Assembly (NCBI RefSeq): GCF_023195835.1
Contig: NZ_CP096200.1
Location: forward strand, 1,116,001 to 1,180,000
DNA: 64,000 nucleotides
Direction: 5' to 3'
Origin: Vibrio sinaloensis
GTDB lineage: Bacteria > Pseudomonadota > Gammaproteobacteria > Enterobacterales > Vibrionaceae
The position numbers were made by a program, and so were the translations under genes. Under the pieces are notes generated by a model. It ran no database searches and was not told the origin of the DNA. It saw only the letters and a list, made by a program, of their open reading frames with translations. Positions 1-64,000 of this stretch are shown here, piece by piece (position 1 is the stretch's first letter; every line of letters begins with the position of its first letter).

Positions 1-1
1 T

Positions 2-1147
2 GGTGACAAACAGCAACAGGCGTTAGACCTGCTTGACCAAGGCAAAACGCGTCAAGAAATCATTGATCAAACTGGCCAAGTGGTCGGTGTGGATAATGTC
101 TCGATGACGGTCAAAGAGGGCGAGATTTGTGTGTTGATGGGCTTGTCAGGCTCAGGTAAGTCAAGCTTGCTGCGCGCTGTTAATGGCTTAAATACCATCT
201 CGCGTGGCAGTTTAGAGCTCAAGGATGGCGATCAAAGCGTAGATTTGGCCAATTGCGATGAGCAGACACTGCGCCACCTGCGCACTCACCGTGTGTCTAT
301 GGTGTTTCAAAAGTTCGCGTTGATGCCGTGGTTAACCGTACTCGACAACGTGGCATTTGGCCTAGAGATGCAAGGTATGGCAAAAGCACAGCGCCGCGCC
401 AAAGCGCGCGAACAGCTTGAAATGGTCGGCTTGGCGGAGTGGGAAAGCAAATATCCCCATGAGCTATCGGGCGGGATGCAGCAACGTGTTGGCTTAGCGC
501 GTGCCTTTGCCATGGACACGGATATTCTGCTAATGGACGAGCCGTTTTCTGCGCTCGATCCGCTAATTCGCGCTCAACTGCAAGACGAACTCTTGTTACT
601 ACAGAAAAAACTTAATAAGACGATTTTGTTTGTCAGTCATGACCTAGATGAAGCACTCAAAATTGGTAATAACATTGCCATTATGGAGTCAGGCAAGCTC
701 ATCCAACATGGCAAGCCAGAACAAATCGTACTGGCGCCGGAAACCGAATACGTGAAGGACTTTGTCGCGCACACTAACCCTCTCAACGTGCTGAAAGGGC
801 GCTCACTGATGCAACTGCGCGAAAAACTGGTCAACCAAGATGACCGTTGGCAGATTTGCTCCCGTGATGATCTGTGGGTGGAGCAACAGGCAAGCGGCTT
901 GGTATTGGTTAACTCAGACAAAACTCTGTTGGATTGGAACGATCAGCAGGTAAAAATGCACGATATTGATCATACCAATGTGATTCAAGCGAGCCCCGAT
1001 ATCGGTATGCGCGAAGCGATAGAACTGAAACAGCGTAGCAATCAGCCGATTTTGCTGGTCGAAAACAACCAGTTGGTAGGGGTGTTAACCGATCACGAGC
1101 TGTATGACGCATTGCTTGGTAACTTTAAAGAGCGCCAGGTGGCTTAA
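2..1147 (+). CDS. choV: Choline/glycine-betaine ABC transporter ATP-binding subunit, 5' end cut by window
   Basis: ATPase subunit of an osmoprotectant (choline or glycine betaine) importer of the ProV/OpuAA family; it would power uptake through a membrane permease and a periplasmic binding protein. The frame is open to the window edge, so the GTG at 80 is internal and the true start lies outside. Visible motifs are Walker A GLSGSGKSS, a Q-loop in VFQKFALMPW, signature LSGGMQQRVGLARA, Walker B ILLMDEP and a switch histidine in FVSHDLDEA. The C-terminal third, ending near ILLVENNQLVGVLTDHEL, looks like a regulatory CBS-type domain as in ProV. The PWLTVLDNVAFGLEMQG stretch is typical of the Vibrio choline transporter group. 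It ends at a strong terminator. Choline rather than betaine as the main substrate is inferred from overall similarity that I recognise. Confidence 0.9.
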   Translation, partial: GDKQQQALDLLDQGKTRQEIIDQTGQVVGVDNVSMTVKEGEICVLMGLSGSGKSSLLRAVNGLNTISRGSLELKDGDQSVDLANCDEQTLRHLRTHRVSMVFQKFALMPWLTVLDNVAFGLEMQGMAKAQRRAKAREQLEMVGLAEWESKYPHELSGGMQQRVGLARAFAMDTDILLMDEPFSALDPLIRAQLQDELLLLQKKLNKTILFVSHDLDEALKIGNNIAIMESGKLIQHGKPEQIVLAPETEYVKDFVAHTNPLNVLKGRSLMQLREKLVNQDDRWQICSRDDLWVEQQASGLVLVNSDKTLLDWNDQQVKMHDIDHTNVIQASPDIGMREAIELKQRSNQPILLVENNQLVGVLTDHELYDALLGNFKERQVA

Positions 1148-1166
1148 GCCGCAAGTCATAGCTAGC

Positions 1167-1193
1167 AAAAACCCAGCGATACGCTGGGTTTTT
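1167..1193. terminator. Bidirectional intrinsic terminator
   Basis: A 12-bp perfect stem (1167-1178 with 1182-1193, core ACCCAGCG/CGCTGGGT) has a three-base loop, an A-run on its left arm and a T-run on its right arm. It lies between two convergent genes, the transporter ATPase (+) and the DUF3010 gene (-), so it can serve both. Confidence 0.85.
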
Positions 1194-1221
1194 CATTGTT
1201 AGCCAGTGATGTTATTGACTA

Positions 1222-1650
1222 CTAGCCGCGTTTCATCGCACACGCGTAGGCGGTGGTGAAGGCTTGTTCTTGATACTGTTTTAGCCCAGTCTCTTTGAAA
1301 GCGATACCAAGAGGGTTCTTTTTCAAGCTCTCTTTGATGGTGTTTGGAGAAACGACTTCGACCTTCAATCCATCAATCAGTTGAATGGCCGCTTCTAGTT
1401 TAAAACCAACCGCGCCACCGGCAAATTTTCCTTTAGTTTGGCGCTGACGGATCACCACTTTTTCAATTTTGTAATCTTCGACGAGCTTGGCGAAGTCGAA
1501 TTGGAATTTGCGTACTTCTTGCGTGTCGTTTGCATTGCCAATCGTCAGTTTAGCTACGCGACAGTCAGGTAAATGAACCACATTATCTTCATGAGAGAGA
1601 AGACAAATAATTGCGTCATTTGCTTTAAGTTCTACGCCACAGATTTTCAT
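1222..1650 (-). CDS. DUF3010 family protein
   Basis: A 142-residue cytoplasmic protein that I recognise as the DUF3010 family found in marine gammaproteobacteria; its function is not established. The N-terminus MKICGVELKAND resembles the first strand of an RNase H/RuvC-like fold, and VVIRQRQTKGKFAGG is its most distinctive stretch. No signal peptide or membrane segment is seen. It is transcribed alone, convergent with the transporter ATPase, and its start lies about 195 bases from the divergent lipoprotein gene. An RNase H-like fold is inference from the strand pattern only. Confidence 0.8.
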   Translation of the reverse strand: MKICGVELKANDAIICLLSHEDNVVHLPDCRVAKLTIGNANDTQEVRKFQFDFAKLVEDYKIEKVVIRQRQTKGKFAGGAVGFKLEAAIQLIDGLKVEVVSPNTIKESLKKNPLGIAFKETGLKQYQEQAFTTAYACAMKRG

Positions 1651-1845
1651 GTTTAACCCTATCTATTGTTGAGCTGACATTATAGCGGCCAATGCTGACA
1701 ATGGATACAGTGTGATGCGGCGGCAGCAGTGAGTTATTCGCTGACGAAATGCGTATAAACTGAGTTGAGTTGCTAAACTCTGTCAATAATGGCAGAACAT
1801 TAGCGACGCCAAAAATAACCGCTTTTTATAAGGATATGCCAAGCT

Positions 1846-2673
1846 ATGAAAAACCTCTTGCTGCTATTGGTCGTACTGGTGATTGCGGGATGCAGCACCT
1901 CATTTTTGTACAATCATATCGATTGGCTGGCGGTGGAATATGTCGAAGACTACGTTGAGCTAGATGAAAGCCAAGAGCAACTGTTGAGTGATAAAGTCGC
2001 GCAGCTGACGGCTTGGCATCGCCAACAAGAGATCCCCAGTTATGTCGCTTACTTAGATGAGTTGTTAGCGGTTCAGCCCAGTGCTTTTACGCTCGAGCAA
2101 ATGCGCTATCACGAAGATAAGATACGCACTTACACCAAGCGCTTGGCGAATCAGGTCGCGCCTGAGATAGCCTTATTGGCAAGCCAGCTTTCTGATCAGC
2201 AAGTTGAAGAGTTCATGGATAGCCTGCGCGTCAGGCACACTAAGTACAAAAATCGCTATCAAGACTTATCAGACAGCGAGATAAAACAGCGCTATCAGGC
2301 GCGAATCGAGAAAAACCTTAAACGCTGGCTTGGTCGTCTCACAGAAGCGCAGCAGCAGGTGTTGTCACGCTGGGTGGATGGATTGCAAATCACCTCACGA
2401 GATTGGATCGCGCACCAAACCAAGGTTCGTGTCGAGGTCAATGCGTTGTTAGAACAAAGAAACAACCCTGATGTGTTTAACCCTCGTTTAAACACCTTGA
2501 TATCAGCGCCAGAGAGTTATTACTCGGCTACGTTAGCCAACAAGATAGAGCACAATCGCGAAGTCGCACGAGTGCATCTCACCGAAGTGATCAATCTGAT
2601 GACAGAGAGGCAAACTGAGCACTTTCGTGACGAAGTCACTGACTGGAAACAATTGGCGATGGATATTCAATAA
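1846..2673 (+). CDS. DUF6279 family lipoprotein
   Basis: A 275-residue putative lipoprotein. The N-terminus has a short hydrophobic signal followed by lipobox VIAGCSTSF, with Cys16 as the predicted lipidation site. The rest is highly charged and predicted largely helical (many Gln, Glu and Arg), followed by no membrane segment. It matches the DUF6279 family that I recall from vibrios; its role is unknown, probably periplasmic and anchored to the outer or inner membrane. A weak purine-rich stretch lies upstream of ATG 1846. A second gene, a TauE-type permease, follows 86 bases downstream on the same strand and may be co-transcribed. Confidence 0.8.
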   Translation: MKNLLLLLVVLVIAGCSTSFLYNHIDWLAVEYVEDYVELDESQEQLLSDKVAQLTAWHRQQEIPSYVAYLDELLAVQPSAFTLEQMRYHEDKIRTYTKRLANQVAPEIALLASQLSDQQVEEFMDSLRVRHTKYKNRYQDLSDSEIKQRYQARIEKNLKRWLGRLTEAQQQVLSRWVDGLQITSRDWIAHQTKVRVEVNALLEQRNNPDVFNPRLNTLISAPESYYSATLANKIEHNREVARVHLTEVINLMTERQTEHFRDEVTDWKQLAMDIQ

Positions 2674-2759
2674 GCAGCGCACAATTTTTGTGCAAGATGG
2701 TTTGGCGTTAACATAGGACGCGTTAAGCTATAACATCTTGGAAACAAAAAAGTTTGCTT

Positions 2760-3524
2760 ATGGAATGGATTCTATTGTTTGGCGCAGGCGTGCTGGGCGG
2801 CATATTAAACAGTATCGCCGGGGGAGGCAGCTTTATCACGTTCCCGGCGCTGATGTTTGTTGGTTTACCTGCAATCGCTGCCAATGCGACCAATACGTTT
2901 GCTGTGTGTGCCGGTTATTTAAGCGGCGCCTACGGTTTTCGCCAAGATATTGCGCACTCTGCGACTAAGTTACCGACCATCATTGTTATTAGCTTGCTCG
3001 GTGGTGCTCTGGGGGCGTATTTGCTGCTCAATGTTTCAGAGCAGCAATTTATCATTGCTATCCCTTGGCTTTTGCTATTTGCGACTTTGCTGTTTTTGTT
3101 TGGTCATCACCTCAGCGCTTGGCTAACCAGAGCCGCTCGCGCTTCTTCTTTGCATCCGCTCTGGTCGCAAGTCGCGATTGGATTGTTACTGCTGCTGGTT
3201 TGCTCTTATGGTGGCTTTTTTAATGCTGGCTTAGGGGTGATTGTGCTCAGCTATCTAGTACTGGCTGGATATAACGATATCAACCAAATGAATGGTTTGA
3301 AGCTGCTGGTCTCCTCTTGTGTCTCAGTGATAGCCATTGCGGTGTTTGTGCTTGACGGTGTGATTGATTGGCAAAAGGGCTTTGCCGTTATGATCGGGAC
3401 GTTAGTCGGTGGCTATGTGGCGGCGCGAGTATCGCGAAAAGTAGAGCAAAAGTACGTAAAAGGTTTTGTGGCCCTGTCGAGTATCTTTATGACGTTGTAC
3501 TTTTTTGTCGACGTTTATGCTTAG
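2760..3524 (+). CDS. TauE/SafE family sulfite/organosulfonate exporter-like permease
   Basis: A 254-residue inner-membrane protein with about eight hydrophobic segments. Its N-terminus has the glycine-rich family motif GGILNSIAGGGSF and then PALMFVGLPAIAANATNT, characteristic of TauE/SafE (DUF81) proteins, and a second half-repeat around GGFFNAGLGV. Members export sulfite, sulfoacetate or related anions, but the substrate cannot be read from the sequence. The reading frame can also start at TTG 2754, but ATG 2760 is the better start because it gives a normal membrane N-terminus. No clear Shine-Dalgarno is seen. It may form a short transcription unit with the upstream lipoprotein gene. Confidence 0.87.
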   Translation: MEWILLFGAGVLGGILNSIAGGGSFITFPALMFVGLPAIAANATNTFAVCAGYLSGAYGFRQDIAHSATKLPTIIVISLLGGALGAYLLLNVSEQQFIIAIPWLLLFATLLFLFGHHLSAWLTRAARASSLHPLWSQVAIGLLLLLVCSYGGFFNAGLGVIVLSYLVLAGYNDINQMNGLKLLVSSCVSVIAIAVFVLDGVIDWQKGFAVMIGTLVGGYVAARVSRKVEQKYVKGFVALSSIFMTLYFFVDVYA

Positions 3525-3604
3525 CTTCACGTTTGGCGTCAGATTGAGGATCTTTTAGCTTATTTTACCTTGTTTCGCTGCATAATAGCCTCAAAGCAAT
3601 AGCA

Positions 3605-3621
3605 AAAACCGCACGGGTTTT
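3605..3621 (+). promoter_or_regulatory. Small hairpin in the leader of the 56-residue membrane protein gene
   Basis: AAAACC (3605-3610) can pair with GGTTTT (3616-3621), lying just upstream of the AAAGGAGG ribosome-binding site at about 3630. A CATAAT element at 3581 could be the -10 box. A weak structure; a regulatory role is speculative. Confidence 0.3.
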
Positions 3622-3640
3622 CCCCTGCAAAGGAGGCGTT

Positions 3641-3811
3641 ATGAGTAGAAAACTAGGCAGAGTCATGTCCAGTAGCCGCATGATTACCTTTGTCGCATTT
3701 TTATCAGCAACCTTGGCATGGGTACTTAACATGCCAGCGCTATTTTGGGTGTCGGTCGTGGCTTTGTTGGCGAGCGCCGCCTTGTTTGTAAAAGATAGGT
3801 TTTTCGCATAA
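3641..3811 (+). CDS. Small membrane protein, 56 residues
   Basis: An ATG at 3641 is preceded at ideal spacing by a near-perfect AAAGGAGG Shine-Dalgarno and opens a 56-codon frame ending TAA at 3811. The product begins MSRKLGRVMSSSRMITF, then has hydrophobic stretches FVAFLSATLAWVLNMP and FWVSVVALLASAALFV, and ends KDRFFA. This is consistent with two short membrane helices in a hairpin with a basic N-terminus. The frame is followed within four bases by an intrinsic terminator, which supports a separate short transcript. I do not recognise a family. It is convergent with the aldehyde dehydrogenase gene. Confidence 0.75.
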   Translation: MSRKLGRVMSSSRMITFVAFLSATLAWVLNMPALFWVSVVALLASAALFVKDRFFA

Positions 3812-3815
3812 AAAT

Positions 3816-3835
3816 AGAGCGCCTTGCGGCGCTCT
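3816..3835. terminator. Intrinsic terminator between convergent genes
   Basis: AGAGCGCC (3816-3823) pairs with GGCGCTCT (3828-3835) around a four-base loop. An A-rich stretch on the left gives a U-tract for transcripts coming from the right. It sits between the 56-residue ORF (+) and the aldehyde dehydrogenase gene (-). Confidence 0.7.
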
Positions 3836-3860
3836 TAGTGGTTAATTTGTTGCCTAATCT

Positions 3861-5381
3861 CTAGAAGAAACCGAGCGGATTGACATCATAGCTGATGAGT
3901 AGGTTTTTGGTGTTCTGGTAGTGATCAAGCATCATCTTATGGGTTTCACGACCAATCCCAGACTTCTTATAGCCACCGAACGCCGCATGTGCTGGGTAAG
4001 CGTGGTAACAGTTGATCCAAATTCGTCCCGCCTCGATATTGCGTCCCATGCGGTAGGCAAGGTTAGCATCACGGGTCCAGACGCCTGCTCCTAGTCCATA
4101 TTCCGTGTCGTTGGCAATTTCGAGCGCCTCGGCTTCGTCTTTGAACTTAGTAATCGCAATCACTGGGCCAAAGATCTCTTCTTGGAAGATGCGCATCTTG
4201 TTATGGCCTTCCAACATGGTCGGCTGAATGTAGTATCCCTGATTGAGTGATTGCGGCTGCTCGGAGATGCCACCACCAAACACCACCTTAGCCCCTTCTT
4301 GGCGACCAATCTCTAAGTAACTGAGGATTTTATCGAACTGCTCTTGCGAAGCTTGAGCACCCACCTGCGTATCGGTATCGAGTGGGTTGCCTTGCTTAAT
4401 GGTTTTGGCGCGCTCTGAGAGCTTGGCGACAAACTTATCGTAAATCGACTCGTGTACTAAAACGCGGGAAGGGCAGGTACAGACTTCTCCTTGGTTAAAG
4501 AAGCCTAGTAAGGTGCCCTCGATACATTTATCCAGATACTCGTCTTCATGGTCGAATATATCGGCAAAGTAGATGTTGGGCGATTTACCGCCTAGCTCAA
4601 CTGTCGACGGTATCAGGTTATCGGCGGCGCATTTTAGGATGTGGTTACCGACCTGAGTCGAGCCAGTAAACGCCAGTTTTGCAATGCGGTTGCTGGTGGC
4701 TAATGCTTGGCCCGCTTCGTCACCATAGCCATTGACCACATTGATCACCCCGGCAGGAATCAAATCACCGATTTTTTCCATCAACAGTAAGATGGAGGTC
4801 GGCGTTTGTTCGGCGGGTTTCAACACCACGCAGCACCCAGCAGCGAGGGCAGGAGCCAGCTTCCACGCTGCCATTAGCATTGGAAAATTCCAAGGGATGA
4901 TTTGTCCAACGACCCCAATTGGTTCTGGGAAGTGGTAGCTGGCTGTGGTGGCATCAAGTTCTGCGGCGCTGCCTTCTTGTGCGCGAATACAACCGGCAAA
5001 GTAGCGGAAATGATCGACCACTAACGGTAAATCGGCGGCTAGTGTCTCTCGCACCGGCTTACCGTTTTCCCATGTTTCTGCGACCGCGAGCTCCTCGAGG
5101 TTCTCTTCAATTCGATCGGCAATTTTGAGTAGGATGTTGGCACGTTCAGTGACACTGGTTGTCGCCCAGCTTGCGCGAACCTTGTGCGCGGCGTCGAGCG
5201 CAAGATTGATGTCCGCCTCTCCAGAACGAGCGACTTTACAGTAGGGCTGTCCATTGACGGGCGAAGTGTTATCGAAGTACTCGCCGCTAACAGGTTTCAC
5301 CCACTCTCCACCAATGTAGTTATCGTAATGCGTTTTAAATGAAACAACAGACTCTGTGCTCCCCGGTTGTGCGTAGATCAT
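3861..5381 (-). CDS. NAD-dependent aldehyde dehydrogenase (AldB/ExaC type)
   Basis: A full-length 506-residue aldehyde dehydrogenase, oxidising acetaldehyde or other small aldehydes to acids in the cytoplasm. Visible family features are the PWNFP motif at residues 163-167, cofactor Lys in [18 protein letters not shown] around 238-245, catalytic Glu262 in VELGGKSPN, and catalytic Cys301 in [11 protein letters not shown], whose CTCPSR form is typical of the AldB/ExaC subgroup. The C-terminal [14 protein letters not shown] is also standard. It is divergent from a sigma-54 activator of the AcoR/AcxR type, which strongly suggests aldehyde-, acetoin- or alcohol-responsive control. Which aldehyde is the physiological substrate is not visible. 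Confidence 0.93.
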
Positions 5382-5628
5382 ACTATTTCCTTATTGATAT
5401 CTCGTTGTTGTATTGAATGATTAAGCAAGCTCAAACACCGAAGTGTTGAATGGACTAAACGCAAATCACAGACCAAGTGTTAAAAACTTGTTGCATTCTA
5501 TTGGCCGAGCTAGAGTAGACAAGGCTTGGGTTGCGAGATGCTGAGCACTTGTTAACGATGGGAAGTGTTAACAAAATGTTCAACTGCTCCAAAATGGCAC
5601 ACTCCTTTTGCTCAAAAATGGAACAACT
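5382..5628. promoter_or_regulatory. Divergent regulatory region between aldehyde dehydrogenase and its activator
   Basis: The region holds several related elements: AAGTGTTGAA at 5441, an inverted repeat CAAGT-N7-ACTTG at 5474-5490, CACTTGTTAAC at 5546-5556 and AAGTGTTAAC at 5563-5572. The recurring (A)AGTGTTNAA word in both orientations suggests upstream activator sites for the sigma-54 activator encoded to the right. This is pattern recognition only. Confidence 0.45.
5491..5506 (-). promoter_or_regulatory. Candidate sigma-54 promoter for aldehyde dehydrogenase
   Basis: Read on the minus strand the sequence is CGGCCAATAGAATGCA. It has GG and GC dinucleotides exactly ten bases apart as in -24/-12 promoters, but departs from consensus TGGCAC-N5-TTGCA at several flanking positions. 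The neighbouring activator carries the GAFTGA motif needed for sigma-54 contact, which makes this weak match worth noting. Confidence 0.35.
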
Positions 5629-7380
5629 ATGCAATTACAAAACAGACAAGCGAATGATTGGCTCACCTCTTCTTGGAGCCGCAGTAGTGATGCGGGGCTA
5701 AGAGAGATCAAACGTCCTGAAGATACTGTGCTGTCCAATTCAGTGATGAAAGAGCGACGTTACCGAAACAAGCTTGTGATTGAAGCAGTAGAGCAAGCCG
5801 CTCTGCCTCTGTTTAATCAGGTGTTGAGCCGTACAGATAGCCGTTTAATTCTGACCGATAACGAGGGGGTGATTCTTGCAAGCTGGGGTCAAGATCGCTT
5901 TCGCGAAAAGCTGCTCGAGATTGCATTGGAGTCGGGAAACTGTTGGCAAGAGCGGCTGAAAGGGACCAACGCCATCGGTACGGCTTTGTATGAACAACGA
6001 GCGGTATCAGTGATTGGAGAGCAACACTTTATCAAACAACATCGCTTTATCAGTTGTTCTGCTAGCCCATTGTTTGATCATCGCGGAGAGTTGGTTGGCA
6101 TATTGGATGTCACCAGTGAGCAAGCCCAACACGATGTGACCACACAGCTTCTGGTGCAGAATATGGTGCAGCTAGTAGAAAACCGCTTGTTGACCCATAT
6201 TCCAGAGGCGGCAATCCAAATCGACCTAGCGTTAAGTGAATCGGTGCTCAATACAGGTTGGCAAGGGATTGTCATTGCCGACCACGATGGGCGAGTTGTG
6301 GCTCACAATCACGTAGCTTGTGAGCTGACACGTCAAACCAATATGCTCGGAGAAAAAATCGATACGCTACTGGAGCGTTCAAAGCGGCAAACGGCGTTGG
6401 TGTTTAAGCAACATTCGCTAAATCACGCAACGGTGAGTAAATCATACGTCACTGCGGCCAGTGAGCTGCATAGTGGCGAAGACAAGGTAGAAAGCGCGTG
6501 GCAGCAAGCGAACAAGGTATTAGGCAAAGACATTAGTCTACTGATCCTCGGCGAGACCGGGGTCGGCAAAGGAGAGTTCGTTAAAGCGCTACACAAGCAG
6601 AGCGAGAGAAGCCGTGCGCCTTTGGTGACGGTAAATTGTGGCGCGCTGGCTAAAGATCTGATCGAATCAGAGCTGTTTGGCTACGCGCCTGGCGCCTTTA
6701 CGGGGGCGAACAGCAAAGGGTATGTAGGGCGAATTCGCCAAGCCGACGGCGGCATCCTGTTTTTGGATGAGATTGGTGAAATGCCACTGGATGCTCAGTG
6801 CCGGCTGCTAACCGTGTTGCAAGAAAAAGTGGTGATGCCTGTTGGCTCGGCGCGCAGCCATCAAGTGGATCTGCAAATCATCGCCGCCACGCACCAAGAC
6901 CTTGCAAAGTTGGTGGTTGAAGGGCGTTTTCGAGAAGATCTTTACTACCGTCTCAACGGATTGGTTATCGAGTTACCTTCGCTAAGAGAACGCAGTGATA
7001 AACGTGCCCTTATCGTACAACTGCACAGCAAGTACAAGCCACATCATCAAACCCTGTCACCCGCTTTGCTCGATACCTTGTGTGAATATCACTGGCCCGG
7101 CAACTTGCGTGAACTGGACAATTTATTCAAAGTCACTTGCCTGATTGCCAGTGAGCAAGCGCAACTGACGTTGAGTGATATTCCCAGCCATTTGTCGAAA
7201 CAGATTTTGCAACATCAGTCGCTGAGTCGAGCGCAACCGGCCAAGGATCTACAATCGACGGTGAACTCAACCTTGCTTGATACTTATCGGGCCCATGATG
7301 GCAATATCAGTAAAGTATCACGAGTGCTAGGGGTGAGCCGAAATACCATCTATCGCAAGCTAAAAGCGCTGGGTGTCTGA
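5629..7380 (+). CDS. Sigma-54-dependent transcriptional activator, AcoR-like
   Basis: An activator of about 583 residues with an N-terminal GAF-type sensor (about 60-190), a PAS-like linker, a central AAA+ domain and a C-terminal Fis-type HTH. Motifs are Walker A GETGVGKGEF, the sigma-54 contact motif GAFTGA in ELFGYAPGAFTGA, Walker B GGILFLDEIGEM, and a helix-turn-helix in KVSRVLGVSRNTIYRKL. The frame can be extended to TTG 5608, but ATG 5629 is the more likely start. This architecture is that of AcoR-type regulators of acetoin, alcohol and aldehyde catabolism. Divergence from an aldehyde dehydrogenase gene makes that gene the likely target. The inducer is unknown. Confidence 0.9.
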   Translation: MQLQNRQANDWLTSSWSRSSDAGLREIKRPEDTVLSNSVMKERRYRNKLVIEAVEQAALPLFNQVLSRTDSRLILTDNEGVILASWGQDRFREKLLEIALESGNCWQERLKGTNAIGTALYEQRAVSVIGEQHFIKQHRFISCSASPLFDHRGELVGILDVTSEQAQHDVTTQLLVQNMVQLVENRLLTHIPEAAIQIDLALSESVLNTGWQGIVIADHDGRVVAHNHVACELTRQTNMLGEKIDTLLERSKRQTALVFKQHSLNHATVSKSYVTAASELHSGEDKVESAWQQANKVLGKDISLLILGETGVGKGEFVKALHKQSERSRAPLVTVNCGALAKDLIESELFGYAPGAFTGANSKGYVGRIRQADGGILFLDEIGEMPLDAQCRLLTVLQEKVVMPVGSARSHQVDLQIIAATHQDLAKLVVEGRFREDLYYRLNGLVIELPSLRERSDKRALIVQLHSKYKPHHQTLSPALLDTLCEYHWPGNLRELDNLFKVTCLIASEQAQLTLSDIPSHLSKQILQHQSLSRAQPAKDLQSTVNSTLLDTYRAHDGNISKVSRVLGVSRNTIYRKLKALGV

Positions 7381-7396
7381 TAATCGCGGACAAAAA

Positions 7397-7419
7397 AAGG
7401 AGCTCAAATCGAGCTCCTT
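7397..7419. terminator. Bidirectional intrinsic terminator
   Basis: AAGGAGCTC (7397-7405) and GAGCTCCTT (7411-7419) form a nine-bp stem with a five-base loop. It has an A-run on its left and a T-rich stretch (TTGTTTT) on its right, and lies between the activator gene (+) and a small minus-strand ORF. Confidence 0.8.
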
Positions 7420-7438
7420 CTTGTTTTGAAACCTAGCC

Positions 7439-7576
7439 TTACAGTCCGCCTTGTTGCTGCGCCTGTTTTACTAAAGCCTGACGTTGAGCTTCCTTCTCTA
7501 ACAATTGCTGTTCTTCCTTTGTTAGCTTGTTATTTTGTGCGCTTGGAACAAAAACAAAGTACTTATTAATAGTCAT
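7439..7576 (-). CDS. Small hypothetical protein, 45 residues
   Basis: A minus-strand ATG at 7576 is preceded by a GAGG Shine-Dalgarno about six bases away and opens a 45-codon frame ending TAA at 7439. The product starts MTINKYFVFVPSAQ and continues as a highly charged, Gln-rich stretch (KEEQQLLEKEAQRQ, then KQAQQQGGL) that should form one amphipathic helix. It has its own terminator (7397-7419) downstream. Good ribosome site, terminator and non-random composition support it. I do not recognise a family. Confidence 0.6.
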   Translation of the reverse strand: MTINKYFVFVPSAQNNKLTKEEQQLLEKEAQRQALVKQAQQQGGL

Positions 7577-7667
7577 GTTAAGAACCTCAAATATGAGTGA
7601 TAACCGTCCCGGTTACGTAAATCACCACTGTCTGCATCACTGTGACGCAAGACTCCTTGTTGCAGGT

Positions 7668-7705
7668 TTCAAAAAATAGAGGATGTTAACTCGGTTAACA
7701 TCCTC
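7668..7705 (-). terminator. Terminator of the zwf-pgl-gnd operon
   Basis: A 12-bp perfect stem GAGGATGTTAAC (7679-7690) / GTTAACATCCTC (7694-7705) with a three-base loop is followed on the minus strand by a TATTTTTTG U-tract. It is 63 bases past the gnd stop codon. Confidence 0.85.
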
Positions 7706-7767
7706 CATGGGTCGAGAATTATAGTATGAGTGTGGGGTATGAATAAACCCCAAACTCATCCCTTCAG

Positions 7768-9216
7768 TTATACATCATAGGTAGTCGATGCCGTATCGCC
7801 ACCTGTACCGGTCCAGTTAGTGTGGAAAAACTCACCACGTGGACGGTCAGTACGCTCATAAGTGTGAGCACCGAAGTAGTCACGTTGAGCTTGAAGTAGG
7901 TTCGCTGGCAGGCGAGCGGTCGTGTAACCATCTAGGAACGAAAGCGCTGAGATAGTACAAGGCATTGGGATACCCGCTTCCAGTGACTTGGCCGCCACTT
8001 TACGCCAAGCTGGTAGGCTGCTTTGTAAGATGCCTTTAAAGTAGTCATCAGAACCAAGGAAAGCGATATCTGGGTTCGCTTCGTACGCGTCGCGGATGTT
8101 GCCTAGGAACGCTGAGCGGATGATACAGCCACCGCGCCACATTAGGGCAACATTACCGTAGTTTAGATCCCAGCCATTCTGGTTTGACGCTTCACGCATC
8201 AGCATAAAGCCTTGAGCATAAGAGATGATCTTAGAAGCGAGTAGCGCTTGACGAAGTGCATCAACCCACTCTTGCTTGTCGCCTTCTACTGGTGTGATTG
8301 TCTTACCGAATAGAGACTCTGCTTCAACGCGTTGGTCTTTAAGAGCTGACAGGCAGCGAGAGAATACAGACTCAGAGATAAGCGTCAGTGGAATACCTAG
8401 GTCTAGTGCGTTGATACCTGTCCATTTACCAGTACCTTTTTGGCCGGCAGTGTCGAGGATCTTCTCAACCAGAGGCTCGCCGTCTTCATCTTTGTAGCCA
8501 AGGATGTCAGCGGTGATCTCTACCAGGTAGCTGTCTAGCTCAGTCTTGTTCCAGTCTGCGAAAACGGCTTGCATTTCGTCTGCAGACATACCTAGGCCAT
8601 CTTTCATAAACTGGTAAGCTTCAGTGATAAGCTGCATGTCACCGTATTCGATGCCGTTATGTACCATCTTAACGAAGTGGCCAGCGCCGTCGTTACCAAC
8701 CCAATCACAACAAGGCTCGCCAGCGTCAGTTTTCGCAGAGATACCTTGGAAGATAGGTTTTACCGCTTCCCACGCTTCTGGTGAGCCGCCTGGCATGATA
8801 GAAGGACCAAAACGCGCACCTTCTTCACCACCAGATACGCCAGTACCGATAAAGTGAATGCCTTTCTCACGCAGGGCAGCCACGCGGCGGTTAGTGTCTG
8901 GGTAGTTCGTGTTACCGCCATCAATGATGATGTCGCCTTTGTCCAATAGAGGTACTAGCGCTTCGATAAACTTGTCGACCACTTCACCGGCGCGAACCAT
9001 TAGCATCACTTTACGTGGCGCTTCTAGCTTCTCAACGAGCTCTTCAAGTGAGTAAGCACCGATGATGTTAGTCCCTTTTGCTGGGCCTTGTAGGAACTCG
9101 TCTACTTTCGCAGCAGTACGGTTGTGAGCCACCACTTTAAAGCCGTGGTCGTTCATGTTTAGGATAAGGTTTTGACCCATTACTGCGAGGCCAATTACAC
9201 CGATATCACCTTTCAT
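7768..9216 (-). CDS. gnd: 6-phosphogluconate dehydrogenase, decarboxylating
   Basis: The 482-residue, full-length enzyme that converts 6-phosphogluconate to ribulose 5-phosphate, CO2 and NADPH, the last step of the oxidative pentose phosphate branch. The N-terminal Rossmann motif is GLAVMGQNLILNM, substrate-binding residues lie in GTGVSGGEEGARFGPSIMPGG, and the catalytic Lys and His-Asn are in HFVKMVHNGIEYGDM. The C-terminal stretch ending near RTDRPRGEFFHTNW is also family-typical. Start ATG 9216 has GGAGAG upstream. It is the third gene of an operon after zwf and pgl, 35 bases from pgl, followed by a strong terminator. Confidence 0.98.
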   Translation of the reverse strand: MKGDIGVIGLAVMGQNLILNMNDHGFKVVAHNRTAAKVDEFLQGPAKGTNIIGAYSLEELVEKLEAPRKVMLMVRAGEVVDKFIEALVPLLDKGDIIIDGGNTNYPDTNRRVAALREKGIHFIGTGVSGGEEGARFGPSIMPGGSPEAWEAVKPIFQGISAKTDAGEPCCDWVGNDGAGHFVKMVHNGIEYGDMQLITEAYQFMKDGLGMSADEMQAVFADWNKTELDSYLVEITADILGYKDEDGEPLVEKILDTAGQKGTGKWTGINALDLGIPLTLISESVFSRCLSALKDQRVEAESLFGKTITPVEGDKQEWVDALRQALLASKIISYAQGFMLMREASNQNGWDLNYGNVALMWRGGCIIRSAFLGNIRDAYEANPDIAFLGSDDYFKGILQSSLPAWRKVAAKSLEAGIPMPCTISALSFLDGYTTARLPANLLQAQRDYFGAHTYERTDRPRGEFFHTNWTGTGGDTASTTYDV

Positions 9217-9251
9217 TATTTCTCTCCAATCTATTTATTTGCGCACTCGCG

Positions 9252-9968
9252 TTACGCGATTTTTGCTGCTGCGTCTGAATCTAAGTACCACTCTGTTTCA
9301 CCAGTCTTAGACTGGATCTTCGCTGCCGGGTAAGGCAACTCACTGGCCGGAGTAGTATGAATTTCGTGTACGATATCGACTTTGCCAGCGCCTAACACTA
9401 GGTAGCTGATTCGTTTTGCTGCTTCGAGCACTTTCGCGGTTTTTGACACGCGAAGCTGACCAGATTCAGGATGAGACGCAACCAGAGATAGGTTCTCGTC
9501 TGCGTAGTTAGTCTGACCAGGGAACAGTGAAGCGGTGTGACCATCAGCGCCGACACCGAGCAAAATCCAGTCAAAAACAGGTGTGCCATTTTCACATGGA
9601 ATCACATCGCTCATCTCTTTGGCAAAGCGCTCGGCTTCGCCCATAGGCTCGTTCTCACCCAGAATACGGTGGATGTTTTCTGCTGGGATATTGACCTGGC
9701 TAAACAGCAATGCATTAGCTTCGCCGTAATTGCTTTCTGCGTCATCCGGTGCGACACAGCGCTCGTCACCCCACCAGAAGTGTAGGTTATGCCATTGAAT
9801 ACTTTGCGCATAAGGAGCTTGCGCCAACAGCTTGAACAGCATTTTCGGCGTGCTGCCACCAGATAAAGAAATATGCACAGGGCGATTTTGCTCGCTCAGT
9901 GCTTGCATATCATCGGCTAAGCTTTCTACAACGTGTTGAGCTGTTTGAAAAATCTTGTGGTTGATCAT
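9252..9968 (-). CDS. pgl: 6-phosphogluconolactonase
   Basis: A 238-residue DevB/SOL-type lactonase hydrolysing 6-phosphogluconolactone to 6-phosphogluconate. It shows [16 protein letters not shown] (phosphate-binding, near residue 35), [20 protein letters not shown] with the catalytic-region DER, and [16 protein letters not shown]. The ATG overlaps the zwf stop codon by four bases (ATGA), so translation is probably coupled to zwf. Together with zwf and gnd it completes the oxidative pentose phosphate branch in one operon, on the minus strand. Confidence 0.96.
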
Positions 9969-11470
9969 AGTTCACAGTAATCCGTGTCAGTTAGGTTTTT
10001 ACATGGGAAACGCCACGCACGATTATCACGTTGCAATAGGTCGTCAGACTCTTTTGGCCCCCATGTGCCGCAAGCGTAGCCAAACAGCGCTTGTGGATCT
10101 TGTTTGAAATCGAGAATCGGTTGTACATATTGCCAACACGCTTCTACGGCGTCACTGCGAGCGAACAAGGTCGCATCACCGTTCAGCGCATCAAGCAGTA
10201 AGCGTTCGTAGGCGGTTAACATTTGTGTTTCATGCAAAGAAGCGTAATGGAAGTTCATTTTCACCTCTTTAGCGTTAAAACCAGCGCCAGGCTCTTTGAG
10301 GCCAAAGCTCATTTGAATGCCTTCATCCGGTTGAATTCGAATGATGAGCTTATTCTCAGGCGCATTGTGACCAAACACTGGGTGTGGCGTTTGTTTAAAG
10401 TGGATAACCACTTCGGTCACGCGCGTTGGTAGGCGTTTACCGGTGCGCACGTAGAAAGGCACACCGTTCCAACGCCAGTTGTTGATGTACGCTTTAAGAC
10501 CGACATAGGTTTCCGTGCGTGAATCTTCTGCCACGCCCGGCTCATTGCGGTAACTTGGCAAGAACTCGCCGCGAACATCGGATTCAGTGTATTGACCCAG
10601 CACAAGATTGTTGCGTAAGTCGTCTTGATCGAGCGGTTTCAAACACTGCAGCACTTTGACCACTTCATCACGCATCGAATCAGCGTTTATTTGCGCCGGC
10701 GGCTCCATGCCAACCATCGCCAACACTTGCAGCAGGTGGTTTTGGAACATATCACGCACGGCGCCTGAGTTATCGTAATAGCCACCACGTTCCTCGACGC
10801 CTAAAAATTCTGCGCCAGTGATCTCGACATACTCGATAAAGTTGCGGTTCCATAGTGGCTCAAACATCGCGTTGGAGAAGCGGAACACGAGTAGGTTCTG
10901 GACCGTCTCTTTTCCTAGGTAATGGTCGATACGGTAAATTTGGTGCTCTTGGAAGTGCTCATGAATCTCTTTATCGAGTTTTTGTGCAGAGGCCAAATCG
11001 TAACCAAACGGCTTCTCGATGATCAGTCGTTTCCAACCGTCTTCTTCGTTGTTAAGACCATGTTCAGCAAGGCTGGCCGGAATAACGCTGTAAAGGCTTG
11101 GTGGCGTCGCGAGATAGAACAAAGTATTGCGCTGATCGAACTGATATTGCTCAGAAAGCTGGTCAAGTCTGGTGCAGAGCTTACTGTAGTCGGCACTGTC
11201 AGAGGTGTTGATGGCTTGATAGTGAAGATGATTGATAAAGGCATCAAGAGTGGCTGGCTCGGTCTTTTCCATCTCTTGCAGCGAGCGCTTAAGCTTTTCT
11301 CGGTAAGACTCATCGCTGTACTCAGTGCGGCTGACACCAAGAATGGCGAAATTCTCTGGTAGCTGTTTGTTTGAGTAGAGGTGATACAAAGCTGGGATTA
11401 ACTTGCGGTAGGTTAAGTCTCCCGAAGCACCAAAAATAACGATGCTGCTGTTTTCTGGTATTACCATCAT
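9965..11470 (-). CDS. zwf: Glucose-6-phosphate 1-dehydrogenase
   Basis: A 501-residue enzyme oxidising glucose 6-phosphate to 6-phosphogluconolactone with NADP. The nucleotide-binding loop [14 protein letters not shown] is near the N-terminus and the active-site stretch [14 protein letters not shown] is in the middle. The open frame extends up to 11590, but the start at ATG 11470 (or the adjacent ATG 11467) places the Rossmann loop at the normal distance and has AAGGGAAAG immediately upstream. The 40 upstream residues do not look like part of the enzyme. First gene of the operon; a consensus FNR box lies about 215 bases upstream of the start. Confidence 0.97.
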
Positions 11471-11833
11471 CTTTCCCTTAAAAACGAGGTAGTTAGCATG
11501 TGCCTCATGGGTTGGCACCAATAGGTCACCAACCGTATCAACGACACCTAAAAGTATAAAGTCGGCTCTGCCTATCGTATTAATAGGCAAAACAGAATAA
11601 ACACGCCAAACCTCTCCGTATCACAAAAAATGGTGTGAAAATTGAGAGCTGAATCCTCAGTTGGCAGGGTATTGTCTATGACTCTTTGATATACATCAAC
11701 CTTTGAGCGGGCAATCGATTAAATAATGACACATTTGTTAGCTAAGGCATTGATATTACGCTAATCACTTCGTTTTAAGCCTAATAGACTAATTTTACGT
11801 TTTTACTCTAAATTTGACTCTTCAGCGTTGGGT
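11471..11833 (-). promoter_or_regulatory. zwf upstream region
   Basis: This 363-base stretch separates zwf from the stop of the HD-GYP gene, both on the minus strand. It contains a consensus FNR-type box (11686-11699) and AT-rich sequence on both sides. I cannot place a -35/-10 pair with confidence. No convincing intrinsic terminator for the HD-GYP gene is visible here. An open frame extends through its zwf-proximal part but looks non-coding. Confidence 0.6.
11686..11699. promoter_or_regulatory. Consensus FNR-type binding site
   Basis: TTGATATACATCAA matches the palindromic FNR consensus TTGAT-N4-ATCAA at all ten defined positions. It lies in the zwf upstream region, about 215 bases before the start codon. 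Cell-redox control of NADPH supply would make sense, but no -10 element is at the standard spacing, so the regulated promoter is uncertain. Confidence 0.6.
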
Positions 11834-14701
11834 TTAAAACTGACTTCTCAGATAGCTCTTGACCCGTAGAATATGCTGAGCTCGGTCAATCGAACCTTGT
11901 TGTTCTTCATTTAAGAAACGCTTGGCATAGCTTTGATCTATCTCTTGCTCTAAAAACAGCAAATAGAGTTTCGGGTCGATATGTCCGCTAATCGCCATAT
12001 CGGTCATGATGTCGACCGACTCAGAGAGCGTTTTGCCTTTCTTATAAGGACGGTCGCTGGATGTCAGTGCTTCAAACACATCGGCAATCGCCATGACTCG
12101 GGCAGGAATAGATAATTGCTCTTCACTTAGACCTCTCGGATAGCCCTTACCATCCATACGCTCATGATGCCCACACGCATATTCGGGCACTTGTTTGAGA
12201 TGCTCTGGGTAGGGTAGGCGGTTCAGCATCATAATGGTTTGAATAATATGGTCATTGATAATGAATCTCTCTTCATCGTTTAACGTACCGCGTGTGACCG
12301 AGAGGTTGTACAGTTCGCCGCGATTGTATTTAAGCTCGCCTGGCGTTAGCACAAACGTCTCTTGCCAGATATCTTGCGGTTTGGCGTCTTGTTGCCAAGT
12401 CACGAAGTGGACCGGTTTGTCACTGAGCAGAGGCTCTTGCACTGGCAGTTGAGCTTTGTGACCGGCGCGCTGCTTCTCAATCCAGGACACCCCGATTTGG
12501 TCATCCAGTGTTCTTGTCCAGGTGTACTGACTGATGCGCTTCAGACGCTCTACCGCTTCATCACTCATTGATTCGCTGCCAATATTACATTGGCCAATGA
12601 AGGCAAAATCATCATCCAGTTGCTGGTGCTTATCGCTCAACGCCTGCTTAAGCTGTATTTCGTCGCCGCCGCCCGCGATGCCTTGCCAATATTCAATCTC
12701 GGCTTGGGACTTGAGCAGCTCAAAGCGCATTCTTATTTCGTGGATTCTGTCGTAGATGGTTTCGAGTTTGGTCGCTTTATCAATCACATACTCTGGTGTG
12801 GTGACTTTGCCGCAGTCATGCAACCAAGAGGCAAGATGCAGTGCCTCCCATTGATCTTTGGACATGGAAAATATGGGGAAATACTGCTTATCTTTATCCG
12901 CAGCGGTGACTAACATTTTCGTCAGCTCAGGTACCCGTTGGCAGTGACTGCCCGTGTAGGGCGACTTGGTATCGATGGCCGAGGCGATCAGCTCAACAAA
13001 GGCATTGAGCATCTCTTTTTGTTGCTCAATGCGGTCGATGTTTTCTTTGGCAATTTCACCAAAACTCAATAGCTCTTTGAGGAACGCGTGTTTGTCTGAC
13101 TGCTCTGGAGTGATAGCACGTTCGTAGCCAAGCAATAGTACGCCGACTAAGGCTTTCTCTCGGTTGTGTAATGGAAACAGATAAACATCCGAATTATAAA
13201 GTTGCTCACGGAATTTGGCTAACCCGACGTCGTCACGGTTTAGGTGAACTATCTCGCCTTTCTTGAGCTCCGTTCTTACCCAGGGAATAGAGTCGATCAA
13301 GGTATTGATATCGATTTTGAATGGTATGATGGCGTGATTGGCCACGCTGGTTAAAAGGTGTTGTTTTTCATCTTTGGTAAACAGCACTATGGTTTCTGCG
13401 CGAGTGACCAGAAAGCTTTGGTGAGCGATAGTTTTTGCCAGTACCGAGAAGTCTTGATTGCTGGCGGTTTCACGCAGCAACCTGAGCAAGTCAAACAGAG
13501 TATGCTCCATCAGCTCAATTGACTTAGTGAGGTTGGCCACCTCTTTTATCATGCTGCGCGAGTAGCGGGTTTTCTTGAAATCAAAGCGGGCAATATTGTC
13601 GGTTTGATGCATCAAAGCTTGCAGTGGTTGAGCTAGCCTTTTGGCCACAAACCAAACCACTACGAAACTCAGCGACAATAACACCATGGCGACCGTGACC
13701 TGCTTGTCACGCAGTGAGAGTAGTGGCCTGAGGAGATCGTCTTGCGGCGTTGCCTCGGCCAATAATAGTCTCGTAGTGCTGTTGAGCTGAACTGGCGTGA
13801 GAGTCACCGACCATCGCTGCTGCTGGTATTCAGGTGTTTCATACAGTATTTGACTAGAAAGACGGTTAAGCACTGACGCGAACACTGTCTTAGATAAATG
13901 TGGCTGGGTCAACTGATCGTCCTTGAGGCCAGTATTGTGGTGGCCCAGTACCTCAAATTGGTCGTCGAATAGCATCAGTTGGGTGTTGGAAGAGTAGCCC
14001 ATTTGACTCAACTGCTCTGACAGCGATGACAGGGTAAAATCGGCGCCAACCACGCTTTTGCCGTCGGCTGAACGTCGAGACAGGGTCACTCCGGTTGTCT
14101 TTAAAAAGTAAAAGGCATAAGGCTCAGACAGCCGGATAAGCCCGTCCGCAGCGGCGTTTTGATACCAAGAACGGTTGCGTGGATCAAACGTATTGTCGTT
14201 ACTATTTCGATAGCCGACTTGTTCTAGGTTTTTGTCTAAAAAGAAGAATTCGTTACTGCCGCTGTGGAGCGCGACATTGACCATAATTGAGGCTGATAGC
14301 GGAGCGTCAAACTCGCTATAGTCGCTGCTGCTACGAAGCTCTCTTGCGATAGTGAAGTCGCCTTGCTCATTGACATAAAAGAGGGCGACGACGCCCGGGT
14401 TGCGCTCAAAGATGAGTTGCAAAGAGCGCCAAAATCTAGGGTGATTAGAGGGCGCAGCAAAGTTTGTTATGCTATCGCTGAGCGCCATAAAGTCCAAGGT
14501 GGTGAAGATAGGGCCTGCTCTCACTTGGAACGTCGACTCCAACTTACGGCTATTTTCTCGACTCAACTCTTTTGCGCTGCTAGTTAATAGCTGTTGTGCA
14601 TGCTGATAGCTAATGGCAATAAGCACAACCCCCACCAAGGAGGTGAGAACCAAAAACAGCGTTGTAATATGCATACTAAGCGAGTAGCGTTGCTTTTTCA
14701 T
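11834..14701 (-). CDS. Membrane-anchored HD-GYP domain c-di-GMP phosphodiesterase with periplasmic sensor
   Basis: A 955-residue signalling protein. Its N-terminus has a membrane helix (about 10-30), a periplasmic double-Cache-type sensor (about 35-325, with YFLKTTGVTLSRRS typical), a second membrane helix near 335-355, a HAMP-like linker and a GAF-like segment (about 400-560). The HD-GYP domain follows, with HCQRV near 590, His628-Asp629 in LHDCGKV, HHERMDGKGYP near 845-855 and ALTSSDRPYK near 880. All metal and catalytic motifs are kept. Unusually, about 150 residues separate the HDCGK block from the segment before HHE, against a few dozen in ordinary HD-GYP proteins. It probably lowers c-di-GMP in response to a periplasmic ligand. 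It is transcribed alone. Confidence 0.9.
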   Translation of the reverse strand: MKKQRYSLSMHITTLFLVLTSLVGVVLIAISYQHAQQLLTSSAKELSRENSRKLESTFQVRAGPIFTTLDFMALSDSITNFAAPSNHPRFWRSLQLIFERNPGVVALFYVNEQGDFTIARELRSSSDYSEFDAPLSASIMVNVALHSGSNEFFFLDKNLEQVGYRNSNDNTFDPRNRSWYQNAAADGLIRLSEPYAFYFLKTTGVTLSRRSADGKSVVGADFTLSSLSEQLSQMGYSSNTQLMLFDDQFEVLGHHNTGLKDDQLTQPHLSKTVFASVLNRLSSQILYETPEYQQQRWSVTLTPVQLNSTTRLLLAEATPQDDLLRPLLSLRDKQVTVAMVLLSLSFVVVWFVAKRLAQPLQALMHQTDNIARFDFKKTRYSRSMIKEVANLTKSIELMEHTLFDLLRLLRETASNQDFSVLAKTIAHQSFLVTRAETIVLFTKDEKQHLLTSVANHAIIPFKIDINTLIDSIPWVRTELKKGEIVHLNRDDVGLAKFREQLYNSDVYLFPLHNREKALVGVLLLGYERAITPEQSDKHAFLKELLSFGEIAKENIDRIEQQKEMLNAFVELIASAIDTKSPYTGSHCQRVPELTKMLVTAADKDKQYFPIFSMSKDQWEALHLASWLHDCGKVTTPEYVIDKATKLETIYDRIHEIRMRFELLKSQAEIEYWQGIAGGGDEIQLKQALSDKHQQLDDDFAFIGQCNIGSESMSDEAVERLKRISQYTWTRTLDDQIGVSWIEKQRAGHKAQLPVQEPLLSDKPVHFVTWQQDAKPQDIWQETFVLTPGELKYNRGELYNLSVTRGTLNDEERFIINDHIIQTIMMLNRLPYPEHLKQVPEYACGHHERMDGKGYPRGLSEEQLSIPARVMAIADVFEALTSSDRPYKKGKTLSESVDIMTDMAISGHIDPKLYLLFLEQEIDQSYAKRFLNEEQQGSIDRAQHILRVKSYLRSQF

Positions 14702-14863
14702 AAAAACACCACAAAGTGAACACCTCTTAAGTATCGAACAAACTCACCAACCTGCAAAAAAGTCAGCCATATTTCTGTTATCTCGTTGTTTTACAGTAGC
14801 GAACGCTAGAAAAGAGCAAAAAGTGGTCTATAACCAATAAGAACTAACTAAAAAGGGATATTT

Positions 14864-15310
14864 ATGTTGAGTTTGACCTATCAAATCGAGGTGGATGCCA
14901 CAGCGGAAACCGTCTGGGAGACATTGATCAGCCCAGAGTCCTATGGCCAGTGGGCGAGCGCATTTTCTCCCAAATCACAGTTTTCAGGCCAGTGGGCACA
15001 AGGCGAGCAGATCTTGTTTTTTGACCCTGATACCGGTGGTACTCGCGCCGTCATTGACGTGATTGAGCCGAACAAGCGTCTAGAATATCACCACGTTGCG
15101 GTGTTTAGCCCCGACAGAGTGCAGCAGCTCGATAGCGACTCGGCGACAAAATGGATCGGTAGCAAAGAGTGTTATCATATCGAGCAAACGGACGAATCCG
15201 TGTTGCTGACCGTAACCATAGAAACGCATCCAGATTTTGTCGCTATGTTTAACCGTGGCTGGGAACAGGCGCTGCCATTGATTAAGGCACTTTCCGAGCA
15301 AGACTGTTAA
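14864..15310 (+). CDS. SRPBCC family protein
   Basis: A 148-residue protein of the START/SRPBCC (polyketide cyclase, AHSA1-like) fold. The opening LTYQIEVDATAETVWETLISPESYGQW is the typical first strand plus helix, and the sequence ends with a C-terminal helix near FNRGWEQALPLIKAL. These proteins bind small hydrophobic ligands, but the ligand cannot be inferred. ATG 14864 has AAAGGGATA upstream. It starts 162 bases from the divergent HD-GYP gene and is followed 34 bases later by a PHP-domain phosphatase gene, probably co-transcribed. Confidence 0.85.
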   Translation: MLSLTYQIEVDATAETVWETLISPESYGQWASAFSPKSQFSGQWAQGEQILFFDPDTGGTRAVIDVIEPNKRLEYHHVAVFSPDRVQQLDSDSATKWIGSKECYHIEQTDESVLLTVTIETHPDFVAMFNRGWEQALPLIKALSEQDC

Positions 15311-15344
15311 CATAGCGCTTCCTAGTTAGACAATGTGGTAGAAA

Positions 15345-16088
15345 ATGAAATTAGTCGTTGATACTCATACGCACACCTATGCCAGTGGTCATGCGTATAG
15401 CACCCTGATTGAAAATGCGCGCAGCGCAAAACAGAATGGCCTTACCATGTTTTGTACTACGGATCATGCCGAGTCTATGCCCGGCGCGCCGCACTACTGG
15501 TTCTTTTCCAATCAACGTGTGTTACCTCGGTTTATTGACGAAATCGCGGTCATTCGAGGCGTTGAAGCGAACATTCTCAATCTTGCTGGCGACATAGATG
15601 TCCATCCTAGCTCTTATAAAAGCCTGGACTGGGTGATTGGCAGTTTCCACGAGCCAGTATTTATCCCAAGTGATAAGCACACCCATACCCAAGCATTAAT
15701 CAATACCATTAAGAGTGGCAATGTGGATGCGCTCGGTCATCTTGGCAATCCCAACTTCGATTTCGATTTTGAACCAGTGCTGCAATGCGCGAAACAGTAC
15801 AATGTGGCGATTGAAATCAACAACACCACTTTAAAAGGCAATAGCCGTGTGGGGAGTGTCGAGAGGTGTTATCAGATAGCAGAGCTGGGTAAACAAATCG
15901 GTGTGTTCTTTACCACCGGCAGTGATGCACATTTTTGTGCAGATATAGGCAATCTGAACTTAGTGTCACAAATGCTTGATGAAGTCGGGGTAGAAAGCGG
16001 ACAAGTCATTACTCATTCCGCCAAGCAATTTTTGGATTTTTTGGCGCTGCGTGGCCGAGATACGATCAGCGAGTATCAAGATTTATAA
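15345..16088 (+). CDS. PHP-domain phosphatase, YcdX-like
   Basis: A 247-residue PHP-family metal-dependent phosphatase of the YcdX/YcdX-like group. The N-terminal [17 protein letters not shown] carries the first His-x-His metal site. CTTDHAES holds the next, SFHEPVFIP with His and [11 protein letters not shown] follow, and TTGSDAHF near the C-terminus supplies the last Asp-His ligand pair. This spacing and length match the E. coli family with a trinuclear zinc site; substrates are not well defined. It follows the SRPBCC gene on the same strand and precedes the cytochrome b562 gene. Confidence 0.92.
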
Positions 16089-16169
16089 CTTGATACAAAA
16101 ATCGATTTATTATCGCTCTGCGCTTCCAGTAGACTTGTCGCTTCGGATCACTTAGACAGAATAACAACA

Positions 16170-16553
16170 ATGAAAAAGTTACTTCCCATTTTTGCCATCG
16201 CTTTGTCGGCCCAAACGTACGCAGCAGACTTTGACCTAAAAGCGACAATGAAGCAGATGAAAGTCGAGTTCAAGCAAGCGGCTCAGGCCGAGCAAATCGA
16301 GCCGATGCAGGTTGCCATTGCCAATTTAACCTCGCTTGTTGAGCAATCCAAGCAAGGAGAGTACCCACCAGAGAAAACAGATCTCTATTTAGAGGGCTTC
16401 AACAAGCTCTCAGTAGCGTTAGCAAAAGTGGATGCTAAGCTGAGCGATGGAGATTTGGCTGCGGCGAAACAAGCGCTTAGAGAAGTCGATGCGTTACGTG
16501 AAGAGTACCATGATAAGCGTAACCCAAGTATCTGGAGCAAGATTTTTGGTTAA
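16170..16553 (+). CDS. Cytochrome b562 family protein
   Basis: A 127-residue periplasmic protein. It has a cleavable signal peptide (about residues 1-18, MKKLLPIFAIALSAQTYA) and a four-helix bundle. In cytochrome b562 the heme iron is bound by an N-terminal Met and a C-terminal His. Here Met27 in LKATMKQM and His114 in REEYHDKRN align with them, so b-type heme binding is likely. It probably carries electrons in the periplasm, but its partners are unknown. It lies 81 bases after the YcdX-like gene on the same strand. The C-terminal NPSIWSKIFG tail is longer than in the E. coli protein. Confidence 0.85.
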   Translation: MKKLLPIFAIALSAQTYAADFDLKATMKQMKVEFKQAAQAEQIEPMQVAIANLTSLVEQSKQGEYPPEKTDLYLEGFNKLSVALAKVDAKLSDGDLAAAKQALREVDALREEYHDKRNPSIWSKIFG

Positions 16554-16626
16554 CAGAAAAACCATGATCAAAGCAGGATTTTTCACTCTAACTTACTGAG
16601 CTTGTTAACAAGAAATTATATATTGG

Positions 16627-16646
16627 CGCTCTAACCGTTGAGAGCG
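16627..16646 (+). promoter_or_regulatory. Hairpin abutting the start of the DUF2946-like gene
   Basis: CGCTCT (16627-16632) pairs perfectly with AGAGCG (16641-16646) three bases before the ATG at 16650. The right arm carries the only purine-rich ribosome-binding candidate (GAGAG), so it could hide the site. Confidence 0.35.
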
Positions 16647-16649
16647 ACC

Positions 16650-17048
16650 ATGATCAGAGCGTCTAACTTCAAGCGTAACATGTTGTTTGCAAGTGCCCTT
16701 AGCTGGGTGCTTGTGACTCTGATGCCAGTGATTAATGCCCACGGCGCCAGTGCTGGCGTATGGGCGACGCTCTGTACCATTAACGGTTTCGAACTGGTTC
16801 AGATTGAAGAGGGTACGGCACAAACTCAACACAGTAAGCCGTGTCCTTTCAGCCATTTCTCTTGCTTTCATCAAGATGCTTTTCCAACACCCCAACACGC
16901 ACGCAGAACCACTTTAGCGAAGTTCGATGCGTACACTTTTTTGGCTCTAAGTGAACGCTTTCAGCTCGCTATCCCACGCGCGCCGCCGCGTGCTCAGTTC
17001 AATGCTGTCCCGTTACGACTCTCTCCCACTAACTTCTCGCTGATATAA
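16650..17048 (+). CDS. DUF2946-like small secreted or membrane protein
   Basis: A 132-residue protein starting at ATG 16650 (an upstream TTG at 16638 is possible). The N-terminal hydrophobic segment MLFASALSWVLVTLMPVINAH is a signal or membrane anchor. After it come a conserved-looking LCTINGFELVQI and a Cys/His-rich patch CPFSHFSCFHQ, resembling the DUF2946 group, which is often found near metal or copper genes. The 3' end overlaps that of the convergent LysR gene by 55 bases. I am moderately confident it is real. Function unknown. Confidence 0.6.
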   Translation: MIRASNFKRNMLFASALSWVLVTLMPVINAHGASAGVWATLCTINGFELVQIEEGTAQTQHSKPCPFSHFSCFHQDAFPTPQHARRTTLAKFDAYTFLALSERFQLAIPRAPPRAQFNAVPLRLSPTNFSLI

Positions 17049-17932
17049 TCAATAAACGTTCTTAATCTTGCCGGCATGTATTTGGTCTGTGCGTATTGCA
17101 GTGCGATCGCACCATGATAATTACTTTTGATCGTCCAGTCGGCCAATACAGGGACCACTTCACCTTTTTGCAGTGCATCGGCAATCACGAAATCATGGAA
17201 AATTCCAATACCCAGTGCGTTTTTTACCCCGGTTAAACGCATCTGCGAATGGTTGACTGCATATCGGCCACTGACGGGTACCGAGTGATATTCGTCTTCT
17301 TTAAAAAAATCCCAAATATGGTCGCGGTCGGTTTCGGCTAGATACAAGCAGTCATGATCGAGCAACTGCGTCGGATGATTAGGCATACCTCGTTGAGCGA
17401 TGTATTGCGGGCTGGCACACAGCACCAGATTGGTTTTGCTCACTTCTTTTAATACTAAGTTCTCGTCTGGCTTATCGGTTAGCTTGAACGCCACATCAAT
17501 GCCATCACGGATTAAGTCGATTTCGCCATCGGCGACACGAAGCTTGAGCTGAATATCCGGGTACTGCTTTAAAAAGGGCATCACATGCGGCTGCAGTACA
17601 GAGTTTAAGAAGGCTTCTGGCGCCGCGACGGTTAGCGCGCCACTTAACGCTTGATGCTGGGTGGTTGAGATCTCAACCGCTTGTTTGGCGGCATTCACCA
17701 TCACCCTAGCTTGATCGTACACCTGTTGCCCGGCGCGAGTAATGATCAATTTGCGTGTGGTTCGTTCAAACAGCTTAACCGAGAGTGCGCCCTCCAACCT
17801 TGTCACCAGTTTACTCAGTGCCGAAGGGGTGACGTTGAGCTGTTTCGCGGCGGCGGTAAAGCTGCCCTCATCGACGATCAAGATAAAACTGGCGAGATCG
17901 GGCAGCAGGGCAATCAGTTGGGTGTTTTTCAT
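16994..17932 (-). CDS. LysR family transcriptional regulator
   Basis: A 312-residue LysR-type regulator. The N-terminal winged HTH is visible as FILIVDEGSFTAAAKQLNVTP followed by SALSKLVTRLE. The rest is a two-lobed ligand-binding domain with a KYMPARLRTFIDYI C-terminus typical of the group. It is divergent from kbl-tdh, with about 230 bases between starts, so regulation of threonine catabolism or of an unlinked target is possible. The 3' end overlaps the DUF2946-like ORF. The ligand is unknown. Confidence 0.92.
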   Translation of the reverse strand: MKNTQLIALLPDLASFILIVDEGSFTAAAKQLNVTPSALSKLVTRLEGALSVKLFERTTRKLIITRAGQQVYDQARVMVNAAKQAVEISTTQHQALSGALTVAAPEAFLNSVLQPHVMPFLKQYPDIQLKLRVADGEIDLIRDGIDVAFKLTDKPDENLVLKEVSKTNLVLCASPQYIAQRGMPNHPTQLLDHDCLYLAETDRDHIWDFFKEDEYHSVPVSGRYAVNHSQMRLTGVKNALGIGIFHDFVIADALQKGEVVPVLADWTIKSNYHGAIALQYAQTKYMPARLRTFIDYISEKLVGESRNGTALN

Positions 17933-18094
17933 CAGCTTACATCGGGTTGCAGTAGGGATGAGCTAGTTTACCCTGCGGCTCCTTTAGCGTCATCATTAAA
18001 CGCCATTATTTGTGCTTTGGATTCACTAATGTTTTTCCAACTGAACGGATAATGAAAATTCTAAGCTTAGATTACACTTATCAAACCAAATTTC

Positions 18095-18120
18095 TGTCTT
18101 CAACAGCTATGCTGAAGACA
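18095..18120 (+). promoter_or_regulatory. Hairpin in the kbl-tdh leader
   Basis: TGTCTTCA (18095-18102) pairs perfectly with TGAAGACA (18113-18120) around a ten-base loop, 45 bases before the kbl start. It is followed by CAGC..GCTG pairing at about 18127. This is not a terminator, as no U-tract follows. It may be an operator or leader structure. Confidence 0.4.
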
Positions 18121-18164
18121 ATGCATCAGCCTAGCTGACGACAATAACGAACAAGGAATTGGAA

Positions 18165-19361
18165 ATGTCCTCTGCATTCTACGACCAAATCAAACAACAA
18201 ATTGAAGAAGTAAAGGCGGAAGGTCTTTACAAATCAGAGCGTGTTATCACTTCTCAACAGCAAGCGGCAGTGAAAATCGCCAGTGGTGAGGAAGTATTGA
18301 ACTTCTGCGCCAACAACTATCTTGGCCTGGCGAATCATCCTGATCTAATTGAAGCTGGTAAAGAGGGCATGGATGTGCACGGCTTTGGTATGGCATCGGT
18401 GCGCTTTATCTGTGGTACTCAAGACATCCATAAAGAACTCGAACAAAAGCTGTCTAAGTTCTTGGGTAAAGAAGACACTATCCTTTACACCTCTTGCTTC
18501 GATGCTAACGCGGGACTGTTTGAAACCATTCTCGGCAAAGAAGATGCGATCATTTCTGATGCACTGAATCATGCTTCAATCATTGACGGTGTGCGTCTGT
18601 GTAAAGCGATGCGTTTCCGTTACGCAAACAACAACATGCAAGAGCTAGAGCAGCAACTTATCGCTGCAAAAGAGGCGGGTGCGCGCCATATTCTCATCGT
18701 TACGGATGGCGTATTCTCAATGGACGGCGTAGTCGCTAACCTTCCTGCCATCTGTGACCTTGCTGACAAGTACGGCGCGTTGACTATGGTCGATGACTCG
18801 CACGCGGTTGGCTTTATGGGCAAAACCGGTGCAGGTACGCACGAGTATCACGATGTTGTCGACCGTATCGACATCATCACAGGTACCCTAGGCAAAGCAA
18901 TGGGCGGCGCTTCTGGCGGCTACACCTCTGGCAAAGCAGAAGTGATCGACTGGCTGCGTCAACGCTCGCGTCCATACCTATTTTCTAACTCAGTGGCGCC
19001 AGCAATCGTGAATGCGTCCATCCGCGTTCTTGACCTACTTGAAGAGAGCGGCGACCTGCGCGACCGTCTATGGGAAAACGCGGCACATTTCCGCACACGT
19101 ATGGAAGCGGCGGGTTTTACTATGGGCGGCGCTGACCACGCTATTATCCCAATCATGCTGGGTGATGCAAAAGTCGCGGCTGAGTTTGCTGAACGCGCGC
19201 TAGAAAAAGGCATCTACGTTATCGGCTTCTCTTTCCCTGTGGTACCAAAAGGTCAGGCTCGTATTCGTACCCAAATGTCAGCGGCACATTCTCGTGAGCA
19301 ACTCGATCGCGCTATCGATGCCTTTATTGAAGTGGGCCTTGACATGGAGATCATCAAATAA
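18165..19361 (+). CDS. kbl: Glycine C-acetyltransferase (2-amino-3-ketobutyrate CoA ligase)
   Basis: A 398-residue PLP enzyme that cleaves 2-amino-3-oxobutyrate with CoA to glycine and acetyl-CoA. The sequence is a near-match to the E. coli protein as I know it ([18 protein letters not shown]-type region, [28 protein letters not shown]). The PLP lysine is in [15 protein letters not shown]. The frame can start at TTG 18159, but ATG 18165 with AAGGAA upstream is better. The TAA stop overlaps the tdh ATG by one base (TAATG), so the two are translationally coupled. Confidence 0.97.
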
Positions 19362-20392
19362 TGAAAATCAAAGCACTCTCAAAATTGAAGCCTGAAGAAG
19401 GCATTTGGATGACTGAAGTCGACAAGCCTGAGCTTGGTCACAACGACATCCTGATCAAAATTAAGAAAACCGCGATTTGTGGTACTGACGTTCATATCTA
19501 CAACTGGGATGAGTGGTCGCAAAAGACCATTCCTGTACCTATGGTTGTTGGCCACGAGTATGTGGGTGAAGTCGTCGGTATTGGTCAAGAAGTGCGTGGT
19601 TTTGAAATCGGTGACCGCGTGTCAGGCGAAGGGCACATTACCTGTGGCCACTGTCGTAACTGTCGTGGCGGCCGTACTCACTTGTGTCGCAACACAGTCG
19701 GCGTGGGCGTCAACCGTGAAGGGGCATTTGCCGAATACCTAGTGATCCCAGCCTTCAACGCGTTTAAGATCCCTGAGGGGATCTCTGACGATCTAGCCTC
19801 CATTTTTGACCCGTTCGGTAACGCGGTACACACAGCGTTATCGTTCGACCTAGTCGGTGAAGATGTCCTGATCACAGGTGCTGGTCCTATCGGTATTATG
19901 GCCGCGGCAGTGGCGAAACACGTTGGCGCGCGTCACGTGGTGATTACTGATGTCAACGAATACCGACTAGACCTGGCTCGTAAGATGGGTGTCACTCGCG
20001 CAGTCAATGTTGCTGAGCAGAAACTTGAAGACGTGATGGGTGAGCTTGGTATGACGGAAGGCTTTGATGTGGGTCTTGAGATGTCTGGCGTACCTTCAGC
20101 ATTTAACTCAATGCTACAGACAATGAACCACGGTGGTCGTATTGCGCTACTCGGTATTCCACCATCAGACATGGGCATCGATTGGAACCAGGTTATCTTC
20201 AAAGGCTTGGTCATCAAAGGTATTTACGGACGTGAAATGTTCGAGACTTGGTACAAGATGGCAAGCTTGATTCAGTCTGGCTTAGATCTATCGCCAATCA
20301 TAACTCACCATTACAAGATTGACGACTTCCAACAAGGCTTTGACGTTATGCGTAGCGGCCAGTCTGGTAAAGTTATTCTTGATTGGGAGTAA
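19361..20392 (+). CDS. tdh: L-threonine 3-dehydrogenase
   Basis: A 343-residue zinc-dependent medium-chain dehydrogenase oxidising L-threonine to 2-amino-3-oxobutyrate with NAD. Catalytic zinc residues are Cys40 (AICGTDVHI) with His65-Glu66 (VVGHEYVG). The structural zinc site is Cys95, Cys98, Cys101 and Cys109 in [14 protein letters not shown] and THLC. The Rossmann motif is [15 protein letters not shown]. It is coupled to kbl, giving a threonine-to-glycine-plus-acetyl-CoA route, and is followed by an intrinsic terminator. Confidence 0.98.
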
Positions 20393-20420
20393 TCCCCAAC
20401 AGCATAAAGAAAGTGTTTAT

Positions 20421-20445
20421 AGCCGAGCTCAACGCTCGGCTTTTT
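20421..20445 (+). terminator. Intrinsic terminator of kbl-tdh
   Basis: AGCCGAGC (20421-20428) pairs with GCTCGGCT (20434-20441) and is followed by TTTTT. It lies 28 bases after the tdh stop codon. Confidence 0.9.
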
Positions 20446-20449
20446 ACTG

Positions 20450-20905
20450 TTAATTGTTACTTTTTTTTTGTGCGACTTGTGCATATTGACGAAGTAGAGC
20501 GGTCAGAGTCGTGACCCATTCCAACGCGTTCTGTGGTGGCTGCTTGAGTAGCACCTCAACATGATTACAGTGGGTTTCAAGCGCAATGGCTTGTTCTAAG
20601 TGAAAAGAGACCGCGTAGAAATGCCACAGCAATAAGCGTTGCATGCGTAGGATGTTTTGCTGCTTGTTCTCTGATTCTGAAAACAGTGCGGGAAGTTCGC
20701 TCAGCGCAATCGCACTCATGCGCAACATGGCATCAAATTGCGCTTCTTGCTGCTTATCTGGTGAGGTGACCTCATCACTATCAAACGTAAACAGCTCTGA
20801 CATCGATTCCTCTGGAACCAGACGATGAATCATGCGTAAGCTCAGTTCTTCAAGCTCTTCTCGGCGCATCGAAGATAGGGCATCGTAAGTATAATCAAGT
20901 GACAT
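20450..20905 (-). CDS. Hypothetical protein
   Basis: A 151-residue, predicted mostly helical soluble protein with no signal peptide or membrane segment. It begins MSLDYTYDALSSMRREELEELSLRM and has an acidic middle (FTFDSDEVTSPDKQQE). The C-terminal half, AIALETHCNHVEVLLKQPP, looks like helix-turn-helix packing but not a recognised HTH. I do not recognise the family. It is on the strand opposite kbl-tdh and nupC, convergent with tdh across the terminator. The length, absence of internal stops and neighbouring layout support a real gene. Confidence 0.7.
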   Translation of the reverse strand: MSLDYTYDALSSMRREELEELSLRMIHRLVPEESMSELFTFDSDEVTSPDKQQEAQFDAMLRMSAIALSELPALFSESENKQQNILRMQRLLLWHFYAVSFHLEQAIALETHCNHVEVLLKQPPQNALEWVTTLTALLRQYAQVAQKKSNN

Positions 20906-21253
20906 AATCGCTCTCAGGCAAGAAATTTAGCTGGGTATTCTAGCGTGGTGGCGACAAATTACCAGTTGCCCCTCAGCCAGAGTGTTAGAAACGGCAAACC
21001 CCGCACATTGGCGGGGTTTGTGTGTGGGTTTAGCCTAGACGTTATTAGTGTGCCAGCCTGTTCTGATGAGCACGTTAAGTATTACCTAACTAAAACTAGA
21101 AGCTATTGATAATTACGCCAGTAAATCGGCTAAAAAAACGCTCGATTTTTATGTCACTGTGATCTCTGTCCAAAATATTTATCGCGCTAACTCCATATAA
21201 GTAAACACTAATTTAAACCAGTGACCTTTATTGCCTACTTAATTTGCTCGCTT
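20906..21253. other. Intergenic stretch with no gene seen
   Basis: Between the hypothetical gene and the nupC control region. The one clear element is a nine-bp inverted repeat, AAACCCCGC (20996-21004) with GCGGGGTTT (21011-21019), which could be a weak terminator but lacks a U-tract. The rest is AT-rich and I see no coding frame. Confidence 0.5.
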
Positions 21254-21286
21254 TTGAACGTTTATTGTGCGCTTGAACGTTTGCGT
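21254..21286. promoter_or_regulatory. Candidate LacI-family (PurR/CytR-like) operator pair upstream of nupC
   Basis: TTGAACGTTT occurs twice at 21254-21263 and 21273-21282, with 19-base periodicity. The second extends to AACGTTTGCGT, which equals the right half and centre of the E. coli PurR consensus ACGCAAACGTTTGCGT. The left half is degenerate, so 12 of 16 positions match at 21271-21286. A nucleoside transporter gene is a sensible target for PurR- or CytR-type control. Confidence 0.45.
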
Positions 21287-21293
21287 GAAAATA

Positions 21294-21309
21294 TGTGATG
21301 AAAGTCTCA
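21294..21309. promoter_or_regulatory. Candidate CRP site upstream of nupC
   Basis: TGTGATGAAAGTCTCA fits TGTGA-N6-TCACA at nine of ten defined bases. A TATACT -10 box lies at 21320-21325, so the site is close to the -35 region, slightly nearer than a standard class II position. cAMP-CRP control of nucleoside uptake is established in E. coli. Confidence 0.5.
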
Positions 21310-21326
21310 TTTGGGGCGCTATACTT

Positions 21327-21437
21327 TCCGCCCGGTTGAGAATCACAGCTCTACCAATACAAGCCGTCACACGGAATGGTGAATGACCCCACGGACCGGA
21401 CCAGCTGCTAATTCAATGCTTGTAGAGGTAATCTTTA
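21327..21437 (+). promoter_or_regulatory. Structured 5' leader of nupC, candidate cis-regulatory RNA
   Basis: Just downstream of the TATACT -10 box, the leader shows several complementary pairs. GGT-T-GAG (21334-21340) pairs with CTC-T-ACC (21349-21355), and CCGT (21364-21367) with ACGG (21371-21374). TACAAGC (21358-21364) pairs with GCTTGTA (21418-21424), a perfect seven-bp helix whose right arm ends at the AGAGG ribosome-binding site (21424-21428). CCGGT (21332-21336) also pairs with ACCGG (21395-21399), which competes with the first hairpin. Mutually exclusive helices ending at the ribosome site look like a riboswitch or other translational switch. It does not match the purine, cobalamin, TPP, FMN or c-di-GMP motifs I know. 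Confidence 0.5.
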
Positions 21438-22646
21438 ATGAATGTTTTATTTGGTTTAATCGGAATCGCGGTTCTGCTGCTTTGTGCTGTTTTGTTGTCA
21501 GAAAGTCGTGGTGCGATTAATTGGAAAACCGTGTCGCGCGCGTTACTGCTTCAAGTCGCGTTTGCCGCATTAGTGCTCTATTTCCCATGGGGGCAAGCGG
21601 CGCTAACCAGTTTGAGTGGTGGCGTCTCAAGTTTGCTCGGGTTTGCCGACGAAGGGATCGCATTTCTCTTTGGCGATCTTGCCAACAGCGGTTTCATTTT
21701 CGCGGTTCGCGTTCTTCCTATCATCATCTTTTTCAGTGCTCTCATTTCCGCCCTTTACTACTTGGGCATAATGCAAAAAGTCATCGCGTTTATCGGCGGT
21801 GCCATCCAGAAATTTTTGGGAACCAGCAAAGCGGAGTCTTTGGTGGCAACGGGTAACATATTCCTCTCGCAAGGTGAATCACCACTGCTAGTTCGTCCTT
21901 TCCTTTCGCGTATGACACGCTCTGAACTGTTTGCGGTGATGGCTGGTGGTATGGCCTCCGTTGCGGGGAGCGTATTAGGTGGCTATGCGGGCTTAGGTGT
22001 AGAGCTGAAATATTTGATTGCGGCGAGTTTCATGGCGGCTCCGGGCAGTTTGATGATGGCAAAAATCATTGTTCCCGAGCGCGACACGCCTATCGATCAG
22101 TCCGATATCGAAATGGACAAAGCGCAAGAGAGCAATGTGATCGATGCGTTGGCAAGCGGTGCCATGAATGGCATGAAGGTGGCGGTCGCTGTAGGTACTA
22201 TGCTCATCGCTTTCGTTAGCGTGATTGCTATGGTCAATACAGGGCTAGAAACTCTTGGCGAAGCTGTGGGCTTTGGTGGCATCACCCTTCAAGCACTATT
22301 TGGTTATCTGTTTGCCCCACTTGCTTGGGTGATTGGTGTACCCGCCAACGAGGTGTTGATGGCCGGCTCCTACATCGGCCAAAAGATAGTCTTGAATGAA
22401 TTTGTGGCCTTTATCGACTTTGTCGAACACAAAGCACTATTGTCTGAACATACTCAAGTGATTGTAACCTTCGCCTTATGTGGATTCGCCAATATTGGTT
22501 CAATCGCAATTCAACTAGGGTCAATCGGTGTTATTGCGCCAGATCGACGCTCTGAAGTGGCCAATCTCGGCATTAAAGCGGTCCTTGCCGGTACGTTAGC
22601 CAACCTAATGAGCGCTTGTCTGGCCGGCATCTTTATCTTGCTTTAA
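21438..22646 (+). CDS. nupC: NupC family concentrative nucleoside transporter
   Basis: A 402-residue inner-membrane CNT-family transporter that takes up nucleosides with H+ or Na+ (vibrio relatives are sodium-coupled). About eight to ten hydrophobic segments are visible. Family motifs are GESPLLVRPF in the first half, which contributes to the binding site with neighbouring residues, and GVPANEVLMAGSYIGQKIVLNEFVAF in the second, with the conserved Asn-Glu of the substrate site. The ATG at 21438 has AGAGG upstream at nine bases. It is preceded by an unusually elaborate control region and leader, and followed within 12 bases by a small ORF that overlaps a terminator-like hairpin. Confidence 0.95.
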   Translation: MNVLFGLIGIAVLLLCAVLLSESRGAINWKTVSRALLLQVAFAALVLYFPWGQAALTSLSGGVSSLLGFADEGIAFLFGDLANSGFIFAVRVLPIIIFFSALISALYYLGIMQKVIAFIGGAIQKFLGTSKAESLVATGNIFLSQGESPLLVRPFLSRMTRSELFAVMAGGMASVAGSVLGGYAGLGVELKYLIAASFMAAPGSLMMAKIIVPERDTPIDQSDIEMDKAQESNVIDALASGAMNGMKVAVAVGTMLIAFVSVIAMVNTGLETLGEAVGFGGITLQALFGYLFAPLAWVIGVPANEVLMAGSYIGQKIVLNEFVAFIDFVEHKALLSEHTQVIVTFALCGFANIGSIAIQLGSIGVIAPDRRSEVANLGIKAVLAGTLANLMSACLAGIFILL

Positions 22647-22658
22647 TTCAACTGCGCC

Positions 22659-22826
22659 ATGACTAAACAAAAAGCCCGAATAGAAAATTATTCGGGCTTA
22701 GTATGGTTTGCCGAGCAAGTGGTGCGCAAAACCGAGAAAGAAGACCAACCGACAGGCTACCAATCGATGCGCGCCAAACTGACGGCCACGGTGATTGTTT
22801 TGCACGGTGCCGCACTGATTGCGTAA
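22659..22826 (+). CDS. Possible small protein, 55 residues
   Basis: An ATG at 22659, twelve bases after the nupC stop, opens a 55-codon frame to TAA at 22826. The product (MTKQKARIENYSGLVWF..., middle QPTGYQSMRAKLTATV, end VIVLHGAALIA) has the balance of charged and aliphatic residues of a real protein with a short hydrophobic C-terminus. The hairpin that would terminate nupC lies inside codons 5-14, and no good ribosome-binding site is seen. Translation would rely on coupling to nupC. I do not recognise a family; it may be spurious. Confidence 0.35.
   Translation: MTKQKARIENYSGLVWFAEQVVRKTEKEDQPTGYQSMRAKLTATVIVLHGAALIA
22673..22698. terminator. Terminator-like hairpin after nupC
   Basis: AGCCCGAATA (22673-22682) pairs perfectly with TATTCGGGCT (22689-22698) around a six-base loop. 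Upstream are A-runs (AAACAAAAA), giving a U-tract on the minus strand, whereas the plus strand continues only TAGTATGG. It is therefore strong as a hairpin but not a classical plus-strand terminator. It overlaps the 55-residue ORF. Confidence 0.6.
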
Positions 22827-22853
22827 GACGGTTTAGTTGTTACACCGCCGTCT
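22826..22853 (+). terminator. Second hairpin downstream of the 55-residue ORF
   Basis: AGACGG (22826-22831) pairs with CCGTCT (22848-22853), with a long loop and no U-tract. A weak terminator candidate. Confidence 0.3.
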
Positions 22854-22981
22854 ATAACTGATGTAAATGTGACTTTGGCAGAAAAACAGTGTTAACTTCC
22901 CAGTAACTCAATCGCATTTAGCTGATATCTCATTAAAAATCATATACATTTGACTGTATATGTTATGTAGTGAGTATCGCT

Positions 22982-23449
22982 ATGAAAAGGACTTTGCTAC
23001 TCATCACCCATCTGATGAGTTTAGCGATAGGCTTTGCGCTCGGAGTGTACGCCTTGCCTATTGTTATTCAACCGCCTTCACCGGATGTCGACGACGTTCA
23101 GCGTATTACCGACCACGCCCTATACACCGGTACTTTCCAGCGCGATCGCAGAGATAGTGACTTGCTGCACTGGGGCGAAGGCTCGCTGTCGATAAGCGAA
23201 GATCATGTCGCTTTTATCGGTGAGCTTGCTCCTGGGCCCGATTACCGCCTCTATTTTTCTCCTACTTTTATCGAAACTGAGAAAGACTTTACTGCTATTA
23301 AACATCAAATGGTTGAAGTGGGAGAGGTGAAAACATTTGATCGGTTTATGCTGGTATTACCCCAGAATTTTCCACTCGAAAATTACAACACTGTGGTGGT
23401 TTGGTGTGAAACATTCGGTCAGTTTATTACTTCGGCGCGCTACCGATAG
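22982..23449 (+). CDS. DM13 domain-containing protein
   Basis: A 155-residue protein with an N-terminal membrane anchor or uncleaved signal (MKRTLLLITHLMSLAIGFALGVYALP). A DM13 domain follows (about 45-155) with LYTGTFQRDRRDSDLLHWGEGS, GELAPGPDYRLYFSP, VGEVKTFDRF and the C-terminal NTVVVWCETFGQFITSARY. DM13 domains are proposed to act in redox or cell-surface processes, often with a conserved Cys, here the WCETF Cys. The frame can start at GTG 22970, but ATG 22982 is the better start. It lies 199 bases before the giant surface-protein operon. Whether the two are related is unknown. Confidence 0.85.
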   Translation: MKRTLLLITHLMSLAIGFALGVYALPIVIQPPSPDVDDVQRITDHALYTGTFQRDRRDSDLLHWGEGSLSISEDHVAFIGELAPGPDYRLYFSPTFIETEKDFTAIKHQMVEVGEVKTFDRFMLVLPQNFPLENYNTVVVWCETFGQFITSARYR

Positions 23450-23648
23450 GTCAACAACGGCTCAACACTGATTCGCTAATGTTTTTATTGGGCTTGTTAC
23501 AATTAGATACATTTTGCAGTCTTCGGATACAGTCTGACAAAGCAATGACATTTTTAGAGTGCTGAAACTAATAATGCGTAGCTTCCTCCACCTTTCGCCA
23601 GATTACGTATCGTGTGCAGATGATTATTGCTCATAGGATTACAACGTT
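23450..23648 (+). promoter_or_regulatory. Upstream region of the giant surface-protein operon
   Basis: About 200 bases, AT-rich, with possible promoter-like elements (TTGTTACAATTAGATACATT at about 23494) but no clean -35/-10 pair. An AGGA ribosome-binding site near 23635 is followed by a TTG start at 23649. No terminator after the DM13 gene is seen, so read-through from it is possible. Confidence 0.4.
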
Positions 23649-26600
23649 TTGTTAAAGCAACTTTTCTCTTACTTCTCAACCTGGATAACTGTTTTGACAG
23701 CCTTCTCGGTATTTGCTGTGTCTGCAGCGGATATCGAAGTAACGGTGAGTCCTGTTAGTGCTAACTATCAAAACTCGCAGACGATCGATTATCAAGTCTT
23801 GATTAAAAATACCTCCGCCAAAACGTTGCGAGGTATTACAGTCAGTGATCCCATTTGGCAGACTAAAGTGGAAAGCGAATCGGGCAGCGTAAACGCATTC
23901 AGCGCTTTATCCATTGGAGCATCGAGCAGTTGGGGTTCAAAACCTGGTGTTTTTAGCAGTGTTGATGCCGATCTTAATGTTGAAAATGCGGTTTTGTTTC
24001 CATATGGCCACATTGTCTATCAAGTGCAGGCAAACGTCAGTAGTGAGGCTATTGGGGAGATTGTCCTCGATAAGACTACCGTCCGAGCGGATATCGATGG
24101 TGATGGCAGTTCGGAAGTCTTCGTACCAACAACGCCAAGCATTTTTACCCCAGTCCCGTATCAATATGAATTAGACCTGTCGGTTGATAAAAGTGAGTAT
24201 CAGGTTGGTGCTCAGCTCACCTATACCTTGACGGTAACCAATACCGGCAGCTACCAAGTACAAGGGCTTGATATCAGTCAGGCGTTTCAGTCGTTAGCGG
24301 TAGAAAATGTGACTGGCTCTGCGTCCTCCCCATTTAGCAATGTCACCATTAGCGGCAAAAAAACCGGTAGTGACAGCGAACTGGGCAGCTTTGCCGCTAG
24401 TGGTGATCTAGAAGTTAGCGATGCGAAAGTGGCAGTAGGCGGCAAACTTACCTACACGATATCAACCACGGTGGCTGATAACTTGGTTGGTGATATTGTC
24501 ACTTCAGCGACTGCTCATACTAAAGATGGTGACATCGAAACTCCTCAGAGAACGACGCCTCCCGCACAGCCTATTGTGAGCATTGAGCACACGCTCAACA
24601 AAACTTCGCCATATCTAGTTGGTTCTGAACGTCTCTTTACTGTTGAAGTCAGTAACACGGGTCAGGGCATTGCTTATGGTTACCATGTTAAGCACAACAT
24701 CAATGAACTGATTTCAGACTTGGGCTTAGGTAATAACCTTAAGCCGGAACATAACAGTAGCGACCTTTCGGGTAATCCATTCGCTTACTGGAGTATTGAG
24801 GTGGCTGATATCGGCGCTAACTCTCAATCGAGCTACAAAGACTTAGGCTCGCAAACAGATGTGGATTTTGATGACCAGGTTTCAATTTTTCCTAATGAGT
24901 CGATTACTTACCAGATCAAAGCCAACATATCGCCTGTCGCTATTGGTGAAGTTAAAGGCGCCAATGCAGCCATTTTTAGCGCTGCTGGGGATTTAGAGCA
25001 AGATGCTCAAATCAGCAACATTTTTGGTGCAGAGCGTACGCTTAACGTCACCGACGCGGAAATCAAAATTGTAAAAACCACCAAAGAGTCTGAGTACATT
25101 CCGGGCAATACGGTTGAGTACGAGATTAAGGTGTCTAACTCCTCATCCAAATATTTTGCTAACAACCTACAAGTGGTCGATGACTTAACCTGTGTCCAAA
25201 CTGATATGGCGGCAGGCGCGGGGCAGGGGCAAGCATTTAAGCGCTGGAAGCTGGAGCCGGTTAGTGCTGAAGATGATTTGGGCACCGATCACGGCCAGTA
25301 CAGCTATGGCACTTGGACTACCTCTCCAGTGACAGTGTCACCAGACATTGCGCCAGGTAAGTTTGTTAGCTACAAACTCACCGCGGAAGTAAACGAGTCG
25401 AGTGTCGGGTTAATTGTTGATGACAATCCAGCGTGTAGCGATAACGTCACTGAAGAGGGCTCTGGTGTTCAGATGCCTGAAGATAACCTGCGCGCGAGTA
25501 AAGATGTTGACTCACGTTACTACTCTTCCGGTGATGTGCTCACTTACACTATTCGTGTCGATAACGATGGGGATGGCTTTGCTGACCAAGTCCATGTTGA
25601 AGATGCTATCGATACGCTTGAGACGGTTGATATCTACGGTACAACAATCAAAGCCTTTGATAGTTGGACCATTACGGCGCAAGCCTTCAAACAAAATGGC
25701 TCGCCTTCAACCGCATCAGACACAGGTATCAGTGGTAGCATCAATAGCCCTGATATTCTCGATGTCGACGCGACTATCGAACCCCATGGTTACATCATCT
25801 ATACCATTGAAGCCAAGACAAATCCGTTGGCAAACGGTCATATCCAGAATAGCGTAACGGTGGATGACTCTGTCTATGCTGACAGAGGGTCAGATCCGCG
25901 TGATTTCAGTATCAATTTGATCAAAGAGGTCAAAACCAACAATGACGCTAACTTCCATTCAGAGCGAACCAGTTACTCGAAAACCGATAACGAGATTACC
26001 TACCGTTTACGTCTGATAAACGCAAAGGGAAATGGCTACGCGACCAATGTAAAAGTCAAAGACGCTATCTCGTCAATTGAGGCTGGGATACTAGAGCCCG
26101 ATAATGTAACCAAGAAAGTTTTCTCTTCCTGGACGATTAGCGCCGACATCATCTCGGACAACCCGCTGCTGAACGGTAACAGCGCATATACTGATGTCGG
26201 GACATTTGAAGATAACAAAGATCTTGATACGGTTGCTCAGATCGCACCCAACGTTGAAGTGGTTTACACCATTACTGCGCAGATTGACCGCAGCAATGGC
26301 GATGAAATCATCTATAAGCGAATTGATAATAGCGCGGTGATTGAAACCCCGGATTCCGATTCACAGTCTGGTATGCAGGACGCGGCGGTTGTTTATCCGA
26401 AAGCGCCCAATGTGGTGGTGGTGAAGACAACCAAAGAGAATGAGTTCGTGCCCGGCCAGTGGGTCGAGTTCGATGTAACGGTATACAACCGTGGTGCAGG
26501 CTACGCGAACGAAGTGAAAGTCAGCGACGACATAGCGGGCATGGATGCTTTCTCGGATTGGACCATTAAAGCCAGTACCGACAGTAACAACGCGCCTTTC

Positions 26601-29600
26601 AAAACGGGTAGCTATCCAGATGTTAAGTCAAACTACCCAGACAATGGCAATATAGACACACGAATTGATATCGATCCTCAAACTACGCAAGGTGTAGGCT
26701 ATGTCAGCTATACCATTCGCGGTTTGGTAAAGAATGACTATAAAAGGGAAGAAATTTCCAACACGGTAGAGATTCACGACCCGGTTAATAACCTTGATCA
26801 ATCAGCGACAGCTGAAATCGGCGACAGCGGTGACGCTAAGCTGAACGTTTCTATCCTCAAAACGGCGGATGTGACTCGCTTTACGCCTGGCGAAGATGTT
26901 ACCTATTTCATCTATCTGCAAAACAACAGTGAAAACAATGCGGACAACTTAAAATTGGTTGACCCGCTAAAAGAGATCAAGTCGGTTCTTGCTAACCAAA
27001 AGAACAATCAGTTTGAAGACTATGAAGACCAGTCTCCGTTTGAATACTGGCAGTTCGACTATGGTGACGGCGCGGGTTGGCAGGCTCAAACCAATGAAGA
27101 CTTGGTCTATCCACCAGGAGGTGTTAACGAATCATTTTCTCTTGATGCGGGAGAAACGCGAACCGTTAAGATCAAAGCTCGTGTAAAGGACAATGTCATT
27201 GGTTCACGTAATGGTGTAGGGGTCTTAGAACCTATCATTGCGAACGATGCCTATATTTTCCGTGATTACAAACAGGTAACGGAAGAGTCACACGTTTCTC
27301 ATCATGAAATGGAGCGAGTAGACAGTGGTGGCACGACGACTCGTGAATTGCTGGTAAATGGTAAGGAGAGTGCCTTTTATGCACCGGGTGATACGTTAAC
27401 TTACAAAGTTAAAGTGAGCTCAAATACAGGTTACTTTAACAACCATCGAATCGCTGAAAATATCAAGGGTATTAGCGTTCTGCTGCTCGATGGTACCAAT
27501 GCTAATCCGTTTAATGACATCTTCTCTGTTGCTGTAGAAAAAGAAGACAGCGATGGCGGCGACGGTACGACTGACGGTACTTTAGATGGTGTCGTCAAGG
27601 ATAACGAAAACATAACCACAACGATTGACGTCGCGGGTGGAGACTATGTGCTATACACCGTAGAGGGTGTAGTCCGTGATGATGCGGTTGGTGACATCAC
27701 GATTGGCGGTATCACGGTTGAGCCATACGATTATCACTTAACCTTTACCAAAACCGTAGAGCAGAAAAACTATCAACCAGATTCAGAGCTGACTTACCAC
27801 CTAACGATCAAGAATGACGGTAAGGGGGGCGCTTACGATATTCCGGTAGTCGATACACTTTCGACGATCAAAGTGGGTTTGATTGATGGTAGTGAAGGGT
27901 TAGCTTTCCCAAATGGCTGGACGATTGAACCTAAAGTGCTTGGTGGCAATCCAAATGCTGAAGTTGATCTCGACAAGACGATTGCTGATAACCAAGACAT
28001 AAATACTCACGCCTCAATTCCGCCGGGCGAGACCATTGAATATATCGTCCGAGCAAAGGTAAACCCGAACGCGGTTGGCAACATTGTTAACTTGCTTAAG
28101 GTCGATGGCGATACCGTGAGTGCCGAGTCTAAAGCGGATACTGAGAAATACGAGTTCGAGAAACATGTTAGCAAAATATACGATGTTGATGGCACCACTG
28201 AACTGACTGGCGGTTACACTCCGGGCGGCTACATCGAGTACCAAATCTTGCTTAACAACAAGAACAACGTCCACCTCAAGGATGTGCCGATCTTTGATGA
28301 TATCGCGGGTATCACCACAGAGTACTTTGACGGATCGACAGGTCGTGCCTTTACTCAGTGGACCATCAAAACCGATGTCGACAAATCAACTCTCTCGGAT
28401 GCGGGAAGTGTGACGAATAACGCTAACATCGATACTGAATTTGATTTGGCGGGCAGTACGTTTGATCCGGACGGAACATTTGTTAGATACACCATCAAAG
28501 CTAAGATCTCGGAAAAAGCGGTTGGCTCAATCCAGAACACCGCTAAGGTAAATAACAAGCATAATCTTCCTTCTGAAAGGGTAGATATGCTGGCTCCAGA
28601 TGTGAAAAAGCTGCACAAAGCATACACAGATGCGAGTTATGCGGCACAGAAAACGACTTATAACCACACACCAGATGGTCAGAAGGTTGTCTACCATTTG
28701 CGTCTCGACAACAAAGGCAAAGGCACAGAGTATGACGCGAGTCTGACTGAGAGCTTCAGTAAGCTGAAATCGAAGTTAGCACAGATCGCAGCAGGCCAAC
28801 CCGATAACCAACAAGGTGTGGTCTATCAACCTGCGAGTTGGATAGTAACAGTTGAGACATCAACTGAAGAAGTGACCGATATTGGATCGTTCATTGGTGG
28901 CAGCGATGTGGATATCGACATTGCGAAGCTATCGATTGCTCCGGGTGGTTGGATTGATATCAAAGTTGAATCACAAATCCGTGATGATGCGATGACCGCG
29001 GTCACCATTACGCCTAAATATAACGGGTCTGGATTTGGTAAGTCGCAAATCAAGCCAGAAACCTCAAGTCTGGAGGTGAGTAAAGAGATCATTTCAATTG
29101 GTGGCAGACCCTACTCGAACGGCGATACTTACAAGCCTGGCGAAGAAGTCATCTACCACTTCACGGTAACCAATACTCAACCTGTTTGGCGTGATAACGC
29201 CGTGTTACGTGACATGCTGTCGAACATCACGGTAGAAGTGTTAGGTGGCGGCGTTACTCAGGCGCTGAACGATACACAAATAACTCACACCATAACGAAT
29301 GGTATAGACAGCGATGTCGACACTTATCTACCGTCTTATGACGCCAACGGTGATTTAGATATTGTTGCCGATATTGCGCCGGGTGAAGAGATCAAGTTCG
29401 TCATTAAAGGCACTATTCGACCTGACGCACTCGGTGTTATCGATGCTAACCAGGCAACGGCTGGCAACAATGAAGTCACCACGCCAGAAATCCCGCCAGT
29501 GGCGCCAGATCTCGTATTCGAGAAACTGGTTACCAATACGACGGCGGATGGTGGTAGCTGTCGCTTCCCATCGGATAGTGGTAGTGGCTGTGAATACAAC

Positions 29601-32600
29601 CCTGCTGGCCAGGTGAGCTACACAATTACGGTTGAGAACCGTGGTGAAGGTATCGCTAATGACGTTGCTATTATCGACAAGCTGAATGCTATCAACACCT
29701 CAACAGGTGCTAAGGCGTTCAGCGGCTTATCAACCACGATTCTTGAACAGCCAAGCAGTGACCGATTCTCAATCTCGGGTAATTACGCGGGTAACAAACC
29801 GCTTGATGCGACATTCGACTTGATGCCAGGTGACAAAGTGGTGTTTGGTTTGTTGGGTACAGTGGATGCTGACGCAACGGGCACCATTACCAATGTTGCT
29901 AAAGTTGATGGACAGGATTCGAACTCGATTGTGCTGGGACAGGGCGAAGCGGATATTATCGCTGCTAAGTCAACAGACACCCCAAGTTACACGCCGGGTA
30001 GTGAAGTACGTTATACCATGTATATCGCCAACCGAGCTGACTCGAATGCTGATGTACGGGTTGAAGATGAAGTTTCTAAGTTCATGGTCGAGACGGCTGA
30101 CGGCTCGATGCAAACAGCATTGCAATCTTGGTCGACGACAGCAACCTTCGTATCGAATGTAACGGCGGTGCACAATGATGCCAGTGCGATTCAAACCACC
30201 GGTGATATTGATGCGATAGTAAAATTAGGCGCGGCAGGCTCAGAGCCGACGGTGCTGAAAATTGAAGTGGTTGGCAAAGTCAGAGATGATGCGGTTGGCA
30301 AGTTTGGTAACACCTTGTATGTCAACAATAAGCAATACGACCTGCAACAACATTTCATCTATCCAGAGCTAGGGGCACTGAAAGTAACCAAGCAAGCGTC
30401 ATTGTCTCCAGCCGTTTACGCACCGGGTGATTCAATCGGCTTTGATATTGTGATTGAAAACACTGGTGCGGGTTACCTGCAAAACGTCAAAGTAGAAGAT
30501 ATTGCGTCGACTATTCGCGCTGATGTAGTAGATAGCCTACTCACCGGATCTGTATTCGATTCGTGGGACAAAGCAGCAAGCTCGATGACAATTGTTGATC
30601 CTACAGCAAGCAAAACGGCGGTGATTTCGCAAACTGACTTTGACGCACCTGATGGCTTTAGTGGTGAGTTTAACTTAGCGCCAGGGTCACAGATCCAACT
30701 TCACCTAGAAGGGACGGTGAACAGTAACGTGATTGGAGCGATTACTAACCGTGTAAACGTCACCGCAGACAATGTTGAACCTTCTAGTGATGAAGCAACA
30801 TACTTGCCTCTTGATGCGGAAGTGACGGTTTCTAAGAGCGTCGATAAGAGCGTTTATCAAGCGCAAGACACCTTAACTTACACGATTGTCTTGACCAATA
30901 CGCAACGCGTTTGGGCGACCGACGTGAAGGTTGTTGATTTGGTTGACCGCATCAGTGCCGAAACCATCTATGGCAGCACGATTTCAGTGTTCGACCCTGC
31001 AACAATTGAAATCAGTGGGGTATCAGCCAACGGAACGACAAACTTGCCCGCGCTATCGGCTAACTTCATTGAACACAGTGTCGATATTGAGCCGCAAGAC
31101 GTTGTCACTATTACCATTAAAGGTCAGCTTAAGCCTGAAATTATTGGTGAAGTGCGAAATCTGGTGACCGTCGAGTACGATGGCAAAACACTAGAAGATG
31201 ATGCCGTTAGCACACCGCTTGTTCCGTCTATAGAAGTGACTAAAGAACCATTCGACCCACTCTACACTCCGGGAACAGTGAATGGTTTTGAAATCAAAAT
31301 CGTCAACAAGGATGCGGCATTCGCTAATGATATTGTGTTAGAAGACCTCATCTCTGCTGTAATGGTGTCGACTGCAGATGGCGTTGACCGACAGGCGTTT
31401 AGTCGCTGGACGGTTGACTATTCGGCCAACGACCCGATGACTTCCGTCGACATTTCAACCTATGGCTGGAATAGCGATATCAACACCAACATCGATTTGG
31501 CTCCGAATGATACCGTGATTTTCACTATCCACGGTGAGGTGGATGCCAAAGCCATTGGCGAAATCGTTAACAGAGCGAAAGTGACATACGATGGCAAAGA
31601 GTTCGAGCCAAGCGCGACCATTAAGCCTAAGCCCGCGGATATTACCTTAACGAAAACGGCCGACCGCGAGTTTTATCAGGCCGGGCAGAGCGCTCAGTTT
31701 GTCGTGACGGTGAGCAATGATGGTGAAGGCTTTGCTAATGATGTGGAAATCAAAGATATCATCAGCGATGTACTGGTTACCCTGGTTGATGGTACTAACG
31801 GGACCGCATTTGAAAGCTGGACAATTAAGACCGAGTTTAGTGATGTCAGTTCTTCCTTGTCATCTACGCCAAGTGGTCGTAACCCAGACATTGATACCTT
31901 GGCTGATATTGCGCCAAACAGCTCGGTGACCTTTACCATTGATGGCACAGTGAATCGTTATGCGACAACGGATATTATCAACCAGGCGAGTGTCGACTTT
32001 GCTGGTCAACCAACCTTAGCTGCTCAGGCGATCATCAAGCATCGACCGGTTTCATTGACCCTCGAAAAGTATGTTGGCGAAACTGGCACGGATACCGAGA
32101 TGACTTATGAGCCGGGTAAAGAGTCAGTGTTCCGAGTTATTGTTGCCAACCAGAACGAAGCGTTTGTTGCTGGTATCCAAGTTAAGGATTTACTCGCTTC
32201 CATGACGGTAGACACGGTCAACGGTGCCAAAGAAGCCGCATTCTCTACTTGGAATATAGAAGTTAAAAAAGGGAGCGACCTGACTCAGATCGCTCCGGAT
32301 CCAAGCGGCAGCAACAAAGAGGTAGACGCTACTGTAGATCTGGCACCTAACGACACCTTAGAGCTTGTGATCACAGGCAAGGTCAATGAGTTTGCTAACG
32401 GTCAAATCGACAACAAAGCGACCATGGTGATCAACAACAGTGGCCGTCCTCAGCGGTCTAGCGCGGTGGCAACTCTGCTTCCTGAGCCTGACAACGTCGT
32501 CATTAGCGAATCTGCTGATAACCCGATTTACACCGCAGGTCAGCAAGCGACCTTCCGTATTAATCTGTTTAACGACAGTAAAGGTTTCGCCAACGATATT

Positions 32601-34712
32601 ATCCTGCGAAATTCCATCTCAGGAATGAAGGTTCCAACAAGGCCAGATATCGCAAGCGGTAACCGTGAAGTCGTTGGTGCCTTTACCGATTGGACAATTA
32701 GCGCAACCAGTAATGACCCGCGCACCAATATTAACGTCGGCACCTTGTCAGCTAATGATGACATAAACATTGCCGGTGACATTGCGCCTGGTGACACGGT
32801 GGAGATCGCGATAACGGGTACGACAGACTCGCGCGCAATGGGTGAGATTGTTAACACCACGCATAAGATTGACGAAGCGCAGTCAGCAACGGCGACGACG
32901 CGAAATGCTTCAGTGGAAACCGTCAGTGCGATGATCACGCCACAGGCCGTTAGCTTTGCTATAGATAAAACTACGGATAAAGGTGATAACGCTGAGTACA
33001 CAAACGACGACTCAGAGCTGACTTACATTCTGCGTGTGAGTAATGAGGGCTCGGCAACCATCACTGGCGCGCAAATGGTTGATGAAATCACTAAGCTGGT
33101 GGGGGCTAACGGCAATGCCTTGTTCACAACCTGGAAAGGCACTATCGAAGAGTGGCCAAGTGGTCAGAAAAAAGCTGAGTTTACTGATAAAGATCTGATG
33201 TTGCCTGACGGTGCACTTTCGCTCGATCTGCTGCCATATATGGGTAACGGTTACGAAATTAAGATTACTGGCCAGCTGAACAAAGGGCTTGATGACGATA
33301 TTACCAACACCTTCACCGTGACTGATCCTGCGACGGGAATCAGTGGTTCGGACGATGTGACTATTCACGTCAAGAAATTTGCCGATAACGAAGGTGATCT
33401 CGTTGTTGCTAAACAAGCGCTGAAAACAGAGGCTCAAGTAGGTGATGTGGTTGAATATGAAGTGACCATCGTCAACAACAACGAGTCAGAATTTAAGAAT
33501 GTTAAGCTGGTTGACCGCTACCCGTCCGGTTTTGCCTATGTTCCGGGCTCAACCGAGATAACCAATAGTGGTCCGGACGGTCAGTTTGATACCAACGATG
33601 ACGTAATCAGTACTGATGATCCAGCAGTCACCAACTCTCTAACCTTTAACGTTGGTGACATGCTTGCCTATGGTGGGGCAGAGAAGACGATTACCGAGCA
33701 AGTACGCATCCGCTACCTACTACGTGTTACTGTCGGCGCGACTTTTGGTAAATATGTCAACTCAGCGGTAGTGATGGCGCCACCGGAAGGGCAGGCATTA
33801 GGAGCGCTGGAAGAGAAGTCCAACACAGCCACAGCAACCGTTGAGGTAATGCCTGATAAGGTGTTCGATACCGCCTCCATTATAGGTAAGGTGTTTGAAG
33901 ACCATAACAGAGATGGTTTCCAGGCGGATGCGACGGCGTTCGACGTTGACATTAATGTGGATATTGATGACCGAGATTACATCGCGGGTACGACCACCAT
34001 TCAATATCAAGGGACTGAAAAGCATTTGCAAGACACCGAGCATAACAAGGGCCAGCATTCGGCTAAAGTTTATGGCATCGAGATAATGAACCCTGGTCAA
34101 TACCAGTACAACTACACCACAGGCACCTATACGCCGAAATCAACAGTAGTGAAAGACTCGGCACTGGTGGCAGGTTACCGAGTAGATAAGCTATTCGGCC
34201 TATCGAATAACCGTACCTTGCCACACAGCAATAAAGTGGTATTTCAGTTCGAAACGCGCACTGATCAGGGCTTTGATTTCAGCATCGTAACCAAGTCGGG
34301 CACCCGAATTGTGTTTGATAAGCAAGAGCTCCGCTCGACGCAATACATTGGCGACCGAGAGCAAGGTTTGTCGGCGGAGAATCTCAATGTAACTCGACAT
34401 CTCTATAAGGATGGCGATCACTACCTTTGGGAGATCGTTATTGAGAACAAGGGGATTTACGAAGACGGTGTGCCTGGTGTTCGCTTGCTTACGGTTGAGG
34501 GAATTGTGATTGAAACCGATGAGTATGGCCGTTATCACGTGCCCGATCAGTGGGTATTAGATAAGAAGGGACAAAACTTCTTGATTAAGGTAGATACCGA
34601 CTCTTTACCGACAGGGATGAAAGTCATTAGTGAGAACCCACGTGTGCAGAGAATATCACCGAACAAACTGACAAAGTTCAATTTCAGTGTGGCGGTAGAG
34701 GATGAAGATTAA
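23649..34712 (+). CDS. Giant secreted DUF11-like repeat protein, 3687 residues
   Basis: Likely an exported surface fibre or adhesin-like protein. A signal peptide covers about residues 1-26 (LFSYFSTWITVLTAFSVFAVSA). About 23 tandem repeats of roughly 140-150 residues follow (about 27-3400), each with strand-rich elements: PG..vxYtixvxN, a VxDxI element, a FxxWTI element, a DIAPG turn, and a closing GxIxNxAxV. The last repeat (3250-3404) is closest to canonical DUF11. The C-terminal 270 residues start SIIGKVFEDHNRDGFQ, an SdrD-B-like calcium-loop motif, and contain GVRLLTVEGIVIETDEYGRYHVP. There is no LPxTG or other sorting motif. The start is TTG with AGGA upstream; no better start exists because the signal peptide begins here. 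Only four cysteines occur. It is first in a three-gene operon with an outer-membrane barrel and an OmpA lipoprotein. Confidence 0.85.
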   Translation: MLKQLFSYFSTWITVLTAFSVFAVSAADIEVTVSPVSANYQNSQTIDYQVLIKNTSAKTLRGITVSDPIWQTKVESESGSVNAFSALSIGASSSWGSKPGVFSSVDADLNVENAVLFPYGHIVYQVQANVSSEAIGEIVLDKTTVRADIDGDGSSEVFVPTTPSIFTPVPYQYELDLSVDKSEYQVGAQLTYTLTVTNTGSYQVQGLDISQAFQSLAVENVTGSASSPFSNVTISGKKTGSDSELGSFAASGDLEVSDAKVAVGGKLTYTISTTVADNLVGDIVTSATAHTKDGDIETPQRTTPPAQPIVSIEHTLNKTSPYLVGSERLFTVEVSNTGQGIAYGYHVKHNINELISDLGLGNNLKPEHNSSDLSGNPFAYWSIEVADIGANSQSSYKDLGSQTDVDFDDQVSIFPNESITYQIKANISPVAIGEVKGANAAIFSAAGDLEQDAQISNIFGAERTLNVTDAEIKIVKTTKESEYIPGNTVEYEIKVSNSSSKYFANNLQVVDDLTCVQTDMAAGAGQGQAFKRWKLEPVSAEDDLGTDHGQYSYGTWTTSPVTVSPDIAPGKFVSYKLTAEVNESSVGLIVDDNPACSDNVTEEGSGVQMPEDNLRASKDVDSRYYSSGDVLTYTIRVDNDGDGFADQVHVEDAIDTLETVDIYGTTIKAFDSWTITAQAFKQNGSPSTASDTGISGSINSPDILDVDATIEPHGYIIYTIEAKTNPLANGHIQNSVTVDDSVYADRGSDPRDFSINLIKEVKTNNDANFHSERTSYSKTDNEITYRLRLINAKGNGYATNVKVKDAISSIEAGILEPDNVTKKVFSSWTISADIISDNPLLNGNSAYTDVGTFEDNKDLDTVAQIAPNVEVVYTITAQIDRSNGDEIIYKRIDNSAVIETPDSDSQSGMQDAAVVYPKAPNVVVVKTTKENEFVPGQWVEFDVTVYNRGAGYANEVKVSDDIAGMDAFSDWTIKASTDSNNAPFKTGSYPDVKSNYPDNGNIDTRIDIDPQTTQGVGYVSYTIRGLVKNDYKREEISNTVEIHDPVNNLDQSATAEIGDSGDAKLNVSILKTADVTRFTPGEDVTYFIYLQNNSENNADNLKLVDPLKEIKSVLANQKNNQFEDYEDQSPFEYWQFDYGDGAGWQAQTNEDLVYPPGGVNESFSLDAGETRTVKIKARVKDNVIGSRNGVGVLEPIIANDAYIFRDYKQVTEESHVSHHEMERVDSGGTTTRELLVNGKESAFYAPGDTLTYKVKVSSNTGYFNNHRIAENIKGISVLLLDGTNANPFNDIFSVAVEKEDSDGGDGTTDGTLDGVVKDNENITTTIDVAGGDYVLYTVEGVVRDDAVGDITIGGITVEPYDYHLTFTKTVEQKNYQPDSELTYHLTIKNDGKGGAYDIPVVDTLSTIKVGLIDGSEGLAFPNGWTIEPKVLGGNPNAEVDLDKTIADNQDINTHASIPPGETIEYIVRAKVNPNAVGNIVNLLKVDGDTVSAESKADTEKYEFEKHVSKIYDVDGTTELTGGYTPGGYIEYQILLNNKNNVHLKDVPIFDDIAGITTEYFDGSTGRAFTQWTIKTDVDKSTLSDAGSVTNNANIDTEFDLAGSTFDPDGTFVRYTIKAKISEKAVGSIQNTAKVNNKHNLPSERVDMLAPDVKKLHKAYTDASYAAQKTTYNHTPDGQKVVYHLRLDNKGKGTEYDASLTESFSKLKSKLAQIAAGQPDNQQGVVYQPASWIVTVETSTEEVTDIGSFIGGSDVDIDIAKLSIAPGGWIDIKVESQIRDDAMTAVTITPKYNGSGFGKSQIKPETSSLEVSKEIISIGGRPYSNGDTYKPGEEVIYHFTVTNTQPVWRDNAVLRDMLSNITVEVLGGGVTQALNDTQITHTITNGIDSDVDTYLPSYDANGDLDIVADIAPGEEIKFVIKGTIRPDALGVIDANQATAGNNEVTTPEIPPVAPDLVFEKLVTNTTADGGSCRFPSDSGSGCEYNPAGQVSYTITVENRGEGIANDVAIIDKLNAINTSTGAKAFSGLSTTILEQPSSDRFSISGNYAGNKPLDATFDLMPGDKVVFGLLGTVDADATGTITNVAKVDGQDSNSIVLGQGEADIIAAKSTDTPSYTPGSEVRYTMYIANRADSNADVRVEDEVSKFMVETADGSMQTALQSWSTTATFVSNVTAVHNDASAIQTTGDIDAIVKLGAAGSEPTVLKIEVVGKVRDDAVGKFGNTLYVNNKQYDLQQHFIYPELGALKVTKQASLSPAVYAPGDSIGFDIVIENTGAGYLQNVKVEDIASTIRADVVDSLLTGSVFDSWDKAASSMTIVDPTASKTAVISQTDFDAPDGFSGEFNLAPGSQIQLHLEGTVNSNVIGAITNRVNVTADNVEPSSDEATYLPLDAEVTVSKSVDKSVYQAQDTLTYTIVLTNTQRVWATDVKVVDLVDRISAETIYGSTISVFDPATIEISGVSANGTTNLPALSANFIEHSVDIEPQDVVTITIKGQLKPEIIGEVRNLVTVEYDGKTLEDDAVSTPLVPSIEVTKEPFDPLYTPGTVNGFEIKIVNKDAAFANDIVLEDLISAVMVSTADGVDRQAFSRWTVDYSANDPMTSVDISTYGWNSDINTNIDLAPNDTVIFTIHGEVDAKAIGEIVNRAKVTYDGKEFEPSATIKPKPADITLTKTADREFYQAGQSAQFVVTVSNDGEGFANDVEIKDIISDVLVTLVDGTNGTAFESWTIKTEFSDVSSSLSSTPSGRNPDIDTLADIAPNSSVTFTIDGTVNRYATTDIINQASVDFAGQPTLAAQAIIKHRPVSLTLEKYVGETGTDTEMTYEPGKESVFRVIVANQNEAFVAGIQVKDLLASMTVDTVNGAKEAAFSTWNIEVKKGSDLTQIAPDPSGSNKEVDATVDLAPNDTLELVITGKVNEFANGQIDNKATMVINNSGRPQRSSAVATLLPEPDNVVISESADNPIYTAGQQATFRINLFNDSKGFANDIILRNSISGMKVPTRPDIASGNREVVGAFTDWTISATSNDPRTNINVGTLSANDDINIAGDIAPGDTVEIAITGTTDSRAMGEIVNTTHKIDEAQSATATTRNASVETVSAMITPQAVSFAIDKTTDKGDNAEYTNDDSELTYILRVSNEGSATITGAQMVDEITKLVGANGNALFTTWKGTIEEWPSGQKKAEFTDKDLMLPDGALSLDLLPYMGNGYEIKITGQLNKGLDDDITNTFTVTDPATGISGSDDVTIHVKKFADNEGDLVVAKQALKTEAQVGDVVEYEVTIVNNNESEFKNVKLVDRYPSGFAYVPGSTEITNSGPDGQFDTNDDVISTDDPAVTNSLTFNVGDMLAYGGAEKTITEQVRIRYLLRVTVGATFGKYVNSAVVMAPPEGQALGALEEKSNTATATVEVMPDKVFDTASIIGKVFEDHNRDGFQADATAFDVDINVDIDDRDYIAGTTTIQYQGTEKHLQDTEHNKGQHSAKVYGIEIMNPGQYQYNYTTGTYTPKSTVVKDSALVAGYRVDKLFGLSNNRTLPHSNKVVFQFETRTDQGFDFSIVTKSGTRIVFDKQELRSTQYIGDREQGLSAENLNVTRHLYKDGDHYLWEIVIENKGIYEDGVPGVRLLTVEGIVIETDEYGRYHVPDQWVLDKKGQNFLIKVDTDSLPTGMKVISENPRVQRISPNKLTKFNFSVAVEDED
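23727..33860 (+). repeat. About 23 protein-level tandem repeats within the giant gene
   Basis: The repeats are visible only as protein: the DNA copies have diverged and there are no long identical stretches, so they are old duplications. Consensus marks in order are YtPGd.vtYtI.v.N.g.G.A.dV.V.D.I, about 40 residues later a FxxWTI, then D.D....IAPg..v.yti.g.v...a.G.I.N.A.V. Examples include ...WTI at about 25662, 26559 and 28354 and DIAPG at 29373. Repeat count is by eye and could be off by one or two. Confidence 0.75.
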
Positions 34713-34758
34713 TCGTGAACAACTATAACGACAAACAAACGCGATTGGTGGAAGAATT

Positions 34759-37700
34759 ATGAAAACATTCAACATGACACGTTTGGCAGTAAGTATTGTC
34801 GCTGCCATTCCGATAATGGCAGTGGCAAAAGATACTAGTCAGTTGCAAAAGCTTGATACCGATACCACCGGCATCGAGGTTGAGGTCCATCAGCAAGAAG
34901 ATAGCTCACGCATCTACCTTGATGAAGGTGCGATTTGGGCCAGCCGGGATATCACTCGTTTTGAGCCTGTATTGGATGTCAGTGTCAGTGATGAACTGGA
35001 GGTTGATCAAGGCAAGCTATCGGATTCGGTCAATTTTACGGTCAGCTCAAACTACAGCTACTACATGAAGCGCTACCAAATCGAGATCTTCCGAGGTGAA
35101 GATCGTAGTTTATCTCAGCCACTTAAAGTGATTGAAGGTACCGAGGTGGCGAACGACATCGATATCAGTTGGGATGGTAGTACCGATATCGACTACGCAT
35201 TTGAAGTCGGTAATCAGTTGCAATTCAGATTCAAGGCGTGGGACAAAGACGACAATATGGATATCACCACCATCGGTGTTATTGATTTGGTTCGTCCCGA
35301 TTCCGAAGTCGATATTGATCGTAACCAAAGTGAAGAGCAGTTGGCGCGAAGCTTTGGTCGTGCTCAGCTAATGCGGCACAACATTCCCACTAATTCAGGT
35401 CTGGCAAAATTTATCGGTACTGGGCTTAAAGGTGTCGACAAGGTCGTGATTGGTGAAGATGAGTTTGAAGTTGAAGACGGAGAACTCTACGCCGAGCAGT
35501 TCTTACCTGCGGATGCTTATCTTTTCCCAACAAAAGTTATCTTTGATAACGGTGATGAGCGCCGTTATCAGTTATATGTGCGTATCCCCGATGTGTATTA
35601 CGCCCAAGCTGGCTTGGCCGATGTGTATATCGGTAGGAATGAAGTAACGGGTAGTACTGGCGCGCTTAGGGTTAATGATCAGTACCAATACGACATATAT
35701 AACCAAGGGCGAATCGCTTACTTTAGTCAAGGCAAGTTTGGCGACAAACTGAGATTGACCACCCACTTCGATAGTAAAAATGGTCGTATAAAAGACATCT
35801 TTAATCATCCATTTGCTGCAGAAAGCTCAACAGTTTTCGACATTTTAGAAGAGGATGACGAACTCTATTATGGTGATTACGGTGATGGCGCCAACATTAA
35901 AAAGGTGGTCAATACTAAAGGTAAAGTCTATCTCGACCTAGAGTACGATAAATCGCGGGTACTATGGGGCAATTACAACACAGGTCTCACAGGTACAGAC
36001 AATAACGACTATAACCGTAGTTTGTATGGTTTTAAGGGGGATTACCGCACCCGTTCCACCACCAAATATGGCGAGGACAGACTCAATATTGTGGGCTTTG
36101 CTGCTTCCGCTGATTCATCGTTTGCACACGATGAGTTTCTCGGTACAGGCGGCTCGTTGTATTTCTTGCGCCATGGAGAATTAGTACCGGGAAGCGATAA
36201 AGTCTACGTTAAGGTAGTGAATAAAGACTCGGGAATCTCGGAGCGAGAAGTACCACTCCAGTCCGGACGGGACTATGAAATTAACCCGTATCAAGGGCGC
36301 ATCATCTTATTGCGTCCGCTGAGCAATATCATCTCCGATAGCTTTGGTAGTGTAATCGATGATACCCCTACCGATGGTTTTGAAAATTATCTGGCGGTTG
36401 ACTATGAGTATGTGCCCAAAGGCTCAGCGGTAAAAGAATCGCTTACCTATGGCGGTCGTGCCAAAGGCTGGTTAAACGACTATGTGGGTGTTGGCCTTAA
36501 TTACGCCACGGAAGAGCGTGATGCCCAAGATTATCAATCATCTGGCGCTGATTTAACCTTACGCGCAACCGAAGGGACATACATCAAAGCGGAATGGGCC
36601 CATAGTGAAGGTCGTCAAACCGACTCTAACTTTGTCTCCTTTGATGGCGGTTTGACCTTCACTCCAATTGGTGAAGGCTTCGATGAGCGCAAAGGTGACT
36701 CGATTCAGATCAAGGGTGTGGCTAGTTTATACGACATCGCACCTAGCACCTTTGGCGCGGTGGGTAACGATGTGAAAGCTTGGTATAAATCTAAAGATGC
36801 GGGCTACAGTTATGCCAGTCAGAGTGATGATTTAGAGCAACTGTCCTATGGTACAGAGCTAAGATTGCAAGCATCGGATCGATTGAGCTTTGCGACTCGA
36901 TATACGTCGATTGAAGAAACGGAGCTTGACGGCACTAAAGAGACCGATACCCAACAGGCTGAACTGGAAGCTCAGTTTAAGTTAACCGATCACGTAAAAC
37001 TGTCTGCTGCAGCTAAGCAAGTTGATGAGCTCAATCGTGAAAACAAAAAAGGCAAGGGAACGTTAGCCGGTTTAAGAGCGGACTATATTTGGGATAGCGA
37101 CAACAGCGTTTACGTTAAGGGTCAGTCGACCGTTGATAAAACCAGTCAGTACGATGATAACGACAGTGTTTCGGTGGGTACTGAGTTCCGTGTATTTCAA
37201 GATCTGTCACTTGGTGCGCAATACACCACTGGCGATCGAGGGGAGGCGACTGAAGCAACAGTCAGTTACGACATTACCGAAAATTATACTCCATACATTA
37301 CCTATGTTGATGATAATTACGAAGGCAAAAACAATCTGGTAGTAGGCCAGCGAGCTGACCTGACTTCCAATGTCGACTTTTATCAAGAAAATCAGTTTGT
37401 TGATGAGAACAACGGAAAAGGACGGATCGACTCATTTGGTTTCGGCTACGACATGAGTGATGATGTCGACTTTGGCATAGGTTACCAGCAGGGTCAAATT
37501 GAGAAGAAAAACGCAAGCGATCCGTCTAAGTTAGAGGTTACTGAACGCAAGGCGGTCACCTTTACGGCAAATGGCGATATTGATGATGTTAACCTCAGAC
37601 ACAAGATAGAGTATCGAGTCGATAAAGGAAATGAAAATGTTGATGTGACTAAGCGACGTATTGACCAGTTCGTGACGACCAATCGCTATACGCACAACCT

Positions 37701-38292
37701 AACCGAAGAGTATACTTTGTTTGCTAAGTTCAATTATTCCAAGTCAACCAGCAAGCAAACAAACCAAACCTTAGAGCGCTTTGTAGAAGCCACGGGGGGG
37801 CTGGCTTACCGACCGATTTACAACGACAGACTAAACCTGCTTAGCCGTTACACCTATATAGCAGACATGGATAACCTTGATCGTGATGTCGATTACAGCA
37901 ATCAAGAGTCCCATATTATAGAGGTAGAAGGGATTTACTCAGTGAACGCTAAAGTGGATGTAGGTGCCAAATACGCGCATAAAGATAAGAAAGAAGACTT
38001 CGAACGTGCCTCTGGAAACGTGGAAATTGTTGAGAGCAACATTAATCTCTATGGCCTGAGCACGTCTTATCACGTGATTAAAGAGTGGGATGTCACCGGC
38101 GAATATCACTGGAAGACAGACACACTCAACGATGAACTCGAGCATGGTGCGTTAATCTCCGTCAACAAGCACCTATCCGACAACTTTAAGGTCGGGATTG
38201 GTTACAACTTTTCAGGTTTTGACGGCAACTTAGCGAACGACGATGACTACGATGCCCGAGGCGTGTTTATCAACTTAATTGGTAAGATCTGA
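34759..38292 (+). CDS. Predicted outer-membrane beta-barrel with N-terminal periplasmic part, 1177 residues
   Basis: Probably an outer-membrane protein partnered with the giant repeat protein. A signal peptide covers about 1-23 (MKTFNMTRLAVSIVAAIPIMAVA). About residues 30-270 are a periplasmic or surface domain with Ig-like strand elements (NFTVSSNYSYYMKRYQIEIFR and IDISWDGSTDIDYAFE). The second half, from about residue 380, is dominated by alternating hydrophobic/polar strands with aromatic ends and acidic turns (LRLTTHFDSKNG, LGAQYTTGDRG, VGIGYNFSGFDG), as in large barrels. The C-terminus VFINLIGKI ends in Ile rather than the usual aromatic. No TonB box is recognised. It follows the giant gene by 46 bases and precedes the OmpA lipoprotein gene by ten. 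Confidence 0.8.
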   Translation: MKTFNMTRLAVSIVAAIPIMAVAKDTSQLQKLDTDTTGIEVEVHQQEDSSRIYLDEGAIWASRDITRFEPVLDVSVSDELEVDQGKLSDSVNFTVSSNYSYYMKRYQIEIFRGEDRSLSQPLKVIEGTEVANDIDISWDGSTDIDYAFEVGNQLQFRFKAWDKDDNMDITTIGVIDLVRPDSEVDIDRNQSEEQLARSFGRAQLMRHNIPTNSGLAKFIGTGLKGVDKVVIGEDEFEVEDGELYAEQFLPADAYLFPTKVIFDNGDERRYQLYVRIPDVYYAQAGLADVYIGRNEVTGSTGALRVNDQYQYDIYNQGRIAYFSQGKFGDKLRLTTHFDSKNGRIKDIFNHPFAAESSTVFDILEEDDELYYGDYGDGANIKKVVNTKGKVYLDLEYDKSRVLWGNYNTGLTGTDNNDYNRSLYGFKGDYRTRSTTKYGEDRLNIVGFAASADSSFAHDEFLGTGGSLYFLRHGELVPGSDKVYVKVVNKDSGISEREVPLQSGRDYEINPYQGRIILLRPLSNIISDSFGSVIDDTPTDGFENYLAVDYEYVPKGSAVKESLTYGGRAKGWLNDYVGVGLNYATEERDAQDYQSSGADLTLRATEGTYIKAEWAHSEGRQTDSNFVSFDGGLTFTPIGEGFDERKGDSIQIKGVASLYDIAPSTFGAVGNDVKAWYKSKDAGYSYASQSDDLEQLSYGTELRLQASDRLSFATRYTSIEETELDGTKETDTQQAELEAQFKLTDHVKLSAAAKQVDELNRENKKGKGTLAGLRADYIWDSDNSVYVKGQSTVDKTSQYDDNDSVSVGTEFRVFQDLSLGAQYTTGDRGEATEATVSYDITENYTPYITYVDDNYEGKNNLVVGQRADLTSNVDFYQENQFVDENNGKGRIDSFGFGYDMSDDVDFGIGYQQGQIEKKNASDPSKLEVTERKAVTFTANGDIDDVNLRHKIEYRVDKGNENVDVTKRRIDQFVTTNRYTHNLTEEYTLFAKFNYSKSTSKQTNQTLERFVEATGGLAYRPIYNDRLNLLSRYTYIADMDNLDRDVDYSNQESHIIEVEGIYSVNAKVDVGAKYAHKDKKEDFERASGNVEIVESNINLYGLSTSYHVIKEWDVTGEYHWKTDTLNDELEHGALISVNKHLSDNFKVGIGYNFSGFDGNLANDDDYDARGVFINLIGKI

Positions 38293-38302
38293 GGATAAAT
38301 CG

Positions 38303-39208
38303 ATGACAGGTTTAAAACAGTATGGCGTAGCGTTGATTTCCCTGATCCTCAGCGCGTGTGCAACCGACACTTATGTAAGTAAAGAGAACTTGGATAAGTT
38401 TGGCGACCCACTCGTAGAGAAGTTTTTAATTCGAGAGTGTATCGTCCCAGAGCGAGATATTCGCATCGCAGTCGCTTCTCACTTTGCCTTTGACAAGGCC
38501 GAGCTACAACCTGCTGATCAACAACAGATAGACCAGTTGATCACCAGTATTGGTAAATATCATGGTCAGATTTCGATAGTCGGTCACACCGATTATCAGG
38601 GTGACGATGACTATAACCAAAGGCTATCTTTGCGTAGAGCTGAATCAATAAAAGCGTACATGCAAATCAAGTTGGATGCTTCGCGCTACGATTGGGAGGT
38701 AAAGTACTACGGGGAGTCTCGTCCTATCGTTGAAGGCACCTCTGTTCAGGCCAACGCGCAAAATAGGCGTGCGTATGTCGTGTTCGAGCAGACTCAAACT
38801 CAGCAGGAAAATGCATTTTGTGCACCACCAGAGCCAGAGCGCAAAGTGTATGTAGCAATGACATCCCATTTTGCTTTTGACGATGCCCAACTAAGCGATT
38901 TAGACCGGCAATCGCTGGATGAGTTCGCCGACAACTTACGCGGCCTAAATGGACGCGTATTGATTGCAGGGCATACCGACTACCAGGGGGCAATTAGTTA
39001 CAACCAAAAGCTCGCGACACAAAGAGCGCAATCTGTGCAGCACTATTTACAGACCAAGCTAGACCCAACGCAATTTGTATGGGAAGTTAAAGCCTTTGGC
39101 GAACTCGCCCCGATAACACAACAACAAGACCTTGAATCTAATGCATTAAATCGTCGGGCATTTGTTGTTTTTAAACAGGGTGAGCTCCCCGATCTAATTC
39201 AAGAATAA
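38303..39208 (+). CDS. Lipoprotein with two tandem OmpA-like peptidoglycan-binding domains
   Basis: A 301-residue lipoprotein with lipobox LILSACAT. Two OmpA C-terminal domains follow: the first with HFAFDKAELQ, GHTDYQGDDDYNQRLS and RRAESIKAYM, the second with HFAFDDAQLS, GHTDYQGAISYNQKLA and QRAQSVQHYL. Each retains the Asp of GHTD and the Arg of the following helix that bind diaminopimelate in OmpA. Each ends NRRA(Y/F)VVF. The start is ATG 38303 with GAGGA upstream; a longer frame from 38279 overlaps the preceding stop and is less likely. Last gene of the surface operon, it probably ties the complex to peptidoglycan. Two such domains in one lipoprotein are uncommon. Confidence 0.93.
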   Translation: MTGLKQYGVALISLILSACATDTYVSKENLDKFGDPLVEKFLIRECIVPERDIRIAVASHFAFDKAELQPADQQQIDQLITSIGKYHGQISIVGHTDYQGDDDYNQRLSLRRAESIKAYMQIKLDASRYDWEVKYYGESRPIVEGTSVQANAQNRRAYVVFEQTQTQQENAFCAPPEPERKVYVAMTSHFAFDDAQLSDLDRQSLDEFADNLRGLNGRVLIAGHTDYQGAISYNQKLATQRAQSVQHYLQTKLDPTQFVWEVKAFGELAPITQQQDLESNALNRRAFVVFKQGELPDLIQE

Positions 39209-39220
39209 GTGAAGTCTCTC

Positions 39221-39243
39221 AAGGGGCATAGCGCCCCTTTTTA
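39221..39243 (+). terminator. Intrinsic terminator of the surface-protein operon
   Basis: AAGGGGC (39221-39227) pairs with GCCCCTT (39233-39239), followed by TTTTA. It lies 13 bases after the OmpA lipoprotein stop codon and closes the three-gene unit. Confidence 0.85.
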
Positions 39244-39264
39244 TTGATCTATTAGGAGTATCGA

Positions 39265-40134
39265 GTGGAGAAAGCGCAGGTCGTTATTGATTTTCTTCTA
39301 ACTCATAAGTTGGTGTTTAGTGCACTGATCATCATCACCATTTCGCTGATGAGAAAGCTAGTGCTATCAAAGATACGTGGCGAAGTGGCCTTTGTGTCTG
39401 AAAAACAACGCAATTGGATGTCGCGGACCAAAAATGGCACCTTCATCATTACTGTATTGACGCTGTTTGTGTTGTGGCAATCGGAAATCAGTGAATTCGC
39501 GTTTTCGGTCGCTGCTATTGCAGTCGCTATAGTGGTCGCGTCGAAGGAGATCATTCTCTGCTTCACCGGCTCCATTCAACGTGCCAGCTCTCGCTCGTTT
39601 CGCATCGGCGACTGGATTGAGGTAGGAAAAACCTGTGGCGAGGTGATAGAGCACAATATCATGGCGACAGTGATTCAAGAGATTGACCTACACCATGGTC
39701 AATATCATTACACGGGTAAGACCATCACCTTACCTAACAGTATGTTTTTTACCTATCCAGTAAAGAACCTCAACTTTATGAAACGTTATGTTTTTCATAA
39801 CTTTTCTATTGTTGTGCGAGATTTTGTCAATCTCTACCCACTGCTGCCAGTGTTAAGCGAGAAAATTGAGCAACATACCCACTATTTTCACGATGTGGCC
39901 AAGCGTTATAACTCGATGATAGAAAAGCACGCAGGGGTAGACTTGCCCGGCTCTGAGGCGCACATTCATATCACCAGTGGGGCAACGGGTGAACAGTTTG
40001 TCCATATCATGCTTTTCTGTCCTACTGACAAAGCGGTTCACTTAGAGCAAGAGATACGTGCAGATTTTATGGCGCTGTATGAAGAGCGTTTTCCGGCGGA
40101 TGCAGCAAAAGCTGAGTTAGCCACCAGCCCCTAG
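39265..40134 (+). CDS. MscS-family mechanosensitive channel-like protein
   Basis: A 289-residue inner-membrane protein with about three hydrophobic segments (around 14-30, 58-70 and 78-100). The pore-lining third helix AVAIVVASKEIILCFTGSIQ is followed by the beta-domain RSFRIGDWIEVGKTCGEVIE and ITLPNSMFFTYPVKN, the characteristic signature of small MscS channels. It starts at GTG 39265 with AGGAG upstream. It probably opens under membrane tension during hypo-osmotic shock, possibly with ion selectivity unlike MscL. It begins a new unit after the surface-operon terminator. Confidence 0.85.
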   Translation: MEKAQVVIDFLLTHKLVFSALIIITISLMRKLVLSKIRGEVAFVSEKQRNWMSRTKNGTFIITVLTLFVLWQSEISEFAFSVAAIAVAIVVASKEIILCFTGSIQRASSRSFRIGDWIEVGKTCGEVIEHNIMATVIQEIDLHHGQYHYTGKTITLPNSMFFTYPVKNLNFMKRYVFHNFSIVVRDFVNLYPLLPVLSEKIEQHTHYFHDVAKRYNSMIEKHAGVDLPGSEAHIHITSGATGEQFVHIMLFCPTDKAVHLEQEIRADFMALYEERFPADAAKAELATSP

Positions 40135-40156
40135 GTTTCAACACAAGGAAGTGTGT

Positions 40157-40552
40157 ATGATCAAACAAGTAGGAAATACTCAGATTGGCGACAAGCATAT
40201 CGCAACCTGCCATTGTGAAAGCGTTAAACTTGAGCTCGCTTTACCGAATGGGATTGAAAAGCCAAGACGTTGCGATTGCTCGATTTGTCGGCGAAAAGGG
40301 GCCATTGTTGCGTCGGTGAAGCTGGATGGAATACGCATACTGGAAGGCGAACACCTTCTAACCCTTTATCAATTCAATACCAAAACCGCGAAGCACTATT
40401 TTTGTTCTGTGTGCGGTATCTATACGCATCACCAACGCCGTTCTTGCCCAGATGAATACGGGTACAATGTTGGTTGCTTAGTCGGCGTGAACCCGTTTGA
40501 TCTCGGTGAAATCGTGACTCACGATGGGGTCAATCATCCCGCAGACCGTTAA
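40157..40552 (+). CDS. GFA family protein (glutathione-dependent formaldehyde-activating enzyme fold)
   Basis: A 131-residue zinc-binding protein of the GFA/CENP-V fold. Zinc-ligand cysteines occur as CHC near the start (ATCHCESVKLEL), RCDCSICRRKG and FCSVCGIYTHHQ, matching the family pattern. It does not need to be a formaldehyde enzyme, as most members are uncharacterised. The start is ATG 40157 with AAGGAAG upstream; a GTG at 40151 is also in frame. It lies 22 bases after the MscS-like gene and is convergent with an ArsR-type regulator. Confidence 0.9.
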   Translation: MIKQVGNTQIGDKHIATCHCESVKLELALPNGIEKPRRCDCSICRRKGAIVASVKLDGIRILEGEHLLTLYQFNTKTAKHYFCSVCGIYTHHQRRSCPDEYGYNVGCLVGVNPFDLGEIVTHDGVNHPADR

Positions 40553-40561
40553 TAAACACCT

Positions 40562-40900
40562 TCAGCCAAACAGTTGATGAAACAGCTGTGAAAAGTCGCT
40601 CAGAGCCTGCTTATTGATGCGATAACACACCCTAGGCGGTATTTGCTGCGTGCGAACAAACCCAGCACTTTTTAGTACCCGCAAGTGCTCAGAAACCGTT
40701 GACTGTGCCAATCCCAGTTGCTCGACAATATCATGGTTCAAACAGCCGCCTTGTTTGTCTAAATCGATTAAAATCTTAACAATACGAACCCGCACAGGAT
40801 GAGAGAGTGCCTTGGCTTGTTTTGCCAATACTCGTTGCTGCTCAGATTGGGTCTCTGTTAAAGGGGGCGAGGTCGGATTGGGATTGTTGCCGCCGTCCAT
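40562..40900 (-). CDS. ArsR/SmtB family winged-helix regulator
   Basis: A 112-residue regulator with a winged HTH seen as GCLNHDIVEQLGLAQSTVSEHLRVLKSAGFVR. The Cys in GCLNH is alone, with no CxC-type metal-binding motif typical of arsenic or zinc sensors, so its signal is probably not metal. The N-terminal 20 residues are proline/glutamine-rich and disordered. It is divergent from the M16 peptidase lipoprotein gene and convergent with the GFA gene. A target is not evident. Confidence 0.9.
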   Translation of the reverse strand: MDGGNNPNPTSPPLTETQSEQQRVLAKQAKALSHPVRVRIVKILIDLDKQGGCLNHDIVEQLGLAQSTVSEHLRVLKSAGFVRTQQIPPRVCYRINKQALSDFSQLFHQLFG

Positions 40901-41059
40901 TTAGCTGCCTCTTGATCAATCGATTGTTACCCTTATGATCTTATGCCGAAGGTATCAGATCTGCAACATGCTACCTAATTTTTGCCAGCCCACAACGAAA
41001 TCAATAACCACATTGATTGTCTTGATGTATAGTCGGACGCAGACCAATAACAAAGTAGT

Positions 41060-43816
41060 ATGGCTATGCGTAAATTATTCTTTTTATTATTATTTATATT
41101 AGTTGGCTGTAGTCAGCCCAAGATTGAAACTCCGATAGAGCGAGACCCAGATTGGACATCTGGCCAACTCGAAAACGGCATGCGTTTTTACATCTACCCG
41201 CTTGAAGAGTCCGAACCAGTTTCTTTGCGCTTGTTGTTCCATGTTGGTTCAGCGCAGGAGACGGACCAACAGCGCGGTTACGCTCACTTTCTCGAACACA
41301 TGGCATTCAATGGTTCGAAAAATCTATCAAGCCAAGGCGTGGTCGCTATGTTTGAACAAGCAGGCTTAACCTTCGGTTCTGACATTAACGCTTATACCTC
41401 TTACTATGAAACCGTGTATGAGCTTGACCTTCCTGACCGCAGTCAGTTGCCTACCGCTATGGTGTGGATGAGAGATATCGCTGATGGCCTCACCTTAGAC
41501 GCGGCTGAAATCGAAAAAGAAAAAGGCGTGATTCGAGGCGAGATTCGCCGAGCGCGGCCGGAGAATCGTTCATTTGCCGAGAAGCATTACGATGATTTAA
41601 TTGCTGGCACACCACTCGCTGATATGGACCCTGTTGGCAGCAAAGAATCGGTCAATAATGCCAGCGCAGAGAGTATTCGCGAGTTTTACCAAACTTGGTA
41701 CCATCCTCAGTATACCGAGATCATCATTAGCGGTGACATCAGTGTTAGTGAAGCCAAGTCGTTAATTGAAAAGCAGTTCTCGAGCTGGCAACCCAATAAT
41801 GAGCCGCCTAGTAACCATAAACAAGAGATTGAGATAACGCCGAGCGACTATGTCAATCTAACTGGCGAATATGACTCGTCTAGTATTGGGCTGATGGTTG
41901 ATAGAGGAAGCGCGATTATTCAAAATCGCCAACAACTGCTGGATACCTGGCTAGATGACATAGCACAGAGCTTGATTTTTAATCGCTTGGATTCGGCGTT
42001 TAATGATGCAGCGATTCCTCTGCAAGGGCTCTCTGTTGGCAGTGACTATATTAATTATCACCGATACAGTTATTTGCATGTCGGCTTTGCGGAGTCGGAG
42101 CGTGTTGAAGCGCAACAAATGTTGGCGTCGACTTTAGCGGCACTGCGTGATTTTGGTATCAGTGAACAGGAGCGAGAAACCGCATTGAGTGGCTATCGCC
42201 AGCAGTTAGACAATTTAGACTACAACTGGCAACAGCAAACCAGTATCGAGTTAGTCGAGACCATGGTGGCGAGCCAGACACAGGGCGTCGCTAATCAGTC
42301 TAAGCGCGATTACCAGCGCAGCCTTGAAGCGCTGCTACAGTTAGCGACTCAAGAAAGGTTGAATCAGCAAATCCGACAATTGCTGTCTAGTGAATACGCT
42401 TTGATCTTAGCGGGTGAAGACAGCCCATCGGTCACCGCTTTGCAAAGCCAGGTTCCTCAATTGAGAGCCCAATTTGCAACACCAGGGATAAAACCCGTTA
42501 TGTTGGCGAGTCAAGTCGCTGAGCTAAAATCGCCAAGCGCTGCAGGAGACATTATCAGCAGCAAGGAGAACGATGGTTTCAGCGTTTGGACGTTGTCCAA
42601 TGGTGTAGAGGTGTGGTTTGAAGCGGATAGCACTGCAGGCGAATACGTACAGATGGTGTACATCAGCCAAGGTGGGTCGAGCGCACTAAGTAAAGAGCTC
42701 CAAGCGGCAAAAGATTTGGCTGGAGCTGTAATCACACGCAGTGGAGTAGGCGAGTTTACTGGTAGCGAGTTTGATGCCTACCTCACCAGAGAATCAATAG
42801 AAGTCTACCCCTTTATTAGCTATACCCATCATGGCTTAGAGGTGGCCACGACCAAATCAAAGTTAATCGATGCGCTTAATGTCATTTATAACGCAGTGAC
42901 GAATGGCAATGTAGACTCGCGCCAACTTGAGGTGGTTAAGCGAGAGCAAATAGAAGATCTGCAAAACTACTTAGCGACACCGATCGGTAAATGGGGCTCA
43001 GCGATCAACAAAAACAGCTATATACCTAATAGCTACCACCGTTTAGCGACGGCGCCTGAGTTATCAATGGTTAATGAGCAACAGATAGAACAAGTCTATC
43101 AACAGCTGTTTGCGGTGAACCGTAATAACAAGCTGGTGATAGTGGGTGACCTCAGCGCGGCGCAAGTCGAGCCATTGATCAATCAGTTCATTGCAGCGAT
43201 TCCATTAGAGCAAACACCAACTATGGCCATTGATGTGGGTCTGAATCTGACGCCACAGTTTCGCATCGATATGCCGATTCACAATGAGGACAGCAGCTTC
43301 TATTTGCTGCGTATGACCAATCCAACGGCCACAGCTACCAGCGCTCGTACTGCATTTATTGATGATATGATTCAACGTTTGCTAGCCAAACGCCTTACAG
43401 ACTATGTACGTGAAGAGTTAGGTCTGGATTATGCGCCCGACGCCTTTAGCGCCGCGCAAGACAGTGAAACCATTACTGACTGGTTAATTGAGGCTCAGGT
43501 TAACCCTAGCGATATGGACAAAGTCGACCAAGCGGTGGTAACAGTTGTGCAAAGTATGCTTAGCAGTGTCACTCAAGATGACCTTGACCTAGTGGCTAAA
43601 CAGTTGAGTGTTGCCTTAGCGCCTTTGGCGGACGAGCCTGTTGACCGTACTTGGTTTTATGCGCGCTACTTGGTGCATGGTTATGGCGTTGAGGCGTTAA
43701 CCGATGTTGATGCTATGACCCAATCGATTACATTGGAAGAGTTTAAACAACGTATTACCGCCTCTTTTGGTGATAAGGCTATCACCACCAAATACACATT
43801 AACCCCGAAGCTATAA
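41060..43816 (+). CDS. M16 family zinc metallopeptidase lipoprotein
   Basis: A 918-residue pitrilysin-type peptidase with two M16 halves. A lipoprotein signal (LFFLLLFILVGCSQP) precedes the peptidase domain. The zinc site is His76-x-x-Glu79-His80 (AHFLEHMAFNG), with Glu154 (EKEKGVIRGE) as the third ligand. A second, non-catalytic half starts near residue 520 (SNGVEVWFEADS). It is probably a periplasmic or outer-membrane protease degrading small peptides. ATG 41060 is followed by ATG 41066, also possible. It is divergent from the ArsR regulator gene, is followed by a terminator and stands alone. Confidence 0.92.
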   Translation: MAMRKLFFLLLFILVGCSQPKIETPIERDPDWTSGQLENGMRFYIYPLEESEPVSLRLLFHVGSAQETDQQRGYAHFLEHMAFNGSKNLSSQGVVAMFEQAGLTFGSDINAYTSYYETVYELDLPDRSQLPTAMVWMRDIADGLTLDAAEIEKEKGVIRGEIRRARPENRSFAEKHYDDLIAGTPLADMDPVGSKESVNNASAESIREFYQTWYHPQYTEIIISGDISVSEAKSLIEKQFSSWQPNNEPPSNHKQEIEITPSDYVNLTGEYDSSSIGLMVDRGSAIIQNRQQLLDTWLDDIAQSLIFNRLDSAFNDAAIPLQGLSVGSDYINYHRYSYLHVGFAESERVEAQQMLASTLAALRDFGISEQERETALSGYRQQLDNLDYNWQQQTSIELVETMVASQTQGVANQSKRDYQRSLEALLQLATQERLNQQIRQLLSSEYALILAGEDSPSVTALQSQVPQLRAQFATPGIKPVMLASQVAELKSPSAAGDIISSKENDGFSVWTLSNGVEVWFEADSTAGEYVQMVYISQGGSSALSKELQAAKDLAGAVITRSGVGEFTGSEFDAYLTRESIEVYPFISYTHHGLEVATTKSKLIDALNVIYNAVTNGNVDSRQLEVVKREQIEDLQNYLATPIGKWGSAINKNSYIPNSYHRLATAPELSMVNEQQIEQVYQQLFAVNRNNKLVIVGDLSAAQVEPLINQFIAAIPLEQTPTMAIDVGLNLTPQFRIDMPIHNEDSSFYLLRMTNPTATATSARTAFIDDMIQRLLAKRLTDYVREELGLDYAPDAFSAAQDSETITDWLIEAQVNPSDMDKVDQAVVTVVQSMLSSVTQDDLDLVAKQLSVALAPLADEPVDRTWFYARYLVHGYGVEALTDVDAMTQSITLEEFKQRITASFGDKAITTKYTLTPKL

Positions 43817-43821
43817 AGAGA

Positions 43822-43847
43822 AAGCAGCGAGAAATCGCTGCTTTTTT
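43822..43847. terminator. Bidirectional terminator between convergent genes
   Basis: AAGCAGCGA (43822-43830) pairs with TCGCTGCTT (43835-43843), followed by TTTT. It lies between the M16 peptidase gene (+) and the hydrolase gene (-). Confidence 0.85.
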
Positions 43848-43850
43848 ACG

Positions 43851-44468
43851 CTAGCGTTTGAATCGACCGTATTGGATAAAGTGATGAATTTGCTCTAGGG
43901 TCGATGCGCCATAAATTAAGCTGGTGTGGCTGTTGTTGATTTCAATGTGATCGGTCATTCCAGCAATTTTTGTCTCTTCAACTGTCACGGTGCCATCCGA
44001 GCGTTTGTCATCATCACTAATTAGAATCGAGCGTGCGCCGATCGGCAATGTGCCAGCAATGCTTCCTAGCTTTTGCTCAAAGTCCCAATCCTCTTCGTGC
44101 TGAGTCAAGCCAAAGTCGGGCGCGTTGCCCAAAATTGCGCCTAAACCTATATCCTGAATTTTAGAGGCGATGGATGCCCCTTTTAACGGCGAGCCTATGG
44201 CTAAAACATGAGAGACTTGGCGTGCGGAGGGTTGCCTGGCTTTAAGGTAGTGCTTGATAATCAGCCCACCTAAACTGTGTCCGACCAAAATGTTTTTACC
44301 TTTTGAGCACAGGGCGCGATCAATATCGCTAAATACTCGCTGCTCATCGATAGCGAGGCTATTGTAGGTGAGTACCTCAGTTCGGTAACCCATGCCATTT
44401 AGCTTATAACTAAGTGGTTTCATCACCATTCCGTGCATATAAAGACCATGTAAGATAATGATTTTCAT
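43851..44468 (-). CDS. Alpha/beta hydrolase, lipase/esterase-like
   Basis: A 205-residue cytoplasmic protein of the alpha/beta-hydrolase fold. It begins MKIIILHGLYMHGMVM, with the oxyanion-hole HG motif. The nucleophile elbow GHSLGG follows near residue 63-68, then Asp in a SDGTVTVEE-type stretch and His in INNSHTSLIYG. All three members of a serine hydrolase triad are therefore present. No lipid or acyl specificity can be read. It stands between dld and the M16 gene on the minus strand, about 127 bases after dld. Confidence 0.87.
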   Translation of the reverse strand: MKIIILHGLYMHGMVMKPLSYKLNGMGYRTEVLTYNSLAIDEQRVFSDIDRALCSKGKNILVGHSLGGLIIKHYLKARQPSARQVSHVLAIGSPLKGASIASKIQDIGLGAILGNAPDFGLTQHEEDWDFEQKLGSIAGTLPIGARSILISDDDKRSDGTVTVEETKIAGMTDHIEINNSHTSLIYGASTLEQIHHFIQYGRFKR

Positions 44469-44560
44469 CTGAGTCCTCCCACCGACGTCTGATGATATCT
44501 AATCATCTTCGTCGAAGAAAAGCATCAAAAACTGCACTGGGGATGATAAGTTTTTTGAGC

Positions 44561-44582
44561 GGGCTGCGATGGACGCAGCCCT
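44561..44582 (-). other. Hairpin after the D-lactate dehydrogenase gene
   Basis: A GC-rich hairpin, GGGCTGCG paired with CGCAGCCC around a five-base loop, lies just past the stop codon. The bases that follow on the minus strand (GCTCAAAAAAC) are A-rich rather than U-rich, so it is not a standard terminator. It could stabilise the 3' end. Confidence 0.35.
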
Positions 44583-44595
44583 AGTTTGACAGGGG

Positions 44596-47433
44596 TTATA
44601 GCGGAGCAGAGACTTCATCGACCAGGTAGAGGATCGATTGGTAAGGAATACCACTGTGATGAGAAAGCCCGATTTCACAAGTACGGCTATTACTAAAGCC
44701 GCGAGTGCAATCCGCAGGAACTTGAGACTTGAGGGGATGTACCGCTGCTTCATTCAGCTCTGGAGTGGTAAAGCCCTTGTCACCGGCCCAGCCACAGCAG
44801 GCAATATGTTCGGGCACAACCACATTTGAAACGCAGGCCTTGGCTAAAGCTTGCATATCGCCCTCCAAGCCCATACGACGTGAACTACAGGTTACGTGTA
44901 ACATCACCGTTTCCTGTTTTGGGGTAATCGACAAATGATCGAGGAGATACTTGGTGACAAAGCCGGTGGGTTCGAGGATTTCCATCGGCTTAGTGAAGTG
45001 TTCAATGCTTCGCTTGGCGCACGGGCTGGTATCCATCAGCACGGGATACTCTCCCTCATAACTTGCTTTCCACAGCGCTGTTTCCAGTTGTTTGACTTTA
45101 CTGTCGGCCACCTCATTCATGCCTTTACTGTCGTATGGCATGCCACAACACTGGTCATTGAGCGCTTCGGGAATGATGACCTCAAAACCGGCTTTCTTAA
45201 TAAGTGACAATGTCACCTCAGTAAGACTGCGCTGATCTTGAGCGTTTGTCTGTTGGCCCATAGTGCGAGAGGCGCAAGAGGGCAGGTAAACCACTTTCTT
45301 GTCGGACCGCACCAGTAGCTCCATCGCTTGTTCGAGCTTGTGGCTATTTGATTGTGGCGTCTCGGCTAGCCAGACAGGTGTTTTGCCTCCTGATAGCTTA
45401 CGCAGACCATTTGTCAGGCCACTGACCGCGCCTTCGCCAATCACTTTCACCGCGATTTGGTTGGCTTTAAGCGAAGCGCGGGTCAATGAGGTGGTGGTTG
45501 CGAAATGGTCCGCTGTCCATTTGGCAATTGGGGTGAATTTTTGGTATTTGGCCGTACGCAGTTGCTTGACCAAATCACCCGTGTTTATGCCTACAGGACA
45601 ACGGTCCGCACACAACCCAGTCGCCGCACAGGTGTCGAGACCTTGGTACTCAAAAATGTGTTCAAGCTCTGTGGCGGCGGTCTGTTCGCCGGCGGCACGT
45701 CGCCTTTGTAACTCACGATAGAGCACGATGCGCTGGCGTGGCGACAAGGTTAAGGTACGAGACGGGCAAACGGGCTCACAGAAACCGCATTCAATACAGC
45801 GGTCAACCAAGTCATCGGCGGCGGGCATTGGCTTAAGGTTTTCTATGTGCGAGTGAGGATTATCGTTGATAATCACCCCTGGATTGAGCAAACCTTGTGG
45901 ATCAAACAGTGTCTTGATTTGCTGCATGAGTTGGTAGCCGTCTTTGCCCCATTCGAGCTCGACATACGGCGCCATGTTGCGTCCAGTACCATGCTCTGCT
46001 TTGAGAGAGCCCTGATACTTAACCGCCACCAATTCGGCCACATCATCCATAAACTGACCATAGCGATCGATCTCTTGTTGCGAGTCAAATCCTTGAGTGA
46101 AGACAAAGTGCAAATTGCCCTCAAGTGCATGACCGAAAATGATCGCTTCGTTGTAATGGTACTTATCAAACAGGGATTGCAGGTCGCGAACGCCGTTGGC
46201 TAGGTTCTCGACCGGGAACGCCACATCTTCGATGATGACCGTGGTACCGACTTCGCGCACCGCGCCGACGGCCGGGAACATCCCTTTGCGGATACCCCAC
46301 AGCGTCGCGACCATGTTTGCATCGAGCGTAAAGGGAACGGATTCAATAATCGAGTAGTCAGCCAACGATGCCATGATTTGCTGACACTGGTCATCAATAC
46401 TGTGCTGACAACTGGCGTGGGTCTCGACTAACAGCGCGGCAGCTTCAATATCAAGCTGTGCAATAAATTCGGGCATTCCCGGCTTATCGGCTACCGAGCG
46501 CAGGGCGCGGCCATCCATCAGTTCTACTGCCGCAACAGGGGTTTTCGATAAGGTGGTCACCGCGCGACTGGCTTCTTCAATATCGGCGAATACCAACAAT
46601 GAAGAGGCTTTATACGGATGCTCGACCACAGTGTTATAGGTAATTTCGGCGATAAAACCCAGTGTGCCTTCCGAGCCAATCATCAAGTGCTCAAGAACCT
46701 CGATCGGGTCTGCAAAATCAACCAAGGCGTTCAGTGCGTAACCTGTGGTGTTCTTGAGGCGATATTTGTGACGGATGCGTTCACTTAGCTCGGCGTTAGC
46801 TTGAGTTTCTGCCACAAGGCGGTTCAGTCCATCAATAATATCTGGCCTTGCTACGCGAAACGCAGCAATGCTGTCGCTGCAACTAGTATCGAGCAGAGTC
46901 CCATCGCTGAATACCACTTTGATGCTGTCGATAGTGCGGTATGAGTTTTGCGCGGTACCGCAGCACATGCCGCTTGCGTTGTTGGCTGCGATACCGCCGA
47001 TTTTACAGGTGTTAATTGAAGCAGGATCTGGGCCAATCTTACGTTGAAAAGGCGCGAGATACTTGTTGGCATCAGCGCCAATCACTCCAGGCTGAAGTAT
47101 GATTTTTTCACCATTATCAATGATTTGATGACCGCGCCAATCATCGGTCAGGGTGATTAATACAGAGTCAGAGACCGCCTGACCGGAGAGACTGGTACCC
47201 GCTGCGCGAAACGTAAAGTGTACTTCCATCTCTCGGCAGCATTGAATCGCGTAAACGACTTCATCTAGGCTTTTTAATCGCAGCACGATTTTCGGCACCA
47301 AACGATAAAAACTGGCATCGGTACCATAGGCGAGGCGCTTTGCCTCCTCGGTCACGATGCGTTCCGCGTCTATCTCGACTGCGAGTAGAGATTGGAGTTG
47401 GAGGTAGGTGTTGTCATTGATACGTTTCGACAT
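44596..47433 (-). CDS. dld: D-lactate dehydrogenase, FAD- and Fe-S-containing
   Basis: A 945-residue FAD-binding oxidoreductase fused to an Fe-S/CCG half. The N-terminus holds the FAD_binding_4 domain (TFRAAGTSLSGQAVSD, GSEGTLGFIAEIT), followed by the FAD-oxidase C-terminal domain. From residue about 545 come two 4Fe-4S motifs (CIECGFCEPVC and CAATGLCADRC), then two CCG repeats (NDQCCGMPYDSKG and HIACCGWAGDKG). This quinone-linked D-lactate oxidase type replaces the E. coli Dld. It is the third gene of the lactate cluster after lldP and lldD. The substrate is inferred from context, because glycolate and D-2-hydroxyglutarate oxidases share the fold. Confidence 0.87.
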   Translation of the reverse strand: MSKRINDNTYLQLQSLLAVEIDAERIVTEEAKRLAYGTDASFYRLVPKIVLRLKSLDEVVYAIQCCREMEVHFTFRAAGTSLSGQAVSDSVLITLTDDWRGHQIIDNGEKIILQPGVIGADANKYLAPFQRKIGPDPASINTCKIGGIAANNASGMCCGTAQNSYRTIDSIKVVFSDGTLLDTSCSDSIAAFRVARPDIIDGLNRLVAETQANAELSERIRHKYRLKNTTGYALNALVDFADPIEVLEHLMIGSEGTLGFIAEITYNTVVEHPYKASSLLVFADIEEASRAVTTLSKTPVAAVELMDGRALRSVADKPGMPEFIAQLDIEAAALLVETHASCQHSIDDQCQQIMASLADYSIIESVPFTLDANMVATLWGIRKGMFPAVGAVREVGTTVIIEDVAFPVENLANGVRDLQSLFDKYHYNEAIIFGHALEGNLHFVFTQGFDSQQEIDRYGQFMDDVAELVAVKYQGSLKAEHGTGRNMAPYVELEWGKDGYQLMQQIKTLFDPQGLLNPGVIINDNPHSHIENLKPMPAADDLVDRCIECGFCEPVCPSRTLTLSPRQRIVLYRELQRRRAAGEQTAATELEHIFEYQGLDTCAATGLCADRCPVGINTGDLVKQLRTAKYQKFTPIAKWTADHFATTTSLTRASLKANQIAVKVIGEGAVSGLTNGLRKLSGGKTPVWLAETPQSNSHKLEQAMELLVRSDKKVVYLPSCASRTMGQQTNAQDQRSLTEVTLSLIKKAGFEVIIPEALNDQCCGMPYDSKGMNEVADSKVKQLETALWKASYEGEYPVLMDTSPCAKRSIEHFTKPMEILEPTGFVTKYLLDHLSITPKQETVMLHVTCSSRRMGLEGDMQALAKACVSNVVVPEHIACCGWAGDKGFTTPELNEAAVHPLKSQVPADCTRGFSNSRTCEIGLSHHSGIPYQSILYLVDEVSAPL

Positions 47434-47495
47434 GTCGGCTTCCTTGTGCTAGCTGCTGACCTTATGATTTTTCGATTAGTGGTCAGTAGAAACAA

Positions 47496-47529
47496 GGTGT
47501 CACAGCTGTCAATGATTTACCGTGACACC
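47496..47529 (-). other. Inverted repeat between lldD and dld
   Basis: GGTGTCAC (47496-47503) pairs with GTGACACC (47522-47529), an eight-bp stem with an 18-base loop, in the 104-base gap between lldD and dld. It is followed on the minus strand by TTGTTTC. It could be a weak terminator or attenuator that lowers dld expression relative to lldD. Confidence 0.4.
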
Positions 47530-47537
47530 CGGCAGAG

Positions 47538-48677
47538 TTACTTAAAGTTGACTAATGAGTCTCGGTTGAGATCGTGAATGCTTTTCGCTCCTGTCAACGT
47601 CATCGCGACCCGCATCTCCTTTTCGTACAAGTCGAGCAGGTTTTCTACACCCGCTTGGCCTTGCGCCGCCAGAGCGTAGATAAAAGAACGACCCAGTAAG
47701 GTGCAGTCTGCGCCAAGGGCAAGCATGCGTACCACATCAAGGCCAGTTCGAATGCCTGAATCGACAAAGATCTTCAAGTCACCTTTTACGGCATCCGCGA
47801 TGGTGGGCAATGCCTTGGCGGTTGAGAGTACACCGTCAAGCTGGCGTCCACCATGGTTAGAAACCACGATTCCATCAGCGCCAAAGCTAACGGCATCTTT
47901 GGCATCTTGCTCATCCAGAATGCCTTTGATCACCATTGGACCATCCCAAAACTCGCGAATCCACTCGAGATCTTTCCATGAAATTGAAGGGTCGAAGTTA
48001 GCGCCAAGCCAGCCGATGTAGTCTTCAAGTTTGGTTGGCTCGCCGCGGTAGGTTGAAATGTTACCTAAGTCGTGAGGCTTACCTAACAGGCCAACGTCCA
48101 CCGCCCAGCTTGGGTGGCGCATCGCTTGAAACACGCGGCGCATCGCTGCATTAGGGCCGCTCATACCAGAATGCATGTCGCGATAGCGCGCGCCCGGCAC
48201 TGGCATATCCACGGTAAACACCAGCGTAGTGACCCCCGCGGCTTTGGCGCGCTCTAGGACGTTTTTCATAAAACCACGGTCTTTGAGTACGTAGAGTTGG
48301 AACCACATTGGACGCTGAATGGCAGGCACAACCTCTTCAATTGGACAGACAGAAACTGTCGACATGGTAAAGGGAATCCCTTTGTTTTCCGCTGCTTTCG
48401 CCGCTTGCACCTCACCGCGTCTTGCGTACATACCAGTGAGGCCAACCGGTGCCAGAGCGATGGGCATAGAAAACTGCTCACCAAAAATCTCTGTTTCTAG
48501 GCTAAGATCCTGCATGTTTTTCAATACGCGTTGCTTGAGGGCGATCTCGGCAAGATCTTCGGTGTTTCTTCTGAGCGTGTGCTCCCCATAGGAGCCGCCA
48601 TCGATGTAATGAAAGAGGAACGGCGGCAGTTTGGCTTTCGCCGCTGCACGGTAATCAGTCGAAGCAGAGATGATCAT
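47538..48677 (-). CDS. lldD: L-lactate dehydrogenase (FMN-dependent, quinone-linked)
   Basis: A 379-residue member of the alpha-hydroxyacid oxidase family that oxidises L-lactate to pyruvate at the membrane. The N-terminus [21 protein letters not shown] is a typical signature. The FMN-binding Lys is in PMVIKGILD and the catalytic His/Arg block is [12 protein letters not shown]. The start is ATG 48677. It is the second gene of the cluster after lldP, separated by a 150-base region with a long inverted repeat, and before the FAD/Fe-S enzyme. Confidence 0.97.
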
Positions 48678-48750
48678 AATTCAATCCTATTAATGAGTTG
48701 TACGACACCTTTCTCTTGAAGGCTTAGTATGGTCGACATCTAAAGCAGTT

Positions 48751-48819
48751 GGCGTTAATACTCACCGTTTTGCTAGCGTTTTCACATTCGCAGTAGCTAG
48801 ATTGGAGAGCATTAACGCC
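48751..48819 (-). other. Long hairpin between lldP and lldD
   Basis: GGCGTTAAT (48751-48759) pairs with ATTAACGCC (48811-48819), with an inner CTC/GAG pair and CTAGC (48773-48777) / GCTAG (48796-48800). It would form an extended hairpin of about 70 bases in the 150-base intergenic region. No U-tract follows. It may be an RNase processing or stabilising element that lets the two genes be expressed at different levels. Confidence 0.5.
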
Positions 48820-48827
48820 GTGGCGAT

Positions 48828-50516
48828 TTACATTAGCGCATCGGTGATCTGCAGGCCGTAAATGGCAACCAGACCAACAACACCAGTCACCAATAAGTAG
48901 TACATGGTCGGGATAATGGTCTTACGCAGGGTTGCGCCTTCACGTCCTAACAAACCGACAGTGGCCGATGCGGCAACCACATTGTGAATCGCAATCATGT
49001 TACCCGCCGCGGCGCCAACTGCTTGAAGAGCAACCACAACCGCACTTGAGATGGTCAGAGTTTGCGCCACTTCAAACTGGAATTGGCTAAACATCATGTT
49101 AGAGACAGTATTAGAGCCGGCAATAAAGGCGCCTAACGCACCGACTGTCGCGCTAAGTGCAGGGAAGGCATCGCCAACCAGACCGGCAGCAAAGTTCGCA
49201 GTGGTAACCGGCATACTGGCCAAGTCGGCAGCATTGACGCCAGAGTTAATGAAAATACGGACCATTGGGATGGTAAACACCAGCACAAAACCTGCGCCAA
49301 TCAGAGTTTTACTCGATTCACCGAACGCTTTGGCCAGCGGTGCTGCGCTACGTGATTGAAGTAAGACGGCAACCAAGGCAACAAAAACCAAGATACCACC
49401 AGGTAAGTAGAGAGGCTGGATTGCGGTGCTGACGCCAGTTTCACCCAAAATATTGGAGAATGACACGCTGACGCCAGTCAACATTGCTTTAAACTCGCTG
49501 CTGACGCGGCTTGCTACCAAAACTACGGCGAGCAGTACATAAGGCAGCCACGCAAGTGCCATGTTCATAGGCTTGGCTTTGATATCATCCAGTTCAATCT
49601 TGAGTGAGCCCAACCATTCAGCGGGCCATTTGTCTTCCTGTTCAAAATCCCACGTGGTTTTGGGCACCAAGAAGCCGCGTTTGGCTGCGGATACCACGAT
49701 CGATAGGCCAACCAAACCGCCAATCAGTGATGGGAATTCCGCGCCAAGCAATACGCCAGTGAGCGCGTAAGGCACCGTGAAAGCAAGACCAGCGAATAGC
49801 GCGAATGGTAAAATGTCCAAACCTTCAGTCCAACTTCTGTTTTTACCGAAGAAGCGGGTTAACATCATTGCCATCAACACTGGGATCATAGTACCTACAC
49901 CCGCGTGAATAAGGGCAACGCTTGAGGTGATCTGTTGTAAATAAGCATCCCACGTTGAACCATTGGCAATCAGGGCTTCACCGATGTTGTGCGTATCAAG
50001 GCCTTTATTCACTCCAACGATGATTGGCGTACCCACCGCACCGAAAGAGACGGGGGTAGATTGAATCATCATCCCCATCAACACTGCGGCCAGTGCGGGA
50101 AAACCAATGGCCACTAGCAGTGGCGCAGCGATGGCCGCTGGCGTGCCAAAGCCCGACGCTCCCTCAATAAATGAGCCAAAACACCAAGCGATAATGATCG
50201 CTTGCACACGTCGGTCGGGCGATATATTGGTAAAGCCATTACGTATGGTTGAAATGGCGCCAGTGTGTTTGAGGGTGTTTAATAGGAAGATGGCGCCAAA
50301 TACTATCCACAGTACTGAGACGGTAATGCCTAAGCCTTGGAAAACCGAGGCAAGCACACGGGTCGCCGACATATCCCAGGCAAATAGGGCTATGACAACC
50401 GTTAGGCCGAAAGCTATTGGCATGGCACGTTTTGCTGGCCAGTTAAGTCCGACCAGGAGTATGGCAGCCACCACGATCGGTGAGAAAGCCACGAGGGCTA
50501 GTAGGGTATCGCTCAT
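48828..50516 (-). CDS. lldP: L-lactate permease
   Basis: A 562-residue LctP-family transporter of the inner membrane with about 12-14 hydrophobic segments, importing L-lactate with protons. Typical stretches are [19 protein letters not shown] and [19 protein letters not shown]. The frame can be extended to TTG 50540, but ATG 50516 is preferred because AAAGGA sits seven bases upstream. It is the first gene of the lldP-lldD-dld cluster and is divergent from a LysR regulator that probably controls it. Confidence 0.95.
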
Positions 50517-50671
50517 TGGTATGTCCTTTACTTTCTTCAATCAGGACTCTTAGGAGTCTCTTAAATTTTATATTTGTGATGGTTTTGTTAATTGGGGGTG
50601 AATTTACGCCTTTATTTTTTGTTGATATAGGGAAATAATGAAAATAATTAGTTCCAAAAGTGGCATAATCG

Positions 50672-51571
50672 ATGCGTGCAGATGATTTGATTCTTTTTTC
50701 TCAAGTAGTAGAAATGGGCAGTTTCAGTAAGGTTGCTGAAGCAAATAACCTTACAAATTCAGTAGTTAGCAAAAGGATTGCTCGTTTAGAAGAAGAAATC
50801 GGTGTTCAGCTATTATACCGAACAACGCGTAAATTGACGTTAACAGAAGCGGGTAAAGCGTTAACCCATGGTGCTAAAAATGTGAAGCAAGCCGCTCAAG
50901 AGGCGATGGACGCTGTTTCTGGCTTCGGAGAAAAAGTAAGCGGCCATATCAAAATGTCGGTTCCTTCGATATCCGGTGATTTGATTTTAGCCGATGCCGT
51001 GGCGGAATTTTGCAACCTTCACCCAGGTTTAACGGTGGATATGTCATTAGACAATCGGTTTGTCGATTTAGTCGAGGGCGGTTTTGATCTGGTCATACGC
51101 ACCGGATATTTGGAAGACTCGAGTTTGATCGCACGGCACATTCTTGATTCTCAGTGGGTGGTATGTGCGTCGCCCTCTTATATTGCTCGCAATGGCAAAC
51201 CTTATGAGCCGCAAGACCTAACTAACCACAATTGTTTGCAGTACGCTTACCAAACCACAGGTGCCAGTGAGTGGGAGTTTAAGTCACAGCAAGGCAATTA
51301 TATTGTGCGCGTGGCAGGGTCGTTTTCAACCGATAATGCCACCGCGCTACGCAAAGCGGCTTTGGGTGGGCACGGTATTGCCTATGTTCCGAGGTGCTTG
51401 GTCTACCATGATATTCGCAATGGACAGTTAGTCGATTTGTTCCCTGAGCAGGTGGGCAAGAAGCTGGGGATATACGCCGTCTACCCGTTTACCCGTCAGC
51501 CGCCGAACAAAGTGAAACTGCTGATCGAGCACATTCGCACTCGTTACTTAGCCATATCGCATTATTTCTAA
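50672..51571 (+). CDS. LysR family regulator divergent from lldP
   Basis: A 299-residue LysR regulator with an N-terminal HTH (LILFSQVVEMGSFSKVAEANN, then SVVSKRIARLEEEIG) and a substrate-binding domain. The family-typical FDLVIRTGYLEDSSLIAR and CASPSYIARNGKP are clear. The start codon ATG 50672 has only a weak upstream purine stretch. It lies 155 bases from the lldP start and faces away from it, the classical arrangement for a regulator of the adjacent operon. Lactate as inducer is inference. A strong terminator follows. Confidence 0.92.
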   Translation: MRADDLILFSQVVEMGSFSKVAEANNLTNSVVSKRIARLEEEIGVQLLYRTTRKLTLTEAGKALTHGAKNVKQAAQEAMDAVSGFGEKVSGHIKMSVPSISGDLILADAVAEFCNLHPGLTVDMSLDNRFVDLVEGGFDLVIRTGYLEDSSLIARHILDSQWVVCASPSYIARNGKPYEPQDLTNHNCLQYAYQTTGASEWEFKSQQGNYIVRVAGSFSTDNATALRKAALGGHGIAYVPRCLVYHDIRNGQLVDLFPEQVGKKLGIYAVYPFTRQPPNKVKLLIEHIRTRYLAISHYF

Positions 51572-51608
51572 TCTATTCTGACCAAAAAACAACGACCTGA
51601 TACAAAAC

Positions 51609-51632
51609 AGCCGACGCATCCATGCGTCGGCT
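51609..51632 (+). terminator. Intrinsic terminator after the LysR gene
   Basis: AGCCGACGCAT (51609-51619) pairs with ATGCGTCGGCT (51622-51632), an 11-bp stem with a two-base centre, followed by TTCTC. It lies 37 bases after the LysR stop. Confidence 0.75.
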
Positions 51633-51890
51633 TTCTCGGCGGCCAAACCGAACTCTTTTAAGCTTAGGCTGCTTATGGTGGATCTTCCAGTATTCTCAAC
51701 ACAATCGGCTATATTGGCTTGATACCCAGCCATCCAATATCAGATATCGACCCTCTGGATTGAAAACCAAAACGGTCCCAAATCGGCTAAAAAACACCCA
51801 ATCAGTCTCCAGTTGGCTGTAAGTCACTAAAATATAATAAAAACTGGCCTAAACTAGTGATAAGAAAACAATAACAACAAGGATAGAGTG
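51633..51890 (+). promoter_or_regulatory. Upstream region of the LonB-like protease gene
   Basis: No gene is seen. A perfect TATAAT is at 51833-51838, with TTGGCT 14 bases upstream (a short spacer), so it is only a possible promoter. An inverted repeat ATATTGG/CCAATAT (51711-51717 with 51734-51740) lies upstream. The ribosome-binding site AAGGA is at 51878-51882 before ATG 51891. TCGGCTA/TTGGCTT words recur several times, without clear meaning. Confidence 0.4.
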
Positions 51891-54251
51891 ATGACGATTC
51901 AAAGACTTGAAGCAGGTCAGCTGTACCTTCCCGCTGAACTTGAAAAATTAGAAAGCAAGTCGACTAAAGAGTTGGCGCCTATTGATGAAATCGTCGGACA
52001 GGAGCGTGCACAAAAGGCAGTCGAGTTTGCCATGTCGATCAAAGAGAAAGGCTATAACATCTATGCTATCGGCCAAAATGGCTTGGGCAAGCGTACCATG
52101 ATCTTACGCTACCTTAATCGTCATCAACATGACGCAAACGCGTTGTTTGACTGGTGTTATGTGGCGAATTTTGAAGACATCCGTACCCCAAGAGTGCTGA
52201 AGTTGCCGTGTGGGGTAGGCAGCCGATTCCGTCAAGATATTGAAAAATTAATGGCTAAATTGCTTAATGCCATGCCACTCGCCTTTGACAACGAGCTTTA
52301 CTATAGCCGCGCAGACAAACTGAAAAACCAATTGGCCGCCAAACAGGAAGCGGAACTGGCGCAAATCAGTCGAGATGCGAAAGAGAAAGGGATTAGCTTA
52401 ACCATTACCACACAAGGCGACTATCAATTTGTGGCGATGAATGGTGAAGAACTGCACACCGAAGAGTCATTTGATGAGCTGAGTAAAAAAGAGCAAGAGG
52501 CATTCGGCGAAACCATTGACGCACTAGAGGTCAAACTAAGAACCATGGTTCGCCAGTTGACCGAGTGGGAAGAGGCGTACAGTGAAAAAATCAAAAAGCT
52601 GAATGATGAAGTTACCTTAGATGTCATTACCCACTTCATTAAACAATTGAAAAAAGATTACTCGAGTTATCCGGCGATCAAAACCTACTTAACCGAGCTG
52701 CAGCAAGACATTGTCGAGAACGCCGATATTTTTCTTGAACAGGGGGATGAGCAAGGTGAGGTTGCCAATGCATCGCTAGATAAGAAATTGCCACGCCGGT
52801 ATAAGATTAACGTTCTGGTAAGCCGTAAAGAAGATCTGTTCCCCATCGTGGTAGAGGAGAACCCTAACTATCACACTTTGTTTGGTTATATTGAGACGGC
52901 AACCTTCAAAGGCACGGTGTTTACTGACTTCTCGCTCATTCGACCTGGCAGCTTACACAAAGCGAATGGCGGCGTGCTGTTGATGGACGCGCAGAAAGTG
53001 TTGGAGCAACCCTATGTATGGGATGGGCTTAAGCGGGCGTTAAGAGCGCGTCAGCTCAATCTCACCTCGCTAGAAAAAGAGGTCACATTGACCGGTACCG
53101 TGTCACTCGACCCAGAGCCTATCCCTTTGGATGTGAAGATTATTCTGTTTGGGGACTATCGCACCTATCAACTACTGCAGCACTACGATCCGGAGTTCAG
53201 CGAGTTGTTTAGAGTCACCGCCGATTTCGAGGACGAAATGAAGCGTGACGCTGATTCTGAGCTGCAATATGCTCGCTTTATATCAAGCGTGGTGAATGAT
53301 AACGGTATGCTGCACTGCGACCGAAAAGCAATCGCACGCATCATCGAGCACAGCTCAAGGCTGGCTGGCGACCAGAATAAAATTTCGCTCCATTCTGCCA
53401 ATATCGCTAACCTGCTGCGTGAGTCAAACTATGTCGCACGCCAGGCCAACTCCAACATGATTCGCCAGAGCCATGTGGAAGAAGCATTGGCCAATCAAGA
53501 GCTGCGAGTGAGCAGACTCAAAGACAGTGTAATGGAGAGTTTTGTCAATGGTACAACGCTGATCCACACCCACGGAGAAGCGGTTGGGCAAGTTAATGCA
53601 CTATCGGTACTGAGTACCAGCGAATACATGTTTGGTGCGCCAAACCGAATCACCGCGACGACCTGCTACGGTGAGGGTGAGGTTATCGATATTGAACGCA
53701 GCGTTGATCTAGGCGGCAGTATCCACTCAAAAGGGGTGATGATCCTCAGTGCTTACTTATCGACGGTATTTGGCAAGACCGCCAAAGTGCCGCTCAATAC
53801 CACCATCACGTTTGAACAATCCTATGGCGGTGTTGATGGTGACAGTGCCAGTATGGCGGAGTTCTGTGCGGTGGTGTCGGCGTTTTCTAAGCAGCCCAAT
53901 CGTCAGGATATCGCGATTACTGGGTCGATGAACCAGTTTGGTGAAGCTCAACCCATTGGTGGTGTGAACGAAAAAATTGAAGGCTTTTTTGATGTATGTG
54001 AAATCAAAGGACGCACGCCAGAGCAAGGCGTGATTATTCCGCGATCGAACATGCATAACCTGATGTTAAGGCCAGATATCGTGAGAGCGGTCGAAAAGGG
54101 AGAATTTCATATTTGGGCCATTGACCATGTGACCGAAGCCATTGAGCTGTTCACCGGCAAACCGGCAGGTACACCAACGGATGAAGGCAGTTATCCGATT
54201 GATACGGTGTTTGGTATTGCTCAAGCCAAACTTAACGCCTTGCGTAAATAA
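51891..54251 (+). CDS. LonB-like ATP-dependent protease (Lon protease family)
   Basis: A 786-residue AAA+ protease of the bacterial LonB/YcbZ type, a cytoplasmic enzyme. The AAA+ part has a Walker A-like IGQNGLGKRTMI near residue 65 and a long coiled-coil-rich insert (about 130-290). The C-terminal protease domain has catalytic Ser652 (GDSASMAEF) and Lys695 (GVNEKIEGF), 43 residues apart as in Lon. The family is stress-linked in other bacteria, but substrates are unknown. ATG 51891 is preferred over GTG 51888 because AAGGA is seven bases before it. Confidence 0.92.
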   Translation: MTIQRLEAGQLYLPAELEKLESKSTKELAPIDEIVGQERAQKAVEFAMSIKEKGYNIYAIGQNGLGKRTMILRYLNRHQHDANALFDWCYVANFEDIRTPRVLKLPCGVGSRFRQDIEKLMAKLLNAMPLAFDNELYYSRADKLKNQLAAKQEAELAQISRDAKEKGISLTITTQGDYQFVAMNGEELHTEESFDELSKKEQEAFGETIDALEVKLRTMVRQLTEWEEAYSEKIKKLNDEVTLDVITHFIKQLKKDYSSYPAIKTYLTELQQDIVENADIFLEQGDEQGEVANASLDKKLPRRYKINVLVSRKEDLFPIVVEENPNYHTLFGYIETATFKGTVFTDFSLIRPGSLHKANGGVLLMDAQKVLEQPYVWDGLKRALRARQLNLTSLEKEVTLTGTVSLDPEPIPLDVKIILFGDYRTYQLLQHYDPEFSELFRVTADFEDEMKRDADSELQYARFISSVVNDNGMLHCDRKAIARIIEHSSRLAGDQNKISLHSANIANLLRESNYVARQANSNMIRQSHVEEALANQELRVSRLKDSVMESFVNGTTLIHTHGEAVGQVNALSVLSTSEYMFGAPNRITATTCYGEGEVIDIERSVDLGGSIHSKGVMILSAYLSTVFGKTAKVPLNTTITFEQSYGGVDGDSASMAEFCAVVSAFSKQPNRQDIAITGSMNQFGEAQPIGGVNEKIEGFFDVCEIKGRTPEQGVIIPRSNMHNLMLRPDIVRAVEKGEFHIWAIDHVTEAIELFTGKPAGTPTDEGSYPIDTVFGIAQAKLNALRK

Positions 54252-54418
54252 GGAGTGGAAAGCTGTCGGTGTAGGGCGCTGCTGCGTTCTACATCGATTG
54301 TCTCTAGATTGGAAAAAAGCTTCGTACTGAGAAAAGCACGTGTTGAGCGATGACAATTGCTGGCGAGGGATACTTAACTTGATCGTATGATTAAATTATT
54401 GAAATATAGAATATATTA

Positions 54419-54919
54419 ATGCTCAACCTTAAAGCTAGACAAATGATAACTTTAACCCCAATGACGCCTGATCATCTAGAACGCGTGGTCGAACTCTCTG
54501 TGGCATCGGAGCAACTTCCTTTTGTTGGCACGATTGAAGAGGTCCTGCTTAACGCCGACGACAAGGTGCATCCACATCTGGTTATGAACGAGCAACAAGT
54601 GGTAGGTATTTTTTTGATGGATACCCAATACCACCTCGCTCATCCGTTTGCCGACGCGACCAGTTTGGGTTTTCGCGCTTTTCTGATTGATAAGCATCAC
54701 CAAGGAAAAGGCTACGCGCAGCAAGCACTAAAACAGCTCAATAGCTATCTTGGTTTGCACTATCCAAGCTTTCATCGCGTCTTTCTCACCGTTAATTGCC
54801 GTAATGCGCAGGCATACCACTGTTATCTCAAAGTCGGGTTTATTGATACCGAACAACAATACCTCGGCGGCGCCGCTGGACCTCAGCATATTATGAGGTT
54901 GTCTTTGACTCGTGAATAA
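54419..54919 (+). CDS. GNAT family N-acetyltransferase
   Basis: A 166-residue GNAT protein. The acetyl-CoA loop is visible as IDKHHQGKGYAQQALKQL, preceded by a strand in LGFRAFLIDK and followed by LTVNCRNAQAYHCYLKVGF, the usual second half. It could acetylate small molecules or protein amino groups. The start may be ATG 54419 or the in-frame ATG 54443; neither has a strong ribosome-binding site. It follows the LonB-like gene by 168 bases and precedes the Nudix gene by 134. Function unassigned. Confidence 0.85.
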   Translation: MLNLKARQMITLTPMTPDHLERVVELSVASEQLPFVGTIEEVLLNADDKVHPHLVMNEQQVVGIFLMDTQYHLAHPFADATSLGFRAFLIDKHHQGKGYAQQALKQLNSYLGLHYPSFHRVFLTVNCRNAQAYHCYLKVGFIDTEQQYLGGAAGPQHIMRLSLTRE

Positions 54920-55053
54920 CACATCAATCACTGCGTAATAAGGCAACGCACAATGCGTGTGCAGTATCAACTGGCCTAATCGATAGCCGCCAATGGCATC
55001 ACCCTAGTGGCTAGTGTTAGAATCTGGGCACAGTTCTAAACCTAGCCACAATT

Positions 55054-55572
55054 ATGAGACATTTAACCACCGCGATTCATCCTGATATCGACCACCTCGA
55101 CGACAAAGCTATTTTTAAACGCCATGCTGCGCGGGCGATTGTGGTTGATGGTGAGGACATTCTGCTGCTTTACACCGAGCGTTATCACGACTACTCCATC
55201 CCAGGTGGTGGTGTGGATGAAGGAGAAGACATCATCGCTGCTATGGTTCGCGAGTTAGAAGAAGAGACCGGAGCTCAAGACATTCATGCGATTAAGCCGT
55301 TTGGTATTTATGAAGAGTTTCGACCTTGGTACAAAGAGGATGCTGATGTGGTCCACATGACATCCTATTGCTATACCTGCAAAATCGCTCGTCAACTTGG
55401 CGACACCAACTACGAAGATTATGAAATCAAAAATGGCATGAAAGCCATGTGGGTCAACATCCACGATGCCATTGCACACAATGAGCAAACGATGGCCGAA
55501 AGCCCGAAAAAGGGCTTGAGTATTGAGCGAGAGACCTATCTTTTGCATTTAGTGGCCAAAGAGATGCTCTGA
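55054..55572 (+). CDS. Nudix hydrolase
   Basis: A 172-residue hydrolase with a complete Nudix box (GGGVDEGEDIIAAMVREL followed by EEETGA), matching G-x5-E-x7-REUxEExGU. The upstream strand is AIVVDGEDILLLYTERYHDYSIPGG. It cleaves nucleoside diphosphate-linked compounds, substrate unknown. The start is ATG 55054. It stands alone with a terminator just downstream (55578). Confidence 0.9.
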   Translation: MRHLTTAIHPDIDHLDDKAIFKRHAARAIVVDGEDILLLYTERYHDYSIPGGGVDEGEDIIAAMVRELEEETGAQDIHAIKPFGIYEEFRPWYKEDADVVHMTSYCYTCKIARQLGDTNYEDYEIKNGMKAMWVNIHDAIAHNEQTMAESPKKGLSIERETYLLHLVAKEML

Positions 55573-55577
55573 TTGAC

Positions 55578-55604
55578 AACGCCTGCGCCTTGCAGGCGTT
55601 TTTA
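55578..55604 (+). terminator. Intrinsic terminator after the Nudix gene
   Basis: AACGCCTGC (55578-55586) pairs with GCAGGCGTT (55592-55600), followed by TTT. Confidence 0.85.
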
Positions 55605-55644
55605 TGTCAAACCGCTGAGATTCCTGTCCTCTTTGCGCCACTTT

Positions 55645-55675
55645 TTGTACTCGGCGTGAAATATGCTTCTATACT
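55645..55675 (+). promoter_or_regulatory. Possible promoter of the yej operon
   Basis: TTGTAC at 55645-55650 and TATACT at 55670-55675 are separated by 19 bases, longer than ideal. The start codon of yejA is 80 bases downstream, preceded by GAGGGATTAGG. Confidence 0.3.
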
Positions 55676-55755
55676 TATCCAAGTAATTGAATTATTAATA
55701 GTAATTTGTAGTATAAGAGTTTACGGACAAAATTAATCGACTGAGGGATTAGGAT

Positions 55756-57576
55756 ATGAGAATGCTGTCTCGCTTGCTTATGGGCGGCGTCATGGCCGCC
55801 GCTGTCAGCTTATCAGCGAACGCCGATGTAATTGAAACCCAAGTGTTGGTCGGCTTTGGTGAGCCCAAATACAGCCCCGACTTTGCTCATTTTGACTACG
55901 TCAATCCAAATGCTCCCAAATACGGCAAAGTGGTCTATGGTCAAGTTGGCACCTACGACAATTTCAATCGATTTGCGTCACGCGGCGTCGCTGCTGCCCT
56001 GAGTGGTGAACTTTACGATACCTTAATGTACTCGCCGAGTGATGAAGTTGATGCCTATTACCCTCTGATTGCCGAAAAAGTCCGCTATTCCGATGACTAC
56101 ACTTGGCTAGAAGTGGATATCAATCCTAAAGCGCGTTTTCACGACGGCCAGCCGATCACGGCTCACGATGTCGCCTTCACCTTCGACAAGTTTATGAGTG
56201 AAGGGGTACCGCAATACCGAGTTTACTACCAAGACATCAAATCAGTCACCGCGAAAAATGATTTGACCGTGCGAATTGATATGGCGACGCCAAATCGTGA
56301 GAAAATGTTCAGTTTTGCTCAGGGCGCGCGAGTGCTGCCTAAACATTTTTGGAAGGATAAAAATCTGTCTGAACCTTTAGCGACTCCGCCGGTGGGCAGC
56401 GGTGCCTACAAGGTGAGTGATTACAAGCCAGGGCAAAGTGTGACTTACGAGTTGGTCGATGATTACTGGGCAGCGGATCTGCCGGTTAATATTGGGCGCA
56501 ACAACTTCAAACAGATCCAATACGACTATTACCGAGACGACACGGTAATGCTTGAAGCGTTTAAAGCAGGGGAGTTTGATTTTAGATTAGAGAACTCGGC
56601 AAAGTTTTGGGCCAACTCTTACACAGGTAGCAACTTCGATAAAGGCTACATCATTAAGCAAGAAATCCCTCATCAGAAGCCCGAGAGCACGCAAGCCTTT
56701 GTGTTTAATACTAAGCGTGACATCTTTAGCGATCCACAGGTTCGCGAGGCGCTCACTTATGCGATGGACTTTGAGTGGATGAACAACAATATGTTCTATG
56801 GCCAGTATTCGCGCACTCGAAGTTATTTTCAGAATACCGATTATGAGGCAAAGGGCACGCCATCAGAGCAAGAACTGGCGATTTTGAACCAGTTTAAGTC
56901 GCAACTGCCTCCTCGCCTGTTTACCGAAGAGTATCAGCCACCGGTAACCGATGGTTCGGGCCGGATTCGCAGTCAAATGCGTACTGCGTTTAACTTGCTT
57001 AAACAAGCGGGCTGGGAGCTAAAAGACAAGGTGATGACCAATACGGCCACCGGGCAACCTATGTCGTTTGAGCTGCTGATCTACAGTCCAACCACTGAGC
57101 GGATAGCCATTCCGGTACAGAAGAACCTCGCGCGGATGGGGATCGAGATGAAAATCCGCACCGTAGACACCACACAGTACATCAAGCGTCTTAGAGACCG
57201 AGATTTCGACATGGTGTCATCTGCGTACTCTGCCAATGCTTACCCAAGTCCAAACTTGATGATTGTGTGGAACTCCAACTACTTAGATTCTACCTATAAT
57301 ACCGCTGGGGTCACCGACCCGGTGGTCGATCATCTCACGATGGAAATCGCCAAGAACCAGCAAGATCCGCAGGCGCTACTGTCGTTGGGTCGCGCTTTGG
57401 ATAGGGTATTGCAGTGGAACTTTTACATCATTCCTCAGTGGCATGTTGGAAAATATCGCGTCGCGATGTGGGATAAGTTTGAGAGACCAGAGGTGTTACC
57501 TAAGTATGACTTAGGTGTCGATACCTGGTGGATTTCAGAGCAGAAAGCTCAGTTATTACCAGAGAAGCGCCGTTAA
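55756..57576 (+). CDS. yejA: Peptide/microcin C-type ABC transporter substrate-binding protein
   Basis: A 606-residue periplasmic binding protein (SBP_bac_5 family) of the YejA type. A signal peptide covers about 1-23 (MRMLSRLLMGGVMAAAVSLSANA). Typical stretches are YDTLMYSPSDEVDAYYPLIAEK, HDGQPITAHDVAFTFDKF and a PKYDLGVDTWW-type C-terminus. It delivers oligopeptides (and, in some relatives, microcin C) to the YejB/YejE channel. ATG 55756 has a good ribosome-binding site. First of four genes, all on the plus strand and tightly packed. Confidence 0.93.
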   Translation: MRMLSRLLMGGVMAAAVSLSANADVIETQVLVGFGEPKYSPDFAHFDYVNPNAPKYGKVVYGQVGTYDNFNRFASRGVAAALSGELYDTLMYSPSDEVDAYYPLIAEKVRYSDDYTWLEVDINPKARFHDGQPITAHDVAFTFDKFMSEGVPQYRVYYQDIKSVTAKNDLTVRIDMATPNREKMFSFAQGARVLPKHFWKDKNLSEPLATPPVGSGAYKVSDYKPGQSVTYELVDDYWAADLPVNIGRNNFKQIQYDYYRDDTVMLEAFKAGEFDFRLENSAKFWANSYTGSNFDKGYIIKQEIPHQKPESTQAFVFNTKRDIFSDPQVREALTYAMDFEWMNNNMFYGQYSRTRSYFQNTDYEAKGTPSEQELAILNQFKSQLPPRLFTEEYQPPVTDGSGRIRSQMRTAFNLLKQAGWELKDKVMTNTATGQPMSFELLIYSPTTERIAIPVQKNLARMGIEMKIRTVDTTQYIKRLRDRDFDMVSSAYSANAYPSPNLMIVWNSNYLDSTYNTAGVTDPVVDHLTMEIAKNQQDPQALLSLGRALDRVLQWNFYIIPQWHVGKYRVAMWDKFERPEVLPKYDLGVDTWWISEQKAQLLPEKRR

Positions 57577-57588
57577 GCAAGGATTACT

Positions 57589-58677
57589 ATGGCTGCGTAT
57601 ATATTTCGCCGACTGCTGCTGGTTATTCCAACTCTGTGGGCGATCATCACCATTAATTTTTTTATTATTCAAATTGCACCAGGTGGCCCGGTAGAGCAGG
57701 CGATAGCGCAACTAGAAGGTCACAGCTCTGGCATCATGGAGCGTTTTGCTGGTGGCGGGAGCGAAGTTGATCTCAATGTCGGCGACGAAGCACAAGCATC
57801 GGGCTATAAGGGCTCACGCGGACTGGACCCAGAAGTAGTCGAGGCGATCAAGAAGCAGTTTGGTTTCGATAAGCCGTTGCACGAGCGGTACTGGGATATG
57901 CTGGTCGATTACGCCACGTTTAACTTTGGCGACAGCCTGTTTAAAGGCGGCAATGTCATTGATTTGATTGTTGAGCGTTTGCCCGTTTCGATTTCGTTGG
58001 GTTTGTGGAGTACGCTGATCATCTATTTGATTTCTATTCCACTCGGCATAATGAAAGCGATTCATCATGGCAGCCGTTTTGATATCTGGTCGAGCGCCGT
58101 GGTGATTGTTGGTTATGCCATCCCAGGCTTTTTGTTCGCCATTATCTTGATCATACTGTTTGCCAGTGGCAATTACTTCAGTTGGTTTCCGCTACGAGGC
58201 TTGGTTTCAAGTAACTTTGACCAGCTGACTTGGTATCAACAGATAGTCGATTACTTTTGGCACTTAACCCTACCGATCCTTGCGATGGTGATCGGCGGTT
58301 TTGCAACCTTGAGCATGTTGACCAAGAACTCGTTCCTCGACGAAATCAACAAACAGTATGTGGTTACTGCCAGAGCGAAAGGATTGGATGAACGCGACAT
58401 CCTGTACAAGCACGTTTTTCGTAATGCGATGTTGATCATTATCGCCGGGTTTCCCGCCGCATTCATCAGTATCTTTTTCACCGGTTCGATGCTGATTGAG
58501 GTGATGTTTTCGCTGGAAGGAATTGGCTTACTTGGCTTTGAGTCAACCATTCAGCGAGACTATCCGGTGGTGTTTAGCTCTCTCTACATCATGACGTTAC
58601 TGGGATTGATTTTGAGTATTATTTCGGATCTGACTTACACCTGGGTCGATCCACGCATTGATTTTGAGGCGCGCTAA
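57589..58677 (+). CDS. yejB: Peptide ABC transporter permease
   Basis: A 362-residue inner-membrane permease of the BPD_transp_1 family with about six hydrophobic segments. The EAA-type loop contact with the ATPase is in [24 protein letters not shown]. The periplasmic segment around [13 protein letters not shown] is a YejB-like insertion. It starts 12 bases after yejA and its stop overlaps the yejE start by one base (TAATG), so the two are coupled. Confidence 0.94.
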
Positions 58678-59723
58678 TGACATCAACTAAGAAGCCTCGC
58701 AATCCGTTGAACGAGGCACGTTGGCAACGTTTTAAGGCTAATAAACGCGGATTTTGGTCGTTGTGGCTGTTCTCTCTGCTGTTTATCGTTAGCCTGTTTG
58801 CAGAAGTGATCGCCAACGATAAGCCATTGGTGATTCGTTTCGACAACCAATGGTTTTTCCCTATTGTGACTCAATACGCCGAGACTCGATTTGGTGGAGA
58901 ATTTGAGACAGAGGCCGATTATACCGATCCTTACGTTATTGACCTGATTGAAGAGAAGGGCCATATCGTTTGGCCACTTATCCCTTTTAGTTACGATACG
59001 ATCAACTTCAACATTCAAGGTTCAGTTCCATCGGCCCCTGATAACACCAACTGGCTCGGAACCGATGATAAAGGCCGTGATGTATTAGCCCGAATCATTT
59101 ATGGTTTTCGGATTTCGGTGCTGTTTGGCTTTATCTTGACCATTATCTCTAGTGTGATTGGTGTGATTGTTGGGGCGACACAAGGTTACTATGGCGGCTG
59201 GCTCGACCTCTTTGGTCAGCGGTTTATCGAAGTGTGGTCGGGAATGCCGACGCTGTTTTTGTTGATCATTTTGTCGAGTTTCGTCGAACCTAACTTCTGG
59301 TGGTTACTCGGGATTATGGTTGCGTTTAGTTGGATGAGTTTAGTTGGTGTGGTAAGGGCTGAGTTCTTACGTTGCCGCAATTTCGACTATGTACGCGCAG
59401 CTCAGGCGATGGGTGTCTCTGATCAGCGGATTATGCTCAGACATATGTTACCCAACGCGATGGTGGCTTCCTTAACCATGATGCCGTTTATTCTCTCAGG
59501 CTCCGTTACCACCCTTACCTCCTTAGACTTTTTGGGCTTTGGCTTACCGACGGGATCGCCATCTCTTGGTGAACTCTTGGCGCAAGGAAAAGCCAACTTG
59601 CAGGCACCTTGGTTGGGCTTTTCTGCATTTATCGTGCTGTCAGTGATGCTGACACTGTTGGTGTTTATTGGCGAAGCGGTGCGTGATGCATTTGACCCAC
59701 ATCATCAAGGAAAAGCGTCATGA
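58677..59723 (+). CDS. yejE: Peptide ABC transporter permease
   Basis: A 348-residue partner permease with about six hydrophobic segments and a DppC/OppC N-terminal region. The EAA-like loop is in DYVRAAQAMGVSDQRIMLRHML. LGTDDKGRDVLARIIYGFR is a conserved start of the permease domain. It overlaps yejB by one base and yejF by four (ATGA), as expected of a single operon. Confidence 0.94.
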   Translation: MTSTKKPRNPLNEARWQRFKANKRGFWSLWLFSLLFIVSLFAEVIANDKPLVIRFDNQWFFPIVTQYAETRFGGEFETEADYTDPYVIDLIEEKGHIVWPLIPFSYDTINFNIQGSVPSAPDNTNWLGTDDKGRDVLARIIYGFRISVLFGFILTIISSVIGVIVGATQGYYGGWLDLFGQRFIEVWSGMPTLFLLIILSSFVEPNFWWLLGIMVAFSWMSLVGVVRAEFLRCRNFDYVRAAQAMGVSDQRIMLRHMLPNAMVASLTMMPFILSGSVTTLTSLDFLGFGLPTGSPSLGELLAQGKANLQAPWLGFSAFIVLSVMLTLLVFIGEAVRDAFDPHHQGKAS

Positions 59724-61312
59724 GCAAAACAGTATTAACGATTGATGGCTTAAGTGTTGGTTTTGGACGCGGTAAGCGCGTTGAACCCGTTACCCATGAT
59801 GTGTCACTTGCAATCAAAAAAGGCGAAACGTTAGCTTTGGTGGGCGAGAGTGGCTCTGGTAAATCGGTGACAGCCAACTCGATACTCAGGCTATTGCCTA
59901 AAGGGTCAGCCCACTATCTAGCTGGTCGGATCGACTTTGACGGTATCGACATGCTCACTTGCTCGCAGCGACAATTACGTGGTATCCGTGGTGGCCGCAT
60001 CGGTATGATTTTTCAAGAGCCGATGGTGTCATTGAATCCGCTGCATAAGATTGGTAAGCAGTTGGTCGAGACTCTGGCGATTCATCGCGGCATGCGCAGC
60101 AAAGCGGCGCATGCTCATGCGATAGAGTGGCTGGCGAAAGTCGGGATCCGTAACCCAGAATATAAAGTCTCAGCTTACCCGCATGAACTCTCTGGAGGAG
60201 AGCGGCAACGCGTGATGATCGCGATGGCGCTGATCAATGAGCCTGAACTGCTGATCGCTGATGAGCCGACTACTGCCTTGGATGTGTCCGTTCAAGCGCA
60301 AATACTCGACCTGCTGAAACAGCTACAAAAGGAGCTGGGTATGGCGATGCTATTTATTACTCACGACCTGAGTATTGTTCGCCGTATCGCAGACCGAGTC
60401 GCAGTCATGCAGCATGGCAGGCTAGTCGAAACAGGCCAGTGTCAGCAGATATTTAGCGCGCCAAGCCATCCGTATACTCAAAAGCTGATTGATTCTGATC
60501 CAAAAGGCCAACCAGTTGCTGTGCAAGGAGCATCCGAGTCACTGCTTAATGTCGAGCAGTTGCGGGTTTGGTTCCCAATCACAGGTGGGATTTTCAAGCG
60601 CGTGGTGTCGCACATTAAAGCGGTGACCGACATGCAGTTCGATCTAAAACGTGGGCATTCGATTGGTTTGGTTGGCGAAAGTGGCTCTGGAAAATCAACC
60701 ACCGGGATGGCGATACTACGTTTAGTCAACTCTGAAGGCTCAATTCAGTACCAAGCGAATGAACTGCAAGGGTTGGACCGCAAAGCGATGCTGCCATTTC
60801 GCAGTAAAATGCAGGTTGTGTTTCAAGACCCATTCTCAGCGCTAAATCCACGCATGTCGGTGGCCGAAGTAATTGGTGAAGGGCTGCGTGTGCATCAACA
60901 GCTGACAGAGGAACAAATCGACGCAGAAATTTGCCGAGTGATGGAAGAGGTAGACTTAGATCCGAAAACCCGACATCGCTATCCAAATGAGTTTTCCGGT
61001 GGCCAACGTCAACGCATAGCGATTGCGCGCGCGCTTATCCTCAAACCTGAATTTATTCTCCTTGATGAACCGACGTCATCGTTGGATCGCACCGTCCAGG
61101 CACAAGTTTTACAGTTGCTCAAACAGTTGCAACAAAAATATCAGCTCACTTATCTATTTATTAGTCACGATCTGAGCGTAGTGCGCTCGCTATGCCATTA
61201 CACCATAGTGATGAAGCAAGGCGAGATCATAGAGCAAGGTGATACGTCGGTGCTGTTTACCGAGCCGACCCATCCTTATACGCGCCAACTGGTTGAGCTC
61301 TCTTATTTATGA
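59720..61312 (+). CDS. yejF: Peptide ABC transporter ATP-binding protein, two ATPase domains
   Basis: A 530-residue protein with two full ABC domains in tandem. Walker A motifs are GESGSGKSVTANS and GESGSGKSTTGMA, signatures LSGGERQRVMIAMAL and FSGGQRQRIAIARAL, and Walker B blocks LLIADEP and ILLDEP. The C-terminal HPYTRQLVEL is typical of peptide transporter ATPases. The four-base overlap with yejE shows coupling. Fourth and last gene of the operon, followed by a terminator. Confidence 0.95.
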   Translation: MSKTVLTIDGLSVGFGRGKRVEPVTHDVSLAIKKGETLALVGESGSGKSVTANSILRLLPKGSAHYLAGRIDFDGIDMLTCSQRQLRGIRGGRIGMIFQEPMVSLNPLHKIGKQLVETLAIHRGMRSKAAHAHAIEWLAKVGIRNPEYKVSAYPHELSGGERQRVMIAMALINEPELLIADEPTTALDVSVQAQILDLLKQLQKELGMAMLFITHDLSIVRRIADRVAVMQHGRLVETGQCQQIFSAPSHPYTQKLIDSDPKGQPVAVQGASESLLNVEQLRVWFPITGGIFKRVVSHIKAVTDMQFDLKRGHSIGLVGESGSGKSTTGMAILRLVNSEGSIQYQANELQGLDRKAMLPFRSKMQVVFQDPFSALNPRMSVAEVIGEGLRVHQQLTEEQIDAEICRVMEEVDLDPKTRHRYPNEFSGGQRQRIAIARALILKPEFILLDEPTSSLDRTVQAQVLQLLKQLQQKYQLTYLFISHDLSVVRSLCHYTIVMKQGEIIEQGDTSVLFTEPTHPYTRQLVELSYL

Positions 61313-61314
61313 AA

Positions 61315-61337
61315 AAGCCACTCATGTTGAGTGGCTT
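61315..61337. terminator. Terminator between yejF and the M16-fold gene
   Basis: AAGCCACTCA (61315-61324) pairs with TGAGTGGCTT (61328-61337) around a three-base loop. An A-run on the left gives a U-tract for the minus strand. The plus-strand tail is TTAGAG, so it serves the minus-strand gene best. Confidence 0.65.
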
Positions 61338-61392
61338 AGAGAGTGATACCCAATGGGGTAAATAGCTGATTAGATATTTATGTTGTTTGTTA

Positions 61393-62604
61393 TTAAAGCT
61401 CGCGGATGTTGTCTTCGCTCCACATGCTTTCAAAAGTTTTACTGATATCAAATTCATTCAGATGAGCAACGTGAAAGTTGAGCAACTCGAGGTCGTAAGA
61501 TGGGTCGGTATAGACTATCCCTTGATTAATCGCTGCAACCAATCTGTCTGCTTGGTCACTGCTGTAAGTCTGATTTTCCAGTCGAGTTTGGCGTTGTAAC
61601 TCTTGTCGAACTTGGCTGACAATCATTTCGTACTCGGCTTGAGTAAATCCTGACGCAGCGGCGCGGCGGATCTCTTCGCGCACTAACTTCTGCGCTTTGG
61701 CGCGCTCATCTGGTGACAGGCCGCTCACTCGGATCTGACTCATCAACTGCTGTTGGAATAAGCGATGGTTTTTGACCTGTACGGTTGCGATCGACTGCTG
61801 CTGCTCTAGAGCATGAGCGATGCGTTGTTCAATTAATCTGTTCGCCAACATCGCCATGAGCATGTCTTTACGTTGTTGCTTGCTATCAATTTCCGATTGA
61901 AGCGGCTTGAATGTGACCAGTGCCAAAGCATCGGTCATATCCTGCGTGTTGTTGTCAGTTGTTGAGATGGTGTTGTTAGCCAAATGGATAGATGATGAAT
62001 GGCTAGCATCCCAGTGTCCGAACTGCTGGCGAATGAGTCTGGTGACATCTCGGCCTTTCACACCGCCAGTCACAATCACGCTGATGTTTTTCGGTTGGTA
62101 ATAACGTTGATGAAACTCAGTGATGGCTTCGTTTAAAGGTTGGGCCGATAGTTTTGCGAACTCTGCTTGTAGCGAATCGTCGTCAGAGTAAGGGGCTTGA
62201 ACTAACGCAGCTTTGATGTGAGCTAACTGCTGTTCAAGTTGAGCGTCGTCGGCGTGTGCTAAGTCTAGGCTCAACACGGTTTGTGAACTACCCATTGAAG
62301 CTTGCCACTGGCTGCTCGCCGTGATGTTAGTTGCGATGAGCTGAGAGAGCATATATTCAGCAGAGCCATTATCAACGCCAGCGCCGATACGTACACGAAT
62401 CGAGATTTCGTCTGAGGTGCGGCTTGTCGGCAACACGATATAGCGTAAACCATTGTCCAAGTTGGACACAGTGGTGTTGGCGGGCAAATTGATGTCAGTG
62501 TGTTCAAACCAAATTGCAGACTGCTCAGCACTATAGGCAACAGGTGAAATCATTAGGGCGGCCGAGAGGGCTGCCGACAACATTGGACGAAAAGATACAG
62601 GCAC
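61393..62604 (-). CDS. M16-fold protein lacking the zinc-binding motif
   Basis: A 403-residue secreted protein of the pitrilysin/insulinase fold. The GTG start at 62604 has GGAG six bases upstream and gives a signal peptide (MLSAALSAALMISPVAYSA). The M16 opening SNLDNGLRYIVLP and strand SIRVRIGAGVDNGSAEYML are present, but at the place of HxxEH there is QLIATNIT, so no zinc site exists. It resembles the inactive half of two-part M16 peptidases. The sister M16 lipoprotein gene lies at 41060. It could be a structural partner or a chaperone-like protein; no catalytic role is expected. Confidence 0.82.
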   Translation of the reverse strand: MPVSFRPMLSAALSAALMISPVAYSAEQSAIWFEHTDINLPANTTVSNLDNGLRYIVLPTSRTSDEISIRVRIGAGVDNGSAEYMLSQLIATNITASSQWQASMGSSQTVLSLDLAHADDAQLEQQLAHIKAALVQAPYSDDDSLQAEFAKLSAQPLNEAITEFHQRYYQPKNISVIVTGGVKGRDVTRLIRQQFGHWDASHSSSIHLANNTISTTDNNTQDMTDALALVTFKPLQSEIDSKQQRKDMLMAMLANRLIEQRIAHALEQQQSIATVQVKNHRLFQQQLMSQIRVSGLSPDERAKAQKLVREEIRRAAASGFTQAEYEMIVSQVRQELQRQTRLENQTYSSDQADRLVAAINQGIVYTDPSYDLELLNFHVAHLNEFDISKTFESMWSEDNIREL

Positions 62605-62841
62605 AGATTACTCCAAAAAACATAGATTGGTGCTTATTTCCATGTTCTAACTCTCATTGAAAGAGGAGTGTTTGTCTATTCCATCTACAATACCACACAG
62701 CATAAATATCTGGTCTGGTATAAGAAGCGTGTGCTTCGAAACACTAGCGAACGATTTAAGTTGGGCGAATTTTCTACAACTAAAGTTAATTAGTCAACCA
62801 CAATTATGGCTGGGATGAATGTGTCTTAAATTTGAGAGGGA

Positions 62842-64000
62842 TTAGATTTTGACGTAGCGGCTAGCGCTAGCAACAGATAGGGGTTTAGCAAACCAATAGC
62901 CTTGCAAATAAGTGGCGCCCATATCGGTAAAGGTCCTTTGCATGTCGGCGCTTTCAATGCCTTCAATGACGATAGAAATACCATAGTTATTGCACAGGGA
63001 CATAACAAAGGAGAGATACTCAAAGGTGACAGGGTTTTCAAAGGAGCGCCATGCCACCGACTTATCGATTTTGATTTGCGACAGGGGTAAATCGAAGAAA
63101 CTATTGAGTGAGGTGTAACCGGCTCCGAAGTCGTCGAGAGAAAGGTGAAACCCGAGCCGTTTTAACGTATGAAGCTGATCGATGGCTTGCTTGTTGTTAT
63201 CCAAAATAATGGTCTCGGTTAGCTCAAGCACCACTGAGCTAGGCTCAACTTGATAGCGATCCAGAAGCTGTTTTAATGTTGTTGGAAACTGTTCGTTCAA
63301 CAGTTGTAAAACAGAGACGTTAATATTGACCCGTACACTTTGTGAGTGAGTTTGTTGATATTTGCGGATGAATTGACAAGCCTTTTCACACACAAAATAG
63401 CCGAGTTCATTGATCAGCCCTTTACGCTCCGCAACGCTAATGAACTCATCAGGGAAGATTTGGCCGAGTTCTTCACTGCGCCAACGGACTAACGACTCAA
63501 AACTCGCCACTTGTTGAGATTGACAGCAGATTATCGGTTGGAAATTTACCGACAGTTTGCCGTTGCGGATGGCATTGCCCAGTTCCTGCTCGACATAAAA
63601 GTGGCGGTCGACTTGGCGTTTTGTTTCGCCGATGTAGACTTTAGCGATGTCGCCTTGGTTATTGGCAAACTGGCTAGTTTGGGCTGCGATCTTAACCAAG
63701 TCATCAGCGTGCATTTCACTGCAAATATCGGGGAAAAACCCGATGCAAATATCGGTGGCGTAGAGGAAATCTATGGTCTTAACTGACTCCCGATAAGCGT
63801 CACATACCCGTTGTGCTAACTGGTTGAGTTCACTCTCTTGATAATGTCCGCGAACTAAAATCGCAAAATCGTGAGATTGAATCCGGTACAAGTCGACGAA
63901 TTGATCGGGAAACTCGCCCAAGGTTCCAGTAAGATGAGAAAGCAGGTTTCGCATGATTTGCGAACCGTATAAGGTCTGATAAGAGCGGGTATTGCCCAGT
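62842..64000 (-). CDS. EAL-domain c-di-GMP phosphodiesterase with degenerate GGDEF, 5' end cut
   Basis: The frame stays open to the window edge, so ATG 63954 is internal and the protein is longer. Visible: a GGDEF-like domain whose signature is replaced by IQSHDFAILV, hence probably no cyclase activity. An EAL domain follows from about the middle with Glu in FESLVRWR (ESL in place of EAL), Asn in NINVSVLQL, TE in LELTETIIL, DDFGAGYTSL, Lys in IKIDKSV and Glu in VIEGIES. All residues needed for c-di-GMP hydrolysis look intact. A membrane or sensor part may be upstream, outside the window. Confidence 0.87.
   Translation of the reverse strand, partial: LGNTRSYQTLYGSQIMRNLLSHLTGTLGEFPDQFVDLYRIQSHDFAILVRGHYQESELNQLAQRVCDAYRESVKTIDFLYATDICIGFFPDICSEMHADDLVKIAAQTSQFANNQGDIAKVYIGETKRQVDRHFYVEQELGNAIRNGKLSVNFQPIICCQSQQVASFESLVRWRSEELGQIFPDEFISVAERKGLINELGYFVCEKACQFIRKYQQTHSQSVRVNINVSVLQLLNEQFPTTLKQLLDRYQVEPSSVVLELTETIILDNNKQAIDQLHTLKRLGFHLSLDDFGAGYTSLNSFFDLPLSQIKIDKSVAWRSFENPVTFEYLSFVMSLCNNYGISIVIEGIESADMQRTFTDMGATYLQGYWFAKPLSVASASRYVKI

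Follow-up and report, generated by a model that had tools for sequence, protein, structure and literature searches.

A predicted outer-membrane barrel linked to a giant CLIPPER-type repeat protein and an OmpA lipoprotein: a candidate export-and-anchor cassette in Vibrio sinaloensis

Locus architecture and domain content

Three co-directional genes lie on the forward strand of a 64,000-nucleotide stretch of the Vibrio sinaloensis genome (hereafter the window; the host genome comprises two contigs and 4.17 Mb) and encode, in order, a giant repeat protein, a predicted outer-membrane barrel protein and an OmpA lipoprotein (Table 1). The single transcription direction and the short gaps described by the first-pass annotation, made from sequence alone, are confirmed, with 46 bases between giant and barrel (34713–34758) and 10 bases between barrel and lipoprotein (38293–38302), the latter counted to the ATG at 38303. 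This ATG, which leaves the lipobox LSAC, is the likelier lipoprotein start; read from a TTG, the ORF would span 38279–39208 (309 aa). The same annotation placed a terminator after the last gene only. A stem and T run do follow that gene, but similar sites occur within genes, and since a scan of the region returned 12 terminator-like sites against 13.7 expected by chance, this terminator rests on its position and shape rather than on statistics.

Table 1 Features of the three-gene cassette (window coordinates).
Feature	Position	Strand	Basis
Giant secreted repeat protein, 3687 aa, TTG start	23649..34712	+	ORF, family searches
Probable Sec signal peptide, residues 1–26 (...VFAVSA/A)	23649..23726	+	read by eye from sequence
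23 contiguous DUF11/CLIPPER-type Ig units, residues 26–3373	23724..33767	+	iterated search
Conserved C-terminal domain (CTD), residues 3405–3687, SdrD_B/transthyretin-like, with inserted stretch	33861..34709	+	Pfam names from relatives
CTD core, residues 3605–3687	34461..34709	+	comparison with 5 same-genus giants
Outer-membrane barrel protein (predicted), 1177 aa, without Pfam/NCBIfam family	34759..38292	+	ORF, family searches, AlphaFold2
N-terminal beta-rich part, residues 51–276, probably two Ig-like domains, presumed periplasmic	34909..35586	+	model secondary structure
Predicted large beta-barrel, residues 277–1177, ~40 strands	35587..38289	+	AlphaFold models, structure alignments
Conserved signature, residues ~440–545, GTGGSLYFL...GRDYEI..QGRIIL..PL, possible usher-like plug	36076..36393	+	comparison, models
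Lipoprotein, two OmpA domains, ATG start; lipobox Cys 38357–38359	38303..39208	+	ORF, Pfam
OmpA domain 1, Asp-Asn-Arg spacing D+8N+7R present	38456..38821	+	domain search, motif scan
OmpA domain 2, Asp-Asn-Arg spacing D+8N+7R present	38843..39199	+	domain search, motif scan
Intrinsic-terminator-like GC-rich stem, then T run	39221..39239	+	terminator scan

The giant, annotated at first pass as a 3687-residue secreted repeat protein, matches DUF11 well above the curated cut-offs (PF01345, 228 bits, cut-off 24.6; TIGR01451, 230 bits, cut-off 24, 12 stretches) and is thus a member of the DUF11/CLIPPER family with a probable signal peptide. The units found by iterated search, each of about 145 residues, run head-to-tail directly from the signal peptide onwards. 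By alignment, 16 of the 23 keep the Lys-Asp-Asn isopeptide triad, the exceptions being units 1–4, 9, 12 and 21, and the bond may form in those that do. Conservation is uneven along the protein: the CTD core shares 73–94% identity with those of five same-genus giants and is the best-conserved segment in four of five comparisons (in the fifth it falls one point behind unit 23), while the first unit is 28–53% identical and the lowest in three of the five. A Pfam scan of the window's giant recognised no adhesive head, neither CshA_NR2 nor GEVED, and no RTX family; among ten relatives scanned, CshA_NR2 adhesin domains lie near the N-terminus in two and GEVED in three.

In the lipoprotein, Pfam OmpA matches two stretches (110 bits), in line with the first description of two domains of peptidoglycan-binding type. 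Their Asp-Asn-Arg spacing equals that reported for the peptidoglycan contacts of PorE (PMC7463736) and recurs in 92 of 94 OmpA stretches across the loci; domain, contact residues and lipobox together identify an OmpA peptidoglycan-binding lipoprotein. The sole PADLOC matches were of ZorB/MotB to the OmpA domains.

The barrel protein and its predicted structure

The window's barrel protein matched no Pfam or NCBIfam family at E 0.1 and no PDB chain by profile, and generic barrel families are matched weakly among 18 members of its family (DUF2490 in 7 and OMP_b-brl in 6, best E about 1e-5; YadA_anchor in 1, E 9e-4). An AlphaFold2 model (pLDDT 75.2, pTM 0.67) places strands at residues 279–1176, and a second model, of a relative in which CTD and barrel are naturally fused (L103), again predicts a barrel, with the CTD tail at pLDDT <50 and unplaced relative to it. 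These models, porin alignments that span the first and last strands and the weak generic-barrel matches of relatives together speak for an outer-membrane beta-barrel. The first-pass annotation had let its reading depend on a 1177-residue outer-membrane barrel, and this prediction held for the window protein and its relative. DSSP counts on the two models suggest about 40 strands, with 36–44 possible. Hydrophobic alternation does not separate membrane strands from others, as 7 of 8 N-terminal strands (≥7 residues) and 36 of 43 later ones pass.

Among the Foldseek matches listed (50 rows for each model), TM by query length is at most 0.20, and no known barrel among them appears to fit the predicted barrel globally. 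Ushers of chaperone-usher pili (FimD, PapC) show a partial fold likeness and an usher is the top VIA match of the barrel models, but the alignment is partial and the strand number differs, and the usher family has no sequence match in Pfam scans of the window barrel and the 18 members. A possible likeness between the signature motif and the repeats of SprA was dropped when a PDB sequence search returned three unrelated matches (best E 0.54).

Distribution and co-occurrence

Among 61 relatives searched, 9 of the 37 genomes from the same genus (the window's own included) have the barrel at full length and a single genome from a different family has it nearly so (34% identity); two further matches are short and marginal. 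The order giant-barrel-OmpA is kept in all eight other same-genus loci. Across the phylum, the barrel profile matched 58 of 398 genomes, some matches being weak or partial, and a separate CTD profile matched 40, all within those 58; in each of the 18 barrel genomes lacking a CTD match, the barrel scored <200 bits. A wider contig search with the barrel signature gave at least 588 stretches (585 confirmed), from which 80 loci were kept for domain analysis. Among the matches listed, these include Vibrio, Aliivibrio, Photobacterium, Xanthomonadaceae, Kangiella, Acinetobacter, Halopseudomonas and Fusobacteriota, together with metagenome-assembled genomes (MAGs) titled Campylobacterales, Myxococcales and others; by record title, the carriers among those matches belong to Pseudomonadota, Fusobacteriota and, as MAGs only, Campylobacterota and Myxococcales.

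The CTD lies upstream of the barrel in 75 of the 80 loci, in the same ORF in 3 and downstream in 1, the remaining locus (L109) being cut by a contig end; the barrel therefore adjoins or is fused with an adhesin CTD in 79. The three families, for which a gene-neighbourhood search had been proposed at first pass, do occur together elsewhere, in the same genus and in the wider set. Mirror-tree analysis of CTD against barrel gave r 0.93 for 79 loci and r 0.86 for the 57 outside L081–L102; these correlations agree with joint descent, but are confounded by species phylogeny and are not used as proof. Nor does every member have a long fibre, since remote relatives are single chains of about 1,670–2,250 aa whose N-terminal part is short. 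Six remote short forms (L069, L070, L071, L075, L078 and L080; 1,670–2,190 aa) hold barrel and N-terminal domains in one chain, with OmpA found in three, and have a separate gene for a DUF11 protein of 345–445 aa within about 1.4 kb upstream.

Several loci depart from the common arrangement in other ways. Vibrio jasicida (NZ_BAOG01000082.1; L090 and L091) carries tandem giant-barrel-OmpA cassettes with barrel genes about 16.8 kb apart. The barrel is intact but the giant is broken into four ORFs in G001 (L015:2082-17673) and into three in V. aestivus (L086:1-14405), each with the OmpA gene in two, through decay or sequencing errors. On an Eleftheria terrae plasmid (L162:1951-6703), response-regulator, FecR-domain and CHASE2-domain genes lie upstream of giant and barrel, a possible sensory link.

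Fusion and fission of the modules

Of the 80 loci, 22 encode the OmpA module as a gene of its own, 49 carry it on the giant behind the CTD and 2 have it within the barrel ORF; in the other 7 it was undetected. All loci with the separate gene (L081–L102) belong to Vibrionales; only L098 has a single domain, and in L086 the gene is split. In further genomes, OmpA also stands in front of the barrel, in L059 (Pfam OmpA, 65 bits) and L060 (weak). One ORF holds CTD, OmpA domain and barrel in L120, and one ORF holds CTD and barrel in L061, L142 and L103. In Fusobacteriota, L104:3-1409 and L105:6351-9767 have an extra OmpA domain inserted within the CTD, besides the terminal one.

Such fission and fusion at the junctions suggests a single working complex, with CTD and OmpA both facing the periplasm. 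Comparison of loci supports the view that the giant (via its CTD), the barrel and the OmpA module are one evolutionary unit, split or fused at its junctions. The natural fusions, with the co-occurrence, also lend good support to the proposal, already made at first pass, that the three products form a single assembly with a tie to the cell wall.

Insertion site

The cassette is flanked by a DM13-domain gene on one side and an MscS-like gene on the other. Three of 22 MscS loci (L164–L185, the window's own included) have a cassette there, whereas eight (L165, L167, L170–L175) have DM13 as neighbour instead, with 95–412 bases between aligned ends; the eight include the closest, G002, whose MscS is 92% identical. 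One of the 22 has a partial DM13 match and ten have no DM13 within the 1.5 kb fetched. Four of the eight DM13-MscS genomes (G005, G006, G011, G018) carry the cassette elsewhere. Comparison thus supports the presence or absence of the whole unit at this site, as if its genes had been acquired or deleted together. At another site, in four same-genus genomes (L017–L020), the cassette adjoins a divergent gene of 619–620 aa that by eye resembles an HTH regulator. Elsewhere in the window lie a 787-aa LonB/LonC-like protease (51888–54251; AAA_32, LonB_AAA-LID) and, on the minus strand, a 955-aa HD_5 protein whose dCache match falls below the cut-off (11834–14701), by its domains a possible cyclic-di-GMP phosphodiesterase.

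Relation to CLIPPER adhesins

DUF11 took the name CLIPPER once crystallography had revealed an intramolecular Lys-Asn isopeptide bond and a presumed catalytic Asp, and CLIPPER-type fibrillar adhesins are already known in Gram-negative bacteria (PMC12617251). The crystallised domain (PDB 9IFR) comes from B9T28_05395 of Acinetobacter silvestris ANC 4999, the giant of one of our loci (L156), whose 2129-aa ORF matches 9IFR over residues 708–828, as given in PMC12617251. The first-pass annotation, which knew relatives solely as hypothetical proteins, was mistaken on this point. Like the present family, B9T28_05395 has a CLIPPER stalk, a CTD and a C-terminal OmpA domain, and the barrel gene starts 12 bases downstream. 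PMC12617251 portrays it as an OmpA-anchored adhesin; the window instead encodes OmpA in a lipoprotein apart from the giant, in which no adhesive head was recognised. The terms 'barrel', 'secret', 'translocat', 'export' and 'outer membrane' are absent from the main text of PMC12617251. In the open-access literature we found no account of how CLIPPER-type adhesins cross or stay in the outer membrane, and no description of the barrel family, including in the accessible text of PMC12617251, PMC12282271, PMC8877628, PMC10787695, PMC9581022 and PMC7463736.

Proposed function and alternatives

We propose, with a probability of about 0.58, that the cassette is a dedicated export-and-anchor, or display, system for a fibrillar adhesin. 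The giant and the barrel would reach the periplasm via Sec, BAM would insert the barrel, with its predicted 40 or so strands and C-alpha diameter of about 7 nm, and the string of Ig units would pass outward through it. Isopeptide-locked domains are not threadable as a fully extended chain, so a wide lumen would suit, and the barrel may be wide enough for them in folded form, with the conserved insert possibly plugging the empty pore. The SdrD_B-like CTD would halt at the periplasmic mouth, beside the barrel's N-terminal domains, and the OmpA domains, which in this cassette sit on a lipoprotein of their own, would clamp the complex to peptidoglycan, yielding a fibre of about 100 nm (23 units, assumed 4–5 nm each) tied to the cell wall. 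Binding of the wall by the OmpA domains would put the giant's C-terminus in the periplasm. A barrel serving as both pore and socket would be the simplest reading of a periplasmic C-terminus, adhesin heads at some N-termini and a very wide predicted barrel. Against this proposal stand the unplaced CTD tail in the L103 model, the absence of a globally fitting known barrel among the Foldseek matches listed, the lack of a recognised adhesive head in the window's giant, the short remote relatives, the patchy distribution within the genus and the loci in which OmpA was undetected. A stronger version, a new secretion-and-anchoring system that exports Ig domains in folded, isopeptide-locked form via the widest known single-chain barrel of the outer membrane (about 40 strands, plugged) and then holds their base at the wall, is put forward tentatively, at somewhat less than even odds.

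Alternatively, another machine might export the giant, with the barrel merely docking the CTD, as SprF/PorP does for SprB in type 9 secretion, a reading that we consider improbable. In its favour, the set of CTD protein, barrel and OmpA lipoprotein mirrors PorP-PorE-PG1035 and SprB-SprF (PMC7463736), and translocation of the giant through the barrel is a prediction. However, the eight other same-genus loci, at two insertion sites, share by eye no further gene within a few kb, so no linked second exporter is seen, although an unlinked one is possible; CTD protein and barrel form one ORF in some relatives (L120, L142), and the barrel is predicted to be larger than a docking porin would need.

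A giant that stays in the periplasm, where with the OmpA protein it links barrel and peptidoglycan and stabilises the envelope, is less probable again. The OmpA domain fused after the CTD in most loci indicates that the giant's C-terminus is probably periplasmic, and SlpA of Deinococcus, a connector of outer membrane and wall, tops the Foldseek list for the window model and recurs in that of the second. A chain of 23 Ig units, however, far exceeds the width of the periplasm, the CshA_NR2 domains near the N-termini of relatives favour a giant outside the cell, GEVED at the same end also speaks against retention, and a variable first unit with a conserved CTD core is expected if the far end is exposed. 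Nutrient uptake, with the barrel as a TonB-dependent receptor and the giant capturing substrate, is very improbable: 7 of 20 plasmid-borne relatives are so annotated in RefSeq and such receptors are among the Foldseek matches listed for both models, but their TM is low, no TonB-receptor or plug family matches the window protein (Pfam, NCBIfam, E 0.1) or the 18 members (E 0.01), and a partner giant fused to OmpA is not known from TonB receptors.

Comparison with known systems and implications

The proposed export-and-anchor function has counterparts in several known systems. In type V secretion (autotransporters, two-partner systems, intimin/invasin), as here, passenger and dedicated barrel are fused or adjacent, in the order passenger then barrel, and intimin has a peptidoglycan-binding module, as does the cassette. 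Its barrel is, however, predicted to be much larger than type V barrels and has no Pfam match to autotransporter, ShlB, POTRA or YadA barrel families, which places it outside type V by sequence. LapA-type RTX adhesins are retained by one end in the TolC pore, much as proposed here for a giant adhesin held in an outer-membrane pore; the retention end here would instead be C-terminal and wall-bound, the giant lacks an RTX match and the TolC family is not matched in a Pfam scan of the window barrel. Type 9 secretion (SprB/SprF, PG1035/PorP/PorE) also combines an adhesin or cargo bearing a conserved CTD, a barrel partner and a peptidoglycan-binding OmpA lipoprotein, and its translocon SprA (36 strands, about 7 nm) is near the window barrel in predicted size (PMC7463736). 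It differs in that the window's CTD is SdrD_B-like and that one barrel would both export and anchor; SprA_N (PF14349) found no match in the window barrel (Pfam, E 0.1), so type 9 membership by sequence was rejected. Type 11 secretion cargo was likewise dropped, the link to the T11SS paper (PMC12282271) being a match of 'DUF11' to 'DUF1194'. On the best reading of these comparisons, the cassette would work like type V or SprB/SprF/PorE without belonging to either by sequence.

The cassette thus names a candidate partner for CLIPPER adhesins, an uncharacterised barrel family whose members current annotation calls hypothetical, a 'TonB-dependent receptor' or 'OmpA family'. If the predicted strand count is right, this barrel would exceed SprA, which a 2020 review called the largest outer-membrane barrel (PMC7463736).
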